The notes beneath the pieces were generated by a model. It did no database searches, was not told the origin of the DNA, and saw nothing but the letters and a program-made list of their open reading frames with translations. From NCBI RefSeq assembly GCF_036860695.1, contig NZ_JAYKGJ010000001.1, forward strand, positions 372,001 through 436,000: a stretch of DNA of 64,000 nucleotides, in the 5' to 3' direction. Position 1 is the first letter of the stretch. The number at the start of each line of letters is the position of its first letter. This DNA is from Rosettibacter firmus (lineage in GTDB: Bacteria > Bacteroidota > Ignavibacteria > Ignavibacteriales > Melioribacteraceae). A program made the position numbers and the translations under genes. This document shows, one piece after another, positions 1 to 64,000 of this stretch.

Positions 1-575
1 CTATCAAGCTGGCGTGGCATTAAACGAGATGAATATTCTATAACGTGAGTTTCCAGTCCCAAATCTACAAGTAACTTAGCTGCTTCAAGTCCTAATAAGC
101 CTCCACCTAAAACTGCACCAATTCTTGAATTCTCTGCATATCTAACTATATTATTTAGATCAGTAATAGTTCTATAGACAAAAATTCCTTCCTTTTCTAT
201 ACCTTCTATTTGAGGTATAAAAGGAGTTGAACCTGTAGCCAATATTAATTTATCATATCTGTATTCATTTCCATATTTATCTATTACTTTTTTCTGTTCC
301 GGGATAATTGATATAATGGGATTATTAATATATACATCTATATTATTTTCTCTGTACCATTCCTCTGGTGCTAATATAAAATCATCTTCATTTTTATCGT
401 AAAAGTATTTGGTTAGATTAACTCTATTGTATGCTAACTTTGGTTCTTCTCCAAAAATTTTAATATCAAAATAATCTTTGCCACTTTTTTCAATAAGTTT
501 TTCACAAAATTTATATCCAACCATACCGTTTCCGATTATGATAATTTTAGGTTTATCTTTTGTAATTAAGTTCAT
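1..575 (-). CDS. nirB: Nitrite reductase large subunit, N-terminal FAD/NAD part (partial)
   Basis: The 3' part lies beyond the left edge; about 191 N-terminal residues are visible. They form the pyridine-nucleotide/FAD half of NAD(P)H nitrite reductase: a dinucleotide-binding start (KIIIIGNGMVGYKF), the family segment AYNRVNLTKYF, the ATG motif LATGSTPF, and a second Rossmann motif GGGLLGLEAA. In the family this half passes NAD(P)H electrons to a siroheme/4Fe-4S half that reduces nitrite to ammonium; that half cannot be seen here. The ATG at 575 has a GGAGG box just upstream. It is last in the visible leftward nitrate operon, 11 nt after moaE. A stand-alone NasB-type reductase is the main alternative. 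Confidence 0.82.
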   Translation of the reverse strand, partial: MNLITKDKPKIIIIGNGMVGYKFCEKLIEKSGKDYFDIKIFGEEPKLAYNRVNLTKYFYDKNEDDFILAPEEWYRENNIDVYINNPIISIIPEQKKVIDKYGNEYRYDKLILATGSTPFIPQIEGIEKEGIFVYRTITDLNNIVRYAENSRIGAVLGGGLLGLEAAKLLVDLGLETHVIEYSSRLMPRQLD

Positions 576-586
576 AGACCCTCCTT

Positions 587-1018
587 TTATATTTTTAAAA
601 TTTTTCCAGATTGATTAGTATTCCATTCATATGTGCCATCTTCATAATACTCACATTTCCATATAGGAATTTCATGTTTAATTTTTTCTATTAGAAATAA
701 ATTTGCCTTATAAGCTTCTTTTCTGTGGTCATGTTGTGTAATTATAATTACAGAAATCTCATTAACTTTAACTTTCCCGATTCTATGTATGATCAGGGCA
801 TCAGATAAATTCCATTTATATTTTGCTAATTGTATATATTCTTGAATTAATTTTTCTGCCATTACTTCATATGATTCATAAAAAATATATTTAATAGATT
901 TTGAATTATTATATGGTCTAATTTTACCTAAAAATACTACGATAGCACCTCCGTTATATCGAAATATTTTTGTGAATATTTTTTCCAGATTAATTTTTTT
1001 ATTAGTTAGATATTTCAT
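587..1018 (-). CDS. moaE: Molybdopterin synthase catalytic subunit MoaE
   Basis: 143 aa, the usual MoaE length. MoaE with MoaD converts precursor Z (cPMP) to molybdopterin by adding two sulfurs. Visible family features are the N-terminal GAIVVFLGKIR strand, YESYEVMAE, IHRIGKVKV, QHDHRKEAY, and the C-terminal KIKHEIPIWKCEYYEDG, which keeps the two lysines expected near the active site. The ATG at 1018 directly follows the moaD stop with no spacer, so translation is probably coupled. Its place in the nitrate operon fits the need for molybdenum cofactor in the nitrate reductase encoded upstream. Confidence 0.92.
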   Translation of the reverse strand: MKYLTNKKINLEKIFTKIFRYNGGAIVVFLGKIRPYNNSKSIKYIFYESYEVMAEKLIQEYIQLAKYKWNLSDALIIHRIGKVKVNEISVIIITQHDHRKEAYKANLFLIEKIKHEIPIWKCEYYEDGTYEWNTNQSGKILKI

Positions 1019-1261
1019 TCAACCCCCACTTACAGGTGGAATAATGTATACAGTAGCATTTTTGTTTATTACTTCTTTATTGTCAACAAATTCTTCATTT
1101 ACTACAAATCTTGAACTATTAAGAAGTTTACTTGCCTCTGGAAATTTTTTTATAAGCAATTTCTTAAGTTGTTCTACAGTACAATTATTATCCACATTAA
1201 TATTAAACTCATCTGGTATAAATTCTCTTAAACCAGCAAATATTTTTATTGTTATTTTCAT
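1019..1261 (-). CDS. moaD: Molybdopterin synthase sulfur carrier MoaD
   Basis: 80-aa beta-grasp (ubiquitin-like) protein ending in PPVSGG. The C-terminal Gly-Gly is adenylated and turned into a thiocarboxylate that donates sulfur to MoaE. The N-terminus MKITIKIFAGLREF and the central VEQLKKLLIKKFP helix are typical of MoaD. Its stop abuts the moaE start. No moeB/moaA/moaC homologue is visible in this window, so the other cofactor genes must lie elsewhere. Confidence 0.92.
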   Translation of the reverse strand: MKITIKIFAGLREFIPDEFNINVDNNCTVEQLKKLLIKKFPEASKLLNSSRFVVNEEFVDNKEVINKNATVYIIPPVSGG

Positions 1262-1368
1262 AAGCTTTCCTTTTTATAATACATCTTGTATTTGAATAAA
1301 TGCTATCTTATACAATAAGCCATCATAAATATTTACTATAAATATTCACTGTAATTAGAATCATATTA

Positions 1369-2796
1369 TTATTCAAATTTTTTCATCGTTTTCAATTTTA
1401 TATCGAAATTACTTTTGGGAGCCGAACATACAAAGCACATATATGAATCTGGTAAATCTTCGAATTTAGTACCTGGTGGAATATTATTGATAGAATCGCC
1501 CACTTCTGGATCGTAAACTGTTAGACAGTCTTTACAATAATAAATTTTACCTGGAACCCAGTATTGTTTTATCTGTGCAGGTTTTTTAATTACATTTTCT
1601 TCAGTAAATAATTTTCTCCATAAATCATCGTAATATTTTTTATAAAGATACTCGATGACATTTATCAAATTGCTTTTTAATAAACATCTATAAAACGATG
1701 TGTAGTGAAAATTCGGAAAGGTATTTTTTTCTAAATAATAGATTTCATAATATTTGAGTAATGGAATATAACGAGATAAATATTTAATCTTAATTATTAT
1801 ATCAGATATTAATTCATAGTTTTCATCACTTACAATAGAAAATGTTATATTCTGGCAATTAATATTATTCTTATATAATTCTTTTATTAAGTATGATTTT
1901 AATCTTTCTGCTCTTCTATCAAAATCTTTATACTTCCAGTTACTTTCTAAATCTTGTAGTTTAATAATAGAGTTATGTTTACCTATAAAAATTTTCCATT
2001 TATATAAATCATCTTCGGTTAAGTTTTTTATAACTATGGTTCTTTTTGTAGTAAAATAAATTTTGTTAATTTTATTTAATAAACATTCATCTACAACAAG
2101 CTTCAAAAAATCATATAAGTTTTTTGAATTATAAAGTTCAATCCACGAATTGTTATTTTTATAGTGGTATTGAGAGTGAATTTTAAAATCAGGTTCAACA
2201 TTTTTTTCAATAAAAATGTATTTTATTTTGTTATTAATTGCATTGTAAATATTATTAATGTTATAATCACCTGTAAGCCAAATATAATTTTCAATTTCTT
2301 TTGCCAGTAATCCTAAATCTGTGCTATAAATTAGATTAAACCATAAAAAGAATTTTTTACTTTCTGGATTTTTAATTAATAAATACCAGAAATTGGGATA
2401 TTTAGATGGAATGAAACATAAATCGGCATCAAAAGGTGATACAAAATTTTGTTCTAAATTAACAATATTAATTTTTAGTTTATGGTAGAGATCAAAACTA
2501 TCTAATATTTCATCAAAAATACTTTCTGTTAACCAGGCATTTGTATCAAAAATATCAATTGCTAAATAAGAACTAACAATATTTGAATAACCTTCTTTAT
2601 AAAGAAAACAATTTATATTTCTCTGCTTGAGAAGTTCATAAATTTCATCTACCTGATGTGAATTAATTACTAAATATAAATTTTGTCTGCATCCAAAATA
2701 AAATTTTACATTTTCAATACTAATTATAGTACGGAGTAATTCTGTATAAACAATTCCACCTTTGAAATTAATAACTATAATTTGTTTTCTTTTCAT
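1369..2796 (-). CDS. Rubredoxin-tailed protein of the nitrate operon
   Basis: 475 aa. The last ~55 residues are a rubredoxin: KIYYCKDCLTVYDP, then PDSYMCFVCSAPKS, i.e. two CxxC pairs for one iron, with the usual GT-F-DLP segment between them. The preceding ~415 residues carry no motif I can name; they may be a degenerate nitrite/sulfite-reductase-like fold, but that is a guess from family context, since similar rubredoxin-ended proteins accompany assimilatory nitrate reductase in Bacteroidota. It lies 9 nt after the nitrate reductase gene, so it is a likely electron-transfer partner for that enzyme or for NirB. The body is rich in Ile, Asn, Lys and Tyr, as expected at this base composition. 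Confidence 0.7.
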   Translation of the reverse strand: MKRKQIIVINFKGGIVYTELLRTIISIENVKFYFGCRQNLYLVINSHQVDEIYELLKQRNINCFLYKEGYSNIVSSYLAIDIFDTNAWLTESIFDEILDSFDLYHKLKINIVNLEQNFVSPFDADLCFIPSKYPNFWYLLIKNPESKKFFLWFNLIYSTDLGLLAKEIENYIWLTGDYNINNIYNAINNKIKYIFIEKNVEPDFKIHSQYHYKNNNSWIELYNSKNLYDFLKLVVDECLLNKINKIYFTTKRTIVIKNLTEDDLYKWKIFIGKHNSIIKLQDLESNWKYKDFDRRAERLKSYLIKELYKNNINCQNITFSIVSDENYELISDIIIKIKYLSRYIPLLKYYEIYYLEKNTFPNFHYTSFYRCLLKSNLINVIEYLYKKYYDDLWRKLFTEENVIKKPAQIKQYWVPGKIYYCKDCLTVYDPEVGDSINNIPPGTKFEDLPDSYMCFVCSAPKSNFDIKLKTMKKFE

Positions 2797-2805
2797 AGTA
2801 ACTTC

Positions 2806-5800
2806 TCATAAACTAACAAACTGATTAACATTGTTTTTACTATATGTTTTATACAATTTTTTAATTTCAGGAATACAACTGCCACAATTTGTTCCAGCTC
2901 CTGTTATATTGCATAAGTCATCAATGCTGGATACACCTGAATTAATCTTATCAATAAGTGACGATTCACTAACACTATTGCAAGAACAAACAACTTTAAG
3001 ATCAGATAATATCGTCCCGTCGGATGTCATCAATAACTTTGATCTTTTTTCTTCAGATAGTTCGATTTTATTTTTTATAAGGTTTTTAAATTCATTAGAT
3101 TTATTTATATCACCTATTAAAATAGCTCCGATTAGTTTGTTATTGTGAATTATACATTTTTTATAATATCTTCTCTTTCTATCTATAAACATAATTTCTT
3201 CATAATCCTTATTATCATATAAATTTTGAGTTAACCCCATAAAAGCTAAGTTAAAGTTATTAGCTTTAATTGTATTAGTTAATAATGAGCCTTCATAAAT
3301 AAAGCTCATATTACCTGAAATATGTTTTGCAAGTATTTCTGATTGTTCTTTAATTGCTAAGATGTTGGAATAACAAATATTATTAAACTCAGCTGCTTCA
3401 CCTATAGCATAAATTGAAGTGTCTGATGTTTGCAGGTATTCATTTACTATAATACCTTTTTTACAATTTAAACCTGCCCTTTTTGCGAGTTCAATATTAG
3501 GAACAGTTTCTGTTGCAATGACCAAAATATCACAATCCAAATAGTGCCCACTTTTCAGTTTAATTCCAGAGATTTGTTCTTTTCCAAAAATTAAATCAAT
3601 TTCATTATTCAAATAGACATTTATTCCCCTTTCTAAAAGTTCATCTAACAAAATTTGGCTTGCGTGGAAATCAAGATATTTATCGATCAGGCGAGAGTTT
3701 CTATGAATTATACTTACATTGCTCCCTTTCTCAAATAATGCAAATGCTAATTCAATTCCTAAGAATCCACCCCCTACAATAACAACTTGAGAATTCTGTT
3801 TACAATATTTATGAATTTTATCTGCATCATTAGTTGTAATTAAATGAAAAATTCCCTCTTTACTAAAATCAAAGTATTCTAAATTTTTAGGCTTACTACC
3901 TGTAGCTAAAATTAAAATATCATAATCATATTCATTACCAAAAGTATCCACTACAATTTTTTTATCTTTTATAATATTTGTTATTACTACGTCATTTTTA
4001 AGTATAAAGTTATTTTTGTTATCAGAATTTTTTATACTAATACTTTGCCAGTTTAATTTAGAAGAGAAATAATTTGGTAATAAATTTTTATTATAAGATG
4101 AATAGCATTCTTCTGAAAAAACTATTATTTCATCATTCTTATTCAAACCAGTATAGTGCTTAACAAAATTATATGACGCAATACCTGTTCCAATCAGAAT
4201 AATTTTTTGTTTTGGCTTAATGTATTTTTTTACTTCAACATATGTAAATTTAAGTGCAGGTTCTTTAGAAATAGGATCTATTTTATTATCAGTTAGATTA
4301 TTTGTCTTACATAAATCAGAATCCAGAATTTTACCATAATGCATAGGTAGAAATACCACTCCTTTTTTTATATCATCAGTTAGTTTTGCTTCTACAATAA
4401 CATTCCCTCTATTATTAAATATTTCTACTAAATCCCCATCATTTATATTTCTTTCTTTTGCATCAGACTTATTAATTTCTAAATAAGGATAAGGTGAATG
4501 CAGTTTAAGTTTATTTATCTTTCCAGTTTTAGTCATTGTATGCCACTGGTCACGAATTCTTCCTGTTGTGAGAATTAAGGAAGAATTTTCATTTGTAATT
4601 TTTGATTCAACTTCAAAATCTACTGGATAAATTTTAGCCTTTTTTGATTGTGTATAGAAAATATGATCGGTAAATAATCTTTTTGTATGGAAATCGTTAT
4701 ACTGTTTAAATGGCCATTGTACTGTACCTACTTGTTTGAGAATATCATAGTTAAGTGCTGATATATCAACATTTGTATCTTTAGATAGTTTACAATGTTC
4801 ATCAAAAATTTCGCTTACACTTTTATAATTAAATGCTTTTTCAAAGCCCATCTTATGTGCAAAACGAATTATTATTTCTGAATCAGGTAAGGCTTCGCCT
4901 GGCGGAGAAACAACCTGAGATAAATATGAAATTCTTCTTTCGGAATTTGTCATTGTACCTTCCTTTTCAGCCCAGGTAGCAGCTGGTAAAATCACATCTG
5001 CATAATTAATAGTTTCTGCATTTTTAGATATTTCCTGGACTACAACAAATTTTGCCATTTGTAATGCCTTTGCAATTTTTCTTGAATCAGGTTGAGTTAC
5101 TGCCGGATTAGTACAAATAATCCAAATTGCTTTTAATTTCCCGGTAATTAATGCATCAAACATCTCTGTTGCTGAAAGTCCTGGAACTGGACTAATTTCT
5201 TTTGAATCCCAAAATTCCTGTAAAAATTTTCGATGTTCTGGATTTGATAATTCTCTATGATGGGGCAATAAATTACACATACCACCAACTTCTCTTCCTC
5301 CCATTGCATTAGGTTGACCAGTTAAAGAAAATGGTCCGGAACCTTTTTTACCAATTTTACCTGTAATCAGTGATAAATTTATTAGACTCAAATTCTTTTT
5401 AACTCCAATACTACTTTGATTTAATCCCATTGCCCAGAGAGATAAAAAGCCTTTTGATTTCCCAATAAATTCTGCTGTTTTAAATATTTGTTCGACAGGA
5501 ATGTCACAAATTTCAGATACTTCACTTACGCTATATTTCATTACTAAATTTTTATAATCATCAAATCCTTCTGTATGATTATCAATGAAATCTTTATCTA
5601 TAAAATTCATTTCGATTAAACAACGTCCTATTGCATTATTCAAAAATATATCTGTGCCTGGTCTTATTTGTAAATGTATATCAGCAATTGAGCAAGTATC
5701 TGTATATCTCGGATCAACAACTATTACTTTTACTTCAGGATTATTCTCTTTATGTTTTTCAATTCTTCTAAATAATATTGGATGGCACCATGCAGGATTT

Positions 5801-6321
5801 GCCCCAACTATATAAAAGCAATCAGCATATTCAATATCTTCATAACAAACAGGTACAGCATCTTCTCCTAATGCCATTTTATAAGCCGATACTGCAGAAC
5901 TCATACATAATCTTGAATTAGTATCAATATTATTTGTACCAATAAACCCTTTAACCAATTTATTTAGAAGATAATATTCTTCTGTTAAGCATTGTCCTGA
6001 TCCATAAAATCCGATCGAATCCGGACCATATTTTTTGATTAATGTTTTAAACACACTTGCTATTCTCTCAAGAGCATCGTCCCAGGAAACTCGTTCATGT
6101 TTATGATTACGTGACAATCTCATCATTGGATAAGTTAACCTATCGGATACATCATTAACTGTAAAATTCAGATTAATCCCTTTCGAACAAAGCATTCCTC
6201 GATTGACTGGATTATCATAATCGCCTTCAACAACAATTTTGTTTTCAGATATTTTTTTAATTACAATACCACATCCAACGCCGCAGTAGCAACAAGTAGA
6301 TTTATAACTATTACTTCCCAT
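2806..6321 (-). CDS. nasA: Assimilatory nitrate reductase fused to FAD oxidoreductase and BFD [2Fe-2S] domain
   Basis: 1171 aa with three modules. Residues 1 to ~680 are a molybdopterin-bis-MGD oxidoreductase of the NasA/NapA class: the 4Fe-4S motif uses C10, C13, C17 and C45, followed by the DMSO-reductase-type body and the C-terminal molybdopterin-binding domain. Residues ~690-1080 are a pyridine-nucleotide-disulfide oxidoreductase (KIILIGTGIASYNF, LATGSKP, VVIVGGGFLGIELAF). Residues ~1110-1160 are a BFD-like [2Fe-2S] domain (C1112, C1114, C1146, C1149). The single chain can thus plausibly run from NAD(P)H to nitrate without a separate NasB. It follows narK by 17 nt and lies in the same operon. 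The start ATG at 6321 fits the cysteine motif position. Confidence 0.88.
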   Translation of the reverse strand: MGSNSYKSTCCYCGVGCGIVIKKISENKIVVEGDYDNPVNRGMLCSKGINLNFTVNDVSDRLTYPMMRLSRNHKHERVSWDDALERIASVFKTLIKKYGPDSIGFYGSGQCLTEEYYLLNKLVKGFIGTNNIDTNSRLCMSSAVSAYKMALGEDAVPVCYEDIEYADCFYIVGANPAWCHPILFRRIEKHKENNPEVKVIVVDPRYTDTCSIADIHLQIRPGTDIFLNNAIGRCLIEMNFIDKDFIDNHTEGFDDYKNLVMKYSVSEVSEICDIPVEQIFKTAEFIGKSKGFLSLWAMGLNQSSIGVKKNLSLINLSLITGKIGKKGSGPFSLTGQPNAMGGREVGGMCNLLPHHRELSNPEHRKFLQEFWDSKEISPVPGLSATEMFDALITGKLKAIWIICTNPAVTQPDSRKIAKALQMAKFVVVQEISKNAETINYADVILPAATWAEKEGTMTNSERRISYLSQVVSPPGEALPDSEIIIRFAHKMGFEKAFNYKSVSEIFDEHCKLSKDTNVDISALNYDILKQVGTVQWPFKQYNDFHTKRLFTDHIFYTQSKKAKIYPVDFEVESKITNENSSLILTTGRIRDQWHTMTKTGKINKLKLHSPYPYLEINKSDAKERNINDGDLVEIFNNRGNVIVEAKLTDDIKKGVVFLPMHYGKILDSDLCKTNNLTDNKIDPISKEPALKFTYVEVKKYIKPKQKIILIGTGIASYNFVKHYTGLNKNDEIIVFSEECYSSYNKNLLPNYFSSKLNWQSISIKNSDNKNNFILKNDVVITNIIKDKKIVVDTFGNEYDYDILILATGSKPKNLEYFDFSKEGIFHLITTNDADKIHKYCKQNSQVVIVGGGFLGIELAFALFEKGSNVSIIHRNSRLIDKYLDFHASQILLDELLERGINVYLNNEIDLIFGKEQISGIKLKSGHYLDCDILVIATETVPNIELAKRAGLNCKKGIIVNEYLQTSDTSIYAIGEAAEFNNICYSNILAIKEQSEILAKHISGNMSFIYEGSLLTNTIKANNFNLAFMGLTQNLYDNKDYEEIMFIDRKRRYYKKCIIHNNKLIGAILIGDINKSNEFKNLIKNKIELSEEKRSKLLMTSDGTILSDLKVVCSCNSVSESSLIDKINSGVSSIDDLCNITGAGTNCGSCIPEIKKLYKTYSKNNVNQFVSL

Positions 6322-6338
6322 AAAAACCTCTTTTTTAT

Positions 6339-7661
6339 TTAATCACTTATAGGCTCAATTACTAAATTTTCAGATTGTTCAATTTCTTTCTTACTCTCTT
6401 GCAATAACTTCATAACCAAAACAGTAAATATTAATCCTATCACAAAAACTGTTATACCTATAATCAAGAAAGCTTCTTTATAACTGATAGAATTTGATTT
6501 GAAAAGGAAACCTGCTAAAATAGCCCCCACATTTCCACCTGCAGCTACAATACCACTAATAGTACCCGTTGCTTTTTTATTTATAAAAGGAACAATTCCA
6601 TAATTAGCACCATTTGCCATTTTAAGAAATAGGGCAAATGTAAACATTGAAATAATAGCCAATGATAAATTGTGTGTATTGGCAAATAGAAATATTCCAA
6701 AGCCTTCAAAAAGTAATAGTATACCTAAAAAAATCCATTTCCCTTTAATTCCATATTTATTTCCTACTTTATCAACATAAAAGCCACCTAAAAATCTTGC
6801 AAAGATGTTCATTAAGCCAAAAAGACTTGCAAGTGTACCAGCCAGAATTAAATTAGCATCAAAATAATCCACAAAATAAATAGCAGCTACATTATCGAAT
6901 GTAATCTCTATTCCAAAACTTGCTGCATAAGCAAGTGTTAATAACCATACTTTATATTCCTTAATGACTTCTATAAATTTTACTTGACCAGTTTTTTTAG
7001 AGTCTCTTATTTTCTTAAGATCTTTATAATTCCCATAAGGAGTATCTTGGGTGTATTTATAATAAATATAAGCCATCAACAATAGTAAGATACCAGGAAT
7101 AATCATAGCTATACGCCAGGCAACAAACTTTGTAAAACCCAACGATATTATACCTGTAAAAATTATAGGCATAATAAGATTTGCTACTCCTCCACCTAAA
7201 TTTCCCCACCCTGCTGTTAATGCATTTGCAGTTCCTACTATATTAGGAGCAAACATTTGAGTTGTATGAAATTGGGTAATTACAATTGATGCACCAATTA
7301 TCCCAATTAATAACCTAAATACTAACAATGATATATAGTTATAACTTAAACCCACCAGTAAAACCGGAATGGCACCAATTATTAGTAACATTACATGTGT
7401 TAATCTGGGACCTATGGAGTCACAAACTCTTCCTATAATTATACGAGCAAATGTAGTTGCAAATACAGAAGCTATGACAATATTACCAATTTCATCTTTA
7501 CTCAATTTTAATTCTTCTCTTATAACTGGCATTAATGGTGCAATAGCAAACCATGAAAAAAAACAAGTAAAGAAAGTAACCCAAACAATATGAAAAGTTT
7601 TCATCTGTACACTTGAAAGGTCAAATAAGTTTAATTTATCCAGTGGCTTTGTATAACTCAT
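6339..7661 (-). CDS. narK: Nitrate/nitrite MFS transporter NarK/NasA type
   Basis: About 440 aa, twelve predicted membrane segments. Conserved NNP-family features are present: FFSWFAIAPLMPVIREEL at the N-terminus, GRVCDSIGPR after helix 2, a Gly-rich helix 5 (TAGWGNLGGGVANLIMP) and a second Gly-rich helix near the C-terminus (AAGGNVGAILAG). It should import nitrate (or exchange nitrate/nitrite) for the reductase encoded 17 nt downstream. I start at 7661 rather than the in-frame ATG at 7673, because the GAGGGGG box that overlaps the upstream ATG is correctly spaced for 7661. It is the first gene of the nitrate operon; the leader region holds the palindromic element at 7719-7862. Confidence 0.9.
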   Translation of the reverse strand: MSYTKPLDKLNLFDLSSVQMKTFHIVWVTFFTCFFSWFAIAPLMPVIREELKLSKDEIGNIVIASVFATTFARIIIGRVCDSIGPRLTHVMLLIIGAIPVLLVGLSYNYISLLVFRLLIGIIGASIVITQFHTTQMFAPNIVGTANALTAGWGNLGGGVANLIMPIIFTGIISLGFTKFVAWRIAMIIPGILLLLMAYIYYKYTQDTPYGNYKDLKKIRDSKKTGQVKFIEVIKEYKVWLLTLAYAASFGIEITFDNVAAIYFVDYFDANLILAGTLASLFGLMNIFARFLGGFYVDKVGNKYGIKGKWIFLGILLLFEGFGIFLFANTHNLSLAIISMFTFALFLKMANGANYGIVPFINKKATGTISGIVAAGGNVGAILAGFLFKSNSISYKEAFLIIGITVFVIGLIFTVLVMKLLQESKKEIEQSENLVIEPISD

Positions 7662-7682
7662 ATTCCCCCTCATTATTAGTTA

Positions 7683-7710
7683 TTGTCTATGAATTACAAA
7701 ATACTTATAT
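7683..7710 (+). promoter_or_regulatory. Possible sigma-70-like promoter for a plus-strand RNA
   Basis: TTGTCT at 7683-7688 and TTATAT at 7705-7710 are separated by 16 nt. The expected transcription start is near 7717-7719, exactly where the structured element begins. It points away from narK. Such boxes arise easily by chance in A+T-rich DNA, so confidence is low. Confidence 0.3.
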
Positions 7711-7718
7711 TTAATTCG

Positions 7719-7862
7719 AGCAGGTAAACAAAAAAGCCTAATTATAAGAAAGCTATATCCATTTAAGGATTATACTTTCTTATATAGTTATTAATTATCA
7801 CTATTACGGACCGGCAAGTTCGTTAACAATAGTGATAATAGCTTAGTTTACCTGCTTTTTTT
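7719..7862 (+). ncRNA. Putative structured small RNA / palindromic three-stem element
   Basis: The outer arms AGCAGGTAAAC (7719-7729) and GTTTACCTGCT (7846-7856) are perfectly complementary. Inside lie two further perfect stems: ATAAGAAAG pairing with CTTTCTTAT, and ATTATCACTATT pairing with AATAGTGATAAT, giving a three-way junction. On the plus strand the outer arm runs straight into a T tract, like an intrinsic terminator, and a promoter-like sequence precedes it, so a stand-alone ~140-nt RNA is plausible. On the minus strand the same DNA would be the narK 5' leader, so a cis-regulatory RNA or a MITE-like insertion are alternatives. I do not recognise a known riboswitch or RNA family. Confidence 0.45.
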
Positions 7863-8195
7863 ATTTAAGAACTAAAAAACTTATAAGGCAACCTCAATTT
7901 ATAAACTTAATAATTTAGTTGTATTTAATTATATCCCTTAATAAAATAGTCTATTATGCTGTTTCACCTACAAATATAAAGTAATTAAGATTAGATGTCA
8001 AGTTTTATTCATACTCTTATGAAAAATTATATTGAATAGTTTTGGGGATTAAAAAATTAGAATATTAATTCCTGCTTAATCTTGATACTTTTTATTTAAT
8101 GGGAAAGATTATTCGGTTGTGAGTCATGCAGGCAAAATGTTTTATTAGATTAAGGTATTTATCCTGGAAATTATTTAAGGAAGTGTGTTAATAAT
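7863..8195. other. Intergenic region without recognised gene
   Basis: 333 nt of A+T-rich DNA between the structured element and the 3' end of the sensor kinase gene. No open frame of useful length and no clear terminator hairpin were seen. It probably holds the narK operon promoter, but no boxes stand out. Confidence 0.4.
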
Positions 8196-11100
8196 TTAAT
8201 TAATATTTTGAAAAGTAACTCTAAAAGTTGTACCTATTCCTTTTTTACTTTCTACATCGATCTTTGCATTATTTAAATCACAATAACTTTTTACGAGAGC
8301 AAGTCCAAGTCCAGTTCCATCATAAGTTCTTGAATAACCCTGTTCTTCCTGATTAAAGGGCTTAAATAAATTTTCCATATATTCATCACTCATTCCTATT
8401 CCAGTATCTTTAACTTCAACATAAATTTCTTTTTGTTCATTTTCATTCAGGATAATTTCTACTTTCCCTTCTTTTGTATATTTCAATGCATTATCAATAA
8501 GGTTTGCAAATATTTGTGTTACACTATATTCATCTGCTTTAATTCTACTTTTCTTTAATTTATTTATAAATATTAATTCTAATTTCTTTTTCTCTGCCAT
8601 TAATTTATATTCATCAATTAGATTTTTTAATACATCTGTTTCAAGGTCAATTTCTCTAAAAATTGGTTCATAGGATTTTGTTTGTAGTTCAGACATATTT
8701 AATATCAAATCAATTGTTCTCATGATTCTTTTATTTGCGAGTTCAATTCCATCAAATAATTCACAAATTTCTGATCTTTTTTCACTGCATACTTCCTCTT
8801 TAATTAGTGACATATTCCCCATAATTATATTTATAGGAGTTCTAATTTCGTGAGACATTTGTGCTAAAAAGTTAGTTTTAATTTTTTCTGAGATTTCTGC
8901 ACGTTCTTTTGCTTTAATTAATTCTTCGAGCATTTTTTTCTTTTCTGTAATATCCTGAATTATACCAAATACAGTTTTTCTTTCTTTATCATATAGAGCA
9001 ACTGAATGTATATCTCTAATTTCTCCGGTATCAAATTTTCTTATTTTAAATTCAACATCGTAAGGAATGTTATTTTCAATTAAATTTTTCAATGCATCAT
9101 CGAGCATCTTACGATATTCCGGCAAAGGTACTTTTTTTATAATCTCATAATCAAACTCATCTCCTTCAATTCCATATATTAATTGTGCACCTTTTGATCC
9201 TACAATTTTTCTTGTTTCGAGGTTAAGTTCCCAGTTACCAGATTTGGATGCTATTTCTGCTCTATTTAGTCTAATAACACTTTTCTCCAATAATTCTTCT
9301 GCTTTTTTCTTGTCCGTAATATCTTCATGTATTGAAATAAAATGAGTAATTTTTCCATTTTTATCTGTTAATGGAGAAATATGGACAAGGTTCCAGTAAG
9401 TTTCGCCATTTTTCTTTTTATTTAATATTTCACCACGCCACTCATTACCTTGAAGAATAGTATTCCACAAATTTTTTATAAATTCATCGTCGTGGTAACC
9501 AGAACGTATTATGCTTATATGTTTCCCAATTAATTCTTCTTTTGAATATCCAGTTATTTGGAAAAATTTTTCATTAGCATATTCTATTTCACCATTAATA
9601 TTTGTTATAAAAATAGAAACTGGACTTTTCTCGATAGCATAATATAATTTACGAATTTCATCTTCGGCGTGTTTCTGTGCAGTAACATCTCTTGCTACTC
9701 CATGAAGACCAATTATTTTGCCCTCTTTATAATGGGTTACTTCAAAAACCTCGAGAAGTAATTTTTCGTTTTTTGCATTATAAATTTCTACATAAACAGG
9801 ATATTCTGCTTGTTCACCTCTTAGCATTTTTCTTGTATTTTCTTTTGCTAATTCATTAATAGGTGAATCTGTTAAAAACCAATGATTCTGATTTAGCCAT
9901 TCTTCTACTTTATGACCAGTAATTTTTTCTACAGATGGAGATATATAAGTAATTCTTCCTTCCAGATCATGCGTATAGAAAAAGAAATAAGATGTACCTT
10001 CAACAAGAAGACGCATCTTCTCTTCATTTTCTTTAAGTTCTGTTTCTAATTGCACTCTTTTTGTTATATCTGTAATAAAACCTTCTAAATATTGAAGATC
10101 ACCATTTTCATTAAAAACTCCTCTACCTCTTTCCCAAACCCATTTTATATTATCTGATTTTGTAATAATGGGGTATTCATATTCAAAATATTTTTTCTGC
10201 TTTAAGATTTCTTGCCACTTATTCCATACTAATTCTCTATAATCAGGATGAATTATATCATTAAAAGCAAGGACACGATTATTTATAAACTCATCGGGTT
10301 TATAGCCAGTAACATCTTCACATTGTTTTGTAATATAAAGCATAGTCCAATCTCTATCGTTAGCACATCGATAAATAAATCCAGGCAAATTATCAATTAA
10401 TGTAGATAAGAATCTTTCATTTTCTCTAATTTTTTCTTCAGCCAGCTGTCTTTGTTTATCATTTTCGATGGATTGTATAGCAAATGAAATATCTTTTGTT
10501 AATTCATCTAATAATTTTATTTCTTGTTCATCAAAGAAAAATGATTCTTCTGAGTATAGATTTAATGTTGCAATTACACTATTATCTGTAATGATAGGGA
10601 AAGATGCTGACGATTTATATTGATATTGCATTGCGGCATCACGCCATGGTTTCATTTGAGGATCTTGCTCAATATTATTTGCAATAAAATATTTTTTAAA
10701 CTTAACAGCCTTACCTGTTGGACCTGAACTTCTAATTTCGTCTGTCAAATCAATATTTAGATTATCTAAATAACTTTTATCGGGTCCAAAAAAAGCAACT
10801 GGAACAACTTTTTGATTTTTATTATCTACAGCACTAATCCACGCAAATTTAAATTTTCCAATTTCAACTGCAATTCGGCATGTTTCATCATAAATTTTCT
10901 GAATATCTTTAGTTCTTACAATCATCTGATTTATATCACTTAGTACTGCATACAAACGACTTAGTTTTCTTATCTCTTCATCTGCTTTTTTCTTTTCAGT
11001 TATATCTCTAAAAATCAAGCTTGTTTTCAGTTTACCATTTTTATCTGTAAATAATGTAGAAGAACCCTCTACTAAAATTCTTGTACCATCTTTTCTAATT

Positions 11101-11924
11101 ATATGAAGTTCACCTTCAGCTTTACCATATTTACTTCTCTCTTCAAATAGTTTTTTCAAATTAGGATCTGTCATATCAACAATTTTATCTCTTCCAAGTA
11201 GACAGATTTCTTCTTCGCTTCTTTGTAAAATATTGCATGCAGCTTTATTCGCAGCATATATAGAACCATCTGGTGAACCTAATATTATTCCATCAGCACT
11301 ATTTTCAAACAGTAATCTAAAACGTTCTTCGCTTTCTTTTAATTCTTTATTAGTTTTTAGATTTATTTCATGATCGAGTAAAATTTTACCTATTAATACA
11401 GTAGCAACAGGATAAAAAATTATAACAGTTATTCCAATAGTTTTTAATGCATGCACTGTATAATTTGAAGGCAACAATGACATCATTAATATCATTATGG
11501 TATGAACTATAAGACCCAGTAGATAAAGTGTAAAATTATTAAGAGTGATTTTATTTTCTTTGATTAGTCGATTAAAAATTAATCCAATAAGTACAGAAGA
11601 AGAGATTACAGAAACCCCCATTAGAGCACCAGCACCTCCAATGGAGATTCTCATTAAAATTGCCATAATACCAGCTATAAAACCTGATGCTGGACCAAAG
11701 AACAGAGCACAGATACTCAGAACAACAGATCGACCATCAAATATAATTCCTCTGGTTAATACAAATGGATATTGCATTGCAAGTATAGAAATGAAACCAA
11801 ACAAAATTCCCTGAAGAATTTTACCAGAAACAGAATTTTTATTCCATCTTACATCAATAAAATTCGATATAACACTTGCTGCAACAAGAATAGAAAGGTT
11901 ATAAATTAATTGAATAATAAACAT
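8196..11924 (-). CDS. Membrane multi-PAS/GAF sensor histidine kinase
   Basis: 1242 aa. Residues 1 to ~185 are a multi-helix membrane module of the 5TMR-LYT type (GRSVVLSICALFFGP, then FIAGIMAILMRI). There follow a PAS domain (~195-310), a GAF domain (~325-480), and about four more PAS/PAC units up to ~1000, each closed by a DIT-K type segment. The kinase core has H1025 in MSHEIRTPIN, an N box NLIDNALKYTKEG, a G1 box DTGIGMS and a G2 box GTGLGLALVKSY. There is no receiver domain and no adjacent response regulator, so it is an orphan whose partner is not visible. Ligand and target are unknown; proximity to the nitrate operon is suggestive but not evidence. Confidence 0.88.
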   Translation of the reverse strand: MFIIQLIYNLSILVAASVISNFIDVRWNKNSVSGKILQGILFGFISILAMQYPFVLTRGIIFDGRSVVLSICALFFGPASGFIAGIMAILMRISIGGAGALMGVSVISSSVLIGLIFNRLIKENKITLNNFTLYLLGLIVHTIMILMMSLLPSNYTVHALKTIGITVIIFYPVATVLIGKILLDHEINLKTNKELKESEERFRLLFENSADGIILGSPDGSIYAANKAACNILQRSEEEICLLGRDKIVDMTDPNLKKLFEERSKYGKAEGELHIIRKDGTRILVEGSSTLFTDKNGKLKTSLIFRDITEKKKADEEIRKLSRLYAVLSDINQMIVRTKDIQKIYDETCRIAVEIGKFKFAWISAVDNKNQKVVPVAFFGPDKSYLDNLNIDLTDEIRSSGPTGKAVKFKKYFIANNIEQDPQMKPWRDAAMQYQYKSSASFPIITDNSVIATLNLYSEESFFFDEQEIKLLDELTKDISFAIQSIENDKQRQLAEEKIRENERFLSTLIDNLPGFIYRCANDRDWTMLYITKQCEDVTGYKPDEFINNRVLAFNDIIHPDYRELVWNKWQEILKQKKYFEYEYPIITKSDNIKWVWERGRGVFNENGDLQYLEGFITDITKRVQLETELKENEEKMRLLVEGTSYFFFYTHDLEGRITYISPSVEKITGHKVEEWLNQNHWFLTDSPINELAKENTRKMLRGEQAEYPVYVEIYNAKNEKLLLEVFEVTHYKEGKIIGLHGVARDVTAQKHAEDEIRKLYYAIEKSPVSIFITNINGEIEYANEKFFQITGYSKEELIGKHISIIRSGYHDDEFIKNLWNTILQGNEWRGEILNKKKNGETYWNLVHISPLTDKNGKITHFISIHEDITDKKKAEELLEKSVIRLNRAEIASKSGNWELNLETRKIVGSKGAQLIYGIEGDEFDYEIIKKVPLPEYRKMLDDALKNLIENNIPYDVEFKIRKFDTGEIRDIHSVALYDKERKTVFGIIQDITEKKKMLEELIKAKERAEISEKIKTNFLAQMSHEIRTPINIIMGNMSLIKEEVCSEKRSEICELFDGIELANKRIMRTIDLILNMSELQTKSYEPIFREIDLETDVLKNLIDEYKLMAEKKKLELIFINKLKKSRIKADEYSVTQIFANLIDNALKYTKEGKVEIILNENEQKEIYVEVKDTGIGMSDEYMENLFKPFNQEEQGYSRTYDGTGLGLALVKSYCDLNNAKIDVESKKGIGTTFRVTFQNIN

Positions 11925-12499
11925 AGACTAATTTATAGTATTAACACTATTATTATCGAAAATGAGTTGTTTTATTTTATCTGGTTTAATTAACCCTGCT
12001 TAAAAATTAATTAGTTTTAAAATTATAGACAATGTAGTAAAACATAACTTTATTTGAATAAGTTCTTACAAAATGTATTTATTTGTAATTAAATGATTAA
12101 CAACAATGTAATTTCAGGAATAAATTATAAATAAGCTAAGTCAGAAACACAATAAAAAACATCACCTTAGACATTAATATTAGTTTGAACATGTACATCC
12201 TTGATAAAACAATTTATATTCGGAAAAACATGCAATTGGTTTACTAGTCCAACAAGAAAATAAATTAGATTGTGATGTATATGAAGTTTTGATTTTCTAT
12301 GAGATCTGCGACTATTTTCCACATTGAGAATTAACCATACTGAACCTGCGTGAGCTCGTAAAAACACAAAGTACTAAAGCTTGGAATTAATTATACCTAT
12401 TTTGTGAGTTTTATGATTAATGAAATAAAAATAAAATCACTTTAAATCCTACAATAATTATAACATTATTTCTCTCATTAAGATGAATTCATTTTCAAC

Positions 12500-12555
12500 T
12501 TGATTTCATAAAGGCAGGTGTAAACCTACTGAAGGCAGGTAAATTCGATTAACAC
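12500..12555 (-). repeat. Relic of CRISPR-like repeat carrying a palindrome
   Basis: A palindromic stretch with two copies of AAGGCAGGT (about 12511-12543) is followed by TTCGATTAACAC at 12544-12555, a diverged form of the TTCGATTCATAC half-repeat used in the array at 14.7-15.2 kb. Only half of the repeat is recognisable. Confidence 0.4.
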
Positions 12556-12645
12556 TTGAATATTATTTAAAATTATCAAATCCATTAAAGATTTTTAGGA
12601 GTGACTTTATTTACGAAAATCTCGTTAGGGAGCAAAGCTTATCGG

Positions 12646-12691
12646 ACAATTCTACTATAGTCTGCCAAAGGCAGACAGGTTCGATTAACAC
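12646..12691 (-). repeat. Diverged CRISPR repeat split by a palindrome
   Basis: ACAATTCTACTATAG (12646-12660) plus TTCGATTAACAC (12680-12691) match the two halves of the repeat in the array at 14.7-15.2 kb with a few changes. They are separated by a 19-nt palindrome (CTGCCAAAGGCAG core) at the same internal position where other copies are interrupted. The preceding bases (TTATCGG) also match the flank of intact copies. Confidence 0.55.
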
Positions 12692-13195
12692 TCTCCAGTG
12701 TTGATCTACTCGTAATCTGTACCTGTTCAAGTTCAATGAACTTAATCATTTATCTATTTATATAATTATCACCAAGATATTCTAAATAAACTAAACTAAA
12801 AAAGATTACACTTATTTTCATTTTTCAAATCAATAATCAACGGTCTCTTTAAACTATATTCTTATTAAAATCAAAAATTGAATCTCTTTTACTTTCCAGA
12901 CTTTCTTTACAGTTTCAAATGAGAAGTCACCTTGTAATTCAATTTTTTATATGCAGTAAAATTAAAAATCCTGATCTTTCTAAAAATCTTACTTCATCTA
13001 AGTATTATTTAATTCATAATATTCTTGCAAACTCTTGAATATGTTTGTTACTATTTTATTCAATAAGGTTTTAAATGCCCCAGAATTAAAAAAAATTTTT
13101 TATTGATTAAAGTAATATGATATAACGAATTTAGGTATATAAGATTCTATTAAACATTGTTAAGTCTGATTTTTATTAAAAAACATTACTGTGCT

Positions 13196-13441
13196 TTATA
13201 CAGTATTGTTTTGATTTTCATTTTGATTTTTAAGTCCTTCTGTTGATTTTTCAAAATAAGTGTCAATAATAGCTCTTATGAAAAAAAGAGCGAAGTAAAG
13301 GATAGCACAAAAAATAGCTAAACCAAATTGTCCAATAATACAAAAGAACACACAAGCTAATGTTACTGCCCTGGGCTGTATTGCACGTATCAATTCAATA
13401 ATAAAATTACTTTTAAGTTTTCTCGTTCTCACGATTATCAC
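13196..13441 (-). CDS. Small hypothetical membrane protein
   Basis: 81 aa with a basic N-terminus and two closely spaced hydrophobic segments (AVTLACVFFCIIGQFGLAIF and the following AILYFALFFIRAII), then a polar Asn/Gln-rich tail. The start is GTG at 13441; another GTG lies three codons inside. I do not recognise a family. It lies alone within the decayed CRISPR region, so it may be part of a mobile or defence remnant. It could also be a chance frame; the hydrophobic pattern favours a real gene. Confidence 0.45.
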   Translation of the reverse strand: MIIVRTRKLKSNFIIELIRAIQPRAVTLACVFFCIIGQFGLAIFCAILYFALFFIRAIIDTYFEKSTEGLKNQNENQNNTV

Positions 13442-13572
13442 TTTTATTGTGAGTAGAATAAATTAGCCATTTCTTTAATTAATATTAATAACCACAAAAA
13501 CCAGAATTCAAAATCATAAATGGAATAACATTACCAATATTACTTTTTGTTACACTTTGATATAATTTCATA

Positions 13573-14352
13573 TCAACTCGCATACTGTTTGGTATAATCA
13601 GCAAGAATTGCAAATGCCTTACCATTACGCTTCAAAACGAAATATTTTAATTCATTCATCAATGAATCCATATCAACTGTAAAGCCATCAATTTCTGCGT
13701 ATGTTTCATTTTTATTATTAAACTTTTCTAAAACACAAGCATCAAAGATTTTTACACAATATTCATGAGTTCCAAAATTTTTGGCTTCATCATCATTAAC
13801 ATATCCAGTTAATATTAAAGTAGGACGATTATTTTTCTTGGTAAAAATTGTAGGTCTAAACTCTGCTGGCAAATTTAGATTTATTATTTGACCTGTTTTA
13901 TTATCAAATTTAATACTGTCCATTAAATTATTTGCTTGTGCTACACTCTTAATCTGTTCTTTCTTTATCTGCTCTATTTCAATATTTCCATCATCAAATA
14001 ACCAGCCTGCTAAAATCTTAACTGTTGCATCGTCTGCAAAATAATTCTTTTCATCATTATTGACAGATACACTTTCACTACTTTCTTTTGACTTTTTAAA
14101 CGTTGCTAAAACATCAGCAATAAAAGCATCAATTGTTTTTTTGGACAAAGAAAGTTTATGAGCTAACAACAAACTATTACAAATAATCAAAACAGTATTT
14201 AAATCAATAGCATCCTTTGTTCCTGATACAACAGCAGAACGTAATGCTTGAATCTCGCTTTCAAGAGATAAAACTATCTCAGAGATTTCGGCTTTAGTAT
14301 TAATAGCATTAACCATTTCAGCGATTACAAGAATATCTCTAAGATGAACCAT
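13573..14352 (-). CDS. Hypothetical protein
   Basis: About 259 aa. The frame can be extended to a TTG at 14421, but ATG at 14352 has a GGAG box at proper distance, so I start there (MVHLRDILVIAEMV). The N-terminal third is helical and polar, with Glu/Ser-rich stretches; the C-terminal half looks like an alpha/beta domain (PTLILTGYVNDDEAKNFGTH). No signal peptide, membrane segment or known motif is visible. It sits between the decayed repeats and array A. Function unknown; the regular hydrophobic spacing and length support a real gene. Confidence 0.6.
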   Translation of the reverse strand: MVHLRDILVIAEMVNAINTKAEISEIVLSLESEIQALRSAVVSGTKDAIDLNTVLIICNSLLLAHKLSLSKKTIDAFIADVLATFKKSKESSESVSVNNDEKNYFADDATVKILAGWLFDDGNIEIEQIKKEQIKSVAQANNLMDSIKFDNKTGQIINLNLPAEFRPTIFTKKNNRPTLILTGYVNDDEAKNFGTHEYCVKIFDACVLEKFNNKNETYAEIDGFTVDMDSLMNELKYFVLKRNGKAFAILADYTKQYAS

Positions 14353-14696
14353 ATTTTTTAACTCCATTTTATTAGTTAATATATTTTTATTTTCAAATAG
14401 AGATATCAAATTGATTTTCAAGAATGCTATCTTTATAACTGAGCGATATAATCTGTCTTAGCATCGGCTAACTCTTCTTGTTGCATTACATAAAATTTCA
14501 TTAACAATATTCAGTTATTACATTTTTTATAGGATTGTCTAAAATAATTTTAATTTCATTATTATCTAATGAAAGGTCAGCTCTCAAGGTAAGCATATTC
14601 GATTCTTACTTTTATAAGCAATCAATATTATCATTCAATTTAGATTTTTCTAAGTAGCTTTAGCCACGATCTCGATAAGCTCTAATGCCTATCGGA

Positions 14697-15213
14697 ACAA
14701 TTCCACTATGGCTTGTCCCGACGAAGTCGGATTCGATTCATACTTAATACTTGCGATTATATTTCATATCATTTTAAATCATCGAAGTGGCTTTAGCCAC
14801 GAAGATCTCGATAGGCTGTTAAGCCTATCGGACAATTCCACTATGGTTCGATTCATACCAAACAACATTAAGGGTACTTATTACCGAGGAGATACCATCA
14901 CAATTCCACTATGGTTCGATTCATACTACTCCAACAAGAAGTAATTGAAGGAGATTTAGATTTGTCACAATTCCACTATGGCCTGCTTACAGCAGGCAGG
15001 TTCGATTCATACTTAATACTTGCGATTATATTTAATATCATTTTAAATCATCGAAGTGGCTTTAGCCACGGAGATCTCGATTGGCTGTTAAGCCTATCGG
15101 ACAATTCCACTATGGTTCGATTCATACATGGCATCTGGTTGGACATCCAGTCGATGCTAAATCTGTCACAATTCCACTATGGCCTGCTTACAGCAGGCAG
15201 GTTCGATTCATAC
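14697..15213 (-). CRISPR. CRISPR array A: six repeats, three of them split by palindromes
   Basis: Repeat core (minus strand) GTATGAATCGAACCATAGTG followed by GAATTGT. Copies lie at 14697-14743, 14832-14858, 14900-14926, 14967-15012, 15101-15127 and 15168-15213. Spacers are 88, 41, 40, 88 and 40 nt. Copies 1, 4 and 6 carry a 19-20 nt palindrome at the same internal point; copies 4 and 6 have the identical insert with a CCTGCTTACAGCAGG core. The two 88-nt spacers are near duplicates (3 differences seen) and contain a two-hairpin element next to the repeat. The 3' end of the repeat on the minus strand matches the direction of the adjacent cas1-cas2. The copies at 12.5-12.7 kb are probably remnants of the same array. 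Confidence 0.75.
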
Positions 15214-15542
15214 GTCTATTTTGATAACAAAAATATGCATTTTCTTACTAAAATCAAGCAGTAACTAAAAAAATTTTTTTGAACCTCATTTTCTTTAAAA
15301 AGCCCGGGAGATTCAAGTTTAGTTTTTAGCTCATTTTCACATTTTTTTAAAAAAGTTCCCAATTTCTCTAAAATTTTTCTCGAGGTTCAAAATTTTTCCT
15401 TAGTTTTTACTCTGTTTTCAAAGCTTTTAAAATCACCAATTTTTGCTCTTCCATTATTTTATTAAAGTTCTTTTTTATTTTTCTCGAGTTTCAAGAATTT
15501 ACTTTCGGGTTTGAGTTAATTCCTGAGTTTTTAGAATCAGAA
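15214..15542 (-). promoter_or_regulatory. Probable leader of CRISPR array A
   Basis: 329 nt of A+T-rich DNA between the array and the stop of the TPR gene, on the upstream side if the array is read leftward. It contains three related motifs roughly 75-100 nt apart: GGGAGATTCAAG near 15305, CTCGAGGTTCAA near 15380 and CTCGAGTTTCAAG near 15482. A CRISPR leader is inferred from position only. Confidence 0.4.
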
Positions 15543-17246
15543 TCAGTGCTTTTTGCTCTCTATATTTATGTATCTCGTGTAATGATTGTCTAAAATATTC
15601 TTCTTTTCTAATCGTGATTCTAATACTCTTTTTAATCTTTCAAATTTATTTTTTAATGTATTTTCTTTCTTCAGCTGTTCTTCTATAATATTTAATGCAT
15701 TATCTAACTGATTATTTTTATAATATGCTAATGCCAAGGTATATTGTGCATAATCTGGTAATCCTCTTTTATAGATTGGTTCTAATATTTTAATTGCAGC
15801 TGCAGATTTTTTTTCTAATAAATTTAAAGTTGCAAGTTTATCAAGTATAAAGATTTTATTTTGTCTTTTTAGTTCTTCCGGGAATCTTATCTCGTTTGCT
15901 CTCATTAAATACTCGTACGATATATTTTTGTATTTATCATCTTTCTTTGTAATGTAAAGATACAAATTAATCACTCCTTTTATATATGCCTTGTATGCAC
16001 CACATAAGTAATTATTTTGTTCAACTAAGTCTAATAAATTTTTAGAATTTTCATTTCTGTTATAATCTGCAATAATGCACTTATTAATAGTTTTATCTGC
16101 CAGTTCTAAATAATTAATAGGTTCAGCATAATTTAAACCATGCTCGTTGTCATCGATTATTAGATCCTCTACTTTTATTTTATTTCTAAATAATTTTATA
16201 TAGGTTAATGCAAGATGGTATAAAGCTTTTATGTAATATTTTTTATGAATCTTATTTTGTTCTGGGTCTCTTTCATAATTTTTTATTAATTGTTTGAATG
16301 ACAATTCGGATTTTTTTAGTAAATCGTAAGTTGTCATTTTTATTTCGTTATATTGTTTCTGCTCATTATTTACAAATAAAGTTTGTTTAGTCATTATTTC
16401 TGATAATATTATTCCTTTTCTGTAATAATCTTTAATATTTGTTGGATTTAGTTCAATAGCTTTATCCAATAGATTTAATGCATTATTTATCTCATCAATT
16501 ATTTTCCCATCTTTTCTTCCATTTGGCCTTGTAAGTTCATTAATAGATTGATAATATGAATAAGCAAGAGAAGAATAAAAGGCTGCATTATGAGGTTCAA
16601 GTTCAATGCATCTTGTTCTAAGCTTTAATGTTAGATTTCGATAATATCTTTTTTCTTCAATAAACTTGTTTTTATCTTTTTTATCCTGGAACATCTTTTT
16701 TAAGTTAACAGTGCATTCAGCAAGTTTAGCAGTTGCAAACGAAAATTTATTTAATAAAGTAGGATCATTCCAGATATAACTTTTTTCGAGAGGAAAATAA
16801 TTTTTTAATATTTCATATATAGCTGACCAGTTATTTTTTTGAATTAAAATATCAAGTTCTGTCTGTATTCTAATATCGCTCAATATTTCAATGAATTTAT
16901 TTTCGTCAACTATTGTACAGAAAGGAATACTTGAGATATCATGAATTTCAAAATATCTTTTGAGAGAATTTCGAATATGGTATGATTTAAATTCCAGTTG
17001 TCTATCAATTTTATAATTAATAAGAAGATAATTATCCGTTAGTTTTGAAGATAGAATATTCAGTTTATATGCAAGATTATCTTTGTTCTGTGCTTTGGTA
17101 AAATATACAATTGCAGAGTTTATGTTTGAAAGTTCATTAATGTTATCTTTATTGAATTGTAATATTTTTTTAAAATATTCTTTACCCCAGTATAAATTAC
17201 TATTATCATTTAATGAAGTATTGGATGTAGCAATTATAAAAATCAT
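15543..17246 (-). CDS. TPR-repeat protein following cas2
   Basis: About 567 aa. The N-terminal ~150 residues form an alpha/beta-looking domain beginning MIFIIATSNTSLND that I cannot assign. The rest is helical, with tetratricopeptide-like units, for example around LDKAIELNPTNIKDYYRKG and ALAYYKNNQLDNALNIIEEQ. I start at 17246, which has a GGAG box six bases upstream; the upstream in-frame ATG at 17258 overlaps the cas2 stop (TAATG) and is also possible. It is last in an apparent operon of two Cys-rich proteins, cas1 and cas2, so a role in spacer acquisition or regulation is an inference from position. Confidence 0.7.
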   Translation of the reverse strand: MIFIIATSNTSLNDNSNLYWGKEYFKKILQFNKDNINELSNINSAIVYFTKAQNKDNLAYKLNILSSKLTDNYLLINYKIDRQLEFKSYHIRNSLKRYFEIHDISSIPFCTIVDENKFIEILSDIRIQTELDILIQKNNWSAIYEILKNYFPLEKSYIWNDPTLLNKFSFATAKLAECTVNLKKMFQDKKDKNKFIEEKRYYRNLTLKLRTRCIELEPHNAAFYSSLAYSYYQSINELTRPNGRKDGKIIDEINNALNLLDKAIELNPTNIKDYYRKGIILSEIMTKQTLFVNNEQKQYNEIKMTTYDLLKKSELSFKQLIKNYERDPEQNKIHKKYYIKALYHLALTYIKLFRNKIKVEDLIIDDNEHGLNYAEPINYLELADKTINKCIIADYNRNENSKNLLDLVEQNNYLCGAYKAYIKGVINLYLYITKKDDKYKNISYEYLMRANEIRFPEELKRQNKIFILDKLATLNLLEKKSAAAIKILEPIYKRGLPDYAQYTLALAYYKNNQLDNALNIIEEQLKKENTLKNKFERLKRVLESRLEKKNILDNHYTRYINIESKKH

Positions 17247-17257
17247 TTTATTCTCCA

Positions 17258-17551
17258 TTAATAAAATTGAGTAATTTCATTTTTTTCAATCCCAAGAATT
17301 TTTTTACCAATATATTTTTGTTCTTCTGCATGGTAGAAAATAATTGAATCTTTTTCTTTATTTATTATTTGATTGAGTTCTTCTTTTAAGCTATGAAATT
17401 GTTTTGCAGTAAGTTCTCCCTCGAAAGCAGAGTTTTGAACCCAATTCATATATTTTCTAAGAGTATTGAGAACTTTCTGTAATCTTTTATTACTGGCTAT
17501 ATCGTAAACTGCTATGTAAAACACCTTATTAACTGGCTCTATATGGTTCAT
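17258..17551 (-). CDS. cas2: CRISPR-associated endonuclease Cas2 (array A module)
   Basis: 97 aa. The ferredoxin-like N-terminus VFYIAVYDIASNKRLQKVLN holds the usual YDI motif with its aspartate, followed by RKYMNWVQNSAFEGELT, the family's second strand-helix. Cas2 is the structural dimer core of the Cas1-Cas2 integrase. The gene overlaps the end of cas1 by 23 nt and the following TPR gene. Its sequence differs clearly from the second Cas2 at 36.9 kb, so this is a separate adaptation module. Confidence 0.92.
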   Translation of the reverse strand: MNHIEPVNKVFYIAVYDIASNKRLQKVLNTLRKYMNWVQNSAFEGELTAKQFHSLKEELNQIINKEKDSIIFYHAEEQKYIGKKILGIEKNEITQFY

Positions 17552-18605
17552 AGGATTTGATATTACCTTTTAAATAATTAATTAGATTATAACATTCCAT
17601 TCGAATTAAAGATCTATATGATATTTTTCTATTCAATCTTTTATGATGAATTACAGTCGATAACCTATTTTCAAATTCCTCAACAAATTTTTTGCGAGCT
17701 TCTTCTTTCAAACGATAACCTTTAGTAGTTATTTCAAAATCTTTTTCTTTAATCATATTCATATTAATTACTTTGAATATTACTCTATCTGCTATAACAG
17801 GCTTAAATATTTCAGAGATATCGTAAACAAGAGGTTGTTTTTTATCACCAATTTCGTGAATAAAGCCAACGTATGGATTTAGTTTTGTTCTATAAATTTC
17901 ATTAAGACATACAGCATATAGCAATGAATTCCCAAAAGAAATAAGTGAATTAATTACACCAAAAGGAGGTTGTTTAATTCTTTTTTCAAAATCTGTTTCG
18001 TGTTTGAAAATTAATCTCCAACTTTCATAGTAATGATTTCTTGCAATACCTTCAATTCCAAGTAATTCATTAATAGAATCTACAAAGCGAATTTGTTCAA
18101 TAATTGAATTTAAAGCTGATATAATTTCCATTAAATCTGAACCTGAATAAGAATAAGACTTAAGTATATGTAGCATATTTTTTACAGCAGCTTCTATAAT
18201 ACTTTTTGCCAAATAGATTCTTTTATAATTATTTAGATAAGTTTCGTATTGTAGAATCTGAACTTCGCCAGATCCATTATTATTAACTGGTATAAAGCTG
18301 CCTATATAATTCCCATAATAATTAAACATATGAACTGGTATTTCATAAAAAGAAGCACATTTGAAAAATTGAGTATTGAATCTCACCTCTCCAAATGTAT
18401 AGAATGCCTCTATTGATTCTGCTGGTATGTGCTTAGATTTACCATTAATTTCAACTTTAGTAGCAGGTAATAAAACCTGTTCATTTTCACCTTCATATAT
18501 ATCAATATTGTGAACAGGTTCAGTCTCTGGTATAGTATCGATTGTAAATGAGTTACTCTTTCTGCTTAATATAGAATTTGAAAATATGTAGATATTGGTT
18601 TTCAT
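17529..18605 (-). CDS. cas1: CRISPR-associated integrase Cas1 (array A module)
   Basis: 358 aa, full length. The expected active-site regions are present: ELLGIEGIARNHYYESW (glutamate), NPYVGFIHEIGDKKQ (histidine) and LVYDISEIFKP (aspartate/glutamate). The family helix PPFGVINSLISFGNSLLYA is also intact. Cas1 inserts new spacers at the leader end of the array. This copy looks functional, although array A beside it is degenerate. The style is close to type I-B/III-associated Cas1. No type I effector genes are present, so it may serve the III-A system or be a remnant of a lost type I locus. Confidence 0.94.
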   Translation of the reverse strand: MKTNIYIFSNSILSRKSNSFTIDTIPETEPVHNIDIYEGENEQVLLPATKVEINGKSKHIPAESIEAFYTFGEVRFNTQFFKCASFYEIPVHMFNYYGNYIGSFIPVNNNGSGEVQILQYETYLNNYKRIYLAKSIIEAAVKNMLHILKSYSYSGSDLMEIISALNSIIEQIRFVDSINELLGIEGIARNHYYESWRLIFKHETDFEKRIKQPPFGVINSLISFGNSLLYAVCLNEIYRTKLNPYVGFIHEIGDKKQPLVYDISEIFKPVIADRVIFKVINMNMIKEKDFEITTKGYRLKEEARKKFVEEFENRLSTVIHHKRLNRKISYRSLIRMECYNLINYLKGNIKSYEPYRAS

Positions 18606-18607
18606 AC

Positions 18608-18955
18608 TTAAAAGAATTTATCTAATTCGTTTAACCAATCATCTGATTCATCACTATCATCGTTATTATCATCATCGTTAATTCTATTTATTGTATCTTG
18701 TAACTGATCCATAATATGCTTTTTACATTTTTCACATGCTACGTATATAAATAATTCTTCATCATCATTCTTTGAGTTCTCAGTTGTAAAAATTTTGTAT
18801 ACATTTTCACAAAATCCACATATCTCAACATAAAACTGATTATGATAAATTTTATCAATGCAGTTAGAACAAAAAGAACCTTTGTATTGAACTGAATTAG
18901 AACAATTTTCTATGCTGCATTTGTAATTTTTATTTACATTCATACTCTTTTGCAT
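18608..18955 (-). CDS. Small Cys-rich (zinc-binding?) protein upstream of cas1
   Basis: 115 aa. Cysteines at 13, 18, 29 and 32 (C-x4-C-x10-C-x2-C) are followed by CGFC and CEKC pairs, suggesting two zinc sites, and then by a very acidic tail rich in Asp and Asn. The spacing of the first four cysteines is identical to the 93-aa protein encoded just upstream, so the two are paralogues. An AGAGG box precedes the ATG at 18955. It ends 2 nt before cas1, so co-transcription with the adaptation genes is very likely. No known Cas family comes to mind; nucleic-acid binding is only a guess. Confidence 0.7.
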   Translation of the reverse strand: MQKSMNVNKNYKCSIENCSNSVQYKGSFCSNCIDKIYHNQFYVEICGFCENVYKIFTTENSKNDDEELFIYVACEKCKKHIMDQLQDTINRINDDDNNDDSDESDDWLNELDKFF

Positions 18956-18990
18956 ATTTACCTCTTTATTTTTGATTATAAAATTTATTA

Positions 18991-19272
18991 TTAGAAATCA
19001 TCCATATCAGAGTCATAATCTAAATCAATGTGACGTTCTCTGCACTCGTCACAGCAATCATATTCGATAAGTTCATGAATACATTGTCCACGTATATCTG
19101 TATGTGAAATACTGAGAAACTCCTCACAATAAAAACAAAAATTCATTACATAATAATTATTCGAAAGCTTGTCCAAACATTCCTGACAAAAAGAATCCTT
19201 ATGTTTAACTAAATTAGTACAGTTCTTAACACTACATTTGTGAACTTTAATAGTTTGAAATATTTTTTCCAT
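18991..19272 (-). CDS. Small Cys-rich (zinc-binding?) protein, paralogue of the next gene
   Basis: 93 aa. C13, C18, C29 and C32 repeat the spacing of the downstream paralogue; later CFYC and CCDEC motifs add a second possible zinc site, and the tail is acidic (DLDYDSDMDDF). A GGAG box precedes the ATG at 19272. It is the first gene of the cas1-cas2 operon, so the imperfect hairpin at 19313-19379 lies in its leader. Function unknown. Confidence 0.68.
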   Translation of the reverse strand: MEKIFQTIKVHKCSVKNCTNLVKHKDSFCQECLDKLSNNYYVMNFCFYCEEFLSISHTDIRGQCIHELIEYDCCDECRERHIDLDYDSDMDDF

Positions 19273-19312
19273 TTAAACTCCAGTTAATGTTATAATTATT
19301 ATTTATTTAAGA

Positions 19313-19379
19313 AGTGCGGCAAAATGTGATTCGGGACTGAATGCCCTCAAATTCAGTGAACCACAATTTTAACCGCACT
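19313..19379 (-). promoter_or_regulatory. Long imperfect hairpin in the leader of the cas1-cas2 operon
   Basis: Arms AGTGCGG (19313-19319) and CCGCACT (19373-19379) pair. The inner sequence continues pairing with a bulge (AAAATGTG with CACAATTTT) and closes with CTGAAT pairing with ATTCAG. The whole 67 nt can fold into one stem. It lies ~40 nt upstream of the first Cys-rich gene. It may be a regulatory RNA hairpin or another small inserted palindrome. Confidence 0.45.
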
Positions 19380-19576
19380 CAGAATGACTGAAAGAACAAA
19401 AATCTAACAATCAAAAATTATCACAGTGTAGTCAAGAATTAAAGAATAGAAACATTTCAGAAATGTTATTTATCAGGATGCAAATAGAAAGTTCAATCTC
19501 ATAATTTTTTCTACTGTTAACCCTCTAATACAAAATTATTTTTTCTATTGAATAAGAGATTGATAAGATGAGAGTT

Positions 19577-19735
19577 TCAAAATTTTCTAAATATTTTTTG
19601 CAAAAATTTTCCAGTGATTCTACCCGCACTACGTCTTAAAATTCTTTCTCCAATTTTTCCTTTTTTAATTGCATTAACATCGCCGAGTAGACGAGCAAGT
19701 GTATAGAGAATATTCCGCAAGCTATTTATTGTCAT
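19577..19735 (-). CDS. 52-aa conserved-type small basic protein
   Basis: The frame starts at ATG 19735 with a GAGGG box six bases upstream and ends at TGA 19577. The product begins MTINSLRNILYTLARLLGDV, continues NAIKKGKIGERILRRSAGRI, and ends TGKFLQKIFRKF. It is basic and helical, with the RxxGRxxG pattern of very small proteins scattered through bacteria, plasmids and phages. It overlaps the end of the upstream lipoprotein gene by 14 nt, which suggests translational coupling. Function is unknown; family recognition is from memory of similar sequences and should be tested by search. Confidence 0.65.
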   Translation of the reverse strand: MTINSLRNILYTLARLLGDVNAIKKGKIGERILRRSAGRITGKFLQKIFRKF

Positions 19736-20663
19736 ATTCACCCTCAAGTATTTTTTGAAAGAAATTATAAATTAAATCGCGATTTAATGTATTAAGATCT
19801 GTTCTAAGAATTTTATATTGATCTGGTTTCATATTTTGTTCTTCAAACCACTTTGACCAGTATTTCTTAAGAATATCAAAATCTTTTGGTGAATTTTCAG
19901 AAGGATTCATTTCTGTAACAAGTATATAAAGATTTGAGAGATCATTATTTAATTTTATGAGTCCATAATCTTCTCGATCAAAAACTTCTTCCCAATTTTC
20001 TAAATTTCTAAATGCTCTTACGTGTTCTGCTCTGGGAATCAAATAACTAAATCTTTTACCACTATTATACATGCTATTTTTATGATAGATATAGCCATCG
20101 GTAAGTATAACGAGTATGTTAATAAAATTAGTATCTCTCGATATACAATCATCTACAATTCTATGTTTGAAGTAATTAAAAAGATCAGAACCGTCATAAA
20201 CTTTAGATTTTGTTGCAAAGGAATATAATTTTTTTAGCTGGTCATTATAAAGTTGTGATATTTTCTCGAACATAATTTTGCGTTGCTTAAATTCTAATCG
20301 ACCAAAATCGATATTAAGAGAATCTGCAATTTCCTGATATATATAATAATTCTGAGAAGGATAGAAAATTGTTTTAATTTTATCATCACTTTGAACAACT
20401 CCCTTTTTATTCAAATAATTTTTGAATGCATCAATTACATATGATATAATGTAAATATCTTTTTCTGCCTGTTCTGGATTTAGTTTTGATGATATTCTAT
20501 CAGAAAGATCGAGTAAGATAGAAACATTTAAATTCTTGTAATTATAACGTTGAGATTCATTTTTCTTTTTGTTTGTTTCATTTTCTGAACATGACATAAA
20601 TAAGCTAACATACAGTAACAAAAGTATTTTTATTATAATCTTAATCGATACTTTTTTGTGCAT
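19722..20663 (-). CDS. Lipoprotein with VWA-like fold
   Basis: 313 aa. A basic start, a hydrophobic stretch and LFMSCSEN form a lipoprotein signal with the lipid cysteine at about residue 25. The mature part starts a VWA-like domain: NVSILLDLSDRIS resembles a DxSxS metal-binding motif, and LVILTDGYIYH resembles the later T-D-G motif. The gene follows the coiled-coil membrane protein by 3 nt and overlaps the 52-aa gene, so the three probably form one unit. It is placed between the two CRISPR regions; a defence role is possible but unproven. Confidence 0.65.
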   Translation of the reverse strand: MHKKVSIKIIIKILLLLYVSLFMSCSENETNKKKNESQRYNYKNLNVSILLDLSDRISSKLNPEQAEKDIYIISYVIDAFKNYLNKKGVVQSDDKIKTIFYPSQNYYIYQEIADSLNIDFGRLEFKQRKIMFEKISQLYNDQLKKLYSFATKSKVYDGSDLFNYFKHRIVDDCISRDTNFINILVILTDGYIYHKNSMYNSGKRFSYLIPRAEHVRAFRNLENWEEVFDREDYGLIKLNNDLSNLYILVTEMNPSENSPKDFDILKKYWSKWFEEQNMKPDQYKILRTDLNTLNRDLIYNFFQKILEGEYDNK

Positions 20664-20666
20664 TGT

Positions 20667-21857
20667 TTAAATTCCTTTTTTATTACAAAAGTTTTCGAGT
20701 GAGTTTTCAATTTTTAATATTTCAGATTCTTCGTAGTTACCATTTTTAAGATAATTAATCCAGCCAATTGCATATTCAGTAATAATTTTTCTTATTTCAT
20801 GATTACTAAAACCAATTTTGTCGTATACTTTAGTAATTTCTGTTGTTTCAATATTAAGATTATAAACCAAGCTTTCGAGATTAGTAATCTGGTTTTTAAT
20901 TTCATTTACTCTGGATTCAGCTTCTAATTTTTTGTCAATAAGATATTGTTCCATTTGTTCAAATTTATTTTTATGCATTCTTTGTTCGTTGTAGAGTGCA
21001 AATAGTTTACCAAAAAGTAAATAGACACAAAAGCCAAGTGCAATTATTACCCAGAAATTTAAATCTTGTAATGCATCTATAAGTGTAAAAGGTTTGACAT
21101 TACCATAAGTATTTATTGCTTTAGAGTTATAAATTCTTTCTGAGATATGATAAGCTAAAATAGCATCAACAAAAAAAGTAAATAAAGCTACTCCTACCCA
21201 AGTATATTTATAATATTTTGTTTTATTATTTTTTACATATTCAATAACTAATCCCAATCCAAGAAATATAAAAGGAGAAAAAATAACCAGCATAAAAGCA
21301 GAGATTCCTTTACGAAAAGCTTCTTCAATTGCTTTTGGATAAAATATTGAATCGAACAATGTATATTTTGTAATACTGATATCGCGAAAAACAGCAGAGT
21401 AAACAACAGATGTATAAAAGAAATATAGAAATACTGCCACAAATAAACTTAAAAGTCCATATATCCAAAGGAACATATTATCTTTCTCAAGCGAGATAAA
21501 TTTCGATGGATCTTTTTTAAATTCATTCAGTGCAGTTGTAGCTTCTTTAAGTTGATCTTCGGCTTCTGGTAATTCTTTTTCCTGTAATCTTTTCTTTTCT
21601 TCTGTATGAATTGAAATTTTTTCCATTATTACTTCTTTCTGCTTTTCAATTTCAGCATTCTTTGCTTCAACTGTATATTGCATTCTTTCTACTTTAGATA
21701 TTAAATCTGAATAAAAATTTTCAAGACTTATATTAAATGCAGATGTAGCTCCTCCAACTTTACCAGCATCACGAAAGCCCTGTGTAAAGAAATCATGATT
21801 TGTGTTATTTAATGATTCATCTTTTTGATCTTTAAAAAACGGTAAAATTGACGACAT
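20667..21857 (-). CDS. Membrane protein with two coiled coils
   Basis: 396 aa. Residues ~50-115 are a Glu/Lys-rich coiled coil. Four hydrophobic segments follow (about 128-150, 185-210, 218-238 and 268-288), then a second coiled coil (~295-350) and a short helical end. No catalytic motif is visible. A well-spaced AGGAGG sequence precedes the ATG at 21857. With the downstream lipoprotein it could form an envelope complex. I do not recognise the family. Confidence 0.62.
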   Translation of the reverse strand: MSSILPFFKDQKDESLNNTNHDFFTQGFRDAGKVGGATSAFNISLENFYSDLISKVERMQYTVEAKNAEIEKQKEVIMEKISIHTEEKKRLQEKELPEAEDQLKEATTALNEFKKDPSKFISLEKDNMFLWIYGLLSLFVAVFLYFFYTSVVYSAVFRDISITKYTLFDSIFYPKAIEEAFRKGISAFMLVIFSPFIFLGLGLVIEYVKNNKTKYYKYTWVGVALFTFFVDAILAYHISERIYNSKAINTYGNVKPFTLIDALQDLNFWVIIALGFCVYLLFGKLFALYNEQRMHKNKFEQMEQYLIDKKLEAESRVNEIKNQITNLESLVYNLNIETTEITKVYDKIGFSNHEIRKIITEYAIGWINYLKNGNYEESEILKIENSLENFCNKKGI

Positions 21858-22278
21858 AAATCCTCCTTTATGATTTCAAATGTTTTTATTTGATAAAGAT
21901 GTATGAATCATATTGCCCTGATATGAAAGAGTAAAAAACCAAGTTAATTTATTACTAAAGAATTTGCTGGTTCATATAAAAATTGAACTATTGATAATTT
22001 TTTTCTGAAATGATATTAGTTTTACTTGCATTATAAAGCCCTCAATTTTTGTTCTGAAAAATCTGTATTAATTTTTATATATAAAACGATAGAAACATTT
22101 TGAAAATATTTTGGAAATAAAATTGTAGTATGGAGTATTAAACGTACACAGACTATAAGTATGTATTATCATAATCTAATAACCTGTGCTGCAATACTGT
22201 GAAGCAATAAAAAACGTACCATCATTAAATATTTATCTGGAAGTTTTCTTTTTAGTTCGAAATCGTGGATAATGTGTA

Positions 22279-22341
22279 AATCACAGACTGAAAGTCTGTG
22301 CAACAAAAAGTATTAATCACAGACTGAAAGTCTGTGCTACA
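22279..22341. repeat. Two copies of a small palindrome (CACAGACT...AGTCTGTG)
   Basis: The perfect hairpin CACAGACTGAAAGTCTGTG occurs at 22282-22300 and 22318-22336, each followed by C(A/T)ACAA, so the direct repeat is longer than the hairpin. They lie just past the stop of the NE0113-family gene and could act as a tandem 3' hairpin, but they look like dispersed palindromic repeats. The rest of 21858-22278 is A+T-rich with no gene seen. Confidence 0.7.
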
Positions 22342-22348
22342 ATAATTA

Positions 22349-23431
22349 CTATTTTATTATAAAACTATCTTTGGTTGCTTTAATGTAATAAGTTGAATCT
22401 CCCCATTTTCTATTAACATTTATCTTAAAGAAATCAGCGACTTCTGCATCATCAAATAACTGGTCTAATTTTTTATTAACCTTAGATCTTTTTTGCAAGA
22501 AAAAATTATCATTAAACCTTTTAGTTAATCTTCTATCATCTCGATCTCTCATAGGAAAGAATTCTTCGCGAAGTTCATTAAATCTAATTCTGGTTTCATC
22601 TGAGCAAAATTCATAGATAGATATATTCCCTTTCCCTCTTTCTTTTGATTCAACAAAATAATAATAAAATAAAAATTCCATTGGTTCTAAAATTACACTA
22701 TCGTTACCAAATCTTAATTCCCTTCTTTCAATATCAATAATCATTTTAGTAGAAGGTGCTAAAATTTTTAATTGTGCCTGTGTGAATCTTACAATGTCAT
22801 CAAAATTAGATTTAAGTAAGTCAGGATCTTTAATCTCAGCGGTAAGAATAGGTCTTAATCGCACAAAAGGAATATCTGCTAATTCAAGATCATCAATTTC
22901 TTTTTTAGATTTTGGATAAAATCCTTTGAACTCATGCTCCTCTTTTGTTAAAACATGTAACAATCTATCATTTTCTCGGGCAAATATAGAAAGTGCATTT
23001 GCCAGATGAACACTCATTGATTTTCTTCCACCAGTTATAGAGCAATAAAGGACATTATTTGGATCAGAAGATTTTATTCTTAAAAATTCACAAACTTTAT
23101 TTGGAAATAAAATATTGTCTTTATCAGAGCGAATATCAGGGAGTTCAATAGATTCTTCTTTTGCAACAATTATGTGCTCATTGTTTTCTTCAAACCGTGG
23201 TGGTTTTATTTTATAAAGTTCACACATACTTTTTATTTCACTTTTCAAAGAAGTTTTTGGTGTTGCAGGTGCAGTATCTTTACCAAGAATAACATCTCGA
23301 CCTCTTTTGGTTGTGAGTACATATACTTCATCAATTTTAATTTTTTCTTTAAAAGTAAGACAGAAAAGAGTTTCGGTTACAATTTGAGGAGTAAGTCCCG
23401 AGACACATATTAGCAAATTTTTTTGCTTCAT
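22349..23431 (-). CDS. NE0113-family CARF protein with C-terminal helix-turn-helix-like region
   Basis: 360 aa. The start KNLLICVSGLTPQIVTETLF is the signature of the NE0113 (TIGR02584) CRISPR-associated family; YCSITGGRKSMSVHLANAL is the second CARF-type loop expected to bind cyclic oligoadenylate. The C-terminal ~150 residues (from about LRFGNDSVILEPMEFLFYYY) look like a winged-helix regulator domain rather than a nuclease. It may therefore sense cOA and control transcription; this is inference. Its start overlaps the Card1 stop by 4 nt (ATGA), making it the last effector gene of the III-A operon. Confidence 0.75.
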   Translation of the reverse strand: MKQKNLLICVSGLTPQIVTETLFCLTFKEKIKIDEVYVLTTKRGRDVILGKDTAPATPKTSLKSEIKSMCELYKIKPPRFEENNEHIIVAKEESIELPDIRSDKDNILFPNKVCEFLRIKSSDPNNVLYCSITGGRKSMSVHLANALSIFARENDRLLHVLTKEEHEFKGFYPKSKKEIDDLELADIPFVRLRPILTAEIKDPDLLKSNFDDIVRFTQAQLKILAPSTKMIIDIERRELRFGNDSVILEPMEFLFYYYFVESKERGKGNISIYEFCSDETRIRFNELREEFFPMRDRDDRRLTKRFNDNFFLQKRSKVNKKLDQLFDDAEVADFFKINVNRKWGDSTYYIKATKDSFIIK

Positions 23432-24465
23432 ATATATTGCTCCTGTTTATCCAAGATATTAATAATCTTAATACTGAGTTCTTTAGCACGTTCTAAAAAT
23501 TTTCTATTAGCTTTTTTACTTGAGACAAAAATTCCTTTACCAAATGTTCCGCTTGTAATATTTCTCAAAGTTTCTAATTGAAATAAATCATATTGATTAT
23601 CGCTCTTCCCGCTTTTACATGAATAACTATAAAGTTTGTAATCTTTTAAAACCAAAACATCAATTTCATTTTCAACATTCTTATCGCTTACAATTTTTAC
23701 TCCAGTCAATGGATTTAATTTATAATGTTTTTTAAGGATATAGTACACATAGTATTCAAGCCAATCACCAGATTTATATTCGTAGCTTTGAATGGAAATT
23801 GTTCTTTTATTTTGAATTCCGAAGATAATGTTATACATATCAAAGTTTTTTGAAAAGATAAAATTTTTACTTCTACTTGTAATTGTTATTTTAGGATAAT
23901 CTTCAACATGTCTTTCTCTAATTTCTTTGAAGAGCAGAACGAACTCATAAATTAAATTATTTGCTAAAATAAACTCGAATAAGGGAAAGAACTTTTCTAC
24001 TAAATTAACATTTTTCGATTCTTTAATTTGATATCCATAAGAAAGCAAGTAATCTTTTATTGTTAGATCGGCTTTAAGATTTTCTATTTTATATTCGGGA
24101 GAAAGAAATATTATATTTTGATGTTCAGTATCACAATAAATTATTTTTTTATTATGTTCTTTAAAAGCTTCGTAAGCTGCAAGAGCCATTAATTTTGTAC
24201 CACCTGTAACATTTAAGCAAACATCATCATGAAACTTGTTAATCTCATTATTAATTACGTTTTTAAATTCAGTAAAATCATATGCATTCAGACCATCTTT
24301 TCTTTGAACAATTATATTTTTTGATTTGAATAATTTTTCAAGATTATCTGCACTTCTACATTCTTCGGGGGTAGAAAAAAGAACGACCTGTTTTGGTTGA
24401 AACATCAAAATTGGTAAAACATTAGCCATTGATTGACGAGAGACAAGACAGAAAATAGTATTCAT
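23428..24465 (-). CDS. can2: Card1/Can2-type CARF nuclease
   Basis: 345 aa. An N-terminal CARF domain carries the nucleotide-binding loop LNVTGGTKLMALAAYEAF (residues ~85-102). The C-terminal PD-(D/E)xK nuclease has E237 in GDWLEYYVYY, D269 in ENEIDVLVL and K284 in SYSCKSGK. Related Card1/Can2 enzymes are switched on by cyclic tetra-adenylate and nick or cut DNA and RNA, causing host dormancy. All key positions look intact. The gene is 23 nt after csx1 and overlaps the next CARF gene, so these effectors are co-transcribed downstream of csm5. Confidence 0.88.
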   Translation of the reverse strand: MNTIFCLVSRQSMANVLPILMFQPKQVVLFSTPEECRSADNLEKLFKSKNIIVQRKDGLNAYDFTEFKNVINNEINKFHDDVCLNVTGGTKLMALAAYEAFKEHNKKIIYCDTEHQNIIFLSPEYKIENLKADLTIKDYLLSYGYQIKESKNVNLVEKFFPLFEFILANNLIYEFVLLFKEIRERHVEDYPKITITSRSKNFIFSKNFDMYNIIFGIQNKRTISIQSYEYKSGDWLEYYVYYILKKHYKLNPLTGVKIVSDKNVENEIDVLVLKDYKLYSYSCKSGKSDNQYDLFQLETLRNITSGTFGKGIFVSSKKANRKFLERAKELSIKIINILDKQEQYI

Positions 24466-24488
24466 AATTTCTCCGAGATCTTAGTGTT

Positions 24489-25715
24489 CTATGCATTTAA
24501 AAATTTCTGAACCACTAAGAACACTGAGAACACTAAGTTATTTTGTATTAGATGTGCAACTTTTTCACAAATCTCTTTAATATTCGCAATTAATGTTGAA
24601 GCCGGAATAGGATTTTCTCTCATACCTGCATGATTAATATCATTACGATAAGTTATTAAATCACTCCATATTTTTGAAAAAAGAGAAGCTTTTTCATCTA
24701 ATTCTATATTTTTGCGAGATAAATCTAGCCATTCGTTAAGCATTTTTTCTGATTGTTCTCTATCACTTTTACTTAGAGGATTTAATTTTTCTTTAATACA
24801 CAAATAAGACACCAATGCTTCACGAGTTAACGTTATTGCTTGTTGATATTTTTCAATCTTAATATAAAAATTTATCATTTGAGCCTGTGCTTTGAATCCT
24901 TTATCATCAAATAGATTACCTTCTGCTTCAGAAATTAAATTATACTCAGATTGTATCTTATCTAACAATTTACCCAAAGGTTTGACTTTCGCTAATTTTT
25001 CTATATCATCTTTAACATTTTTAATAAGTTTTGGTAGTTCCTTAGCACTTTTAAAAACTTCATTAGGTCTGATAACAGAAAGTGCAGTAGTCAATTCATC
25101 TAGATTCTTACCAAGAGATTTCAATGATTTAGATTTAATAACAGAGTCTTGTTTGTAAGTTTCATTATGAATTAACTCCAGAATATTTCGTAATCTCTTT
25201 GCATTACCAAAATGGATAAACTCATCTATAGCATAAGACCAATTAATTAGATCAAGAAAATTAGTTATATCAAATATAGGTGCTTTACCTCCATAGGTAT
25301 CTTTTGCTTCAAAAGCTCCATATAATACTTTTGTTATTTTAATATTATTTAAAATTTTCAGGAATGTAATTACAGAAAGTGCCACTATAGGAATAGAACG
25401 AAAACCATGAGTAACATCAATAATAATTTCGTCGTCAGTTGGTATAGATTCTGCTAAAGTTTCAAAGATATTCCATAACTCTTCTTCATTTTTACCTTCC
25501 ATAATCTTTACTTTATCAAAAGAAATAAATGTGCGCATTTCACTTTCATATTTTCTTGCAGCTTCATCTGTCATAAAAATTATTGTTTTCTGTGGATTAT
25601 AAAACTCATTTAAAGCATGCACGAAAAACTTTGTTTTAAATTCTTTCATATCATTTGGCAAAAAATAAATTACTTCTTGATAATTCCCCTTTCCTAAAAA
25701 TGAAATTAATATCAT
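24489..25715 (-). CDS. csx1: Csx1-family CARF-HEPN ribonuclease
   Basis: 408 aa. The CARF domain has the family motif IIIDVTHGFRSIPI (DxTHG, residues 100-104). The helical C-terminal half carries the HEPN catalytic pattern R357-x4-H362 (RNDINH). Csx1 enzymes degrade RNA when activated by cyclic tetra- or hexa-adenylate from Cas10. The last ~15 residues (VFSVFLVVQKFLNA) are encoded by a small repeat (24510-24537) that has been inserted at the 3' end, so the original C-terminus was probably slightly different. It is separated from csm5 by the GxxExxY gene. Confidence 0.87.
   Translation of the reverse strand: MILISFLGKGNYQEVIYFLPNDMKEFKTKFFVHALNEFYNPQKTIIFMTDEAARKYESEMRTFISFDKVKIMEGKNEEELWNIFETLAESIPTDDEIIIDVTHGFRSIPIVALSVITFLKILNNIKITKVLYGAFEAKDTYGGKAPIFDITNFLDLINWSYAIDEFIHFGNAKRLRNILELIHNETYKQDSVIKSKSLKSLGKNLDELTTALSVIRPNEVFKSAKELPKLIKNVKDDIEKLAKVKPLGKLLDKIQSEYNLISEAEGNLFDDKGFKAQAQMINFYIKIEKYQQAITLTREALVSYLCIKEKLNPLSKSDREQSEKMLNEWLDLSRKNIELDEKASLFSKIWSDLITYRNDINHAGMRENPIPASTLIANIKEICEKVAHLIQNNLVFSVFLVVQKFLNA
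24510..24537. repeat. AACCACTAAG-type small repeat at csx1 3' end
   Basis: The string AACCACTAAGAACACTGAG and the following ACACTAAG form a run of CACTAAG-like units. The same kind of sequence flanks the GxxExxY gene at 25727-25749 and 26177-26242. Here it provides the last codons of csx1. Confidence 0.65.
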
Positions 25716-25726
25716 ATTTCCTCCAT

Positions 25727-25749
25727 GTTCTTAGTGAACTTAGTGGTTT
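25727..25749. repeat. CTTAGTG-type repeat on the 3' side of the GxxExxY gene
   Basis: GTTCTTAGTGAACTTAGTGG is the inverse orientation of the repeat at 24510-24537 and lies directly beyond the stop of the GxxExxY gene. Confidence 0.6.
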
Positions 25750-25753
25750 AAAA

Positions 25754-26167
25754 TTACTCGTCTGATAACTTAGCAAAATATTCAGTAACAAGAGGGATAA
25801 GACTTTCTGTTATATTTGTAGAATGAAAATTAATCAATAAACCTTTAGGTGCATTTAGTAACTTAAGATAAGTAAGTAACTGTGCTTTGTGAATAGGAAG
25901 AATTATATCAACTGTTTTAAGCTCTACTACGATAAGTTTTTCTACAATAACATCAGCTCTTAATTCTACCTCAAATTTAAGTCCCTTATAATCCAAAGGT
26001 ACAAACACTTGTTGCTCAGCCATTAATCCTCTAAGTTTAAGTTCGTGCAAGAGGCACTTTTCGTAAACAGATTCTAATAAACCAGGTCCAAGAGTTTTAT
26101 GAACTTCTATTGCTGCCCCAACAATTTGATATGAGAGATTATTAACATATTTTTTTGTAATTCTCAT
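25754..26167 (-). CDS. GxxExxY-family protein (PD-(D/E)xK-like)
   Basis: 137 aa. It begins LSYQIVGAAIEVHKTLGPGL and has the family motif GLLESVYEKCL (G-L-L-E-S-x-Y). The nuclease-like core contains ELRADVIVEKLIVVELKTVD, matching a D...ExK arrangement. The biological role of this family is not settled. The gene is framed by CTTAGTG-type repeats on both sides, an arrangement I associate with many GxxExxY genes, and it separates csm5 from csx1. It therefore looks like a late insertion in the csm operon rather than a CRISPR component. Confidence 0.88.
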   Translation of the reverse strand: MRITKKYVNNLSYQIVGAAIEVHKTLGPGLLESVYEKCLLHELKLRGLMAEQQVFVPLDYKGLKFEVELRADVIVEKLIVVELKTVDIILPIHKAQLLTYLKLLNAPKGLLINFHSTNITESLIPLVTEYFAKLSDE

Positions 26168-26176
26168 ATAAATCTT

Positions 26177-26242
26177 TGTGCTCTTAGTGCCCTTAGTGGT
26201 TCATAATTTGTTGAACCACTTAGACCACTTAGCTCACTAAGT
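26177..26242. repeat. Repeat with hairpin upstream of the GxxExxY gene
   Basis: It contains CTCTTAGTGCCCTTAGTGG, then an inverted repeat AGTGGTTCA/TGAACCACT separated by 8 nt, then ACTTAGACCACTTAGCTCAC. It is the upstream mate of the repeats at 24510 and 25727. Confidence 0.65.
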
Positions 26243-26289
26243 TAAAATTAAAAGTAAAAGGCATGCCGAATTGAACGGCAAAGTTATTA

Positions 26290-27546
26290 TTATTTCTTTT
26301 TTGATTCTATTACCTTAAATTTTTGCTTAAGGGATTCTATTGGGTCATTTTCATTTTCTGTTTTTTTATCAGTTACTGATATTTCTGGCTTTTTATCATA
26401 CAATTTTATTTTAACCCAACCAGTCAAATATTTAGGTTCATTATCCTCAAATACAATTCTTCTGGTTTTGGGAAATATTGGGAAATTTTTTTTCCCTAAC
26501 TGATATTTTTGTCTGAAATTATTTAACCAAGTTTCATCTAAGTAATCGCCCGTCATTCCTTTCCAACCACTACCCCAGGAAATTCGCATGATAAATTCAT
26601 CTTTAGAAAGATTTTTAATTTTATGTATGAGATTATCAATTTCTTTTATAACGAGATTTAACTTTTTAGGATTAGTCAGTTTTTCAAAGAATTCCTTATC
26701 CTTTTTAAGTTTTTCTATTGAATAATTATTTAATTCAGTTATTAAATTTTGAAAACTTTGAAGTGCATTTTCATGAAAATGCAAAATTGATTGAGCCGTT
26801 GGGTCATTAAATAAGAAATTACTTAGAGAAATTGATGAATAACCCTTAGCTCCTATAGGTAATGTCTCTGCTATAATTTGTGAAGCCTGATTTGGATTAG
26901 AGGTATTTTGTCTATTCCACAATTGTTTCCATCCATAGCTGGTTCCTTCATTATTTGTTAAACTTAATATCAAGATTTTTTCTAATTCTAATTCTTCAAA
27001 TTCAGCATCAAAAATTTCTAATATTCTCATTAAATTTTCGTTTGAAGTATCGCCCAGCAGTTTTTTAACAATTGGTTCAGATGCCCATTCTTTTTTATTA
27101 CTTGTTACTCTCTGTAACAAATTATTTTGTTCAATAGGGGTTAATTGATTAAATCTTTTTCTTAATATGATTGTTCTCAAAGCTCCCTTAATAGAAGAAC
27201 CAGGGATATAAGGTTTTCCATTACCATTTTTTTCAAACTCGTTTATTTCTGAAGTTTTACCGATTGAAATATTATATTTTTTACCAGGAGGAATTTTCTT
27301 TAATGCAGACAACTTGTAATTACCATCAATAAATTTATTCATTTCATCTGGATTATGTGCAAGATATTCCATTAACTCTGGTTGAGATACAATGTGAACT
27401 GAATAATCGGTTTTAATAAAATCAATTCCTTCAGCAAGTTTAACACCACTTCCTACATGTACTGGTGTCAATACCTCAATTGAACAAGGAATTTTTTCTC
27501 CAAGTTTTTGTTTAGCTGACTTTATTCTTTCTTCAATTGTTTCCAT
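26290..27546 (-). CDS. csm5: Type III-A RAMP protein Csm5
   Basis: 418 aa. The RAMP signature is clear: IEVLTPVHVGSGVKLAEG near the N-terminus and KPYIPGSSIKGALRTIILRK at about residue 112, plus the late RISWGSGWKGMTGDY glycine-rich loop. Csm5 caps the 3' end of the Csm backbone on crRNA. It overlaps the end of csm4 by 14 nt and has a GGAGG box before its ATG. The length is normal. The operon continues, after the inserted GxxExxY gene, with three CARF effectors. Confidence 0.92.
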   Translation of the reverse strand: METIEERIKSAKQKLGEKIPCSIEVLTPVHVGSGVKLAEGIDFIKTDYSVHIVSQPELMEYLAHNPDEMNKFIDGNYKLSALKKIPPGKKYNISIGKTSEINEFEKNGNGKPYIPGSSIKGALRTIILRKRFNQLTPIEQNNLLQRVTSNKKEWASEPIVKKLLGDTSNENLMRILEIFDAEFEELELEKILILSLTNNEGTSYGWKQLWNRQNTSNPNQASQIIAETLPIGAKGYSSISLSNFLFNDPTAQSILHFHENALQSFQNLITELNNYSIEKLKKDKEFFEKLTNPKKLNLVIKEIDNLIHKIKNLSKDEFIMRISWGSGWKGMTGDYLDETWLNNFRQKYQLGKKNFPIFPKTRRIVFEDNEPKYLTGWVKIKLYDKKPEISVTDKKTENENDPIESLKQKFKVIESKKK

Positions 27547-28534
27547 TAATTCCTCCAGCTATTGGTAAAAATAAAGCCTGTCCACTTCTATAAACATCAT
27601 ATTTTAAATGATCAGGATAATCTTTTGCTTCCAAGACCTTATGAATTTTACCCACCGGTTTTTGTTTAGTAGATAATTTTAATACTGAACCTTCAACAAA
27701 CATTCGAAGTGTTTTTCTATTTAGGGTGTTATTTGAAATCCATCCACCTCTAATAGTAAAATCGTAGAAAGATTCTCTAGGATTAATATTTTCAAATTCT
27801 TCTTCTGTCGGTGAATAAAGTGATAATAAGTAATAATAATCAGACTCCGTATTTAAATCAAAATTAAAATTCTGTACTTCTTCTACTTCAAAGAAACCTT
27901 TGCCAGTTGTTCTATCTGCTCCAATCCCTTCATCACCTAAAAATCTTAAAACAGTTTCAAAATTTTGAAGTATTTCGTCTTTTACCTCAGCAATAAAATA
28001 TAAACCAGCATTTTTATGAAAATAAACTTCGGTTTTATAAAAAATCTGAGTTTGATTTGTTACTCTGTCCATAATAATATGTGGAACTTCTTTCTCATCA
28101 AAAATTTTGTCTTCATTATTTCCATCTTTTTGATTTTTCAACACTCTCCAGCAACCATTTAAGATATAATCCTTATTAAATAATGTTTGTTCAATTTTTT
28201 CATTTTTCAAAATCTTCAATAGTAAATCTTTTGAAATAAATTTTACTTTCTTAAATATTTTTATCATCTCATATTCTTTAAGATCTTCTGGGAAAAAATG
28301 AAACGGTTTTGGTAAGAAGTATTCATCTTTAAAAAATGGAAATGCAGAAGACAATATCACTGCTTTGGGCTCAAGAAATTTTCGAGTAATGTCATCACCA
28401 TAAAATTTTATTGCAGCACTTACCAAGGCACTAAACAATGTATCTGAGCGGATAAAAGTTTCAGATGAACCATCTACTGCTGTTCCAGAATCAATATGAA
28501 ATGATGAATGAAAATTTAGTTTATAGGCTTTCAT
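27533..28534 (-). CDS. csm4: Type III-A RAMP protein Csm4
   Basis: 333 aa. N-terminal strand YKLNFHSSFHIDSG, then SDTLFSALVSAAIKFYG, and the glycine-rich loop RFLGDEGIGADRTTGKGFFE. Csm4 binds the 5' handle of the crRNA and contacts Cas10. Gene order csm1-2-3-4-5 is canonical. It begins 9 nt after csm3 and overlaps csm5. Confidence 0.92.
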   Translation of the reverse strand: MKAYKLNFHSSFHIDSGTAVDGSSETFIRSDTLFSALVSAAIKFYGDDITRKFLEPKAVILSSAFPFFKDEYFLPKPFHFFPEDLKEYEMIKIFKKVKFISKDLLLKILKNEKIEQTLFNKDYILNGCWRVLKNQKDGNNEDKIFDEKEVPHIIMDRVTNQTQIFYKTEVYFHKNAGLYFIAEVKDEILQNFETVLRFLGDEGIGADRTTGKGFFEVEEVQNFNFDLNTESDYYYLLSLYSPTEEEFENINPRESFYDFTIRGGWISNNTLNRKTLRMFVEGSVLKLSTKQKPVGKIHKVLEAKDYPDHLKYDVYRSGQALFLPIAGGINGNN

Positions 28535-28543
28535 ACGAGCCTC

Positions 28544-29338
28544 TTAATTCTTTAATTCATCAGGAATTTTAACTTCATTATTTTTATAGTCTTTCCAGAT
28601 ACCACCAGTCTCATATATACCTTTATCCTTATACTTCAATCCAGAAATTTTAATATCAACCTCGCCGCTTCCCCTTGTTCCTTTACCACCCAAATAATCA
28701 TTTTGAACAAGTGCCAATCCTTCAAAAATTTTATCAAGCATCGCTTTTTCATTATCACCATTATAAACATTAAGAATCATTCTCATATTAAAAACAGCTC
28801 CAGCTGGAACTCTTTCTAGTTGTCTCGGTGTTGCAGCAGAAGTAATTCTATCAATAACAACTTCGGTCTTAACTTCTGTGAAAGGCATATCTGTATCTTT
28901 AGAAGTAGCCAATTTCTCTGCACTTGTTCTCTCAAGTTCACAATCTCTAACAATTAAACGAGAAGGGACTTCTTCACTTCCTTTGATCTTTTCTGGCATC
29001 GTTCCAAATATTTTCACAATGAGATTTATTCTATCAGCATCTTCTTCTTTTAATCCATTTCCAGCTTTTACAAACTCTGTAAGTGGGCCTCGTTGTACAT
29101 GTTCACCAACAGCAGGACCAAATTTACCCTCAACTTTCTCGAGTAAACTTCTCATTTTCCCTTTTAATGAGCTACCTGGAATGTATGGTTCATTTGTTAT
29201 TGGATTTCTTACTACTGTAGCATCAGCACCGCCAATTGACATTCCTACGCTAGTACCACCGATATGTAAACCGGTTTTTGCGGTTATTGTTCCCTCAATT
29301 AAAATTTTCTTTACAAGTTGTCCATTATTGTTATTCAT
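28544..29338 (-). CDS. csm3: Type III-A backbone RNase Csm3
   Basis: 264 aa from the ATG at 29338, which has the GGAGG box formed by the last codons of csm2; a TTG-started extension to 29353 is less likely. Motifs: GTITAKTGLHIGG, then IGGADATVVRNP, with the aspartate (about residue 39) that cuts target RNA in this family, then YIPGSSLKGKMRSLLE. Csm3 repeats along the crRNA and cleaves target RNA every six nucleotides. The intact aspartate suggests active target cleavage, which also shuts off cOA synthesis. Confidence 0.93.
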   Translation of the reverse strand: MNNNNGQLVKKILIEGTITAKTGLHIGGTSVGMSIGGADATVVRNPITNEPYIPGSSLKGKMRSLLEKVEGKFGPAVGEHVQRGPLTEFVKAGNGLKEEDADRINLIVKIFGTMPEKIKGSEEVPSRLIVRDCELERTSAEKLATSKDTDMPFTEVKTEVVIDRITSAATPRQLERVPAGAVFNMRMILNVYNGDNEKAMLDKIFEGLALVQNDYLGGKGTRGSGEVDIKISGLKYKDKGIYETGGIWKDYKNNEVKIPDELKN

Positions 29339-29339
29339 T

Positions 29340-29792
29340 TTATTTACCTCCAAATGATCTGTGATATGCTAAAATTGCTTCAAAAAAATTTGCAAAGTTA
29401 TTAAACTTCGTTTCCATTACTTGCTCATTATTACTATTAAGAACTTCATCAAGTGCTTTTTCTATAACTTTACGAAATTCCTTAGAACCTATGGTTCCTT
29501 TTCTTTCTGTTAAATAAGCAAGCCTCGGTTTTAGTAAAAGTAAATCTGACTTATTAAATCCTTTCATTTTCATTCTTTGAACTTCCCCATAAACATTTCT
29601 TATTTGTGAAGTTGTTAAAGCTTCTTTATCATCTGGATTATTTTGTTTTTTGGGATTATGGGGTTTTGTTAATTCTTGCCCAAAAGCTTCTGCAAAAGCA
29701 ATTGCTTCTTTATCAAGGCCATTTTGAATCCAGTGCGGAGCTTTTAGAATACCATCCACTTGTTGACCATCGATATTAAATGTTGTTGCCAT
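29340..29792 (-). CDS. csm2: Type III-A small subunit Csm2
   Basis: 150 aa, helical. The segment LTTSQIRNVYGEVQRMKMKG followed by LLLKPRLAYLTERKG is characteristic of Csm2. It forms the inner filament of the Csm complex. It directly follows csm1 and its 3' end supplies the ribosome-binding site for csm3. Confidence 0.9.
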   Translation of the reverse strand: MATTFNIDGQQVDGILKAPHWIQNGLDKEAIAFAEAFGQELTKPHNPKKQNNPDDKEALTTSQIRNVYGEVQRMKMKGFNKSDLLLLKPRLAYLTERKGTIGSKEFRKVIEKALDEVLNSNNEQVMETKFNNFANFFEAILAYHRSFGGK

Positions 29793-32333
29793 TTATTTAT
29801 TCTCCTTTCTTGTTAATAAATCTGTCCAATTAGCTATTATGTATAGTAATTGTATTAATTCTTGTTCAGTTTTAGAACTTGTAAAAAGTTCTGCAGCAAA
29901 TTCTTTAATTTCATTATCATAAGGATCTTTGTATTGATTTGCTAATCTTGTTAAAGAATATGATGCACGCCAGCGCCATTTTGCCCAATTACTATATTTA
30001 CCTTCTTCAAATTCATAGTAAATATTATACAAACGGGAAATTAAACCCTTACTGATTTTTTTATTTTCTTTATTCTGATTATCTAATCCTTTTTCAATCC
30101 ATTTATAAAATTTCACAACCCATTTTCTAATTTGCTTAAAATCATTCCAGCTTACTGGGGTTTTGTCATCAAGGAAACAAATTCCATTTTTAGTTTTTAT
30201 AGTGTTGCTTTCCTTATTTTTTCTTTCATTTCTTTTGGCTTTTTCTTCAAGCTCGCCAGCTTCTATTGCTGCTTTGTAGACTGGATATTTAGCATCAAAA
30301 AGTGAGATACCAGCTGAAATAGAAAAGTTATCATTATATGATGTAAATTTTTTGAACTCATCATTTATCCAAATTGCTATGTCAGGTAAAACTGACCAAT
30401 GCCCAACAATAAAAACATCATCACCACCAGAGTAAATAATTTCAATTAAATCTCTCACTTTATAATTATGTTTATTAAATATATTTGATAATCCTTCAAT
30501 AGGATCCCAGGAATAAAACTTTAGTTTATTCAAATAATGACTAAAGAAGAAATCAAGCATTAAAGAAAGTTGAACAACGCGTCCAAAAGTTGCGTGTTTG
30601 CCAAATCCGTCTTTAAAGATCTTTCCAAGATTATCGACATCAAGTCGAAGAACACCTAATCGTGGAATGCCTATCTTATTTTTTACTATTTCTTCGTAAG
30701 TATCTCCAAACCTCCAATCACCACCATAAAATTTAAAGCCTTTATTTGCATCGCCTTCCAGCTCAGTTATTTTTAGGCTATTTATTAAAAATTGTCTAGG
30801 TTCTTTAGCATTTAATTTATTTTCATACTTCCGTTCTTTGCTGATGTTAAAAGAGTTTAACCCTAAAACAGAATAGCCTTCTAAGACATCTTGATAAATT
30901 AGAGAATCAAAATTTTTTTTAAGATCGTTTCCAATTTTTTGGGAATAAAATTGTTCTTTTGAAATAAAATCATCGGTTAAAGTATCACCATCATAAACCT
31001 GATAAAATACTTCTCTATCAATAGTATGTTTTAAAAACTTAACTGGTGAGTGTTCATCGAGTTTTACCTCTTCGGCCAAGGTTTTCTTTTCTAACACAAC
31101 TTCTTTTTCAATCAAAGGAATTCCAGTATATGCACATTTTATTAGCTCGCCGTCAGGGCCAGAAGGTTCAAATAATGAATAACTCCAATTATTAGAAAGT
31201 TTTCTTTTCTTCTCTTTTTCTACTATAGAATTTAATTCATCCCACTTTTCGGAAATAGGATGGTCCTTTCCCACTTCATTATACTCTAAATCCCTACCAT
31301 TGATTAAAATTTTTCCGATGATTAAACCTAACGCTCCCTTATATTCTTCAAGAAACTTTTGTTCAACATTCATTTGAAGTTCTTCGAGTATTAAGTTTAC
31401 TTTAGGTGTATTGGACACAAAAAGATAAAATTTACCACCACTTGAATAAATAAGATTTGTTATTGGTAAATCGAGTTTATTTAAGAAGTAATAGGCAATA
31501 TTTTCCAACATTTGATTTAAATAAAAGGACCTACCTTTTAATGCTTTTGCTGCACCTTTATGACCAACATTATAAATATAATTCTGTATTCCTGTTATAT
31601 CAGCCAGAACAAGTTGATAGCGGTATTCATCTCTATTTCCAAAATCATTGAACTTGGTAATATCTTGACCAAAATTTTCAATCATAAATCTAAACATTGA
31701 AATTGCAATTGCAGCTGTTATTTTGGAATGTTCGAAAAGAGAAACATCCGAACGGGTTTTATATGACGAGGATGGAACACACCATAAATATTTTTTAAGT
31801 ACATAATAGAGAGTCTCAAATTCATCCTTATTTACATTGTTAATTTCTTTTTCAAATTTTTTCCACCAATTAGCATATTTTTCTTCTAGATTATCTAATT
31901 TGTATGCATCTTTACTTTCTGGGGACTTATACTCATTGTAATACAACTCACAAATATCCTGCAGATATAGTTTTTGATTTGATTTACCATAATCTACTTT
32001 AGAAAAGATTGATTCAAGTGGTTGTTGATTTTTAACAGTTGGATCTGGTTGTCTTTCACCACTTGCTAGATTATCTGCTTCACAAATAATTTCAGCAATA
32101 ACTCTTTCTGGACCTTTAATTTTACCTTTTAAAATCGATTCTCTTAAATCCTTTTCGTGATGATTGCTTACAATATTGGCAAGCATTTCATTATTAAAGG
32201 TACGATTCACAAATCCTGATGAAAGGATTATATGATTTTCTTTGCAGTTTATATTCCCTCTTTTTTCAAACTTTCCAATATCATGAAATAGTGCACCAAG
32301 TAGAAGGGTTTTTTCTTCTGGTGTCATAGACAT
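29793..32333 (-). CDS. cas10: Type III-A Cas10/Csm1 with HD nuclease and GGDD cyclase
   Basis: 846 aa. The N-terminal HD domain is intact (ALFHDIGKFEKR, H17-D18), so ssDNA cleavage is expected. The first Palm and the second Palm follow; the latter carries RLDVDNLGKIF (563-573) and IIYSGGDDVFIVG with GGDD at 636-639, the site that converts ATP to cyclic oligoadenylates. The C-terminal part is the helical D4 domain. An alternative start at the third codon (32327) is possible. It provides the second messenger for the CARF effectors encoded downstream (csx1, can2, NE0113-family) and perhaps for those of the neighbouring III-B locus. Confidence 0.95.
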   Translation of the reverse strand: MSMTPEEKTLLLGALFHDIGKFEKRGNINCKENHIILSSGFVNRTFNNEMLANIVSNHHEKDLRESILKGKIKGPERVIAEIICEADNLASGERQPDPTVKNQQPLESIFSKVDYGKSNQKLYLQDICELYYNEYKSPESKDAYKLDNLEEKYANWWKKFEKEINNVNKDEFETLYYVLKKYLWCVPSSSYKTRSDVSLFEHSKITAAIAISMFRFMIENFGQDITKFNDFGNRDEYRYQLVLADITGIQNYIYNVGHKGAAKALKGRSFYLNQMLENIAYYFLNKLDLPITNLIYSSGGKFYLFVSNTPKVNLILEELQMNVEQKFLEEYKGALGLIIGKILINGRDLEYNEVGKDHPISEKWDELNSIVEKEKKRKLSNNWSYSLFEPSGPDGELIKCAYTGIPLIEKEVVLEKKTLAEEVKLDEHSPVKFLKHTIDREVFYQVYDGDTLTDDFISKEQFYSQKIGNDLKKNFDSLIYQDVLEGYSVLGLNSFNISKERKYENKLNAKEPRQFLINSLKITELEGDANKGFKFYGGDWRFGDTYEEIVKNKIGIPRLGVLRLDVDNLGKIFKDGFGKHATFGRVVQLSLMLDFFFSHYLNKLKFYSWDPIEGLSNIFNKHNYKVRDLIEIIYSGGDDVFIVGHWSVLPDIAIWINDEFKKFTSYNDNFSISAGISLFDAKYPVYKAAIEAGELEEKAKRNERKNKESNTIKTKNGICFLDDKTPVSWNDFKQIRKWVVKFYKWIEKGLDNQNKENKKISKGLISRLYNIYYEFEEGKYSNWAKWRWRASYSLTRLANQYKDPYDNEIKEFAAELFTSSKTEQELIQLLYIIANWTDLLTRKENK

Positions 32334-32385
32334 ATCCCTATTTTTATTCCTAATTTATCTTTTATTATTCTCTAATCCGAGTTTA

Positions 32386-32406
32386 GAAATATTTTCAAAA
32401 TATTTC
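32386..32406. repeat. 21-bp palindrome between the spoVG-like gene and cas10
   Basis: GAAATATTTT, a central C, then AAAATATTTC: a perfect palindrome placed immediately after the stop of the SpoVG-like gene and ~53 nt before cas10. It could be a hairpin that partly separates expression of the two genes or an operator. The A+T composition makes a weak hairpin; no T tract follows. Confidence 0.5.
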
Positions 32407-32646
32407 TTACTTCTTGTATTCTTCTATTGCAATCTTTTCTAATTGCTTTTTCATTTCTTTGGGTAATATTACTGTCTCATAAAATTTCCCATCTTTCCCT
32501 TTGGCATCCGGTAAGGCTAAAAAGATTCCATTTGTGCCATTTACTAAACGAAACCCTTTTATGATTATTCCATCATCTGTTTCGATATCCAGAAATGCTA
32601 AGGTTTTGCCCTCGCTGTTTAATTTGCTCATTCTTGTAATCTTCAT
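32407..32646 (-). CDS. SpoVG-like protein in the csm operon
   Basis: 79 aa. The sequence follows the SpoVG pattern: an N-terminal strand MKITRMSKLNSEGKTLAFLD, then IIIKGFRLVNGTNGIFLALP, a short KDGKFYETV segment and a C-terminal helix. SpoVG proteins are small nucleic-acid-binding regulators. The gene lies between cas6 and cas10 on the same strand and appears co-transcribed, so a role in controlling the csm operon or in handling crRNA is possible but purely inferred. A stand-alone housekeeping SpoVG in this place is the alternative. Confidence 0.72.
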   Translation of the reverse strand: MKITRMSKLNSEGKTLAFLDIETDDGIIIKGFRLVNGTNGIFLALPDAKGKDGKFYETVILPKEMKKQLEKIAIEEYKK

Positions 32647-32716
32647 TTTTCCCTCTTGTTGTTTTATGTTTATTTATTTTACACTTCTCTTGAATCCTTT
32701 CTATAATTATTAATTA

Positions 32717-33520
32717 TTAATTAAAAACATCTACCATCCCAAAACCCATTGAATTCTTTTCGCCAAAACCACATTCATAACCAATTTTGATGAGTTCAAT
32801 ATCCCCTCTAATTGTGAATGGACAAAATATTCCTATAACTTCAACTGGATTTTTTATGTCTTTTAGAATCGACACTTTCTTTGATAATCTTTTATCTTTC
32901 TTCAAGGCTTTTTCTATATAACCCTCATCCCAGTTTATTTTTACTCCTGTTCCACTATAATCTTTTTTATGAATTACTTTATATTTATTAATAAGATTTT
33001 GATTAAATACTCTGTTGATTTCTTCCATACTATCATTATATCTAAAATAATATTGATTGAATTTCCCATTTACTAATTTACCAGTCGAAAGTACAAGTGG
33101 TGTGATCATTTTAAATTTCATCTCCTGTGTATATACAGGAGAAGGGAGTATCTCCGCCTGTGTGATTTTGAAATATGTGAATATATTATCTGCCATTATT
33201 TCAATTCTTTGATTCTCAAATGTGCCTATTACAAAATTTTTAATGAAATCATCTACAAGTGGTGTGGTGATATATAAATATGCAACTGGACTTTTTAATA
33301 TAAACGCATCTTCGTCAAGTAAATATTTTTCTAATTGCAATGAGAATGAAAATAACTTGTATGTTTTATTACTTGTTACAAAACCAATGTCATGTAAAAA
33401 TTTTGAAAATGAACTTGAACCAAAATTAAGTAATTGATAAATAGCACTGGATAAGCTATAATTATAATTAATTGCTACCCTCGTGGAATTATGTGAACTA
33501 AGTTTTAATTTTAACCGCAT
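32717..33520 (-). CDS. cas6: CRISPR pre-crRNA endoribonuclease Cas6 (III-A side)
   Basis: 267 aa. The C-terminal glycine-rich loop YECGFGEKNSMGFGMVDV is diagnostic for Cas6; the N-terminal ferredoxin-like half begins MRLKLKLSSHNSTRVAINYN. A conserved early histidine lies within that start. Cas6 cuts the array transcript in each repeat to give crRNA with an 8-nt 5' handle. The second Cas6 at 38.2 kb belongs to a different subfamily, so each type III operon has its own processing enzyme, although only one well-kept array is nearby. Confidence 0.92.
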   Translation of the reverse strand: MRLKLKLSSHNSTRVAINYNYSLSSAIYQLLNFGSSSFSKFLHDIGFVTSNKTYKLFSFSLQLEKYLLDEDAFILKSPVAYLYITTPLVDDFIKNFVIGTFENQRIEIMADNIFTYFKITQAEILPSPVYTQEMKFKMITPLVLSTGKLVNGKFNQYYFRYNDSMEEINRVFNQNLINKYKVIHKKDYSGTGVKINWDEGYIEKALKKDKRLSKKVSILKDIKNPVEVIGIFCPFTIRGDIELIKIGYECGFGEKNSMGFGMVDVFN

Positions 33521-33608
33521 TAGATATTCGAATTTATTTTCAAAAACTTAATTCTTAAAAGCAACTTAAAATTAGCTTTTTATATAAGCAATAAAAAAAT
33601 GTTAATTA

Positions 33609-33977
33609 TTAAAAATATTCTCTGAATCTAATAAACTCGAACTTTGATAACTTACCTTCTTCTGTTTCGATTACATTTCTTTTTGTTGTTGAAGCTATTG
33701 CTTTTATTCCTTTTTCTTTTAATAAATTTACTAAAACATAAACAAATGTAAGTTCACCCATAATATGCACAGCATTATTATCATATTTTTCTTTAATAAG
33801 TATATTCTCAATTTCTTGAAGATATTTATTTGCTAATGATTTAATATACTCTAACCCTTCTTCCGGTGGAATAAGTGGAAACTCTAAGTCCACTATCTTC
33901 CCATAATTACTTTTTGCAATCTTTTTTTGGTTTTCCTGCCATGTACTAAACGGATGATTAGATAAATTTATTAACAT
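33609..33977 (-). CDS. Small CRISPR-linked protein with NxSNHP start
   Basis: 122 aa. It starts MLINLSNHPFSTWQENQ and contains DLEFPLIPPEEGLEY, AVHIMGELTFVYVLVNLLKE and IKAIASTTKR. This pattern matches a small conserved family I remember from type III CRISPR surroundings; it resembles the stand-alone Rossmann-like Csx proteins (Csx15/Csx16/Csx20 group) that are candidate ring nucleases, but I cannot place it in one of them. It lies 1 nt after the membrane protein gene and ~90 nt before cas6. A role in cOA binding or breakdown is inference. Confidence 0.6.
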   Translation of the reverse strand: MLINLSNHPFSTWQENQKKIAKSNYGKIVDLEFPLIPPEEGLEYIKSLANKYLQEIENILIKEKYDNNAVHIMGELTFVYVLVNLLKEKGIKAIASTTKRNVIETEEGKLSKFEFIRFREYF

Positions 33978-33978
33978 A

Positions 33979-34788
33979 TTATTTCACATAATTATTTTTA
34001 AGATTATTAACACCAATTAATGAAGATGCCAAACCATTGGCTCCCATAATTGCTTTATGATATTCTATACTTAAACCTGTAACTGGTAAATCTGCATAAG
34101 CTTTAAATTTCCCTGTTAATAAACCAGTATCTTTAATTAAATGTGCAGCAATACCAAGCCATAATGCTGAGATTGTCATATTTTTATTTCTGGAAATAAA
34201 TTCGGCAATTCTATCCCACAAGTTGTGATGATTTACAGGTAAATGTTCAATTACTATTTCGATTATCTTGTATGCAAGTCTTAATAAAAATTCAAATGTA
34301 AACCCAGCAATAATTGAATGGAACCAGATACTTCTATGCATTGCAATTGAACCAAGCTTTAAGTCAAGATCCGGGATTCCACCTTCAATATCACTACCCC
34401 CAGCAGCAACAAAGAATATAGTCAAACCAAGAATTATAGAAACAAGTAATTCAATTTTTTCTTCTCTTGATAATTTCTTAAAAGCACTTACAGAATCTTT
34501 AGCTTTATCTGGAATATTCAATATAAAATCTTTAGTCGTTCTAAAATCTTTTTCTAAAGAATTTATTACTCCATTTTCTCGATACTCATTTATTTTTTTC
34601 GATGTCATATTTTTCAAAGCAATTAAAATTTCTTTTTTACTTCGAAATGTATCTTTAATTGAATCTTTTGAAAGTGAAAGAAGTATTTTCAATAGATCTT
34701 TTTCGTTTAATGAATTAAGTGCATACTTAAGTTCTGCTATTAATTGATTAAAGGTGTTAGTATTTTGATAATTTAATATAATTTCCAT
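33979..34788 (-). CDS. Membrane protein with DUF457-like histidine motif
   Basis: About 269 aa from ATG 34788, which has a GAGG box; an ATG at 34806 is possible. The N-terminal ~115 residues are helical and charged. The rest holds several membrane segments with the pattern GGIPDLDLKLGSIAMHRSIW, then FHS, and later LGIAAHLIKDTG. A PDxD, HRxxxHS and HLxxD series is typical of membrane-bound metal-dependent hydrolases of the YdjM/DUF457 kind. Its position next to the small Csx-like protein and cas6 makes it a candidate membrane effector of type III immunity, which is unproven. Confidence 0.6.
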   Translation of the reverse strand: MEIILNYQNTNTFNQLIAELKYALNSLNEKDLLKILLSLSKDSIKDTFRSKKEILIALKNMTSKKINEYRENGVINSLEKDFRTTKDFILNIPDKAKDSVSAFKKLSREEKIELLVSIILGLTIFFVAAGGSDIEGGIPDLDLKLGSIAMHRSIWFHSIIAGFTFEFLLRLAYKIIEIVIEHLPVNHHNLWDRIAEFISRNKNMTISALWLGIAAHLIKDTGLLTGKFKAYADLPVTGLSIEYHKAIMGANGLASSLIGVNNLKNNYVK

Positions 34789-34916
34789 TTCTCCCTCAAT
34801 TCTCATTAAATAAGAGTATGCTATTATAAATTTTTCAAAATTTTTTTAACCAAATTAATCTAATAGAAAATGCAAGCTTTGATCATTTAATGTATGAACT
34901 AAATTTTACATAATCC

Positions 34917-34975
34917 GTTGCCTGAATGCAACAGCAATTGTTCAATCCTTGTTTAGAAAAAGTAAATACCCTGTT
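34917..34975 (-). repeat. Hairpin and diverged orphan CRISPR repeat
   Basis: GTTGC/GCAAC forms a hairpin at 34917-34932. GTTCAATCCTTGTTTAG at 34940-34956 and the following GAAAAAGTAAATACC are similar to the repeat of the array at 35.86-36.70 kb (GTCTCAATCCTTCTTTAG...). It looks like a decayed solitary repeat ~0.9 kb beyond the trailer end of that array. Confidence 0.45.
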
Positions 34976-34978
34976 TAC

Positions 34979-35563
34979 TTAAGCTTCACCATAATAATTA
35001 TTCTCTAAGAGTTTTAAATAATTTTCTAAATCTTTAATTTTCTTTTTAAGTATTATTTTTGTTTCATTAGTATCATTATCATTGCCTTCCTGTTCAAGCT
35101 GTTTATAAACTCTATTGCAATCATCAATATATATAACGATAACACGTCGGACAATTTCACTTATAATAATATTTTTAATACTCTCACGCAGTACATTAAT
35201 ATTCAAGTTATCGATGGAGTAATCACCTAATATAGACGGATCTACAGGTGGCATTGTAAAGTTTCCAGTCTCACTGAAGTTCAGGCTATAAAGCTTATCA
35301 TTATCTTTTTCTGTAATTGTATAATTAAATTTACCATCAATTATTACATCAATATCAAAACCAACAGAGAAAATTCCTTTAAGCAATATCTTATCTAATT
35401 CTTCATCTCTGGTAGTAAGATGATGCCACAAAGATTGTTTTATTTTATCTGGAGAAATAGAATTAGAAGGAAATGGTATTTTAAATGTAAGATTAAAGTA
35501 ATCTTCGGGATTGTCAACTTTGTAGTTTGAAATATTAATTAAGATTTTTTCTTTTTTGTCCAT
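34979..35563 (-). CDS. Hypothetical acidic protein between array and type III-A genes
   Basis: 194 aa. It is acidic, with a C-terminal coiled-coil-like region rich in Glu, Asp and Lys (from about KQLEQEGNDNDTNE). No signal, membrane segment or catalytic motif is visible. It lies between the decayed repeat and the III-B array, the nearest gene to the array's trailer end. I do not recognise a family. The even length of secondary-structure-like blocks supports a real protein. Confidence 0.55.
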   Translation of the reverse strand: MDKKEKILINISNYKVDNPEDYFNLTFKIPFPSNSISPDKIKQSLWHHLTTRDEELDKILLKGIFSVGFDIDVIIDGKFNYTITEKDNDKLYSLNFSETGNFTMPPVDPSILGDYSIDNLNINVLRESIKNIIISEIVRRVIVIYIDDCNRVYKQLEQEGNDNDTNETKIILKKKIKDLENYLKLLENNYYGEA

Positions 35564-35855
35564 TAAACATCCCCAGTTTTACTTAAAGTTTTTTTCAATT
35601 TTATCATATTTAATACAAAGGTTGAATATAATAGAGTGTTCAAACCTAAACACTGAATTCTATCATATTAAAAATGACTGATTTTTCCAGAGTAAGTCGA
35701 ATTTTATTATTAGAGGATAAATTTTATTGTTGAAAAAAGGTCAATATGATGAAGTTTTTTACTATTTGATTTTGTCACAATTCTTTTTAATCGGGGATTT
35801 ACTTTTAATAGTATCCTTTGCGGTTTCATTTTAACTTAACCACCAAGAATGCAAA
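35564..35855. other. Intergenic stretch at the array trailer end
   Basis: 292 nt, A+T-rich, between the acidic protein gene and the first (trailer-end) repeat. No gene, hairpin or repeat copy was recognised. Confidence 0.4.
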
Positions 35856-36700
35856 GTCTCAATCCTTCTTTAGCAAGGAAATAAATTTTAATTTCTTGCA
35901 TTGGATTTTTCCGGCAGCTGCAATGCCCAAAGTGAACTGTCTCAATCCTTCTTTAGCAAGGAAATAAATTTTAATAGTGTCGACACGAATGATTGGCGCT
36001 CAATAAAAATGCAAGGGTCTCAATCCTTCTTTAGCAAGGAAATAAATTTTAATGATGCAAGAGTATGGTCTTGCCAAACAAACAACGGATGAAGTTATCA
36101 AGTCTCAATCCTTCTTTAGCAAGGAAATAAATTTTAATCCACAGGCGACGAAACTAACTGGAGATTAGCAGCTTTCATAAGTCTCAATCCTTCTTTAGCA
36201 AGGAAATAAATTTTAATTATCGCAAACATTTGTGATAGCCGAGGCCGGTTAAAATGTAAGTTGTCTCAATCCTTCTTTAGCAAGGAAATAAATTTTAATA
36301 TTCCTCAAACGACATGGCGGCGCTGATAATGACGATTCATTGTCTCAATCCTTCTTTAGCAAGGAAATAAATTTTAATGCGGCTACGAGAAAGCGGTGAA
36401 TCAATTGATTCACTATTATAAGTCTCAATCCTTCTTTAGCAAGGAAATAAATTTTAATGATATAGGTGAATATGCACGTAATAAGCTTGCTTTAGATACG
36501 GGGTCTCAATCCTTCTTTAGCAAGGAAATAAATTTTAATCGTTGGTCAACATGAAGACGAGGAATTCATTCGTGTCTCAGCATGTCTCAATCCTTCTTTA
36601 GCAAGGAAATAAATTTTAATTGCTTATGAGTTATGCTGAGTTTAAGGAAAAGCAAAATGATATGTCTCAATCCTTCTTTAGCAAGGAAATAAATTTTAAT
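35856..36700 (-). CRISPR. CRISPR array B: 11 identical 37-nt repeats, 10 spacers
   Basis: Repeat starts (plus strand) at 35856, 35939, 36017, 36102, 36181, 36263, 36342, 36422, 36503, 36584 and 36664. The plus-strand repeat begins GTCTCAATCCTTCTTTAGC and ends AAATTTTAAT. Spacers are 41-48 nt and all different. Read on the minus strand, the repeat ends ATTGAGAC, the usual 8-nt crRNA 5'-handle form, so the array is transcribed leftward like the cas genes and its leader is at the right, beside cas2. All repeats appear identical, so the array is well kept despite the broken cas1. Confidence 0.95.
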
Positions 36701-36873
36701 AGCCTCTTTTGTAATTCATTTTCAATGAACAACTTACAGGCATTATTTTCTGCATTTTGCTTACTAATATAACTTTTTTATATTAATTGTAAAATTTGAA
36801 GCTAAGTTATTTTAATTAAATAACTTAATTTTCTGCAGGAGCATTAATTAAAATAAAAATGCTCCTGCAATCA
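36701..36873 (-). promoter_or_regulatory. Leader region of array B
   Basis: 173 nt of A+T-rich DNA between the newest repeat and the cas2 stop. It holds a near-perfect palindrome AAGTTATTT...AAATAACTT (36804-36826), a possible integration-host or operator site, and the hairpin listed at 36834-36869. No clear promoter boxes. Confidence 0.5.
36834..36869 (-). terminator. Strong hairpin after cas2, probable terminator
   Basis: TGCAGGAGCAT (36834-36844) pairs perfectly with ATGCTCCTGCA (36859-36869) across a 14-nt A+T loop, 4 nt after the cas2 stop. This would end the long cmr-cas6-cas1-cas2 transcript before the array leader. No long T tract follows on the minus strand, so termination efficiency is uncertain. 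Confidence 0.55.
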
Positions 36874-37149
36874 TTATATTATAATTACTCCATCTAACTT
36901 TTCTATTCTGTCTACACCTAATTCTATTACTACCGGTTCTTTTGATGATAAGTAGTAAATCCTGAAAGAATCTTCTTTTTCTCTTAAAAACTTCTTTATT
37001 CTTTTTTTCATAATATCTAGATATTTATTTGTCAATTCACATTCAAAAACTGAATATTGAACATGATTTCCATAGTCTTTCATTATCTCACAAATTTTTT
37101 TACGGCGTTTATCAGAAGGTATATCGTAAGTTACTAATATTTTATTCAC
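36874..37149 (-). CDS. cas2: CRISPR-associated endonuclease Cas2 (III-B module)
   Basis: 91 aa. KILVTYDIPSDKRRKKICEI carries the YDI aspartate, followed by YGNHVQYSVFECELT, typical of Cas2. It partners Cas1 in the integrase. It begins 1 nt after the stop of the C-terminal cas1 fragment and ends just before the strong hairpin and leader of array B. Confidence 0.93.
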   Translation of the reverse strand: MNKILVTYDIPSDKRRKKICEIMKDYGNHVQYSVFECELTNKYLDIMKKRIKKFLREKEDSFRIYYLSSKEPVVIELGVDRIEKLDGVIII

Positions 37150-37150
37150 T

Positions 37151-38103
37151 TTATTGCCCTCTAAATAATTTGGAAAATATGTTCAGTTTCTTCTCTATTT
37201 CATATATTACACTCTCAGAAGGCTTTTTATAATCATAAACAGCCTTTTGCCAGATCCTAAAAAATTTAATTTTCCCTTCCGAGTTCATAATAAAACCACC
37301 TTCTTTTGTTTTCTCGAAATGTTCTGTAGTTAATAAATTTTTATTTGTAATATTTAGAAACAGCCTATCACAAAAATTTGCTCTAAAGAATTCAAGAATA
37401 TCAAGTGCAAAAGAATTTCTGCCATAATCTTCTCTATGCAAAAATCCTATATAGGGGTCAAAACCTGCAGCAAAAGTTATTCCACTTATTAAAGAATAGG
37501 TTAAAGTATAAATAAAACTTAAGATGCATTTGCTTCGTCGCGTGGTGGTCTTTTACTTCGTTCAATAAATCTGATTTTCCCTTTTGATAGTTCTTTTAAG
37601 TAATTGAAATAAATTTTTGAAAAGTTGCCTTCCAATCCTAATAATTCATCTACATTTTCTGCTTTCATTATCTTTTCTTTCGTTTTATTAAATTCCTTAC
37701 TCAAATTGCGAATTGAGAATTTCTTATGTCTGCTTTTGTTTCTACTAATAAATTCGTAAGAAAGTCTTATTTTTTCTGATACTATAAATCTGGCAATTTT
37801 AAATCTCAGTTCTTCTGAAAAATATGCTTCATATTGTCTTATTCTTAAATCATAATTAATATGATAAGCTGGTAAAATTATATATCGAGGTTCTCCTTCA
37901 TACGAAAGATTTGTAACTTGAATACCTTCTTTTGCAAAAAGTCGTAATGCCTGTGTTGTAAATTGAATATTTCCAAAAAAGATGCAAGAAGAGATATCTT
38001 TTATTTTTATTTCTTGTTGCGCCTCATTGGTATTTATTATTATTCTTTTCCCTTTTTGCGAAATACAGGTACTTTGAGCAGTGAGTATTAAAATGTTTTT
38101 CAT
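37151..38103 (-). pseudogene. cas1: Cas1 of the III-B module, interrupted by a frameshift
   Basis: The N-terminal part (38103 leftward, MKNILILTAQSTCIS) reads through ELLGLEGNFSKIYF and SKRPPRDEANAS and stops at 37519. One frame over, the match continues through LSFIYTLTYSLISG and GFDPYIGFLHREDYGRNSFA to the stop at 37151. The catalytic Glu, His and Asp positions all survive, split between frames. The break lies at GCATCTTAAG; one missing T in a TTT run would restore the frame. It is either a recent mutation or a sequencing error; no obvious slippery site is present for programmed shifting. The extension upstream of 38103 to 38184 lacks Cas1 similarity. Confidence 0.85.
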
Positions 38104-38241
38104 ATTGATTTTAATTGCATTAATATTAAAGCCTGATAATAAGCTATAATATAAACAAAAAAAGAATATACTCTGCATTATCATTAATTACGATTAGAAA
38201 ATAATCGTCAAACAACATGTCAAAGAACTATTTTAAAAAAA

Positions 38242-39219
38242 TTAAATAATCTTTATAGAATATTTACCATATCCAAAAACTGTATTTTTACCTATATTAA
38301 AATGTGTAGCCAAGATTATATAAGGAATAAAATTAGACAAGTTTTTACCCTCTAATTCAATAGAACCTAAAAAACCACCGAATTCCATTTTTTTCTTTTG
38401 ACGATTGCTAAATCTCATAAATTCATTGTAATAAATTTCGTTTTTGGAAATTTTTACCCCCGAAAAATCTGTTATTACTTCTTTGAGTGAAACTTGATAA
38501 AATAAATTAAGAACAACATAAACTCTTCTTAAAATTGTTCTTAATACAATTTCGGCAGTTACTTGTTCCTTGTTTTTCAAAATACTTGAATTATTTTGTA
38601 GACGAAGTGGTGAAAGAAATGTGAGTAAAACTTTACTTGCATTTATATTAAGCATTGATGGTACAATCATATAAGGTTCCAATAGTTCTTTTAATTTTCT
38701 GGATTTTGCATTGTAAATTTCAATTAATATATCATCATTTGTAACTGAAAAAACTTTTTGAAGTTTCAATCTATACCTTTTAAAAGAAATGCCTATTCGG
38801 CCTAATTTTTCGAATGCTAGTATGAAATAAGGAAGCGGTTCAGGGAATAATGAGAACAATGAAACTCCTATGTCGAAAAATTCACCTTTAGAATAATCTA
38901 CCTTGTTAGCTGTTGTGGAATCTATAACAAATGGATGTGGTTGTTTCCTAACACCTTTTAAAAACCATAAATTATTTTCTTCAATTTCAGTTTCGAAGAC
39001 TGTAAAATAATAACATCTTTTTTTAAGTAAACACACTTCGCATATTTTATCGTCAGATATACAGACAGTTCCCTTTAAGGATTTTCCGAATGCACCTCTT
39101 AACATCGAACCCTTAAATGGAGGAAGCATTTTCATTTCATCTTCTACATGAAAACGAAATAAATATTTATGTATTGGCAATTCTGTTTTTAATAAATTAT
39201 TTAAAGTATCCATATCCAA
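38242..39219 (-). CDS. cas6: Cas6-type RAMP endoribonuclease (III-B module)
   Basis: 325 aa. It matches the PF10040-type Cas6: MLPPFKGSMLRGAFGKSLKG near the N-terminus, a CEVCLLKKRCYYFTVFET segment with three cysteines, and a C-terminal NIGKNTVFGYGKYSI glycine loop. It should process the array B transcript. Its start overlaps the end of cmr6 by 23 nt, so it is translated from the cmr operon. It is unrelated at sequence level to the other Cas6 at 32.7 kb. Confidence 0.87.
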   Translation of the reverse strand: MDMDTLNNLLKTELPIHKYLFRFHVEDEMKMLPPFKGSMLRGAFGKSLKGTVCISDDKICEVCLLKKRCYYFTVFETEIEENNLWFLKGVRKQPHPFVIDSTTANKVDYSKGEFFDIGVSLFSLFPEPLPYFILAFEKLGRIGISFKRYRLKLQKVFSVTNDDILIEIYNAKSRKLKELLEPYMIVPSMLNINASKVLLTFLSPLRLQNNSSILKNKEQVTAEIVLRTILRRVYVVLNLFYQVSLKEVITDFSGVKISKNEIYYNEFMRFSNRQKKKMEFGGFLGSIELEGKNLSNFIPYIILATHFNIGKNTVFGYGKYSIKII

Positions 39220-40051
39220 CAGATGTTTTTGCTCCTATGCCATATTTAGTTAATGTTTCTTCTGTAAATTGTCTTGCTAATTCTAGTAAGCTAAGTTTAT
39301 TATCATTCCATTCTACTTCTATATTTTTATATGTACCTAGTATAAATTTGAAATCTGTATTTGTAACTACTAAAAAATTAATTGGGGTAGGTTGCAAGTA
39401 ATCTGCAGGAGGTTCTAAATCTTGATAATATTCACCATAATGAGGATTCATAATATCAATAGAAATAACTTGATTATCTAAAAAAGTAGGGAAAGCATCA
39501 AAGAAAACTACACTCCCTTCATAATCTTCGTTTAATGCAGATTTTTTCTTACTCTCAGTTTCTTTGTTACATCCAAAAAGTAAACAGAATGTTTTACTTT
39601 GTGTAAGTGCTTTTTCTTCATCAGAATCAAAATAAAATTTAATTACATAATTTCTAACTGCTCCTTTTATACTTTGTCCAGGGATATAAGGGAACCCATA
39701 AATATGATGCAAAGTTATCGAAGTTTCTAAAACAGACTCTGTTCCAAGTCCAACAATTAACTTATCTACAACTGATTTTGTGAATATAACTTTGTTAGTG
39801 CCAAATAAACTTTTAGCTGCCTGTTCCAGTTCACTTATTTTATTATTTAATAATTTTGCAGGGAAAGCAAAAGAAGAACTCATAGCAGATTTTTTATTTA
39901 TTTTGCCTTCTTTATCTGTTAAGATGTATTTATTATACTTTAAGGAAAAATTATCCACTTTAGATAATAAAGATTTTACTAATTCTCTTGTATCTTCAGG
40001 TACAAGGATAATTTCATTTATTTCAGACGATGTATTTTTTACATTAGTCAT
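39197..40051 (-). CDS. cmr6: Type III-B RAMP protein Cmr6
   Basis: 284 aa. RAMP features: VGLGTESVLETSITLHHIYG, FPYIPGQSIKGAVRNYVIKF and the final GIGAKTSVGYGYFK glycine loop. Cmr6 caps the 3' end of the Cmr complex. The start overlaps cmr5 by 8 nt. Confidence 0.92.
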   Translation of the reverse strand: MTNVKNTSSEINEIILVPEDTRELVKSLLSKVDNFSLKYNKYILTDKEGKINKKSAMSSSFAFPAKLLNNKISELEQAAKSLFGTNKVIFTKSVVDKLIVGLGTESVLETSITLHHIYGFPYIPGQSIKGAVRNYVIKFYFDSDEEKALTQSKTFCLLFGCNKETESKKKSALNEDYEGSVVFFDAFPTFLDNQVISIDIMNPHYGEYYQDLEPPADYLQPTPINFLVVTNTDFKFILGTYKNIEVEWNDNKLSLLELARQFTEETLTKYGIGAKTSVGYGYFK

Positions 40052-40439
40052 TGATTAATCCCTCTGTAAATCTTCTAAGCCAGAGTAAAAAGTTTATAGT
40101 TTCTTGAGTTATAAGATTATATTTAAATGAATCCAGATTTATTACATCTTGAACAAGGTCTTTAAATGTACTCTTATTTTGAAAAATATCATTAGTAGTA
40201 TTGCATGTTTTAAGCCAATATAAAATATCGTCACCTAACTTATGATAAGCTTTACCCTCATTTTTATTTTGATCTTTAGAAAGCATAAAAGCAAATGTAG
40301 CTGCAAGACCATTAGTTTTAATCATCATCGGTAATTTTTTAGAATACTGTTTATATTCTTTTGCATAGCTTAACTGTTTTGTAGTATCTGCACATTGGAA
40401 AGCAAATGAAGCTCTTCCATTATCTAATTTACTGCTCAT
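40044..40439 (-). CDS. cmr5: Type III-B small subunit Cmr5
   Basis: 131 aa, helical. RASFAFQCADTTKQLSYAKE, then YSKKLPMMIKTNGLAATFAF is the Cmr5 pattern (a helix with KLP-MI--NGL). It forms the inner filament of the Cmr complex, equivalent to Csm2. It follows cmr4 by 1 nt. Confidence 0.92.
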   Translation of the reverse strand: MSSKLDNGRASFAFQCADTTKQLSYAKEYKQYSKKLPMMIKTNGLAATFAFMLSKDQNKNEGKAYHKLGDDILYWLKTCNTTNDIFQNKSTFKDLVQDVINLDSFKYNLITQETINFLLWLRRFTEGLIND

Positions 40440-40440
40440 A

Positions 40441-41349
40441 TTAAACCTCCATAAAATTTGCTTTTACAATTCCTTTACCTAAAGTAGCATTTCCCCCAAT
40501 CTGAATATAGGCAGGTAAATTATCTTTAATAAATTTCATCACACTTAGATCGTCTGTAAAATTACTTTTCACAGTATTAAAAATAGGTGCTGTAAATACT
40601 AGTAGATATAATACGGATTCTGCGGGTAAATATTCTTCGTTAAATAGAGCTCCTTCTTTAACAGTACCTGTACTATTATTTATTTTAGTTCTTGTTATTA
40701 TTTCTGTTGATAGTTTAACAAAGCTGGTAAATATTTCATCAGAAACAATAACAAGTTTATTATTAAGATCATCTATTTTGAGGTAATTGTATAAATTTTG
40801 AGCAAAATTTGTATCTACACTTGCAGTAAAAGAATATTCTTCTAAAATCATCTTATGATTTATTAATAAATTATTAGAAGCGACAATACATGTTTCCGGG
40901 TTATTTTGAATGTTATTAAGTTCTTTAGGTAGATTTAGTTTTTTTAGTCCTGCAATTTTTAAATCTTCGTCAAAGCGTTTTAATGCATAAGGACAAGTTA
41001 TCCAAGCAAAAACACCTTTAGGAGTTTTGACAGGAAATAACAAAATGCGTGCATCAGAAAAAGAAACTGCACCAGCATATTCTGTATTATTAAGAATGGT
41101 TTTAATTTTTTGATTAGCGTCTGCATCTTCATCATAGCCAAAAACCAAGTGAATATCCAGATTATCTTCGCCTAACTTATTTTCAAATGCTTCTCTCAAA
41201 CTACCTTTCAAAGACGAAGCTTCAATTTTGGGGAAATCAGTGTGTCCTTCTCTCTGTATCGGCAAATCGACAATGCCTAATTCATTTCCACTGCCTACGT
41301 GCATAGGTGTAATGTTTCTTATAAGTAAAATTGCTTTTTGACTATACAT
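40441..41349 (-). CDS. cmr4: Type III-B backbone RNase Cmr4
   Basis: 302 aa. NITPMHVGSGNELGIVDLPI shows the RAMP start and the aspartate (IVDLPIQRE) expected to cut target RNA; FPKIEASSLKGSLREAFE and the C-terminal IQIGGNATLGKGIVKANF loop complete the family picture. Cmr4 repeats along the crRNA like Csm3. It follows the CARF-RelE gene by 2 nt. Confidence 0.93.
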   Translation of the reverse strand: MYSQKAILLIRNITPMHVGSGNELGIVDLPIQREGHTDFPKIEASSLKGSLREAFENKLGEDNLDIHLVFGYDEDADANQKIKTILNNTEYAGAVSFSDARILLFPVKTPKGVFAWITCPYALKRFDEDLKIAGLKKLNLPKELNNIQNNPETCIVASNNLLINHKMILEEYSFTASVDTNFAQNLYNYLKIDDLNNKLVIVSDEIFTSFVKLSTEIITRTKINNSTGTVKEGALFNEEYLPAESVLYLLVFTAPIFNTVKSNFTDDLSVMKFIKDNLPAYIQIGGNATLGKGIVKANFMEV

Positions 41350-41351
41350 AG

Positions 41352-42515
41352 TTATATCTCCTTTTGTAATGGTATACTTATTAATTCTGAATTTTTTAAT
41401 ATTTCATATTCTTTAGCAAGAGATGTAGAATAATTATTGTCATCATATCTTGACCTAATAAACTTATAGTTATAGACAGTTAGCTTCATGTTTTCATATT
41501 TGTAATGTATTCTTATTTGAGTATCATTATTGTGATATTTATAAATCCAGGTATTATCTTTTAAATGAGTATGCTTGAAATATTTATCTGCAAACAAATT
41601 AAAATCGATATCCAATGAATTAAGTCTATTAATCAAAGTTGAGATTGCTTTATTCAAAATTGATTTGTTATTCTGTTCTTCTGAAAAATATTGAGAAGTA
41701 ACAGGTATGAAGAAAACATTATATCTTTCAAATTTATTTAGAAATATTAAACCAATGCTATTAAGCGACAAATAATGAAATTCTCCATCTGAAATCTCAT
41801 CAATAATATCAGGAAAATCAGAATACAGTAAGTTATTTTTCCTTAGAAATTCCTCTTTAGAAATTTCAATACCATTTTTTAAATGCTGAATAATATGATA
41901 ATATTTATGAAAGATACTCCAGCTTATATCAATAGGTGCCTGTGGTATCTCAATTAATTCATTACTTTCTTCATAGAGATAAATCATTTTAATATTGTTA
42001 ACTTGAGCCCACAATGTTAGATAAGGAATAACACCTTTGTAACCACCTGTAAAGTTCAAATATACATTGCGAAGTGAGCTATAATATTCAAGTTTATTAA
42101 TTAAGTTTGGCATTCCCTCTTTTAGAAATTTTTTGTTATCATAAACCTGCAAGCCTTTAACTAAAATTTTATCTGATACTTGAAAATCTTGATATGAAGG
42201 GAGCACTTCCGAAATTACATCTGAGCATATGTTTGATAGTAGAGTATCTGTAACAATAGGTATAATATTAATTCTTGTTTTTAATTTTTCATATAATTTT
42301 AGTGTGCTTATAACTTCTGCAGAAGAGCTTTTATCTTCTTGTAGTAAGGAAATTAGATCTGATTTCAATTTATCAATTTGATATTTGTTATTGTCAATAT
42401 ATTTTTCGTCGTAAGTTCTATCTTTCATATCGTCAATAAGATCTACATATTTTCTTTTCGTCTCATTAAATTTTGAAATGAGACTTGTTCCGATTGAAGT
42501 AATTAGAGTTATCAT
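41352..42515 (-). CDS. CARF-RelE-type cOA-activated mRNA interferase (Cami1-like)
   Basis: 387 aa. The N-terminal ~200 residues form a CARF domain of the APE2256 kind: MITLITSIGTSLISKFN and VYLNFTGGYKGVIPYLTLW (TGG at 156-158). A helical linker follows. The last ~80 residues (from about KHTHLKDNTWIYKYHNND, then QIRIHYKYENMKLTVYNYKF) resemble a RelE ribonuclease, with a W-x-Y/R strand, repeated beta strands and a late Arg/Tyr. CARF-RelE proteins (Cami1) cut ribosome-bound mRNA after cyclic tetra-adenylate binding. The gene is embedded between cmr3 and cmr4 with 4-nt overlap, so it is strictly co-expressed. RelE assignment is by pattern only; Csm6-like or ring-nuclease function is the alternative. 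Confidence 0.68.
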   Translation of the reverse strand: MITLITSIGTSLISKFNETKRKYVDLIDDMKDRTYDEKYIDNNKYQIDKLKSDLISLLQEDKSSSAEVISTLKLYEKLKTRINIIPIVTDTLLSNICSDVISEVLPSYQDFQVSDKILVKGLQVYDNKKFLKEGMPNLINKLEYYSSLRNVYLNFTGGYKGVIPYLTLWAQVNNIKMIYLYEESNELIEIPQAPIDISWSIFHKYYHIIQHLKNGIEISKEEFLRKNNLLYSDFPDIIDEISDGEFHYLSLNSIGLIFLNKFERYNVFFIPVTSQYFSEEQNNKSILNKAISTLINRLNSLDIDFNLFADKYFKHTHLKDNTWIYKYHNNDTQIRIHYKYENMKLTVYNYKFIRSRYDDNNYSTSLAKEYEILKNSELISIPLQKEI

Positions 42516-43567
42516 ATTACATTTCCTGCCAATGTTATTCCAAAACCTAATTTATCAAGATTATAATCAGAAATTGAATTTAAGTAAAAATCATCCACTA
42601 ATGTTTGGGCATCGCCTTCATAAGTAAAATAATAAACTGAACCTTCTTTAACTGCTCGATACATAGGCTTGGGTTTATTACTCTCCATATCGAAACCTCC
42701 TATTGATTTAAAGCCGGGAACTGCTGCAGCAATCAATTTCATATTGTACTTCTTAAATAAAGGTTTTTCTAAATCTGGTAAGCTACCATTTTTAAAAATT
42801 GAAGGGGTGAGTAAATAAAGTTTCACAATATTGGAAGTTAATTGAGGTTTAGAGATAGACAGTTCATCAACAATCGATTTAAAGCATGCAGCTTTTCCTT
42901 CACCACCTAATTTTAATAAGCCTTTACTTTCAACATCAAGTCCATTAAAATCGATAACAAAGGAAATTTTTAATCCATTTTTTTCAAGTCGTCTCATTCC
43001 AACTCTATAAAGCATTGATTCTGCAGCAGATTTTGTAATGTTACTTCTTCCAATCCCGATCTTAGGTTCAATTGTTATATATTTACTTAACTTAACAGCT
43101 GGCAGCTTATTAAAATCTCCGGATAGATAACTATTAAAATAAGATAAGCCCAAAAGTACATCTTCCTGAGGTTTTTCAACTTTTAGATTAGTTGAATTAA
43201 ATAAAAATCTATCGAGTTGGTAATTGCTTATAGCAGGTTTATCTGTTAATGACAATTTATAAAGTGGTAGCGTATCATCATCGATTTTTTGAACATCAGT
43301 AACCAAATCAGCGGGTGCTGGTAGAAACAAATTGTCATCAATAAAAAAATAAATTCCTTTGATTTTCAGGTTTAATGTTGGATCGTCATCTTTATTTGCT
43401 TTACTAAGTAAATCCAAATGTTTTGAGAAATATAAAGTTCTCAAAGCACCATAAAACACAGATGGAGCGGGTGGAAAAATTCCATTAGCCCAATTTTCTT
43501 CTCCCATTGCAAATGGTTTTCCATCTTTAAAGAACAAAGTATCTATGGCATCAATTTTTATTTTCAT
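42512..43567 (-). CDS. cmr3: Type III-B RAMP protein Cmr3
   Basis: 351 aa from ATG 43567, which has a GGAGG box inside the cmr2 end; an ATG at 43579 overlaps that box. KIDAIDTLFFKDGKPFAMGE and the following FPPAPSVFYGALRTLYFSKH are diagnostic for Cmr3. The family's C-terminal glycine loop is FGITLAGNVI. Cmr3 holds the crRNA 5' handle together with Cas10. Confidence 0.92.
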   Translation of the reverse strand: MKIKIDAIDTLFFKDGKPFAMGEENWANGIFPPAPSVFYGALRTLYFSKHLDLLSKANKDDDPTLNLKIKGIYFFIDDNLFLPAPADLVTDVQKIDDDTLPLYKLSLTDKPAISNYQLDRFLFNSTNLKVEKPQEDVLLGLSYFNSYLSGDFNKLPAVKLSKYITIEPKIGIGRSNITKSAAESMLYRVGMRRLEKNGLKISFVIDFNGLDVESKGLLKLGGEGKAACFKSIVDELSISKPQLTSNIVKLYLLTPSIFKNGSLPDLEKPLFKKYNMKLIAAAVPGFKSIGGFDMESNKPKPMYRAVKEGSVYYFTYEGDAQTLVDDFYLNSISDYNLDKLGFGITLAGNVI

Positions 43568-45254
43568 TACTGCCTCCATTTAAATACTTTGCGATGAAGT
43601 CAATTATATTAAGTGCGGATACGAAATTTTTCAGTGATGTACTTGAATAATATAATCCAAAAACATTATCAATTACTTTTTGAATTATCTCATCCTTTTT
43701 TTCTTTTGCAGCTTTTGAATTTTTTATTAATCTCTCCAGTTCCGTCAAAATCATTTTATCGTGAACTTTTTCTTTTTTATGAATAGCTTCTGAAAATTCT
43801 ATCTGGAAATTCTTAATAAAGCTGTTAGATATTTCATTTGAATTAAGAATCTTTGATAATAAATTAAAATGGTCTAAAACAAAAATGTTATCTCTATGCC
43901 AATTATAGATTGTCTTAATAATCTCTCCAGAATGCTTCATAACAGAAATTGCAAATGCATTTTTTTCACTGGAAATATTCTTTGCATCTTTTTCTAGCTT
44001 ACGACATTCATCTATTACAACATTTAATGGGGTTTTATAATGCGCTATAACTATACCAGCAGAAAACGTAATTTTATCTTTCAAAAAATTATTAACCTGT
44101 GAATTAATAATATTATCAAAATTTTTGTGCAGGGTTTTTAATTCTGTAAACAAATAATTCAAATTCATAAAAGCCATAAAATCATCGCCACCAGAATAAA
44201 CTATGCTACCAGCAGATTCATGTAACTTTGTTTGATTTATAAAATCATTTAATGATTTAGCTAAAGTTTTTTGAAATTCTTTTAGTTCGTGTTTATAATT
44301 TTCTTTAAGTTTTTTGCCAGCGACTATATCCCCCATTGAATCTGCATCAAACATAACAAGTGAATAGTAAGATGGGAAAGTAAGGTTTTTAGATGTTGCA
44401 TATTTTTTTAATTCCCTATGACATTTAATTATTTCATCAATAGATTTTATAAGTGAACTGAAGCCCTGTTTTTCAAAATACTTTTTATTAAGATTTTCTT
44501 CGTAATAAAGCTGGGCATCAAATAAACTACCAAAACATTGTTGGAATTTATTAAGTATATTTTTCCCTTCGTCATTATTCTCTATTTTATTAATAGTATC
44601 ACTTAATGCTATTTCAGCTGTTGATGGATAACTTTTATCAATGTAAAACCTTTTAGTAAAACATATAGCACATAATCCTTCTCCAGGATTGATAAGACCT
44701 TTTATTTGATCAGAAATTTTATTGTCATCATTTTTTATAATTACATTACGTTGCCCGCATATAGAACATTTTCTACCACGTTCTTCCAACTGAATAAAAG
44801 GTCTATAATTTTTAATTGAAGATAATTGCTTTTCAACATTTTCATAATCTTCGTAGTAATCACTATTTAAATTAATAGCTGTCCAGTAAATTTCGAGAAA
44901 CGATTCAATTTGCTTTATAAAAATTTTATTACTTATTAAATCCAGCTTAAGATATTTAATGAAAATTTCATTAGCTTTTTCTTTAAAATAATTTCGAACT
45001 GAATTTTCAACTATCTCTCCAAGTTTTTGAACTTCTTCATCATTTTCTTTATTGATGAGTGCCAAGAATCTATTGGGCAAATGCTTATTTGATTTAAAGG
45101 GGAAAATAATTTCATTATCATTAAAATGATTCATTGCGTTTCTTATTAAATCTGAAATTAACTGACTCCCTGTAAATAAATCTTTAGTTTTTCTTGCCTG
45201 GGCAATAAAAGATTGAACAGGACTTATAGTAAAAACAAAAAGATAACTATTCAT
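43551..45254 (-). CDS. cas10: Type III-B Cas10/Cmr2 without HD domain
   Basis: 567 aa, on the short side. It begins directly with the Palm-like Cmr2 motif VFTISPVQSFIAQARKTKDL, so there is no N-terminal HD nuclease. A zinc site uses C163, C166, C195 and C198. The cyclase Palm carries LVMFDADSMGDIVAGKKL (299-316) and IVYSGGDDFMAF with GGDD at 355-358. It should therefore make cyclic oligoadenylates but not cut DNA, so immunity of this system would depend on the signalling effectors and RNA cleavage. The start overlaps cmr1 by 4 nt. Confidence 0.93.
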   Translation of the reverse strand: MNSYLFVFTISPVQSFIAQARKTKDLFTGSQLISDLIRNAMNHFNDNEIIFPFKSNKHLPNRFLALINKENDEEVQKLGEIVENSVRNYFKEKANEIFIKYLKLDLISNKIFIKQIESFLEIYWTAINLNSDYYEDYENVEKQLSSIKNYRPFIQLEERGRKCSICGQRNVIIKNDDNKISDQIKGLINPGEGLCAICFTKRFYIDKSYPSTAEIALSDTINKIENNDEGKNILNKFQQCFGSLFDAQLYYEENLNKKYFEKQGFSSLIKSIDEIIKCHRELKKYATSKNLTFPSYYSLVMFDADSMGDIVAGKKLKENYKHELKEFQKTLAKSLNDFINQTKLHESAGSIVYSGGDDFMAFMNLNYLFTELKTLHKNFDNIINSQVNNFLKDKITFSAGIVIAHYKTPLNVVIDECRKLEKDAKNISSEKNAFAISVMKHSGEIIKTIYNWHRDNIFVLDHFNLLSKILNSNEISNSFIKNFQIEFSEAIHKKEKVHDKMILTELERLIKNSKAAKEKKDEIIQKVIDNVFGLYYSSTSLKNFVSALNIIDFIAKYLNGGSNENKN

Positions 45255-46231
45255 AAAATAGTCTCCATTTCATTTGCAAGATTATTATTAAATTCTTCTA
45301 TTACTTTATTGTAAGCTTGGTTATTTAGATTTTTATGCAGGTTATCTGGATATTTATATGGTATGCAAAAAATATAACCCTCATATTGATTATCTTTATT
45401 TTGAAAAACAGAAAGGAAATATGGTTTTGCATGGCGTTCTATATAAGTCATAGTTTTTTTATTATCTATTATTGGAGCACTAATATACTGTCGCTTATTA
45501 AATACATGTTTACCTTCTAATCCTGTTCTTACTTTATGGTAAATATCACCTAAATTTGCTAATGCTTTATCCCATGTTTCACAACTTTGATGTAGTTTAA
45601 ATACTTTTGTATTATTAGATATCGCAGTATATTTTGCTGGTAATATAGTTTTTAAATTATTCAATATTTCTATAACTTTTTCTACATTATCTAATCCATA
45701 ATCATTAATCTTAAACTTCCCAAAACCATTTCTACACTTTGAGCCTAGCCCTCCAACGATAGAAGCTAATAGTAGTGCATTTTCTATTTCTGTAATTTGC
45801 TTATCTGATAAATTGTCATAATTAAAAATTAGTTTAAAGGAACTATCTGGGCATATATATTTTCTTGAAATTCCATTTCTGGGTTCAACTATCCCAAAAC
45901 ATAAATAATTCAATATGTTCATATTTATGTATTTACCTTTAACCTCTACTTCTTTATTATGCAACGGAAAATTTTCTCTTCGACACTCTATATTATTTTG
46001 TTCAATTCTTATAATTACTTTGCTTTTCATTTGATTGTCATTATTACTCCCACCAAAAATTTTAATATCGTTTTGATGTAATTGTTCGATGGATAAGTTT
46101 CCATGCATAGCACGCCACCAATATCTCAAAACTCCTTTAAAAGAAGGAGCTCTAAGTTCTGCTTCTTTATTGTTAGCTCCACCTAAAAACATAGGTGTAA
46201 TTACTTTACAGTTATAAATTCTTTCTATCAT
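45251..46231 (-). CDS. cmr1: Type III-B RAMP protein Cmr1
   Basis: About 326 aa from ATG 46231, which has an AAGGA box; an upstream extension to 46282 lacks similarity. YNCKVITPMFLGGANNKEAE and LRAPSFKGVLRYWWRAMHG are the Cmr1 signature. LLASIVGGLGSKCRNGFGKF is the glycine-rich RAMP loop. First gene of the cmr operon, 267 nt after the Lon-Csx3 gene stop. Confidence 0.92.
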   Translation of the reverse strand: MIERIYNCKVITPMFLGGANNKEAELRAPSFKGVLRYWWRAMHGNLSIEQLHQNDIKIFGGSNNDNQMKSKVIIRIEQNNIECRRENFPLHNKEVEVKGKYINMNILNYLCFGIVEPRNGISRKYICPDSSFKLIFNYDNLSDKQITEIENALLLASIVGGLGSKCRNGFGKFKINDYGLDNVEKVIEILNNLKTILPAKYTAISNNTKVFKLHQSCETWDKALANLGDIYHKVRTGLEGKHVFNKRQYISAPIIDNKKTMTYIERHAKPYFLSVFQNKDNQYEGYIFCIPYKYPDNLHKNLNNQAYNKVIEEFNNNLANEMETIL

Positions 46232-46498
46232 ATACTTATTCCTTAAGTAATTCTTAATTAATAAGAGGTGTATAGAATCCACTTTTAAAAATTTTTTCGA
46301 TGTTTTTATGTAATTAATAATATATAAGAAGAAATATTTATTATTTTTTGGTGAGAATTAACTGAACATAATTCATACAATAAAAAGGCTGGATGATTAG
46401 GAAAAAACAATAATTAAATTAATCATATACCCTCATTTATTTTATTTAATAGTAACAACAACTGTAAAATTTTTTCGAATTTTATTGAAAGCAAAAAA

Positions 46499-47575
46499 TT
46501 AAAAATTCCCTTCTATTCGAAAGAAAAAATACTCCCCCGGTTTTAATTTTGATACACCACTATTAGATGTTCTAATTACAATTGCAGTATTTTTATCTGC
46601 TTCTTTATAACTGGGATAATTAACAGCTAAAAAGTTTGGTAATGAATTAATTATTTCAGGGAAACTAAAAATCATTGTATAAACAGAAATTGGGGCACGA
46701 CCATCAATTATAACTCCATTTCCTTCATCCTTAAATAGCATAAGATTATTTCTAATAAACAAATTAATTTTTGTAAACTCATTTATTTTAATCGATATAT
46801 TAGTGGGTTGAAAAGAAACAACTTTGTGTTCTCCGAATTCAGAGCTTGCCAGTCTTTTTTCTAATAAAATATATCGTTTGACAAATTTGGATTTATAAAT
46901 TTTTTTAATCGATTCATCAAATATCTTTGCGATTATTGTATTTAATTCTTTGTTATCATCATCCGGATATATAAAATACTTTACATCAGGGAACTCATTT
47001 TTAATTGTTTTAAATTTTTGTTCAATCCCTTCAACCTTTTTTAAAATAAATTTATTGTCTACTCTTTCTATATCACCTGTAAAACAGTATTCATTAGAAA
47101 TTTCCTTTCCGGTTATAAATGAAATGATTGATAAGACCAAAGGTAATTTATATGAATCACCTTCAAGATGAAAATTATTATCCATAAATGAGAATGTTTT
47201 AATGCCGCACTTAAGCTCGCTTAAATCCCATTCAAGAATCAATAACTCAGGGAATTCTTCTTTAAGATAGCTTTCTATTAATTCAATACTAAGATTTATA
47301 TGCTTATTCCAATCATCAATAATTTTTATATCAGAGCTATAAGAATCTGTAACTTTAATTTTTTGTATTATCCCATCATTTTTTTGAACATCAACTAAAG
47401 GAAGGAATGTTTCGCCTGGTTTATTATCTATAAATTCTTTATAAAATTTTTTAATAGTATTTTTCTTGTTTTCAAAAAATATTTTATCATCAAGGTTACT
47501 GGTTTTGCAATTCTCACATAAATTTATTGCAGAAATGAATTTCCCTTCTTTGAATAATTTTTCTATCTCATTCAT
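46499..47575 (-). CDS. Lon-type peptidase fused to a Csx3-like domain
   Basis: 358 aa. Residues ~60-230 match the Lon S16 proteolytic domain: FHLEGDSYKLPLVLSIISFI with the expected catalytic serine at 141, CFTGDIERVDNKF, and KKVEGIEQKF with lysine 187 at the position of the Lon catalytic lysine. There is no AAA+ motor. Residues ~250-358 resemble Csx3: GVIIDGRAPISVYTMIF, then LAVNYPSYKEADKNTAIVI. The Csx3 ring-nuclease YDPR motif is not conserved (NYPSY), so this part may sense rather than destroy cyclic tetra-adenylate. The start overlaps the upstream gene by 8 nt. By analogy with CalpL (SAVED-Lon), cOA binding would switch on proteolysis of a partner encoded in the same operon. Confidence 0.75.
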   Translation of the reverse strand: MNEIEKLFKEGKFISAINLCENCKTSNLDDKIFFENKKNTIKKFYKEFIDNKPGETFLPLVDVQKNDGIIQKIKVTDSYSSDIKIIDDWNKHINLSIELIESYLKEEFPELLILEWDLSELKCGIKTFSFMDNNFHLEGDSYKLPLVLSIISFITGKEISNEYCFTGDIERVDNKFILKKVEGIEQKFKTIKNEFPDVKYFIYPDDDNKELNTIIAKIFDESIKKIYKSKFVKRYILLEKRLASSEFGEHKVVSFQPTNISIKINEFTKINLFIRNNLMLFKDEGNGVIIDGRAPISVYTMIFSFPEIINSLPNFLAVNYPSYKEADKNTAIVIRTSNSGVSKLKPGEYFFFRIEGNF

Positions 47576-48431
47576 AATTTATTAAGAAATTAGCATAATA
47601 ATCTTTATCATCAATAGTTAATGTGATTGTATAAAAAGCTTCGTCATCAAATTGTTTATTTATTGGTAAAGAATATCGATTAGTATCAGGAATGATTAAT
47701 TTATCAGCAATTAAGAATGATTCCCCATTTTCTAATATTTCTATTTTATCTATGTTTTTGTGTTTATCTGTAATGATAATCAAGTAATATTTATCGTCAA
47801 CACATGATAATCTTAAAATCATATCAGAAATATTAATTGGCAACTCATTTTTAAAATTGCTTACTCTTTCTTTATCCCAGAATTCCATGTTTTTGTATTC
47901 AGATTTAGAATCATGTGCAGCAAGTAAATAATAATCTGCTGATTCATAATTTTCAATTTTTGGTAAAGTTATAATTATAGGTTCAGTAGCATCTTCTTCA
48001 TAAATCTCTAATGCTCGTTCACGCAAGCTTGTTAATGACTCTAACAATTCATTTAAAAGTATTTTCTGCACTTCATCATAATTAAAAGTTGTAATTTTCA
48101 ATGAATTATTAATTTTTAATATAGTTTGTTGTTCTACTGTGCCAATGTAAACACTCAAGATTTCAGTAGGGATTACACCATCAGTTATCCTTATTACAAA
48201 TCTTTCTTTTGCAAAAACTTCATTGGCAATTGAATCATCTTTTAGTGAGACATCATTTTCATCTGCAAGATATTTGATAGGTGTTATCAAAGAAGCTCTT
48301 ACTACTTTATCTGAGATAATTTCAGTAATAATAAAATCCACTCCTTTAGAGGGGCATTTCCACATTTGACCAGTTTTTAATTCCTTTGGTGGGTTTAGCA
48401 TGTATTCTAAATATTTATATTCATTTGCCAT
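47568..48431 (-). CDS. Unknown protein with SH3/MazF-like N-terminus in the Lon-Csx3 operon
   Basis: 287 aa. The N-terminal ~90 residues (KTGQMWKCPSKGVDFIITEI, then VVRASLITPIKYLADENDV) follow the G-x-x-W start, strand and PIT/PLT pattern of SH3-like/MazF-type barrels, though the match is weak. The rest has a polar helical part and a C-terminal all-beta stretch (IPDTNRYSLPINKQFDDEAF). No catalytic motif is visible. It sits between the sigma-like gene (22 nt upstream) and the Lon-Csx3 gene (overlapping), so it is a likely partner: protease substrate, anti-sigma factor or adaptor. Confidence 0.55.
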   Translation of the reverse strand: MANEYKYLEYMLNPPKELKTGQMWKCPSKGVDFIITEIISDKVVRASLITPIKYLADENDVSLKDDSIANEVFAKERFVIRITDGVIPTEILSVYIGTVEQQTILKINNSLKITTFNYDEVQKILLNELLESLTSLRERALEIYEEDATEPIIITLPKIENYESADYYLLAAHDSKSEYKNMEFWDKERVSNFKNELPINISDMILRLSCVDDKYYLIIITDKHKNIDKIEILENGESFLIADKLIIPDTNRYSLPINKQFDDEAFYTITLTIDDKDYYANFLINYE

Positions 48432-48453
48432 AAAAATATTTTCCTAATCTTAT

Positions 48454-49497
48454 TTATATATCACTCAGATTAAATTCAGATTCAATATGATCCATAAATT
48501 TTTCGATTGCTTGATATAATTGTATATCGTCGGATTCAAATAGATTTTTAAGATCTAAAATTAATAGTATATCTGATAGATAATTTTTAATAGTTTGTAA
48601 AGATAATTTTTTATTGAATCTCAATAATATATAATCGCTTACTTCCTGAAGTGTAAAACCTGCTTTATAGTAAAGATAAAAACATATTTTATAAAATTTA
48701 GATTTTGTATCGTTCTGTAAGTAATAAGTAATTCTTTTATTACTTACTTCTACAAATTTATCCAGGTCTATATAATCTAAATCTAATTTTTCATTGCTTT
48801 CAAGATTAGTTTCAGATAAGGAAAAGGAATTATCATCTTCATCTTTCTCGTCAATAATAACAATAGAAAATTTATTAACATCACTATTACTTAAAAGTAT
48901 CTCTACTATATCAGAGACTGTTAGATAATAATTTTCTAAATTTTTAAGAATATCATAAACTGCTTCGTATACCGATTGACCATTTATTTTCCCAAGTGTA
49001 TCTTCACTATTCTGTCGAAGGATAAAGAATTTTCTGATTTCAACATATCCATCATAGACTTTATTATTTTTAGAATTACTCACAGAGTAATACTGATTTT
49101 TACGAATTATTTTGTTTTCATCAAGCAACCTTTCAAGTGCTTTTATTACAAGATTTTTCAAATTCGGATATTCGCTTGCTATCAGTCCTTTATTACTAAT
49201 TTTTCTATAACAGGATTTAATAACATTACTAACATAAGATACAATTACCTTATCGTTAGCATCGCTCTTCATTAGCTTTTCTTTCCAGAATTCATTTTTC
49301 TGAAAAGATTCTAAAAGAGTTGCGATTGTTTCTTGAGTTAGTTCGTGAATTATTTCCTTATCAAATACTCTCCTATCATTAAGAAAACTTCTGACTATAT
49401 TTTCAGTCTGCTTAACAAGCTCCTTAAAGTAATTGATGGTAGCATTATTGGAAATAATTTCTCTAATAATGTCAGGAATTTGAATTTCTGCCCCCAT
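48454..49497 (-). CDS. Sigma-70-family-like protein (CalpS-like)
   Basis: 347 aa. The N-terminal ~150 residues show a region-2-like helical bundle (EIIHELTQETIATLLESFQK and VSYVSNVIKSCYRKISNKG). The C-terminal part has a region-4-like helix-turn-helix: FYLYYKAGFTLQEVSDYILL, then LSLQTIKNYLSDILLILDLK. The middle holds an acidic insertion. ECF sigma factors and the CalpS protein share this layout, but the match is judged by pattern. It overlaps the upstream MazF-like gene by 26 nt. In CalpL systems protease cleavage of the MazF-like CalpT releases the sigma factor; the same logic is suggested here. Confidence 0.62.
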   Translation of the reverse strand: MGAEIQIPDIIREIISNNATINYFKELVKQTENIVRSFLNDRRVFDKEIIHELTQETIATLLESFQKNEFWKEKLMKSDANDKVIVSYVSNVIKSCYRKISNKGLIASEYPNLKNLVIKALERLLDENKIIRKNQYYSVSNSKNNKVYDGYVEIRKFFILRQNSEDTLGKINGQSVYEAVYDILKNLENYYLTVSDIVEILLSNSDVNKFSIVIIDEKDEDDNSFSLSETNLESNEKLDLDYIDLDKFVEVSNKRITYYLQNDTKSKFYKICFYLYYKAGFTLQEVSDYILLRFNKKLSLQTIKNYLSDILLILDLKNLFESDDIQLYQAIEKFMDHIESEFNLSDI

Positions 49498-49951
49498 AAG
49501 ATGTATCCAGAATATTTGTTAATTTATTTTTAAGTTTATAACTAAGCTCTGTTAATTTCCTTTCAAATAATCTGGTATATCTATATTCTTTATAATGTAT
49601 AAGAAAAAATGTGGTCTTTTTTAATCTTTCGGGTGGAACTTTTGCAATTAAAATGGTGGGTTCATATTTATGAACTCTTGTAGTACCGGGTGCAAATAGA
49701 ACAGTATGATAATCGGTATAAGGAACGCTATTATCAAGTATTACAACCGGTCTATTAGCATCCTTATAATTTCTTCTTTCCTGACCAAAACTAATGTGTC
49801 TATCGTGTAATGCCCATATATCACCAAAATTTAAAAATACATCTTCGTTTATCCTGTTAATCATACGGTTTATTAGTCTTACTTCTCGCAGTTTTATGTT
49901 TTTATTGGTGTGTAATTTTTTCTTTAAGTATTCCAGTGATATAGTCTGCAT
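49472..49951 (-). CDS. MazF/PemK-like protein (CalpT-like)
   Basis: 159 aa. After a ~40-residue helical start comes a PemK/MazF barrel: FGDIWALHDRHISFGQERRN (43-62), RPVVILDNS (67-75) and VLFAPGTTRVHKYEP, the P-x-T loop. The C-terminal ~50 residues are basic and helical. MazF proteins are mRNA interferases; in the CalpL system a MazF homologue instead holds the sigma factor inactive until cut. First gene of the four-gene operon that ends in Lon-Csx3, so the same role is plausible. Without an antitoxin gene beside it, toxin function alone would be hard to explain. Confidence 0.7.
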   Translation of the reverse strand: MQTISLEYLKKKLHTNKNIKLREVRLINRMINRINEDVFLNFGDIWALHDRHISFGQERRNYKDANRPVVILDNSVPYTDYHTVLFAPGTTRVHKYEPTILIAKVPPERLKKTTFFLIHYKEYRYTRLFERKLTELSYKLKNKLTNILDTSYGGRNSNS

Positions 49952-50142
49952 ATATCAATTAAAAAATATTTTTAAAAAATTATAAAAATCACTTTTTATA
50001 AATAACAAATATGAAATATTTATTCAATAAAGAATTGTTCAATTATTGGAATAAAATTTATGATTTCAAAGTAATTTTAAGTTTAGACATTGAGTGTAGG
50101 GAGACTAATGAGGCGGGAAAAATTTAAGAATAAAAATGATTG

Positions 50143-50495
50143 TGGAGGTGCGGGGAGTCGAACCCCGGTCCGAAGTTACCTTTCTATGAACATCTACACA
50201 CTTAGCTTATCTTTTAAGTTTCATCTCGTTAACACCGATAAGCAGGTTTTAACGAGACTATTCCGTTAGAATTTCGCCTCGTCTACACGGACACTCGACT
50301 CGGCTATCGTATCTAATACGACGTTCTATCAAATCCCGATACGAGAGGATTTGAAGAACGGCTGCTTTTTATTATTAAGCAGCTAATGCGTAGTTATATT
50401 CGGCACTTATTTTTTTACCGTCGTTTAACGTGTCTACGGTGAACACGGTGTGCAGTTCAAAGAACGAGTAACTTCGTCGAAACCACGTCACCCCC
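50143..50495 (-). ncRNA. ssrA: Transfer-messenger RNA (tmRNA)
   Basis: The 5' end GGGGGTGACG (from 50495) pairs with the 3' end CACCTCC (50150-50144), giving the acceptor stem; the T arm with GGTTCGACTCC is at the 3' end. The reading frame for the tag encodes roughly AEYNYALAA before a TAA, followed by a TAA-rich stretch, the usual tmRNA arrangement. A CCA end is only partly encoded. It rescues stalled ribosomes. It starts 6 nt after the stop of the adenosyltransferase gene, so it is probably transcribed from a promoter inside or before that gene. Its 3' end faces the defence island, a common integration site. Confidence 0.96.
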
Positions 50496-50501
50496 AAAAT
50501 T

Positions 50502-51044
50502 TCAAAGATTCCATTTTATATCTTCAATTCCTGAAAAATTGTTCTCATAACGAGCAAGAACAAATAATAAATCTGAAAGCCTATTTAAATATACTTGTAT
50601 TTGAGGATTAATTTCTACATCTTTCATCAGTGCTACAACTTCTCTTTCAGCTCTCCTGCAAACAGTTCTTGCTAAATGTAAATATGCCGCTCCTTTTGTT
50701 CCACCCGGTAAAATGAAATTTTTTAGTTCTGGTAGCTTTTTGTCAAATTTATCAATTAATTCTTCAAGTTTCTTAACATAATTTTCATCTATACGAGATA
50801 TCCTAGAATTCTTATTTTCAACTGGTAATGATAAATCCGCTCCAATATTAAAAAGTTCGGACTGTATACCAGTTAAAACATCTTTTAGTTCCTTTGAATT
50901 ACATTCCAGAATAGAAATTCCAAGAACGGAATTTAATTCATCCACTGTGCCATAAGCCATAATTCTACGGTCATCTTTCCAAACTTTTTGTCCACCTAAT
51001 AAGTAAGTTTCCCCTTTATCCCCTTTTTTTGTATATATTTTCAT
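50502..51044 (-). CDS. Cob(I)alamin adenosyltransferase, PduO type
   Basis: 180 aa, normal length. MKIYTKKGDKGETYLLGG (ATP-binding K-x-G-D-x-G-x-T), VDELNSVLGI, then ILPGGTKGAAYLHLARTVCRRAEREVV: a complete PduO/CobO-like ATR signature, ending with NRLSDLLFVLARYEN. It makes adenosylcobalamin from cob(I)alamin and ATP. Its start overlaps the YgfZ stop by 4 nt (ATGA), and the tmRNA follows after 6 nt. Confidence 0.95.
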   Translation of the reverse strand: MKIYTKKGDKGETYLLGGQKVWKDDRRIMAYGTVDELNSVLGISILECNSKELKDVLTGIQSELFNIGADLSLPVENKNSRISRIDENYVKKLEELIDKFDKKLPELKNFILPGGTKGAAYLHLARTVCRRAEREVVALMKDVEINPQIQVYLNRLSDLLFVLARYENNFSGIEDIKWNL

Positions 51045-52099
51045 TTTGAAAATGGCAATTCAGTTATTGTAAAATTAATCTTTTTATTATTTATAAGAGC
51101 TGCGCAATTATTCTTTTCTAAATAATTTTTCCTTATAACAGCCAAACCAATTTTTTTCTTTAATAGTTCTGAATTAACGGTGGTTGTAATGAATCCAATA
51201 TCTTCTCCATTTTCGTTCTGGATTTCTGCAGGAATTGTAAATTCACAATTATCGTTATTAAGTATAATTCCACAAAGCTTTCGCTGAACTTTATTATAAG
51301 TATCGAGTCGTGCAATAACTTCCTGACCGATATAACATCCTTTAGTAAAACTAATTTCATTAATTAAATCAATTTCATGTGGATTGAAATTTAGATTAAT
51401 TTCAGTAACATCTGGCAAACCCATTTCAACTCTAAAGATATTATATGAATCTTCACCAACAAAATTAAGATCGAAAATACTTTTGTTATCTAAAACATAA
51501 TCAATAAAATCACTCAAATAATTTATGCCTATTAATATTTTGTAAATTCTTAAATCATATTTTTCTTTTTGTAAGAAAATTCGAAAATTTAAATTACTTT
51601 CAGATATATCAAGAAAGTTTTCATCTTTTAATTCATTTAGTTTTTCACCGACAATTAAAGTTAAGAATGATTCTGCCTGAGGACCAATTACATCTATCAG
51701 TAAATATTCATTAGAAATATTATTTATCTCTATTTCTTCCGTAATAATGTATTTATTAATCCAGTTAATTAACTTATTTGTTTCATCACGCAGACCAATA
51801 AGAAAATATTTATTCTCAAGGTTTAATAAAGTTGTTCTATCAATTAATCTCCCCTTTTCATTTAAGAAGAGTGTATTCTTTTTTTGAAATGGTTGAAGAT
51901 TTTTAAAATCATTAGTAGATACTCTATGAAGAAATTCAAGTGAATCTTTTCCTATCATTTGAATTATAACTGGATTATAAATTCTAAGAGCTACACCATA
52001 TCGAAGTGAATAATATTCATCTTTACAATTATTAACAATTTTCAATGTTGAATTTTCATAAATGCAATTTGGAAATTTACTCGTTAGAACTTCTTTCAT
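51041..52099 (-). CDS. ygfZ: YgfZ/GcvT-like folate-binding protein
   Basis: About 352 aa from ATG 52099, preceded by an AGGA box; a start at 52129 is possible. The YgfZ signature KGCYIGQEVIARLDTYNKVQ is present, together with the T-protein-like fold (LEFLHRVSTNDFKNLQPFQK). The family supports iron-sulfur cluster assembly using folate. Translation is coupled to the cobalamin adenosyltransferase downstream. Confidence 0.9.
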   Translation of the reverse strand: MKEVLTSKFPNCIYENSTLKIVNNCKDEYYSLRYGVALRIYNPVIIQMIGKDSLEFLHRVSTNDFKNLQPFQKKNTLFLNEKGRLIDRTTLLNLENKYFLIGLRDETNKLINWINKYIITEEIEINNISNEYLLIDVIGPQAESFLTLIVGEKLNELKDENFLDISESNLNFRIFLQKEKYDLRIYKILIGINYLSDFIDYVLDNKSIFDLNFVGEDSYNIFRVEMGLPDVTEINLNFNPHEIDLINEISFTKGCYIGQEVIARLDTYNKVQRKLCGIILNNDNCEFTIPAEIQNENGEDIGFITTTVNSELLKKKIGLAVIRKNYLEKNNCAALINNKKINFTITELPFSK

Positions 52100-52240
52100 A
52101 ATTTTTCCTGAATAATTTTCTTTATACATAGAGTTATTTTAATTAATTGTCATAAATACCAAAAAATACTAATAAACTTTGCGACCTCTGATAAACAATT
52201 AAATCGCCAAGTTTGCGAGATAATTAAGAATAGAAAAAGA

Positions 52241-53062
52241 TCAATATTTTCTGAACCAGCGTGGATTTTTATCAGTTACATATAACTGACGTTTTTCGTT
52301 CCAGTAAAATGGGATCGAATCACGAACCCTGATTCTCATTGAGTCTTCAATAAATCGATATTCATAATAATCAGGATATTTATCATTATTAATATTTGCT
52401 AATGTTCTTTTATGAACAATACCAACATATGTTTCGAGTAGATGAGGTGGATTTCGCCAACCATTTACTAAAAAGAAATTATATTTTCTATGTCCTGAAA
52501 TAATACCATCTTCATAAAATAGTTCAACATATTTTATATTTTTTGGAGCCCAGTTTTTAATTGACATTTTACTAAATCCACCATGAATTGGTACTTCGGC
52601 TTCCCAGATTTTTTCAAAATTATTTTCTTTACATTCAAACAACGTTAAATAGAAGAAAGCAGTTCCCAATTTTGTACTATCAAGTGTAACAAAACTTGAT
52701 TCGTAACCCTGTATGTTTTTCTTTTCAATAAATCTTTCTGATTCTTTGGAACGAGCTATTAAAGCTAATATAAAATTCCCACCATCTTTAAAATATATAA
52801 CTGCACTTTTTGGTACACCATAAATTGTTGATGGTTCATTTTCTAATAAATATGAACCTGGTGGATAATTTTCAAGTAAATATTCTCTCAATGCTATTGT
52901 ATCGCAGGGAAATCTATTTTTAGATTGTTCTTTTGCAACATCAATATTATACTCTCTTATTTCTTTTTCTTTACTCTCAGATGTAGCAGCATCTCCATCT
53001 TTTTTATTTGATGTACAGGCAACTGATACAATCAAGAGTAATATTATCCACCTAATATTCAT
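52241..53062 (-). CDS. Hypothetical lipoprotein
   Basis: 273 aa with a signal WIILLLIVSVACTSNKKDGD; the cysteine in SVAC would carry the lipid. The mature protein shows alternating strands and aromatic residues (GSYLLENEPSTIYGVPKSAV, RKYNFFLVNGWRNPPHLLET), but no family is recognised. It follows the M20 peptidase gene by 18 nt on the same strand. Likely attached to the outer membrane; role unknown. Confidence 0.7.
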   Translation of the reverse strand: MNIRWIILLLIVSVACTSNKKDGDAATSESKEKEIREYNIDVAKEQSKNRFPCDTIALREYLLENYPPGSYLLENEPSTIYGVPKSAVIYFKDGGNFILALIARSKESERFIEKKNIQGYESSFVTLDSTKLGTAFFYLTLFECKENNFEKIWEAEVPIHGGFSKMSIKNWAPKNIKYVELFYEDGIISGHRKYNFFLVNGWRNPPHLLETYVGIVHKRTLANINNDKYPDYYEYRFIEDSMRIRVRDSIPFYWNEKRQLYVTDKNPRWFRKY

Positions 53063-53080
53063 TTTATTTTTAGTAAATAA

Positions 53081-54448
53081 TTACACTTTAGAAAACTCAT
53101 CAATAAAATATACAGAGCTTAAAATTCCTTTTTCAAAATTTTCTATATGAAAATGTTCATTCGGGGAATGAATATTATCTGTATCAAGACCTAATCCCAT
53201 TAAAACTGCTGGTGCTTTAAGATGTTTCATAAATTCTACAACTATTGGTATTGAACCACCTTCTCGAGTAAAAACAGTTTTTTTACCAAATGCTTTTGAA
53301 ACCGCTTTTGAAGCTGCTTCGATAGCTTTACTATTTAACGGAGTGATTACAGGATATCCATAATGTAACATTCTAACATCAACTTTAACACTTTTTGGAG
53401 CCAGACTTTTAACATAATTGCTGAATTCTTTAAATATTTTGTGTGGATTTTGATTAGGCACCAATCTCATACTTACTTTTGCAATTGCTTTAGAAGGCAG
53501 TACTGTTTTAGCGCCTTTTTCTGTAAAACCACCTACAATACCATTACAATCAAGAGTTGGACGAACCCATAAACGTTCTAAAGTTGAAAATCCTTTCTCC
53601 CCCTGAAGTTCTTTAACACCAAGTTCTTTTGCAAATTTTTTATCAGAAAATTTTAGTCTATTAAAATTTTCTTTCTCTTCCTTACTTAGTTTCAATACAT
53701 CTTTATAAAAATTTGGGATTGTAACTTTACCATTTTTATCGTGAAGTTTAGAAATTATTTTAGCCAGCTCATTAATTGGATTAGCTACTGCACCACCAAA
53801 AGTACCTGAATGCAAATCAGCTTTTGGACCTGTTACTTCAATTTCTGTATATAATAAACCACGTAATCCATAAGATATAGTAGGAACATTTTTATCATAC
53901 ATACTTGTATCTGAAATTAATACTGCATCACATTTAAGTAATTCTTTATTATTTTTAATAAATGAATATAAACTGTCACTCCCAATTTCTTCTTCGCCTT
54001 CTATAATAAATTTTACATTTAATGGTAATGATCCATGAGTTTTGAAAAATGATTCCACGCTTTTTACATGTACAAAATGTTGACCTTTATTGTCATTAGC
54101 TCCACGAGCCCATATTTTTCCATCTTCAATTACAGGTTCAAACGGTGGCGATTTCCATAGTTCTAAAGGATCTACAGGTTGAACATCATAATGTCCATAG
54201 ATTAAAACCGTAGGTTTATTTTGAGCTCCTAACCATTCGCCATAGACAATGGGATGTTTCTCTGTTTGAAATATTTCAACCCGTGTCATTCCAGCATCTT
54301 TTAATTTATTTGCTATAAACTCTGCACATTTATTTACATCTTCTTTATGAGATTCTAATGTACTTATACTCGGTATTTTTAAGTATTCTATTAACTCATT
54401 AATATAATTGTGAAGATTACTGTTTATATAGTTTATTACTGATTCCAT
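53081..54448 (-). CDS. M20 family dipeptidase
   Basis: About 455 aa from ATG 54448, which follows a GAGG box; a TTG extension to 54460 is less likely. Metal-site motifs of the M20 family are intact: LIYGHYDVQPVDPLELW (first His/Asp), ARGANDNKGQHFVHV (bridging Asp), IEGEEEIGSDSLYSF (Glu-Glu), LISDTSMYD and a late GLGLDTDNIHSPNEHF. These make it a zinc dipeptidase/carboxypeptidase, cytoplasmic as no signal is present. Divergently transcribed from lptF with a 151-nt gap. Confidence 0.92.
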   Translation of the reverse strand: MESVINYINSNLHNYINELIEYLKIPSISTLESHKEDVNKCAEFIANKLKDAGMTRVEIFQTEKHPIVYGEWLGAQNKPTVLIYGHYDVQPVDPLELWKSPPFEPVIEDGKIWARGANDNKGQHFVHVKSVESFFKTHGSLPLNVKFIIEGEEEIGSDSLYSFIKNNKELLKCDAVLISDTSMYDKNVPTISYGLRGLLYTEIEVTGPKADLHSGTFGGAVANPINELAKIISKLHDKNGKVTIPNFYKDVLKLSKEEKENFNRLKFSDKKFAKELGVKELQGEKGFSTLERLWVRPTLDCNGIVGGFTEKGAKTVLPSKAIAKVSMRLVPNQNPHKIFKEFSNYVKSLAPKSVKVDVRMLHYGYPVITPLNSKAIEAASKAVSKAFGKKTVFTREGGSIPIVVEFMKHLKAPAVLMGLGLDTDNIHSPNEHFHIENFEKGILSSVYFIDEFSKV

Positions 54449-54599
54449 ATTAAACCTCAAATTTATTTAGGATAAATAAAGAACAAATTCTTTTGCTTTT
54501 AAATTTACACCTCATTTTAACCGTATTCAAGTTAATTATTCTCTAATTTCTATTTACCATATAAAGTTGGTAAATTTATTAATAAAAATTTTGTTTTAA

Positions 54600-55970
54600 A
54601 TGATATTAATAAAATACATCCTTAGAAACCACTTTGCACCTTTCATATTTTCTGTTTTGACTCTTATAGCAATTTTTATTTTGCAATTTCTAATGAAATT
54701 TGCCGATAGATTGGTTGGTAAAGGTTTAAGCACCTGGGTAATAATTAAACTTATTGCTTACAACCTTGCATGGATGGTTGTACTTGTAATCCCAATGTCT
54801 GTACTTGTTGCTGTTCTAATGGCTTTCGGAAATATGTCTCAAAACAACGAGATTACCATTCTCAAAGCAACAGGAATAAGTTTATATAAAATGATGCTAC
54901 CACCATTTATCTCAAGTATAGTTATTGCAATACTTTTAGTTTATTTTAATAATCATATTTACCCCGATGCAAATCATGCAGCAAGAATTTTAATGGAAGA
55001 TATATCGCGACAAAAACCAACTTTATCTTTAGTACCCGGTGTATTCTCACAAGATGTACCGAATTATTCTATTCTTGCAAGAAAAGTTGATACTCAAAAA
55101 AATGAATTGGAAGAATTAACTATTTATGATTACTCAAATTTACCTAAAGTAAATATTGTCACAGCATCAAAAGGGAAAATTTATTTATCAAGGAATCAAA
55201 AAAAACTAATTATGGATTTGATTAATGGTGAAATTCATGAAGCAGATAATTCAAATCCATTAGAATATAGAAGATTAAGATTTCAGCATCATAAAATTGC
55301 AATGCCAGCAGATCAATTTACATTTGAGCAATCAACTCCGGGAGGACCGCGAGGTGACAGAGAATTAGGTGCACAAGATATGCTAAAAATTGTTGATAGT
55401 CTCGAAGTAATCTTTGATAAAACCCAACAGAATCTAAATAAAAAAATTTCTCAATTAGCTGGTAATAATCTTATAACAACTAAATCTTTTCTTGAAGATA
55501 ATCTTTTTTCAAAATATTTATATGTGCGGGTAAATCAGAGAATAAAAGCTGATGAAAGTTCCATATTAAATGTTTTATATAGCATTGATTATTATAAAAA
55601 AGAAATTAATCGTTATTGGGTTGAGATTCATAAAAAGTATTCTATTCCATTTGCATGTTTAGTGTTTGTTTTAATTGGAGCTCCACTTGGAACAATGACA
55701 AGAAAGGGTGGATTTGGAATGGCAGCTGGAATAAGTTTGGTTTTCTTTTTAATCTACTGGGCATTTCTTATTGGAGGAGAAAAATTAGCTGACAGAGGTT
55801 TACTTTCACCATTCTGGGGAATGTGGAGTGCAAATATCTTATTGGGTATTCTTGGAATTATCTTGACAGTAAAAAGTGCACGAGAAAAAATCACTTTGGA
55901 CTTCTCTTTCCTAACTAAATATATTCCAAAATCATGGTTAAAACCAGAAGAAGAATATGAAAATAATTGA
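54600..55970 (+). CDS. lptF: LPS export permease LptF/LptG family, first copy
   Basis: 456 aa. Membrane helices at ~15-35, 55-75, 100-120 and four at the C-terminus frame a periplasmic jelly-roll domain. YILRNHFAPFIFSVLTLIAI and VLIPMSV-like segments match the YjgP/YjgQ family. LptFG with LptB2 pull lipopolysaccharide out of the inner membrane. The next gene overlaps by 14 nt and is a second member, so the pair probably forms the LptFG heterodimer. It is the first of the only two plus-strand genes I call in this window. Assignment of F versus G is by order only. Confidence 0.88.
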   Translation: MILIKYILRNHFAPFIFSVLTLIAIFILQFLMKFADRLVGKGLSTWVIIKLIAYNLAWMVVLVIPMSVLVAVLMAFGNMSQNNEITILKATGISLYKMMLPPFISSIVIAILLVYFNNHIYPDANHAARILMEDISRQKPTLSLVPGVFSQDVPNYSILARKVDTQKNELEELTIYDYSNLPKVNIVTASKGKIYLSRNQKKLIMDLINGEIHEADNSNPLEYRRLRFQHHKIAMPADQFTFEQSTPGGPRGDRELGAQDMLKIVDSLEVIFDKTQQNLNKKISQLAGNNLITTKSFLEDNLFSKYLYVRVNQRIKADESSILNVLYSIDYYKKEINRYWVEIHKKYSIPFACLVFVLIGAPLGTMTRKGGFGMAAGISLVFFLIYWAFLIGGEKLADRGLLSPFWGMWSANILLGILGIILTVKSAREKITLDFSFLTKYIPKSWLKPEEEYENN

Positions 55971-57036
55971 TCGTTATCTTGTTAAGCAATTTTTGCAATC
56001 AATTTTTTTTGGTTTAATTGCATTTACTTTACTCTTTGTAGTAATTGATATGATGGAAAAGTTAGGTGATTTTATCGATCAGAATGTTGATACTAATATG
56101 ATTATTCAATATTACATTGTTTTCACTCCAGAAATTATTAGGCTTATGACTCCAGTAGCAGTTCTTCTTGCAAGTCTTTTCACAGTTGGTAAACTATCAA
56201 ATCAAAATGAATTGACTGCTATTAAAGCTGGAGGTATAAGTTTTTATAGATTCATATTACCATTTTTTGTTACAGCATTTATTATAAGTTTATTCTCTGT
56301 TTATTTTGGTGGTTATATTGTTCCTGCAGCTAATAAACATAAAGTTTTTATAGAACAAACATATTTAAAAAAAGGAATTGTTTATTTTGGGAGTAATATT
56401 TATTTCCAGGATACAAAAACCAGAATAGTAACAATAAATATTTATGATTTAGCAAATGATCAGGCAAATCAGGTAAGTATTCAAGAATTTGATCCAATTG
56501 ATAAAACAAAATTACTTGAAAGAATAGATGCTTTTAGAATGAAGTATGACTCAGCAAAAGCCTGCTGGATTTTATATAATGGATTTAAAAGAACATTTCA
56601 GGATTCACTTGAAACAGTTGAAAAATTTGTAACAAAAGAATTATGCAACTTGAATTTTAAGCCAGAGGACGTAATTAAAAAGCAACGAAAACCCGAAGAA
56701 TTAACTTTACCAGAGTTAGCTGAATTAGCAAATGAACAAATAAGAACCGGAAACGATCCAACTCAAATTCAAATTGAGTATCAATCGAGAATTGCTTATG
56801 CTTTTTCGAGTGTAATAGTAGTATTATTTGGTTTACCAATTTCTGCAAGAAGAAGAGGAGGACTTGCACTTCACTTTGGAATTAATCTACTTATTACTTT
56901 TATTTATCTGGTTTTTATGAAGGTAAGTCAGGCTTTTGGAAAAAATGGAATTCTCGATCCATTCATTACTGCCTGGTTTTCGAACTTCATATTTTTAATT
57001 GCTGCAATTTATAATATTAAAAGAGCAATGAAATAA
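55957..57036 (+). CDS. lptG: LPS export permease LptF/LptG family, second copy
   Basis: 359 aa. IIDRYLVKQFLQSIFFGLIA, ELTAIKAGGISFYRFILPFF and the C-terminal SARRRGGLALHFGINLLITF are typical of the YjgP/YjgQ family. It overlaps lptF by 14 nt and ends facing the cyclase gene on the other strand. It should pair with the first copy in the LptB2FG transporter. Confidence 0.88.
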   Translation: MKIIDRYLVKQFLQSIFFGLIAFTLLFVVIDMMEKLGDFIDQNVDTNMIIQYYIVFTPEIIRLMTPVAVLLASLFTVGKLSNQNELTAIKAGGISFYRFILPFFVTAFIISLFSVYFGGYIVPAANKHKVFIEQTYLKKGIVYFGSNIYFQDTKTRIVTINIYDLANDQANQVSIQEFDPIDKTKLLERIDAFRMKYDSAKACWILYNGFKRTFQDSLETVEKFVTKELCNLNFKPEDVIKKQRKPEELTLPELAELANEQIRTGNDPTQIQIEYQSRIAYAFSSVIVVLFGLPISARRRGGLALHFGINLLITFIYLVFMKVSQAFGKNGILDPFITAWFSNFIFLIAAIYNIKRAMK

Positions 57037-57101
57037 ATATAGATTTTTCTCTCACATCAAAAATTAGTAACTAAATGAATATGAATTAACCAAATAAAAA
57101 T

Positions 57102-59318
57102 TCATTTTGTTTTTAATTCAAAAACTCCATCCCAGTTATCATCAGGAGGATTCGATAAATAAAATTCGCATCTATTCATATATACTTTAGATGGATAGTC
57201 TTTTAATTTTTCATAAGAACGTTTGAAATAATCAAGAGCTTCTTCAAAATATTTATGCTTGTATAATTCAATTCCTTGAAAATAAAAATCCATATTCTCA
57301 AAAGCTTCTTGAGCTTTTTTATCTCCAAGTTCATTAATTAATTCATAAACAGCTGTTGGTTTTGTTTTTCCTTTTACTCTCACAACATCAAGATATCTAA
57401 CAAGAAATTTATCTTTAACCAATTCGTATGTCGATTCACTTATCATTATACTCGTACCATATTCTTTATTTGCTCCTTCGAGTCTTGAAGCTAAATTTAC
57501 ATTATCACCAAGAACTGTATAATCAAATCTTTTCTCGCCACCAATATTACCAACAATAACTTCTCCCGAATTAATTCCAATTCTAATGTAGATAGAAGAT
57601 TCAGTTTTATTAGTCCAAATTTCTCTTAGTTGAGCAAGTCTATTTTGCATTTGAAGAGCTGTCAAGCAAGCTTTATAAGCATGATCAGGCACTTCAACTG
57701 GAGCACCCCAGAATGCCATTACAGCATCACCAAGATATTTATCAAGTGTTCCATCGTTGGCAATAATAATTTCACTCATCTCACTTAAAAATTGATTAAT
57801 AAAACTAACCAGCTCTTCAGGCTGTTTTTTTTCTGCAAATGTTGTAAAATTAGCAATGTCACTAAACATAATTGTTAAATTTTTCTTTTCGCCACCTAAT
57901 TTTAATTTGTCTGGATTAGATATTAACTCATTCACTACCGTATTACTTACATAATGACTGAACATTCCTTTTATCAAAACATTTTGTTGCCGCTCTCTTA
58001 AAAAATGATAAGCTGTGCTCGAAAAATATCCAACAATTAGTGCAAGTGAGGGACTTACAATTGCAATAACTAATTTTTTTTCTATAAAATAAAAAACGCT
58101 CAGGCGATAGAACAGATAAATTGATAGCCCGATTATAATTATATTTAATAATTCAATTAATAATCCTAAATGTAATTTGACTTTCCTGAGTAATGATGTT
58201 ATAACAAATGAAAAAGTTGTTAACAAAATTATTAAGAGTATTTCACTCAAATTTGATTGTTTATATAAAAAATCTCCTCTTATAACATTTTGAATTATAT
58301 TAGCGTGAAATTCAACTCCATAAATTAAGTTATCTCCTTTTTGTTTTCCTTTTGCAAAAGAAATTGGTAAAATATCTCTATCTTCTGGCATTGTAGAACC
58401 AATAAGAACAATCTTATCTTTAAATTTATTCGTATAAAGTAAGCCACCATCGGGATTATCCCAGGTATTTAAGTCCTCTCCAATTTCAAGTTCATCAATA
58501 GTTTTAAATTCTTTATCATCGAGCACATCAATTAATTTTACACGCGGGAAAGTTCCACTTGGTCCATAAAAATTAATTAAGATACTATTTTTATCGAATT
58601 GTGGAATGAGTCTTCCATTTATTTGAAAGAACTCATCATGACGAATAGCAGTAAAATCTTTGGGAAGATTATAAAATTTATTAAGGACAGCAAAACCAAA
58701 ACTTGGAATTAATTTATTCATTAAATTCGACTTAACATATGGAAGATATCTTCTAAACACTCCATCATTATCTGCAGGAACCTGAACTATTCCTATTGAA
58801 CTATCCACATGATAAAAATAATTACCAAAATTTTCTTTAAGATTTTTTATGTAACTTTTATTTTCTTCAAGTAATCTTTCACTTTCAATATCAATTTTGC
58901 CTGATAACACTACTTTTCTGGAATTTAAAATTGATTGATACATTAATGAATCATTTGAAGGAGACCATTGATCTTCGTTTGTAAAATTTATATCAATACC
59001 AATTGCTTTTGCACCTGCATTTGTCAGATTATTTATAACTTTTGCAAAAACAAATCTTGGCCAAGACCAGCGATTATATGGTGGCGGGATTTGATCGTAA
59101 GCATCCTGAGTTATTTCTACAATAATAACATCAGAAGAATCTCCTAAATCAACTATTCCTCTTTCTGAAAATCTTTTATCAATTAATTTTAATTCTAATT
59201 CCCTTAAAGGTGTGATTGGCAAAAGATAATCTTGAGTAATTAAAATAGTTAGAATAGCAGCTGTTAAAATTATTACTAACTGTTTTAAAGCATTTACAAT
59301 CTTTTTACTGCCATTCAT
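57102..59318 (-). CDS. CHASE2-domain adenylate/guanylate cyclase
   Basis: 738 aa. One N-terminal membrane helix, then an extracytoplasmic CHASE2 sensor (~50-350), three membrane helices (~360-440) and a class III cyclase domain: KKNLTIMFSDIANFTTFAEK (metal Asp), DKYLGDAVMAFWGAPVEVPD (second Asp) and IRIGINSGEVIVGNIG. A TPR-like tail follows. All catalytic positions look intact. It directly follows the outer-membrane-like protein gene (6-nt gap), which with the FecR gene suggests a linked envelope-sensing unit. Confidence 0.9.
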   Translation of the reverse strand: MNGSKKIVNALKQLVIILTAAILTILITQDYLLPITPLRELELKLIDKRFSERGIVDLGDSSDVIIVEITQDAYDQIPPPYNRWSWPRFVFAKVINNLTNAGAKAIGIDINFTNEDQWSPSNDSLMYQSILNSRKVVLSGKIDIESERLLEENKSYIKNLKENFGNYFYHVDSSIGIVQVPADNDGVFRRYLPYVKSNLMNKLIPSFGFAVLNKFYNLPKDFTAIRHDEFFQINGRLIPQFDKNSILINFYGPSGTFPRVKLIDVLDDKEFKTIDELEIGEDLNTWDNPDGGLLYTNKFKDKIVLIGSTMPEDRDILPISFAKGKQKGDNLIYGVEFHANIIQNVIRGDFLYKQSNLSEILLIILLTTFSFVITSLLRKVKLHLGLLIELLNIIIIGLSIYLFYRLSVFYFIEKKLVIAIVSPSLALIVGYFSSTAYHFLRERQQNVLIKGMFSHYVSNTVVNELISNPDKLKLGGEKKNLTIMFSDIANFTTFAEKKQPEELVSFINQFLSEMSEIIIANDGTLDKYLGDAVMAFWGAPVEVPDHAYKACLTALQMQNRLAQLREIWTNKTESSIYIRIGINSGEVIVGNIGGEKRFDYTVLGDNVNLASRLEGANKEYGTSIMISESTYELVKDKFLVRYLDVVRVKGKTKPTAVYELINELGDKKAQEAFENMDFYFQGIELYKHKYFEEALDYFKRSYEKLKDYPSKVYMNRCEFYLSNPPDDNWDGVFELKTK

Positions 59319-59324
59319 AATAAA

Positions 59325-61724
59325 TTATAATGTGTAACGAGTAGTTAAGCCAATAATTGAATTTGTAGTCTTTCCAGGGAACCTAAAAATTCTTGTTTGA
59401 AAAGCTACATTTAATCTTGAAATTAAATTATAATCTGCAATAAGCTCTAATGACTGTCTTTTATAATCACCAAAACTTGGGCTCAATGTAGCTGAAAGGA
59501 GTAATTTATCTTCAAGTAATTTACGTTTTAGCCCTAATGTTAAGGTAACATATTTATATTGTTTATTCGCAATTTCTGTAGAATTATAAAGCAGTTGAAA
59601 GATTGAGTTAAAATTTCTTTCCCAAAAACTATTAATTGATAATGATACTGAATTATAATTTGCATCAATATCATTCAGACTTTTATCTTCCCTTTTCTGA
59701 GTTGTTATTGACAATGAAGTATTGTGACGCACTCCTAATTTTATATCATATGAAAATAATAATGTAAATTTATCTGTAATATCATCAATCACATAATTGC
59801 TATAAATTGTATCTGTTATTTTTATCCCATTGTTATTTTTATATCGATTGTAACCTATTGTGATACTTGGGAAATTAGTTCTTAAAAAAAGTAATGCTGT
59901 TGCACTAACGGTTTCGAATGTTGTTGTGGCTATTTTAGTTTTTTGTAGATTATCTTCTAACTTCTCATAACCAAAAGAAAGGAAGAATTGGTTATCGAAC
60001 ATTCTAATTCTATCAACAAAATTAAATCCTTTTACATCTGTTCTAATAAATGATTGTCCAAATGAGAAATAATCATTCCCTCTATAAATGTAAGAAGCTT
60101 TGAGAGAGTTATTAAAATAATTAAGACTTAGTGCTGCTTCGCCAACTAAAGATGCCAACTTTTGAGGATTAAGAGGACCGATATATTGATTTACAGTAAT
60201 AATTTTACCAAGCCATTTTTTGATTGTTTTAATTTTATCTGGATCAATATCAAAAGCTTTTCCTTCTCCAAAAATAGAATCTATTTTTTCATCTGATAAT
60301 GTACCTGAAGAAATATCTTTATTATAGATACTGAATGCTGCCTGTGATGTAAAAAGAATATTTTGTTCATCAAAAGCAAACATTAAATCTGTTCCAACAA
60401 CAGCATTTTCTTGTGGTCGTGCAGAGAATTCAACCGAATTGGGATCATCTTTTGAGTGAAGATAAGTAAATCCCAATTGAAAATTTTCACCACTTCCAAA
60501 AGATGGTCGAATGGCAAATAATTTCCTGCTATAAGTTCCCAGTTGAACTCTACCAAATGGAAATCCATATTTATTTTCATCAATTGGTATCACATTGTAC
60601 GCGAGTGGAGCATTTTCTTTAAGATACTTTTCTAATAAAGTCCCCTCAACCTTTCTGAGTATTTCACCATATGTTGCTTGAATATTGAAAGCACTAAGAT
60701 TTAATGCTCCATTTATTCCGCGAATTCTTTTACCACTCATAATTAAATTTGGAAACTGAGGATAAGAATCACCAATTTGTAAATTTAGCAAATCTCCATT
60801 GCGAATAGTCAAATTATATCTATTGTATGGTTGAAGATATTTCTTTTCCTCTGAAGTTACATAAAGTTGACCACCAAAAAACCAATCTCCTGAAGTAATT
60901 TTTGTTTCTGCATTTAAATTATTATACCATTTTGAAATCTCGCTATAATTTTCATTTCTCGATTCAGCTTTCAAGTTTCCATTGACTTTCCACCTTTGTT
61001 CTAATCTGGTAGCAACTTCACGTGTTACAAACTGAATATTTCTTATTATTGAATGATATAAATTTCCTTCGTTATCAAAAACTTCTATTTTAATTTGAGT
61101 AGCACCAGTTTTAATATTACTAATATTCTCATTACTAATTACAACCAGGTCTCCCGCAATAAGAGCACTACCCGAAATATCAATATTATTTAGAAAAATT
61201 TTTGTTCTTCTTATATCAATATTTTCAGGTGCTCTCATAAACGAGATTGAAATTAAAAAGTTATCCTGAGTTACTATTTCGCCTTCATCGGGATTAAGTA
61301 CAATAATTTCTTTATCTTTTTCTGAAGCTCCTTGAATAGCCAGTTGAAATGGAGAAGCTCCTTCGTTAATACCTGAAGGATAGGTTTGTTGTGTTTCGTC
61401 CTTAAGGTTAATAACAAAGTAATATTCTAAAGTTGGTGGTTTTATTACATCAGATGAAATAGTATAAGTTGCAGCATTACCAACAATTTGCATTTCCACC
61501 TTTTGAAATTCATTTTGACCGAATAATCTATATAATAAATCAATTGATAAGATATTTTCTGTTGAAATTAATTCAACAGAAAAATTTAATGGTGTATTAA
61601 CTTTTGCTTCGCTTGTTTTTACATTTAGAATTAGACTTTCTTGAGCATCTACTTTTGCTAAGAATATAAAATAAGTGAGTAGAATGTAAATATTAATATA
61701 TCTTAATAGAAACTTTAATCTCAT
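59325..61724 (-). CDS. Outer-membrane beta-rich protein next to the cyclase
   Basis: 799 aa. It has a signal peptide (YFIFLAKVDAQESL, cut after the AQ). An Ig-like/FN3-like N-terminal part comes first, then a long region of amphipathic strands with many aromatic and Asn residues that ends in TTRYTL, typical of outer-membrane barrels. No TonB box is seen. Gene order FecR protein, this protein, cyclase is tight. No exact family is recognised. Confidence 0.7.
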   Translation of the reverse strand: MRLKFLLRYINIYILLTYFIFLAKVDAQESLILNVKTSEAKVNTPLNFSVELISTENILSIDLLYRLFGQNEFQKVEMQIVGNAATYTISSDVIKPPTLEYYFVINLKDETQQTYPSGINEGASPFQLAIQGASEKDKEIIVLNPDEGEIVTQDNFLISISFMRAPENIDIRRTKIFLNNIDISGSALIAGDLVVISNENISNIKTGATQIKIEVFDNEGNLYHSIIRNIQFVTREVATRLEQRWKVNGNLKAESRNENYSEISKWYNNLNAETKITSGDWFFGGQLYVTSEEKKYLQPYNRYNLTIRNGDLLNLQIGDSYPQFPNLIMSGKRIRGINGALNLSAFNIQATYGEILRKVEGTLLEKYLKENAPLAYNVIPIDENKYGFPFGRVQLGTYSRKLFAIRPSFGSGENFQLGFTYLHSKDDPNSVEFSARPQENAVVGTDLMFAFDEQNILFTSQAAFSIYNKDISSGTLSDEKIDSIFGEGKAFDIDPDKIKTIKKWLGKIITVNQYIGPLNPQKLASLVGEAALSLNYFNNSLKASYIYRGNDYFSFGQSFIRTDVKGFNFVDRIRMFDNQFFLSFGYEKLEDNLQKTKIATTTFETVSATALLFLRTNFPSITIGYNRYKNNNGIKITDTIYSNYVIDDITDKFTLLFSYDIKLGVRHNTSLSITTQKREDKSLNDIDANYNSVSLSINSFWERNFNSIFQLLYNSTEIANKQYKYVTLTLGLKRKLLEDKLLLSATLSPSFGDYKRQSLELIADYNLISRLNVAFQTRIFRFPGKTTNSIIGLTTRYTL

Positions 61725-61745
61725 TTTACCCCCTTTTAAAAAAAA

Positions 61746-62471
61746 TTATTCTTCGGGACCGTAATATTCTATTTCAAAATCGCCTTGTGGAGTTTGAATA
61801 ATAATCTTTTTAATATTTGTTCTTCGAGATTCTTGCATTAACTTTTTATCTTGATCAGTCTGTTCACGAAAATCAAAAGTGCCATCTTTCGAAATAGTAA
61901 CTGTATTACCTTCTGTTAAAGTTCCTTCACCTCCCTGTGGCCCAGTAAAATTAAGCAATGCAGAACCTGACTCTAAGGACATTGTGAATGTGCTATCTTC
62001 GCTATACTCTAAAAATCCACTTGTCCCTCTAATTGAAGCAACAACGGTAGGAGTAGTAAATTTAAATTCTTCATTTTCAGATTGTTTTTTAACATCAAAA
62101 CTAATTAATCCCTTTTGAATGAAAGTATTTTTATTCATTAATTTTTCTTTTTTATCACCAAAAATATGTAGAATACAATTTTCCCGTACACGTAATAAAC
62201 CCGAACCATCAGTAAATTTAACAAGTGCTAAAGATTTAAAACCAGTTTTAACTTCGTTCCCATCATAAAGCACTAATCCAATATTAGCTTTTTGCCAGTC
62301 CGATTCATCTGCAGTTTTTCTATAATTAACATCTTTATAAACTTTAGTTACTAATGCAACCTGTGTATCAGAAGAATTTGAGTTTTTTGCTTTGTTGTTC
62401 TCATTTTTTTCTTCAGGAAAGATTGATATATAAAAAGCAATAAAAAATAAAATTATTAATTTCTCTTTCAT
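61746..62471 (-). CDS. FecR-domain protein
   Basis: 241 aa with a signal peptide (LIILFFIAFYISIFPEEK). The FecR fold is clear: VYKDVNYRKTADESDWQKAN, GNEVKTGFKSLALVKFTDGS, LRVRENCILHIFG, and FTTPTVVASIRGTSGFLEYS. It lacks the membrane helix of a true anti-sigma FecR, so it is probably a periplasmic or exported version. It lies 21 nt before the outer-membrane gene. Confidence 0.85.
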   Translation of the reverse strand: MKEKLIILFFIAFYISIFPEEKNENNKAKNSNSSDTQVALVTKVYKDVNYRKTADESDWQKANIGLVLYDGNEVKTGFKSLALVKFTDGSGLLRVRENCILHIFGDKKEKLMNKNTFIQKGLISFDVKKQSENEEFKFTTPTVVASIRGTSGFLEYSEDSTFTMSLESGSALLNFTGPQGGEGTLTEGNTVTISKDGTFDFREQTDQDKKLMQESRRTNIKKIIIQTPQGDFEIEYYGPEE

Positions 62472-62489
62472 ATTATCCCCTTCTATTTT

Positions 62490-63566
62490 TCATCTTGGAC
62501 GAAAATTTCCAGATATGATAGAAGTTCTATCCAGTTCTAAATGATTCAAAATTCCCGTTAAATCAGAGAAACTTATAGCATTCCCATTTTCATCAAAGAA
62601 TTGTATTTGTTCAAAATTAATATTACCACTTCTAAGAATATTTAAAGCATCTTCATCTATATGATCCCGAAGTAAATTTATTAATCGTTCTAATTCTATA
62701 TTAGTTACTTTTTCTATATTTGTAATTTCACTGGCATCTGATATTTGTTTCCCAATTCTAAATGAAACTATAGGGCTCATCAACTCATCGGGACCACCAG
62801 GCCTATTCACAACTGCTTTTATAGCCAGAACAATAGTTGTATCACTAATAAGTTCCCTATCGAGGTAATCAACTAAATTAATACTGGAAGTATCTTCAAC
62901 TTCTTTATTATTAACCAGAGGATTTCCTGAATTAAGAGCTTGTTCATAAGTCTCACCCGGTTTTAGATAATTAGCTAAAATTTTGTAAGAATTAGCACCA
63001 AGAGATTTCGTCCATGTAACCAGTATTGAACCAATATTTTCAACACTCCCTTCATTTGGAGATAAAATAATTGGGGGAGAAGGATTCAGAAATATCAATT
63101 CTTTTGAATCGCTACTTACCAAGGTAGGATTATCAACAGGATAATAAAGATTTACTTCAATATTAAAAATCCCTGTTGGTTTTGCTATTTCTCTAATTTC
63201 AGAAACTATATTATCATTATACTCTTTTTTTACCAGTTCAATATCTTTATTTAGTTCGTCATTACTAAATATCCTTGAAATAAATGGTTTAGTTCTAAAC
63301 TCTGCTACTTTTACAGGTGCTTTATTTAGTTCTTTCCTCCATTCAATTTTACCTTCAACAATTACTTCTATACCTGGAGGATTAATAATTACCTGCATAA
63401 TTCGTGGCTGGTTTTGAAGATTTTCTTCAATAGCCAATGCAGCAAAATCAATAGTAGATAAATCGCCAAGGATATTTAATTGTATAGTTGGTGTTTGAGC
63501 TTTAACTATTGATATATATAAAATAAAAAAGAAAAAATAACATATTCGTTTTAAAACGTCTTCCAT
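62490..63566 (-). CDS. Secreted hypothetical protein
   Basis: About 358 aa. ATG 63566 has a GGAGG box; the longer frame from 63593 uses TTG. The signal peptide is MEDVLKRICYFFFFILYISI followed by VKAQ. The mature part is beta-rich with two Ig/FN3-like regions, e.g. PPIILSPNEGSVENIGSILV. It ends with acidic helices. First gene visible of the FecR-cyclase group. Family not recognised. Confidence 0.68.
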   Translation of the reverse strand: MEDVLKRICYFFFFILYISIVKAQTPTIQLNILGDLSTIDFAALAIEENLQNQPRIMQVIINPPGIEVIVEGKIEWRKELNKAPVKVAEFRTKPFISRIFSNDELNKDIELVKKEYNDNIVSEIREIAKPTGIFNIEVNLYYPVDNPTLVSSDSKELIFLNPSPPIILSPNEGSVENIGSILVTWTKSLGANSYKILANYLKPGETYEQALNSGNPLVNNKEVEDTSSINLVDYLDRELISDTTIVLAIKAVVNRPGGPDELMSPIVSFRIGKQISDASEITNIEKVTNIELERLINLLRDHIDEDALNILRSGNINFEQIQFFDENGNAISFSDLTGILNHLELDRTSIISGNFRPR

Positions 63567-63769
63567 ACATTCCCTCCTATAAATTAATTCCAAATATAAA
63601 TATCTGCTAAATAAAGTAAATATTTATTTGAATTATAACAAGACTAAATTTGTGATTTAAACTAAACTACAGTGACTGGATAATAGTTTTGAAACAGTAG
63701 GAGTAAATTTTTATTGTAATAAATAAAATTACTATTTTAAGAGAAGTGCCCCCCTCCAGAATAAAAAAA

Positions 63770-64000
63770 TTAATTTACTTTTGGTTCTTTTCCCGGATTA
63801 ATAAATCCAAATTGTGGAGCTGGCTGTAAATCGATATTAATTTCACCAAAACGAGCTTCATATTTTTCAATATTATCTTTTAAGGCACGCATTAACATTT
63901 TTGCATGTTGAGGAGTAGTAATTATTCTTGCTAATACTTTAGCTTTAGGAACACCCGGAACTACTCTTGTAAAATCAATTATAAATTCAGCTGGAGAATG
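63770..64000 (-). CDS. DUF3467-family protein (partial)
   Basis: 76 residues are visible, running off the right edge at the N-terminal side. They read EFIIDFTRVVPGVPKAKVLA, then RIITTPQHAKMLMRALKDNI and EKYEARFGEI, matching DUF3467 (small cytoplasmic protein of unknown function). A 203-nt gap separates it from the secreted-protein gene; nothing recognisable lies there. Confidence 0.82.
   Translation of the reverse strand, partial: HSPAEFIIDFTRVVPGVPKAKVLARIITTPQHAKMLMRALKDNIEKYEARFGEINIDLQPAPQFGFINPGKEPKVN

Follow-up and report, generated by a model that had tools for sequence, protein, structure and literature searches.

Analysis of a 64,000-nucleotide stretch of Rosettibacter firmus DNA (the window) revealed a four-gene cassette upstream of cmr1, in which a Lon-type protease lacking an AAA+ motor carries a Csx3-like domain and is encoded together with MazF-type proteins and a divergent sigma-like protein. 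We lean, if only somewhat, towards reading this cassette as a proteolytic switch for sigma-factor release that is slaved to type III CRISPR signalling. Its four open reading frames were all confirmed, and all are encoded by the minus strand: gene 1 at 49472-49951, gene 2 at 48454-49497, gene 3 at 47568-48431 and gene 4 at 46499-47575, with overlaps of 26 nt between genes 1 and 2 and of 8 nt between genes 3 and 4. These are not chance open reading frames, because the same set of genes was found in 15 cassettes, whose proteins are down to 12-20% identical. A tmRNA gene (50140-50495) lies directly upstream on the same strand, and the next gene after gene 4 is cmr1 (45251-46282), part of an adjoining type III-B operon that is also on the minus strand (39197-46282; cmr1, cmr2/cas10, cmr3, a CARF-RelE effector, cmr4, cmr5 and cmr6). 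The window further contains a CRISPR array of 11 repeats (35845-36702) and a second type III locus on the minus strand (26290-32333; csm5, csm4, csm3, csm2 and csm1/cas10); the cyclase motif GGDD is intact in Cmr2 and Csm1 alike.

Gene 4 encodes a protein of 358 aa in which an S16 Lon peptidase domain spans residues 48-231 (46883-47434). Its profile matched S16 peptidases (PDB 1xhk, E = 2e-20) and CalpL (7qda, E = 4e-6), and its AF2 model could be superposed on Lon domains with Z scores of 12-15 and an rmsd of 2.6-4.9 over 143-188 residues. Ser141 (codon 47153-47155) and Lys187 (codon 47015-47017) form a pair that is invariant among 13 aligned homologues, and Lon_C matched 11 of 13 family members with a best E value of 5e-10. 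Just a short helical N-terminus precedes the peptidase domain, the chain contains no AAA+ motor, and a SAVED domain was matched in gene 4 by neither Pfam nor PADLOC. Gene 4 is a homologue of S16 Lon peptidases with a Ser-Lys pair and no AAA+ motor, as had been claimed in the sequence-only reading. That claim and the accompanying claim of a Csx3-like C-terminus were right but had to be established via homologues, because the window sequence alone falls under both cut-offs (Lon_C, E = 0.1; Pfam Csx3, E = 0.21).

The C-terminal domain of gene 4 (residues 233-358, 126 aa; 46502-46879) aligned with true Csx3 at an HHalign probability of 93.8%, which drops to 17% when the G216 and G395 homologues are excluded; unrelated profiles scored 0.0-0.2%, and none of 100 column-shuffled controls exceeded 0.3%. 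The G216 homologue exceeds the Pfam Cas_csx3 cut-off, and that of G395 retains the true-Csx3 motifs YDPK and AHG..Y..G. The model of this domain, of modest confidence (pLDDT 70), resembled Csx3 structures with Z scores of 3.2-3.9 and an rmsd of 3.5-4.5 over 83-99 residues, values that other folds, STAS among them, equalled, and Foldseek returned nothing for it at E < 0.001. An identity as a STAS (anti-anti-sigma) domain was considered because the Csx3 and STAS folds are alike; the fold search did not separate the two, and the STAS identity was rejected on a profile comparison of 0.1%. The profile evidence identifies the domain as Csx3-like and of Csx3 ancestry.

Csx3 (Crn3) is a cA4 ring nuclease (PMC7371418), and we use the residue numbering of that report. 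Part of the cA4-binding loop is kept in the window protein, where G292-R293-x-P295-I296 aligns with Csx3 G45, R46, position 48 and I49. Alignment showed that the catalytic residues H57, H60, D69, R71 and H80 are all replaced, both in the window protein and in its 52% identical relative; S311, Y320, S322 and R335/T336 now stand at catalytic positions in the window protein. The replaced residues R71 and D69 face cA4 in Csx3. The H60A mutant of Csx3 continued to take up cA4, and the authors interpreted the structures that it formed as fibres (PMC7371418).

Gene 1 (159 aa, pI 10) gave a PemK match in Pfam (E = 3.8e-4), and its profile matched MazF structures at 3e-7 and MazF by HHalign at 96%, in agreement with the PemK/MazF-like protein proposed earlier; the predicted product is a MazF-fold protein. 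It has kept R67, in an RP motif, and a conserved Thr that follows P88; we take these to be the positions of the Arg/Thr active-site pair of MazF. Gene 3 (287 aa, pI 4.6) had been described as SH3-like, a label that fits, as its N-terminal domain, which carries a GQ.W motif, aligned with the SH3-barrel MazF family (HHalign 81%); its profile matched no relevant PDB chain. The gene 3 protein is probably MazF-fold and is a candidate both for the anti-sigma factor and for the Lon substrate. SAVED-Lon was not found among 277 sampled genomes of the phylum; the longest SAVED open reading frame in these genomes (G095) adjoins a CD-NTase-like gene. For gene 2 (347 aa), HHalign against ECF sigma factors gave 75% for region 4 and 20% for region 2, in the right order, and Sigma70_r4 matched some homologues; its profile matched no sigma factor in the PDB. 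The earlier sigma-like label has weaker support than the SH3-like one, and we regard the product as a putative, divergent sigma-like protein, mainly on region 4, with moderate confidence in that region and weak confidence in region 2.

In the resting cell, the sigma-like gene 2 protein would be kept inactive by MazF-fold protein, from gene 3 and perhaps gene 1 as well. Upon viral infection, cyclic oligoadenylate produced by Cmr2 or Csm1 would be bound, and not cut, by the Csx3-like domain of gene 4, and these domains could stack head to tail in the manner of true Csx3 around cA4, so that the Lon domains cluster. Clustering would activate the Ser/Lys protease, which would cut a MazF-fold inhibitor, most likely gene 3 but possibly gene 1; the freed sigma factor may then direct a defence transcription programme.

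This scheme resembles CalpL/CalpT/CalpS, an analogy drawn in the sequence-only reading and supported here. As in the Sulfurihydrogenibium system (PMC11417357), a type III locus contains an AAA+-free Lon protease with a C-terminal domain of nucleotide-sensor type, accompanied by genes for a MazF-fold protein and, putatively, a sigma factor, and gene 3, at 33.5 kDa, is close in size to CalpT (33 kDa). CalpL is activated through cA4-driven oligomers or filaments (PMC11417357, PMC12751052), and an anti-sigma role is described in the Calp system (PMC11417357). Unlike CalpL, gene 4 has a Csx3-like domain in place of SAVED; the cassette also differs in having two MazF-fold genes instead of one, a more divergent sigma-like protein, and homologous cassettes outside CRISPR loci. 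Relative to Csx3/Crn3 (PMC7371418), the domain is homologous and keeps the loop residues noted above, but is fused to a protease and has lost the catalytic His, Asp and Arg positions. Type III-E Craspase (Csx29, Csx30 and CASP-sigma; PMC10028731) uses a CRISPR-triggered protease to cut a sigma-factor inhibitor, as is proposed here, but its CHAT protease is gated directly by Cas7-11, without a second messenger, and the proteins are unrelated. The cassette resembles MazF/PemK in the fold that gene 1 has, and that the N-terminus of gene 3 probably shares, and in the Arg-Pro and Thr motif of gene 1, and departs from it in lacking the usual kind of partner antitoxin gene and in its extended N- and C-termini.

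The 15 cassettes that conserve the four-gene unit come from 14 genomes, all of the phylum to which the window belongs (Melioribacter-like, Ignavibacteriales), and most share one gene order; in G216 lon comes first, and in G066 and G395 a contig end removes part of the first genes. Single-sequence searches gave no PDB, plasmid or viral match and, with one protein as query, no match in genome contigs; no PADLOC or NCBIfam family matched any of the four genes with a credible score. A match in G351 was set aside as probably spurious, as it covered the C-terminal part only and contained several stops. The sequence-only reading had named as fatal to itself a fold prediction showing no S16 peptidase or no Csx3 fold, or homologues found mostly without CRISPR genes and sigma/MazF neighbours; neither outcome was observed.

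Seven of the 15 cassettes have no CRISPR genes next to them, although in three of the seven the contig is short or ends close to the cassette, and no Cas10 was detected in two carriers, G184 and G373. Another ligand is possible in these cases because of this lack of linkage and of Cas10. Such observations are what would be expected if the cassette were a general stress sigma regulator whose Csx3-like domain senses a different ligand, with recruitment to CRISPR in some lineages only or mere co-travel in defence islands, an explanation that we consider unlikely, though the most serious competitor. It would also accommodate the roughly three linked/unlinked changes required by the cassette tree, the report of Csx3 domains outside CRISPR (PMC7159879), and the longer gene 3 of non-CRISPR cassettes, whose N-terminal helices resemble an anti-sigma domain by eye but have no Pfam match. 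It accounts less well for the eight cassettes inside CRISPR loci, which vary in layout (III-A, III-B, cas1-cas2 and RT-cas1), or for Cas10, which within the order is found in 10 of 12 carrier genomes versus 38 of the 152 non-carriers (p = 9e-5, without correction for relatedness) and is present in both carriers outside it; these counts uphold the CRISPR link proposed from the sequence. Moreover, the G424, G216 and G011 cassettes, which have no adjacent cas genes, adjoin a gene pair found in the type III loci of the window and of G498. The earlier proposal that Csx3 is the sensor and cyclic oligoadenylate the ligand is strengthened by the lost catalytic residues and partly kept binding loop, but weakened by the replaced R71 and D69 and by the unlinked cassettes and Cas10-less carriers.

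Two further explanations concern single components. Gene 1 could be a MazF-type ribonuclease toxin held by its partners and freed or activated by the protease, so that cleavage would lead to growth arrest and not to a transcription programme. Its match to MazF structures and retained Arg and Thr positions fit this, but every cassette whose contig permits a view has a sigma-like gene, and in the Calp system the MazF homologue reportedly acts as an anti-sigma factor; we consider a toxin role improbable. Still less probable, to the point of being hardly credible, is a role for the Csx3-like domain as an active ring nuclease that shuts signalling down: Csx3 itself is such an enzyme, and other CRISPR effectors do carry fused ring nucleases (PMC12409355), but either H60A or D69A alone abolishes Csx3 activity (PMC7371418), both positions are among those replaced here, and the window encodes Csx20, a predicted ring nuclease, as a separate gene.

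No description of a pairing of a Csx3-like sensor domain with a Lon protease was found in the literature searched, and none was known to the sequence-only reading; an earlier mention in a CARF survey (Makarova et al. 2020) is possible. If the release switch operates as proposed, different lineages have built CRISPR-driven proteolytic release of sigma factors around different sensors (SAVED, Cas7-11 gating and Csx3), and Csx3, an enzyme known for terminating cyclic-oligoadenylate signals, also has a form that receives them. Cassettes inside and outside CRISPR loci would allow one to ask which came first, and the family, with four proteins that can be purified, would let sensor swapping on a Lon protease be tested directly. 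The chances seem to us evenly balanced that a nuclease-dead Csx3 domain has become a cyclic-oligoadenylate reader gating a Lon protease and a sigma factor, with the same cassette serving a non-CRISPR signal in related bacteria. Under that reading, a Csx3 that reads the messenger and one that erases it would occur even on a single contig, in G414.

Gene 4 of the cassette encodes the Lon-Csx3-like protein, and recognition of its Lon domain required homologues. The single window sequence scores below the cut-off for Lon_C (E = 0.1), but 11 of 13 homologues match this family (best 5e-10), and the family profile retrieves archaeal Lon domains (2e-20) and CalpL (4e-6). Gly139, Ser141, Ser152, Gly167, Lys187 and Glu194 are invariant in the alignment, and the AAA+ motor is absent. 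A four-sequence AlphaFold model, with a mean pLDDT of 66 for the whole chain and block values of 58-90 in the Lon region, superposes on Lon domains with Z 12-15 and rmsd 2.6-4.9 over 143-188 residues.

Taken singly, the window protein stays below the Pfam Cas_csx3 cut-off (E = 0.21). Genuine Csx3 ancestry of the C-terminal domain is supported by sequence comparison, with four tests in favour. The family profile finds the Csx3 structures 6yud, 6vjg and 3wzi over the expected region (E 0.02-0.04). HHalign of the 15 C-terminal domains against true Csx3 sequences gave 93.8% (score 43.7), compared with 0.0-0.2% for unrelated profiles, 0.1% for STAS and at most 0.3% (score 12) for 100 column-shuffled controls. 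CRISPR-linked members only gave 68% and unlinked members only 60%; the value drops to 17% once genomes G216 and G395 are left out. The G216 domain exceeds the curated Pfam cut-off (22.2 bits with neighbours in frame, versus 21) in a protein split across two contigs whose ends overlap exactly by 141 bases, and G395 retains both YDPK and AHG..Y..G, as in true Csx3. Fold comparison did not discriminate: a domain-only model (pLDDT 70) aligned to Cat1, a cA4-binding filament protein, with Z 4.3 and rmsd 3.7 across 104 residues and to Csx3 with Z 3.9 and rmsd 3.5 across 83, and STAS and unrelated chains scored equally.

Csx3 of A. fulgidus requires H60 and D69 for activity, carries two absolutely conserved histidines, H57 and H80, and contacts cA4 through S44, G45, R46, I49 and R71 (PMC7371418). 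By alignment, H60 corresponds to S311, which follows conserved N310, D69 to Y320, R71 to S322 and H80 to R335/T336, and the window protein has no His at the H57 position; in G414, G001 and G011 a second His (NH) stands where H60 aligns. The window protein is therefore unlikely to act as a ring nuclease. It still has part of the cA4-binding loop, with D291-G292-R293-A294-P295-I296 aligning to Csx3 44-49 and retaining G45, R46 and I49. Because Csx3 H60A turned milky with cA4, which its authors read as fibres (PMC7371418), and because cA4-driven oligomerization activates CalpL (PMC11417357, PMC12751052), we infer that loss of catalysis would make Csx3 a clustering sensor.

The gene 1 profile matches MazF structures (3e-7; HHalign 96% to MazF). 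Gene 3, whose window sequence had no match in the family libraries searched, reaches 81% to MazF by HHalign across its N-terminal domain and 62% to gene 1. For gene 2 the libraries give weak or unrelated names only. HHalign against ECF sigma factors recovers region 4 (75%) and region 2 (20%) in the correct order, a few homologues have Pfam sigma matches, and a PDB search with its profile found no sigma chain; we describe it as a putative sigma-like protein.

The likeliest mechanism, read from genetics and sequence alone, is one in which Cas10 would synthesize cyclic oligoadenylate, the Csx3-like domain would bind it and stack, stacking would activate Lon, and cleavage of the MazF-fold inhibitor by activated Lon would release the sigma factor. 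The ligand, the clustering, the identity of the cleaved protein and the genes transcribed are inferred by analogy with CalpL/T/S and Csx29-Csx30-CASP-sigma (PMC10028731). Gene 4 is not a CalpL, since it lacks the SAVED domain, although the cassette probably works alike; it is also unlikely to be an active Csx3, since the catalytic residues are replaced, although part of it descends from Csx3. Neither PADLOC nor NCBIfam has a Lon-Csx3 model. No such protein was found in the full-text literature searched, which left most subscription papers and a CARF classification outside coverage, and we therefore report it as not found rather than never described.

In the window, which belongs to a Melioribacter-like genome, the cassette (49951 to 46499, minus strand) lies downstream of a tmRNA gene (50140-50495), which directly precedes it, and upstream of cmr1. 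Genes 1 and 2 overlap by 26 nt and genes 3 and 4 by 8 nt, and 216 nt separate gene 4 from cmr1. Mobile islands commonly integrate at tmRNA genes. The neighbouring genes include a Cmr set that contains a CARF-RelE effector, a Csm set, Csx20 and three further CARF effectors; an array of 11 repeats is also present. The GGDD cyclase motif is intact in both Cas10 proteins. Two genes without credible family match (33979-34806 and 34979-35563) adjoin Csx20 and the array. An apparently frameshifted cas1 (37519-38184), with an intact-looking cas2 behind it, lies beside the Cmr locus, and a second cas1 (17529-18605) is full-length. Degenerate repeats at 12532-15213 (ACAATTCCACTATGGTTCGATTCATAC), similar to the G498 CRISPR repeat (GTCACAATTCCACTATGGTTCGATTCAAAC), are possibly a decayed array near this second cas1.

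Profile searches recovered 15 cassettes in 14 genomes, of which 12 genomes belong to Ignavibacteriales and two to another family of the phylum; G459 carries two cassettes. CRISPR-linked cassettes comprise that of the window (III-B) and those of G498, a Melioribacter sp. MAG assigned to the same genus as the window and holding a 52% identical homologue (28-repeat array, Csx20, CARF gene), G009 (III-A csm genes), G458 (CARF-RelE, cas2, RT-cas1, 30-repeat array; Cas10 at 15 kb), G414 (array of at least 17 repeats; Cas10 at 27 kb), G001 (cas1-cas2, 25-repeat array; Cas10 about 11 kb off), G216 (Csx20 beside lon, on short contigs) and the second copy of G459 (III-A cas10-csm2-csm3), which is split across contigs C524 and C339 that presumably join. 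Cassettes of G184, G373, G011 and the first copy of G459 lie outside CRISPR loci, as do those of G066, G395 and G424, where contigs are short or cut. Cas10 was not detected in G184 and G373, which are near-identical sisters. Within the order, 10/12 carriers have Cas10 versus 38/152 other genomes (one-sided Fisher p = 9e-5, ignoring relatedness). The linked copies do not form a single clade; the tree needs three changes.

A conserved gene pair, encoding a predicted coiled-coil/membrane protein of about 400 aa and a lipoprotein of about 310 aa with a vWA-like motif (LDLSDRIS), has no Pfam or PADLOC family. It adjoins CARF genes in the window (19722-21857, minus strand) and Cas10-Csm genes in G498, and in G424, G216 and G011 its immediate neighbour is the Lon cassette; outside the window its coordinates are L091:7684-9820, L053:1735-3859, L072:3259-5359 and L013:4180-6591. 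Thus some cassettes without adjacent cas genes neighbour genes that are associated with type III loci in other genomes. Contig C217 of G414 carries both a true Csx3-type gene (NGRTPIWL, YDPRL; L095:2751-3683) and a Lon-Csx3 cassette (L051:9608-10750), a possible eraser and reader. The gene that immediately follows lon in G458, and one located between lon and cas10 in G459, encode a small conserved secreted-looking protein (ARIGS..DI.SEF; L054:10929-11357 and L089:3852-4262).
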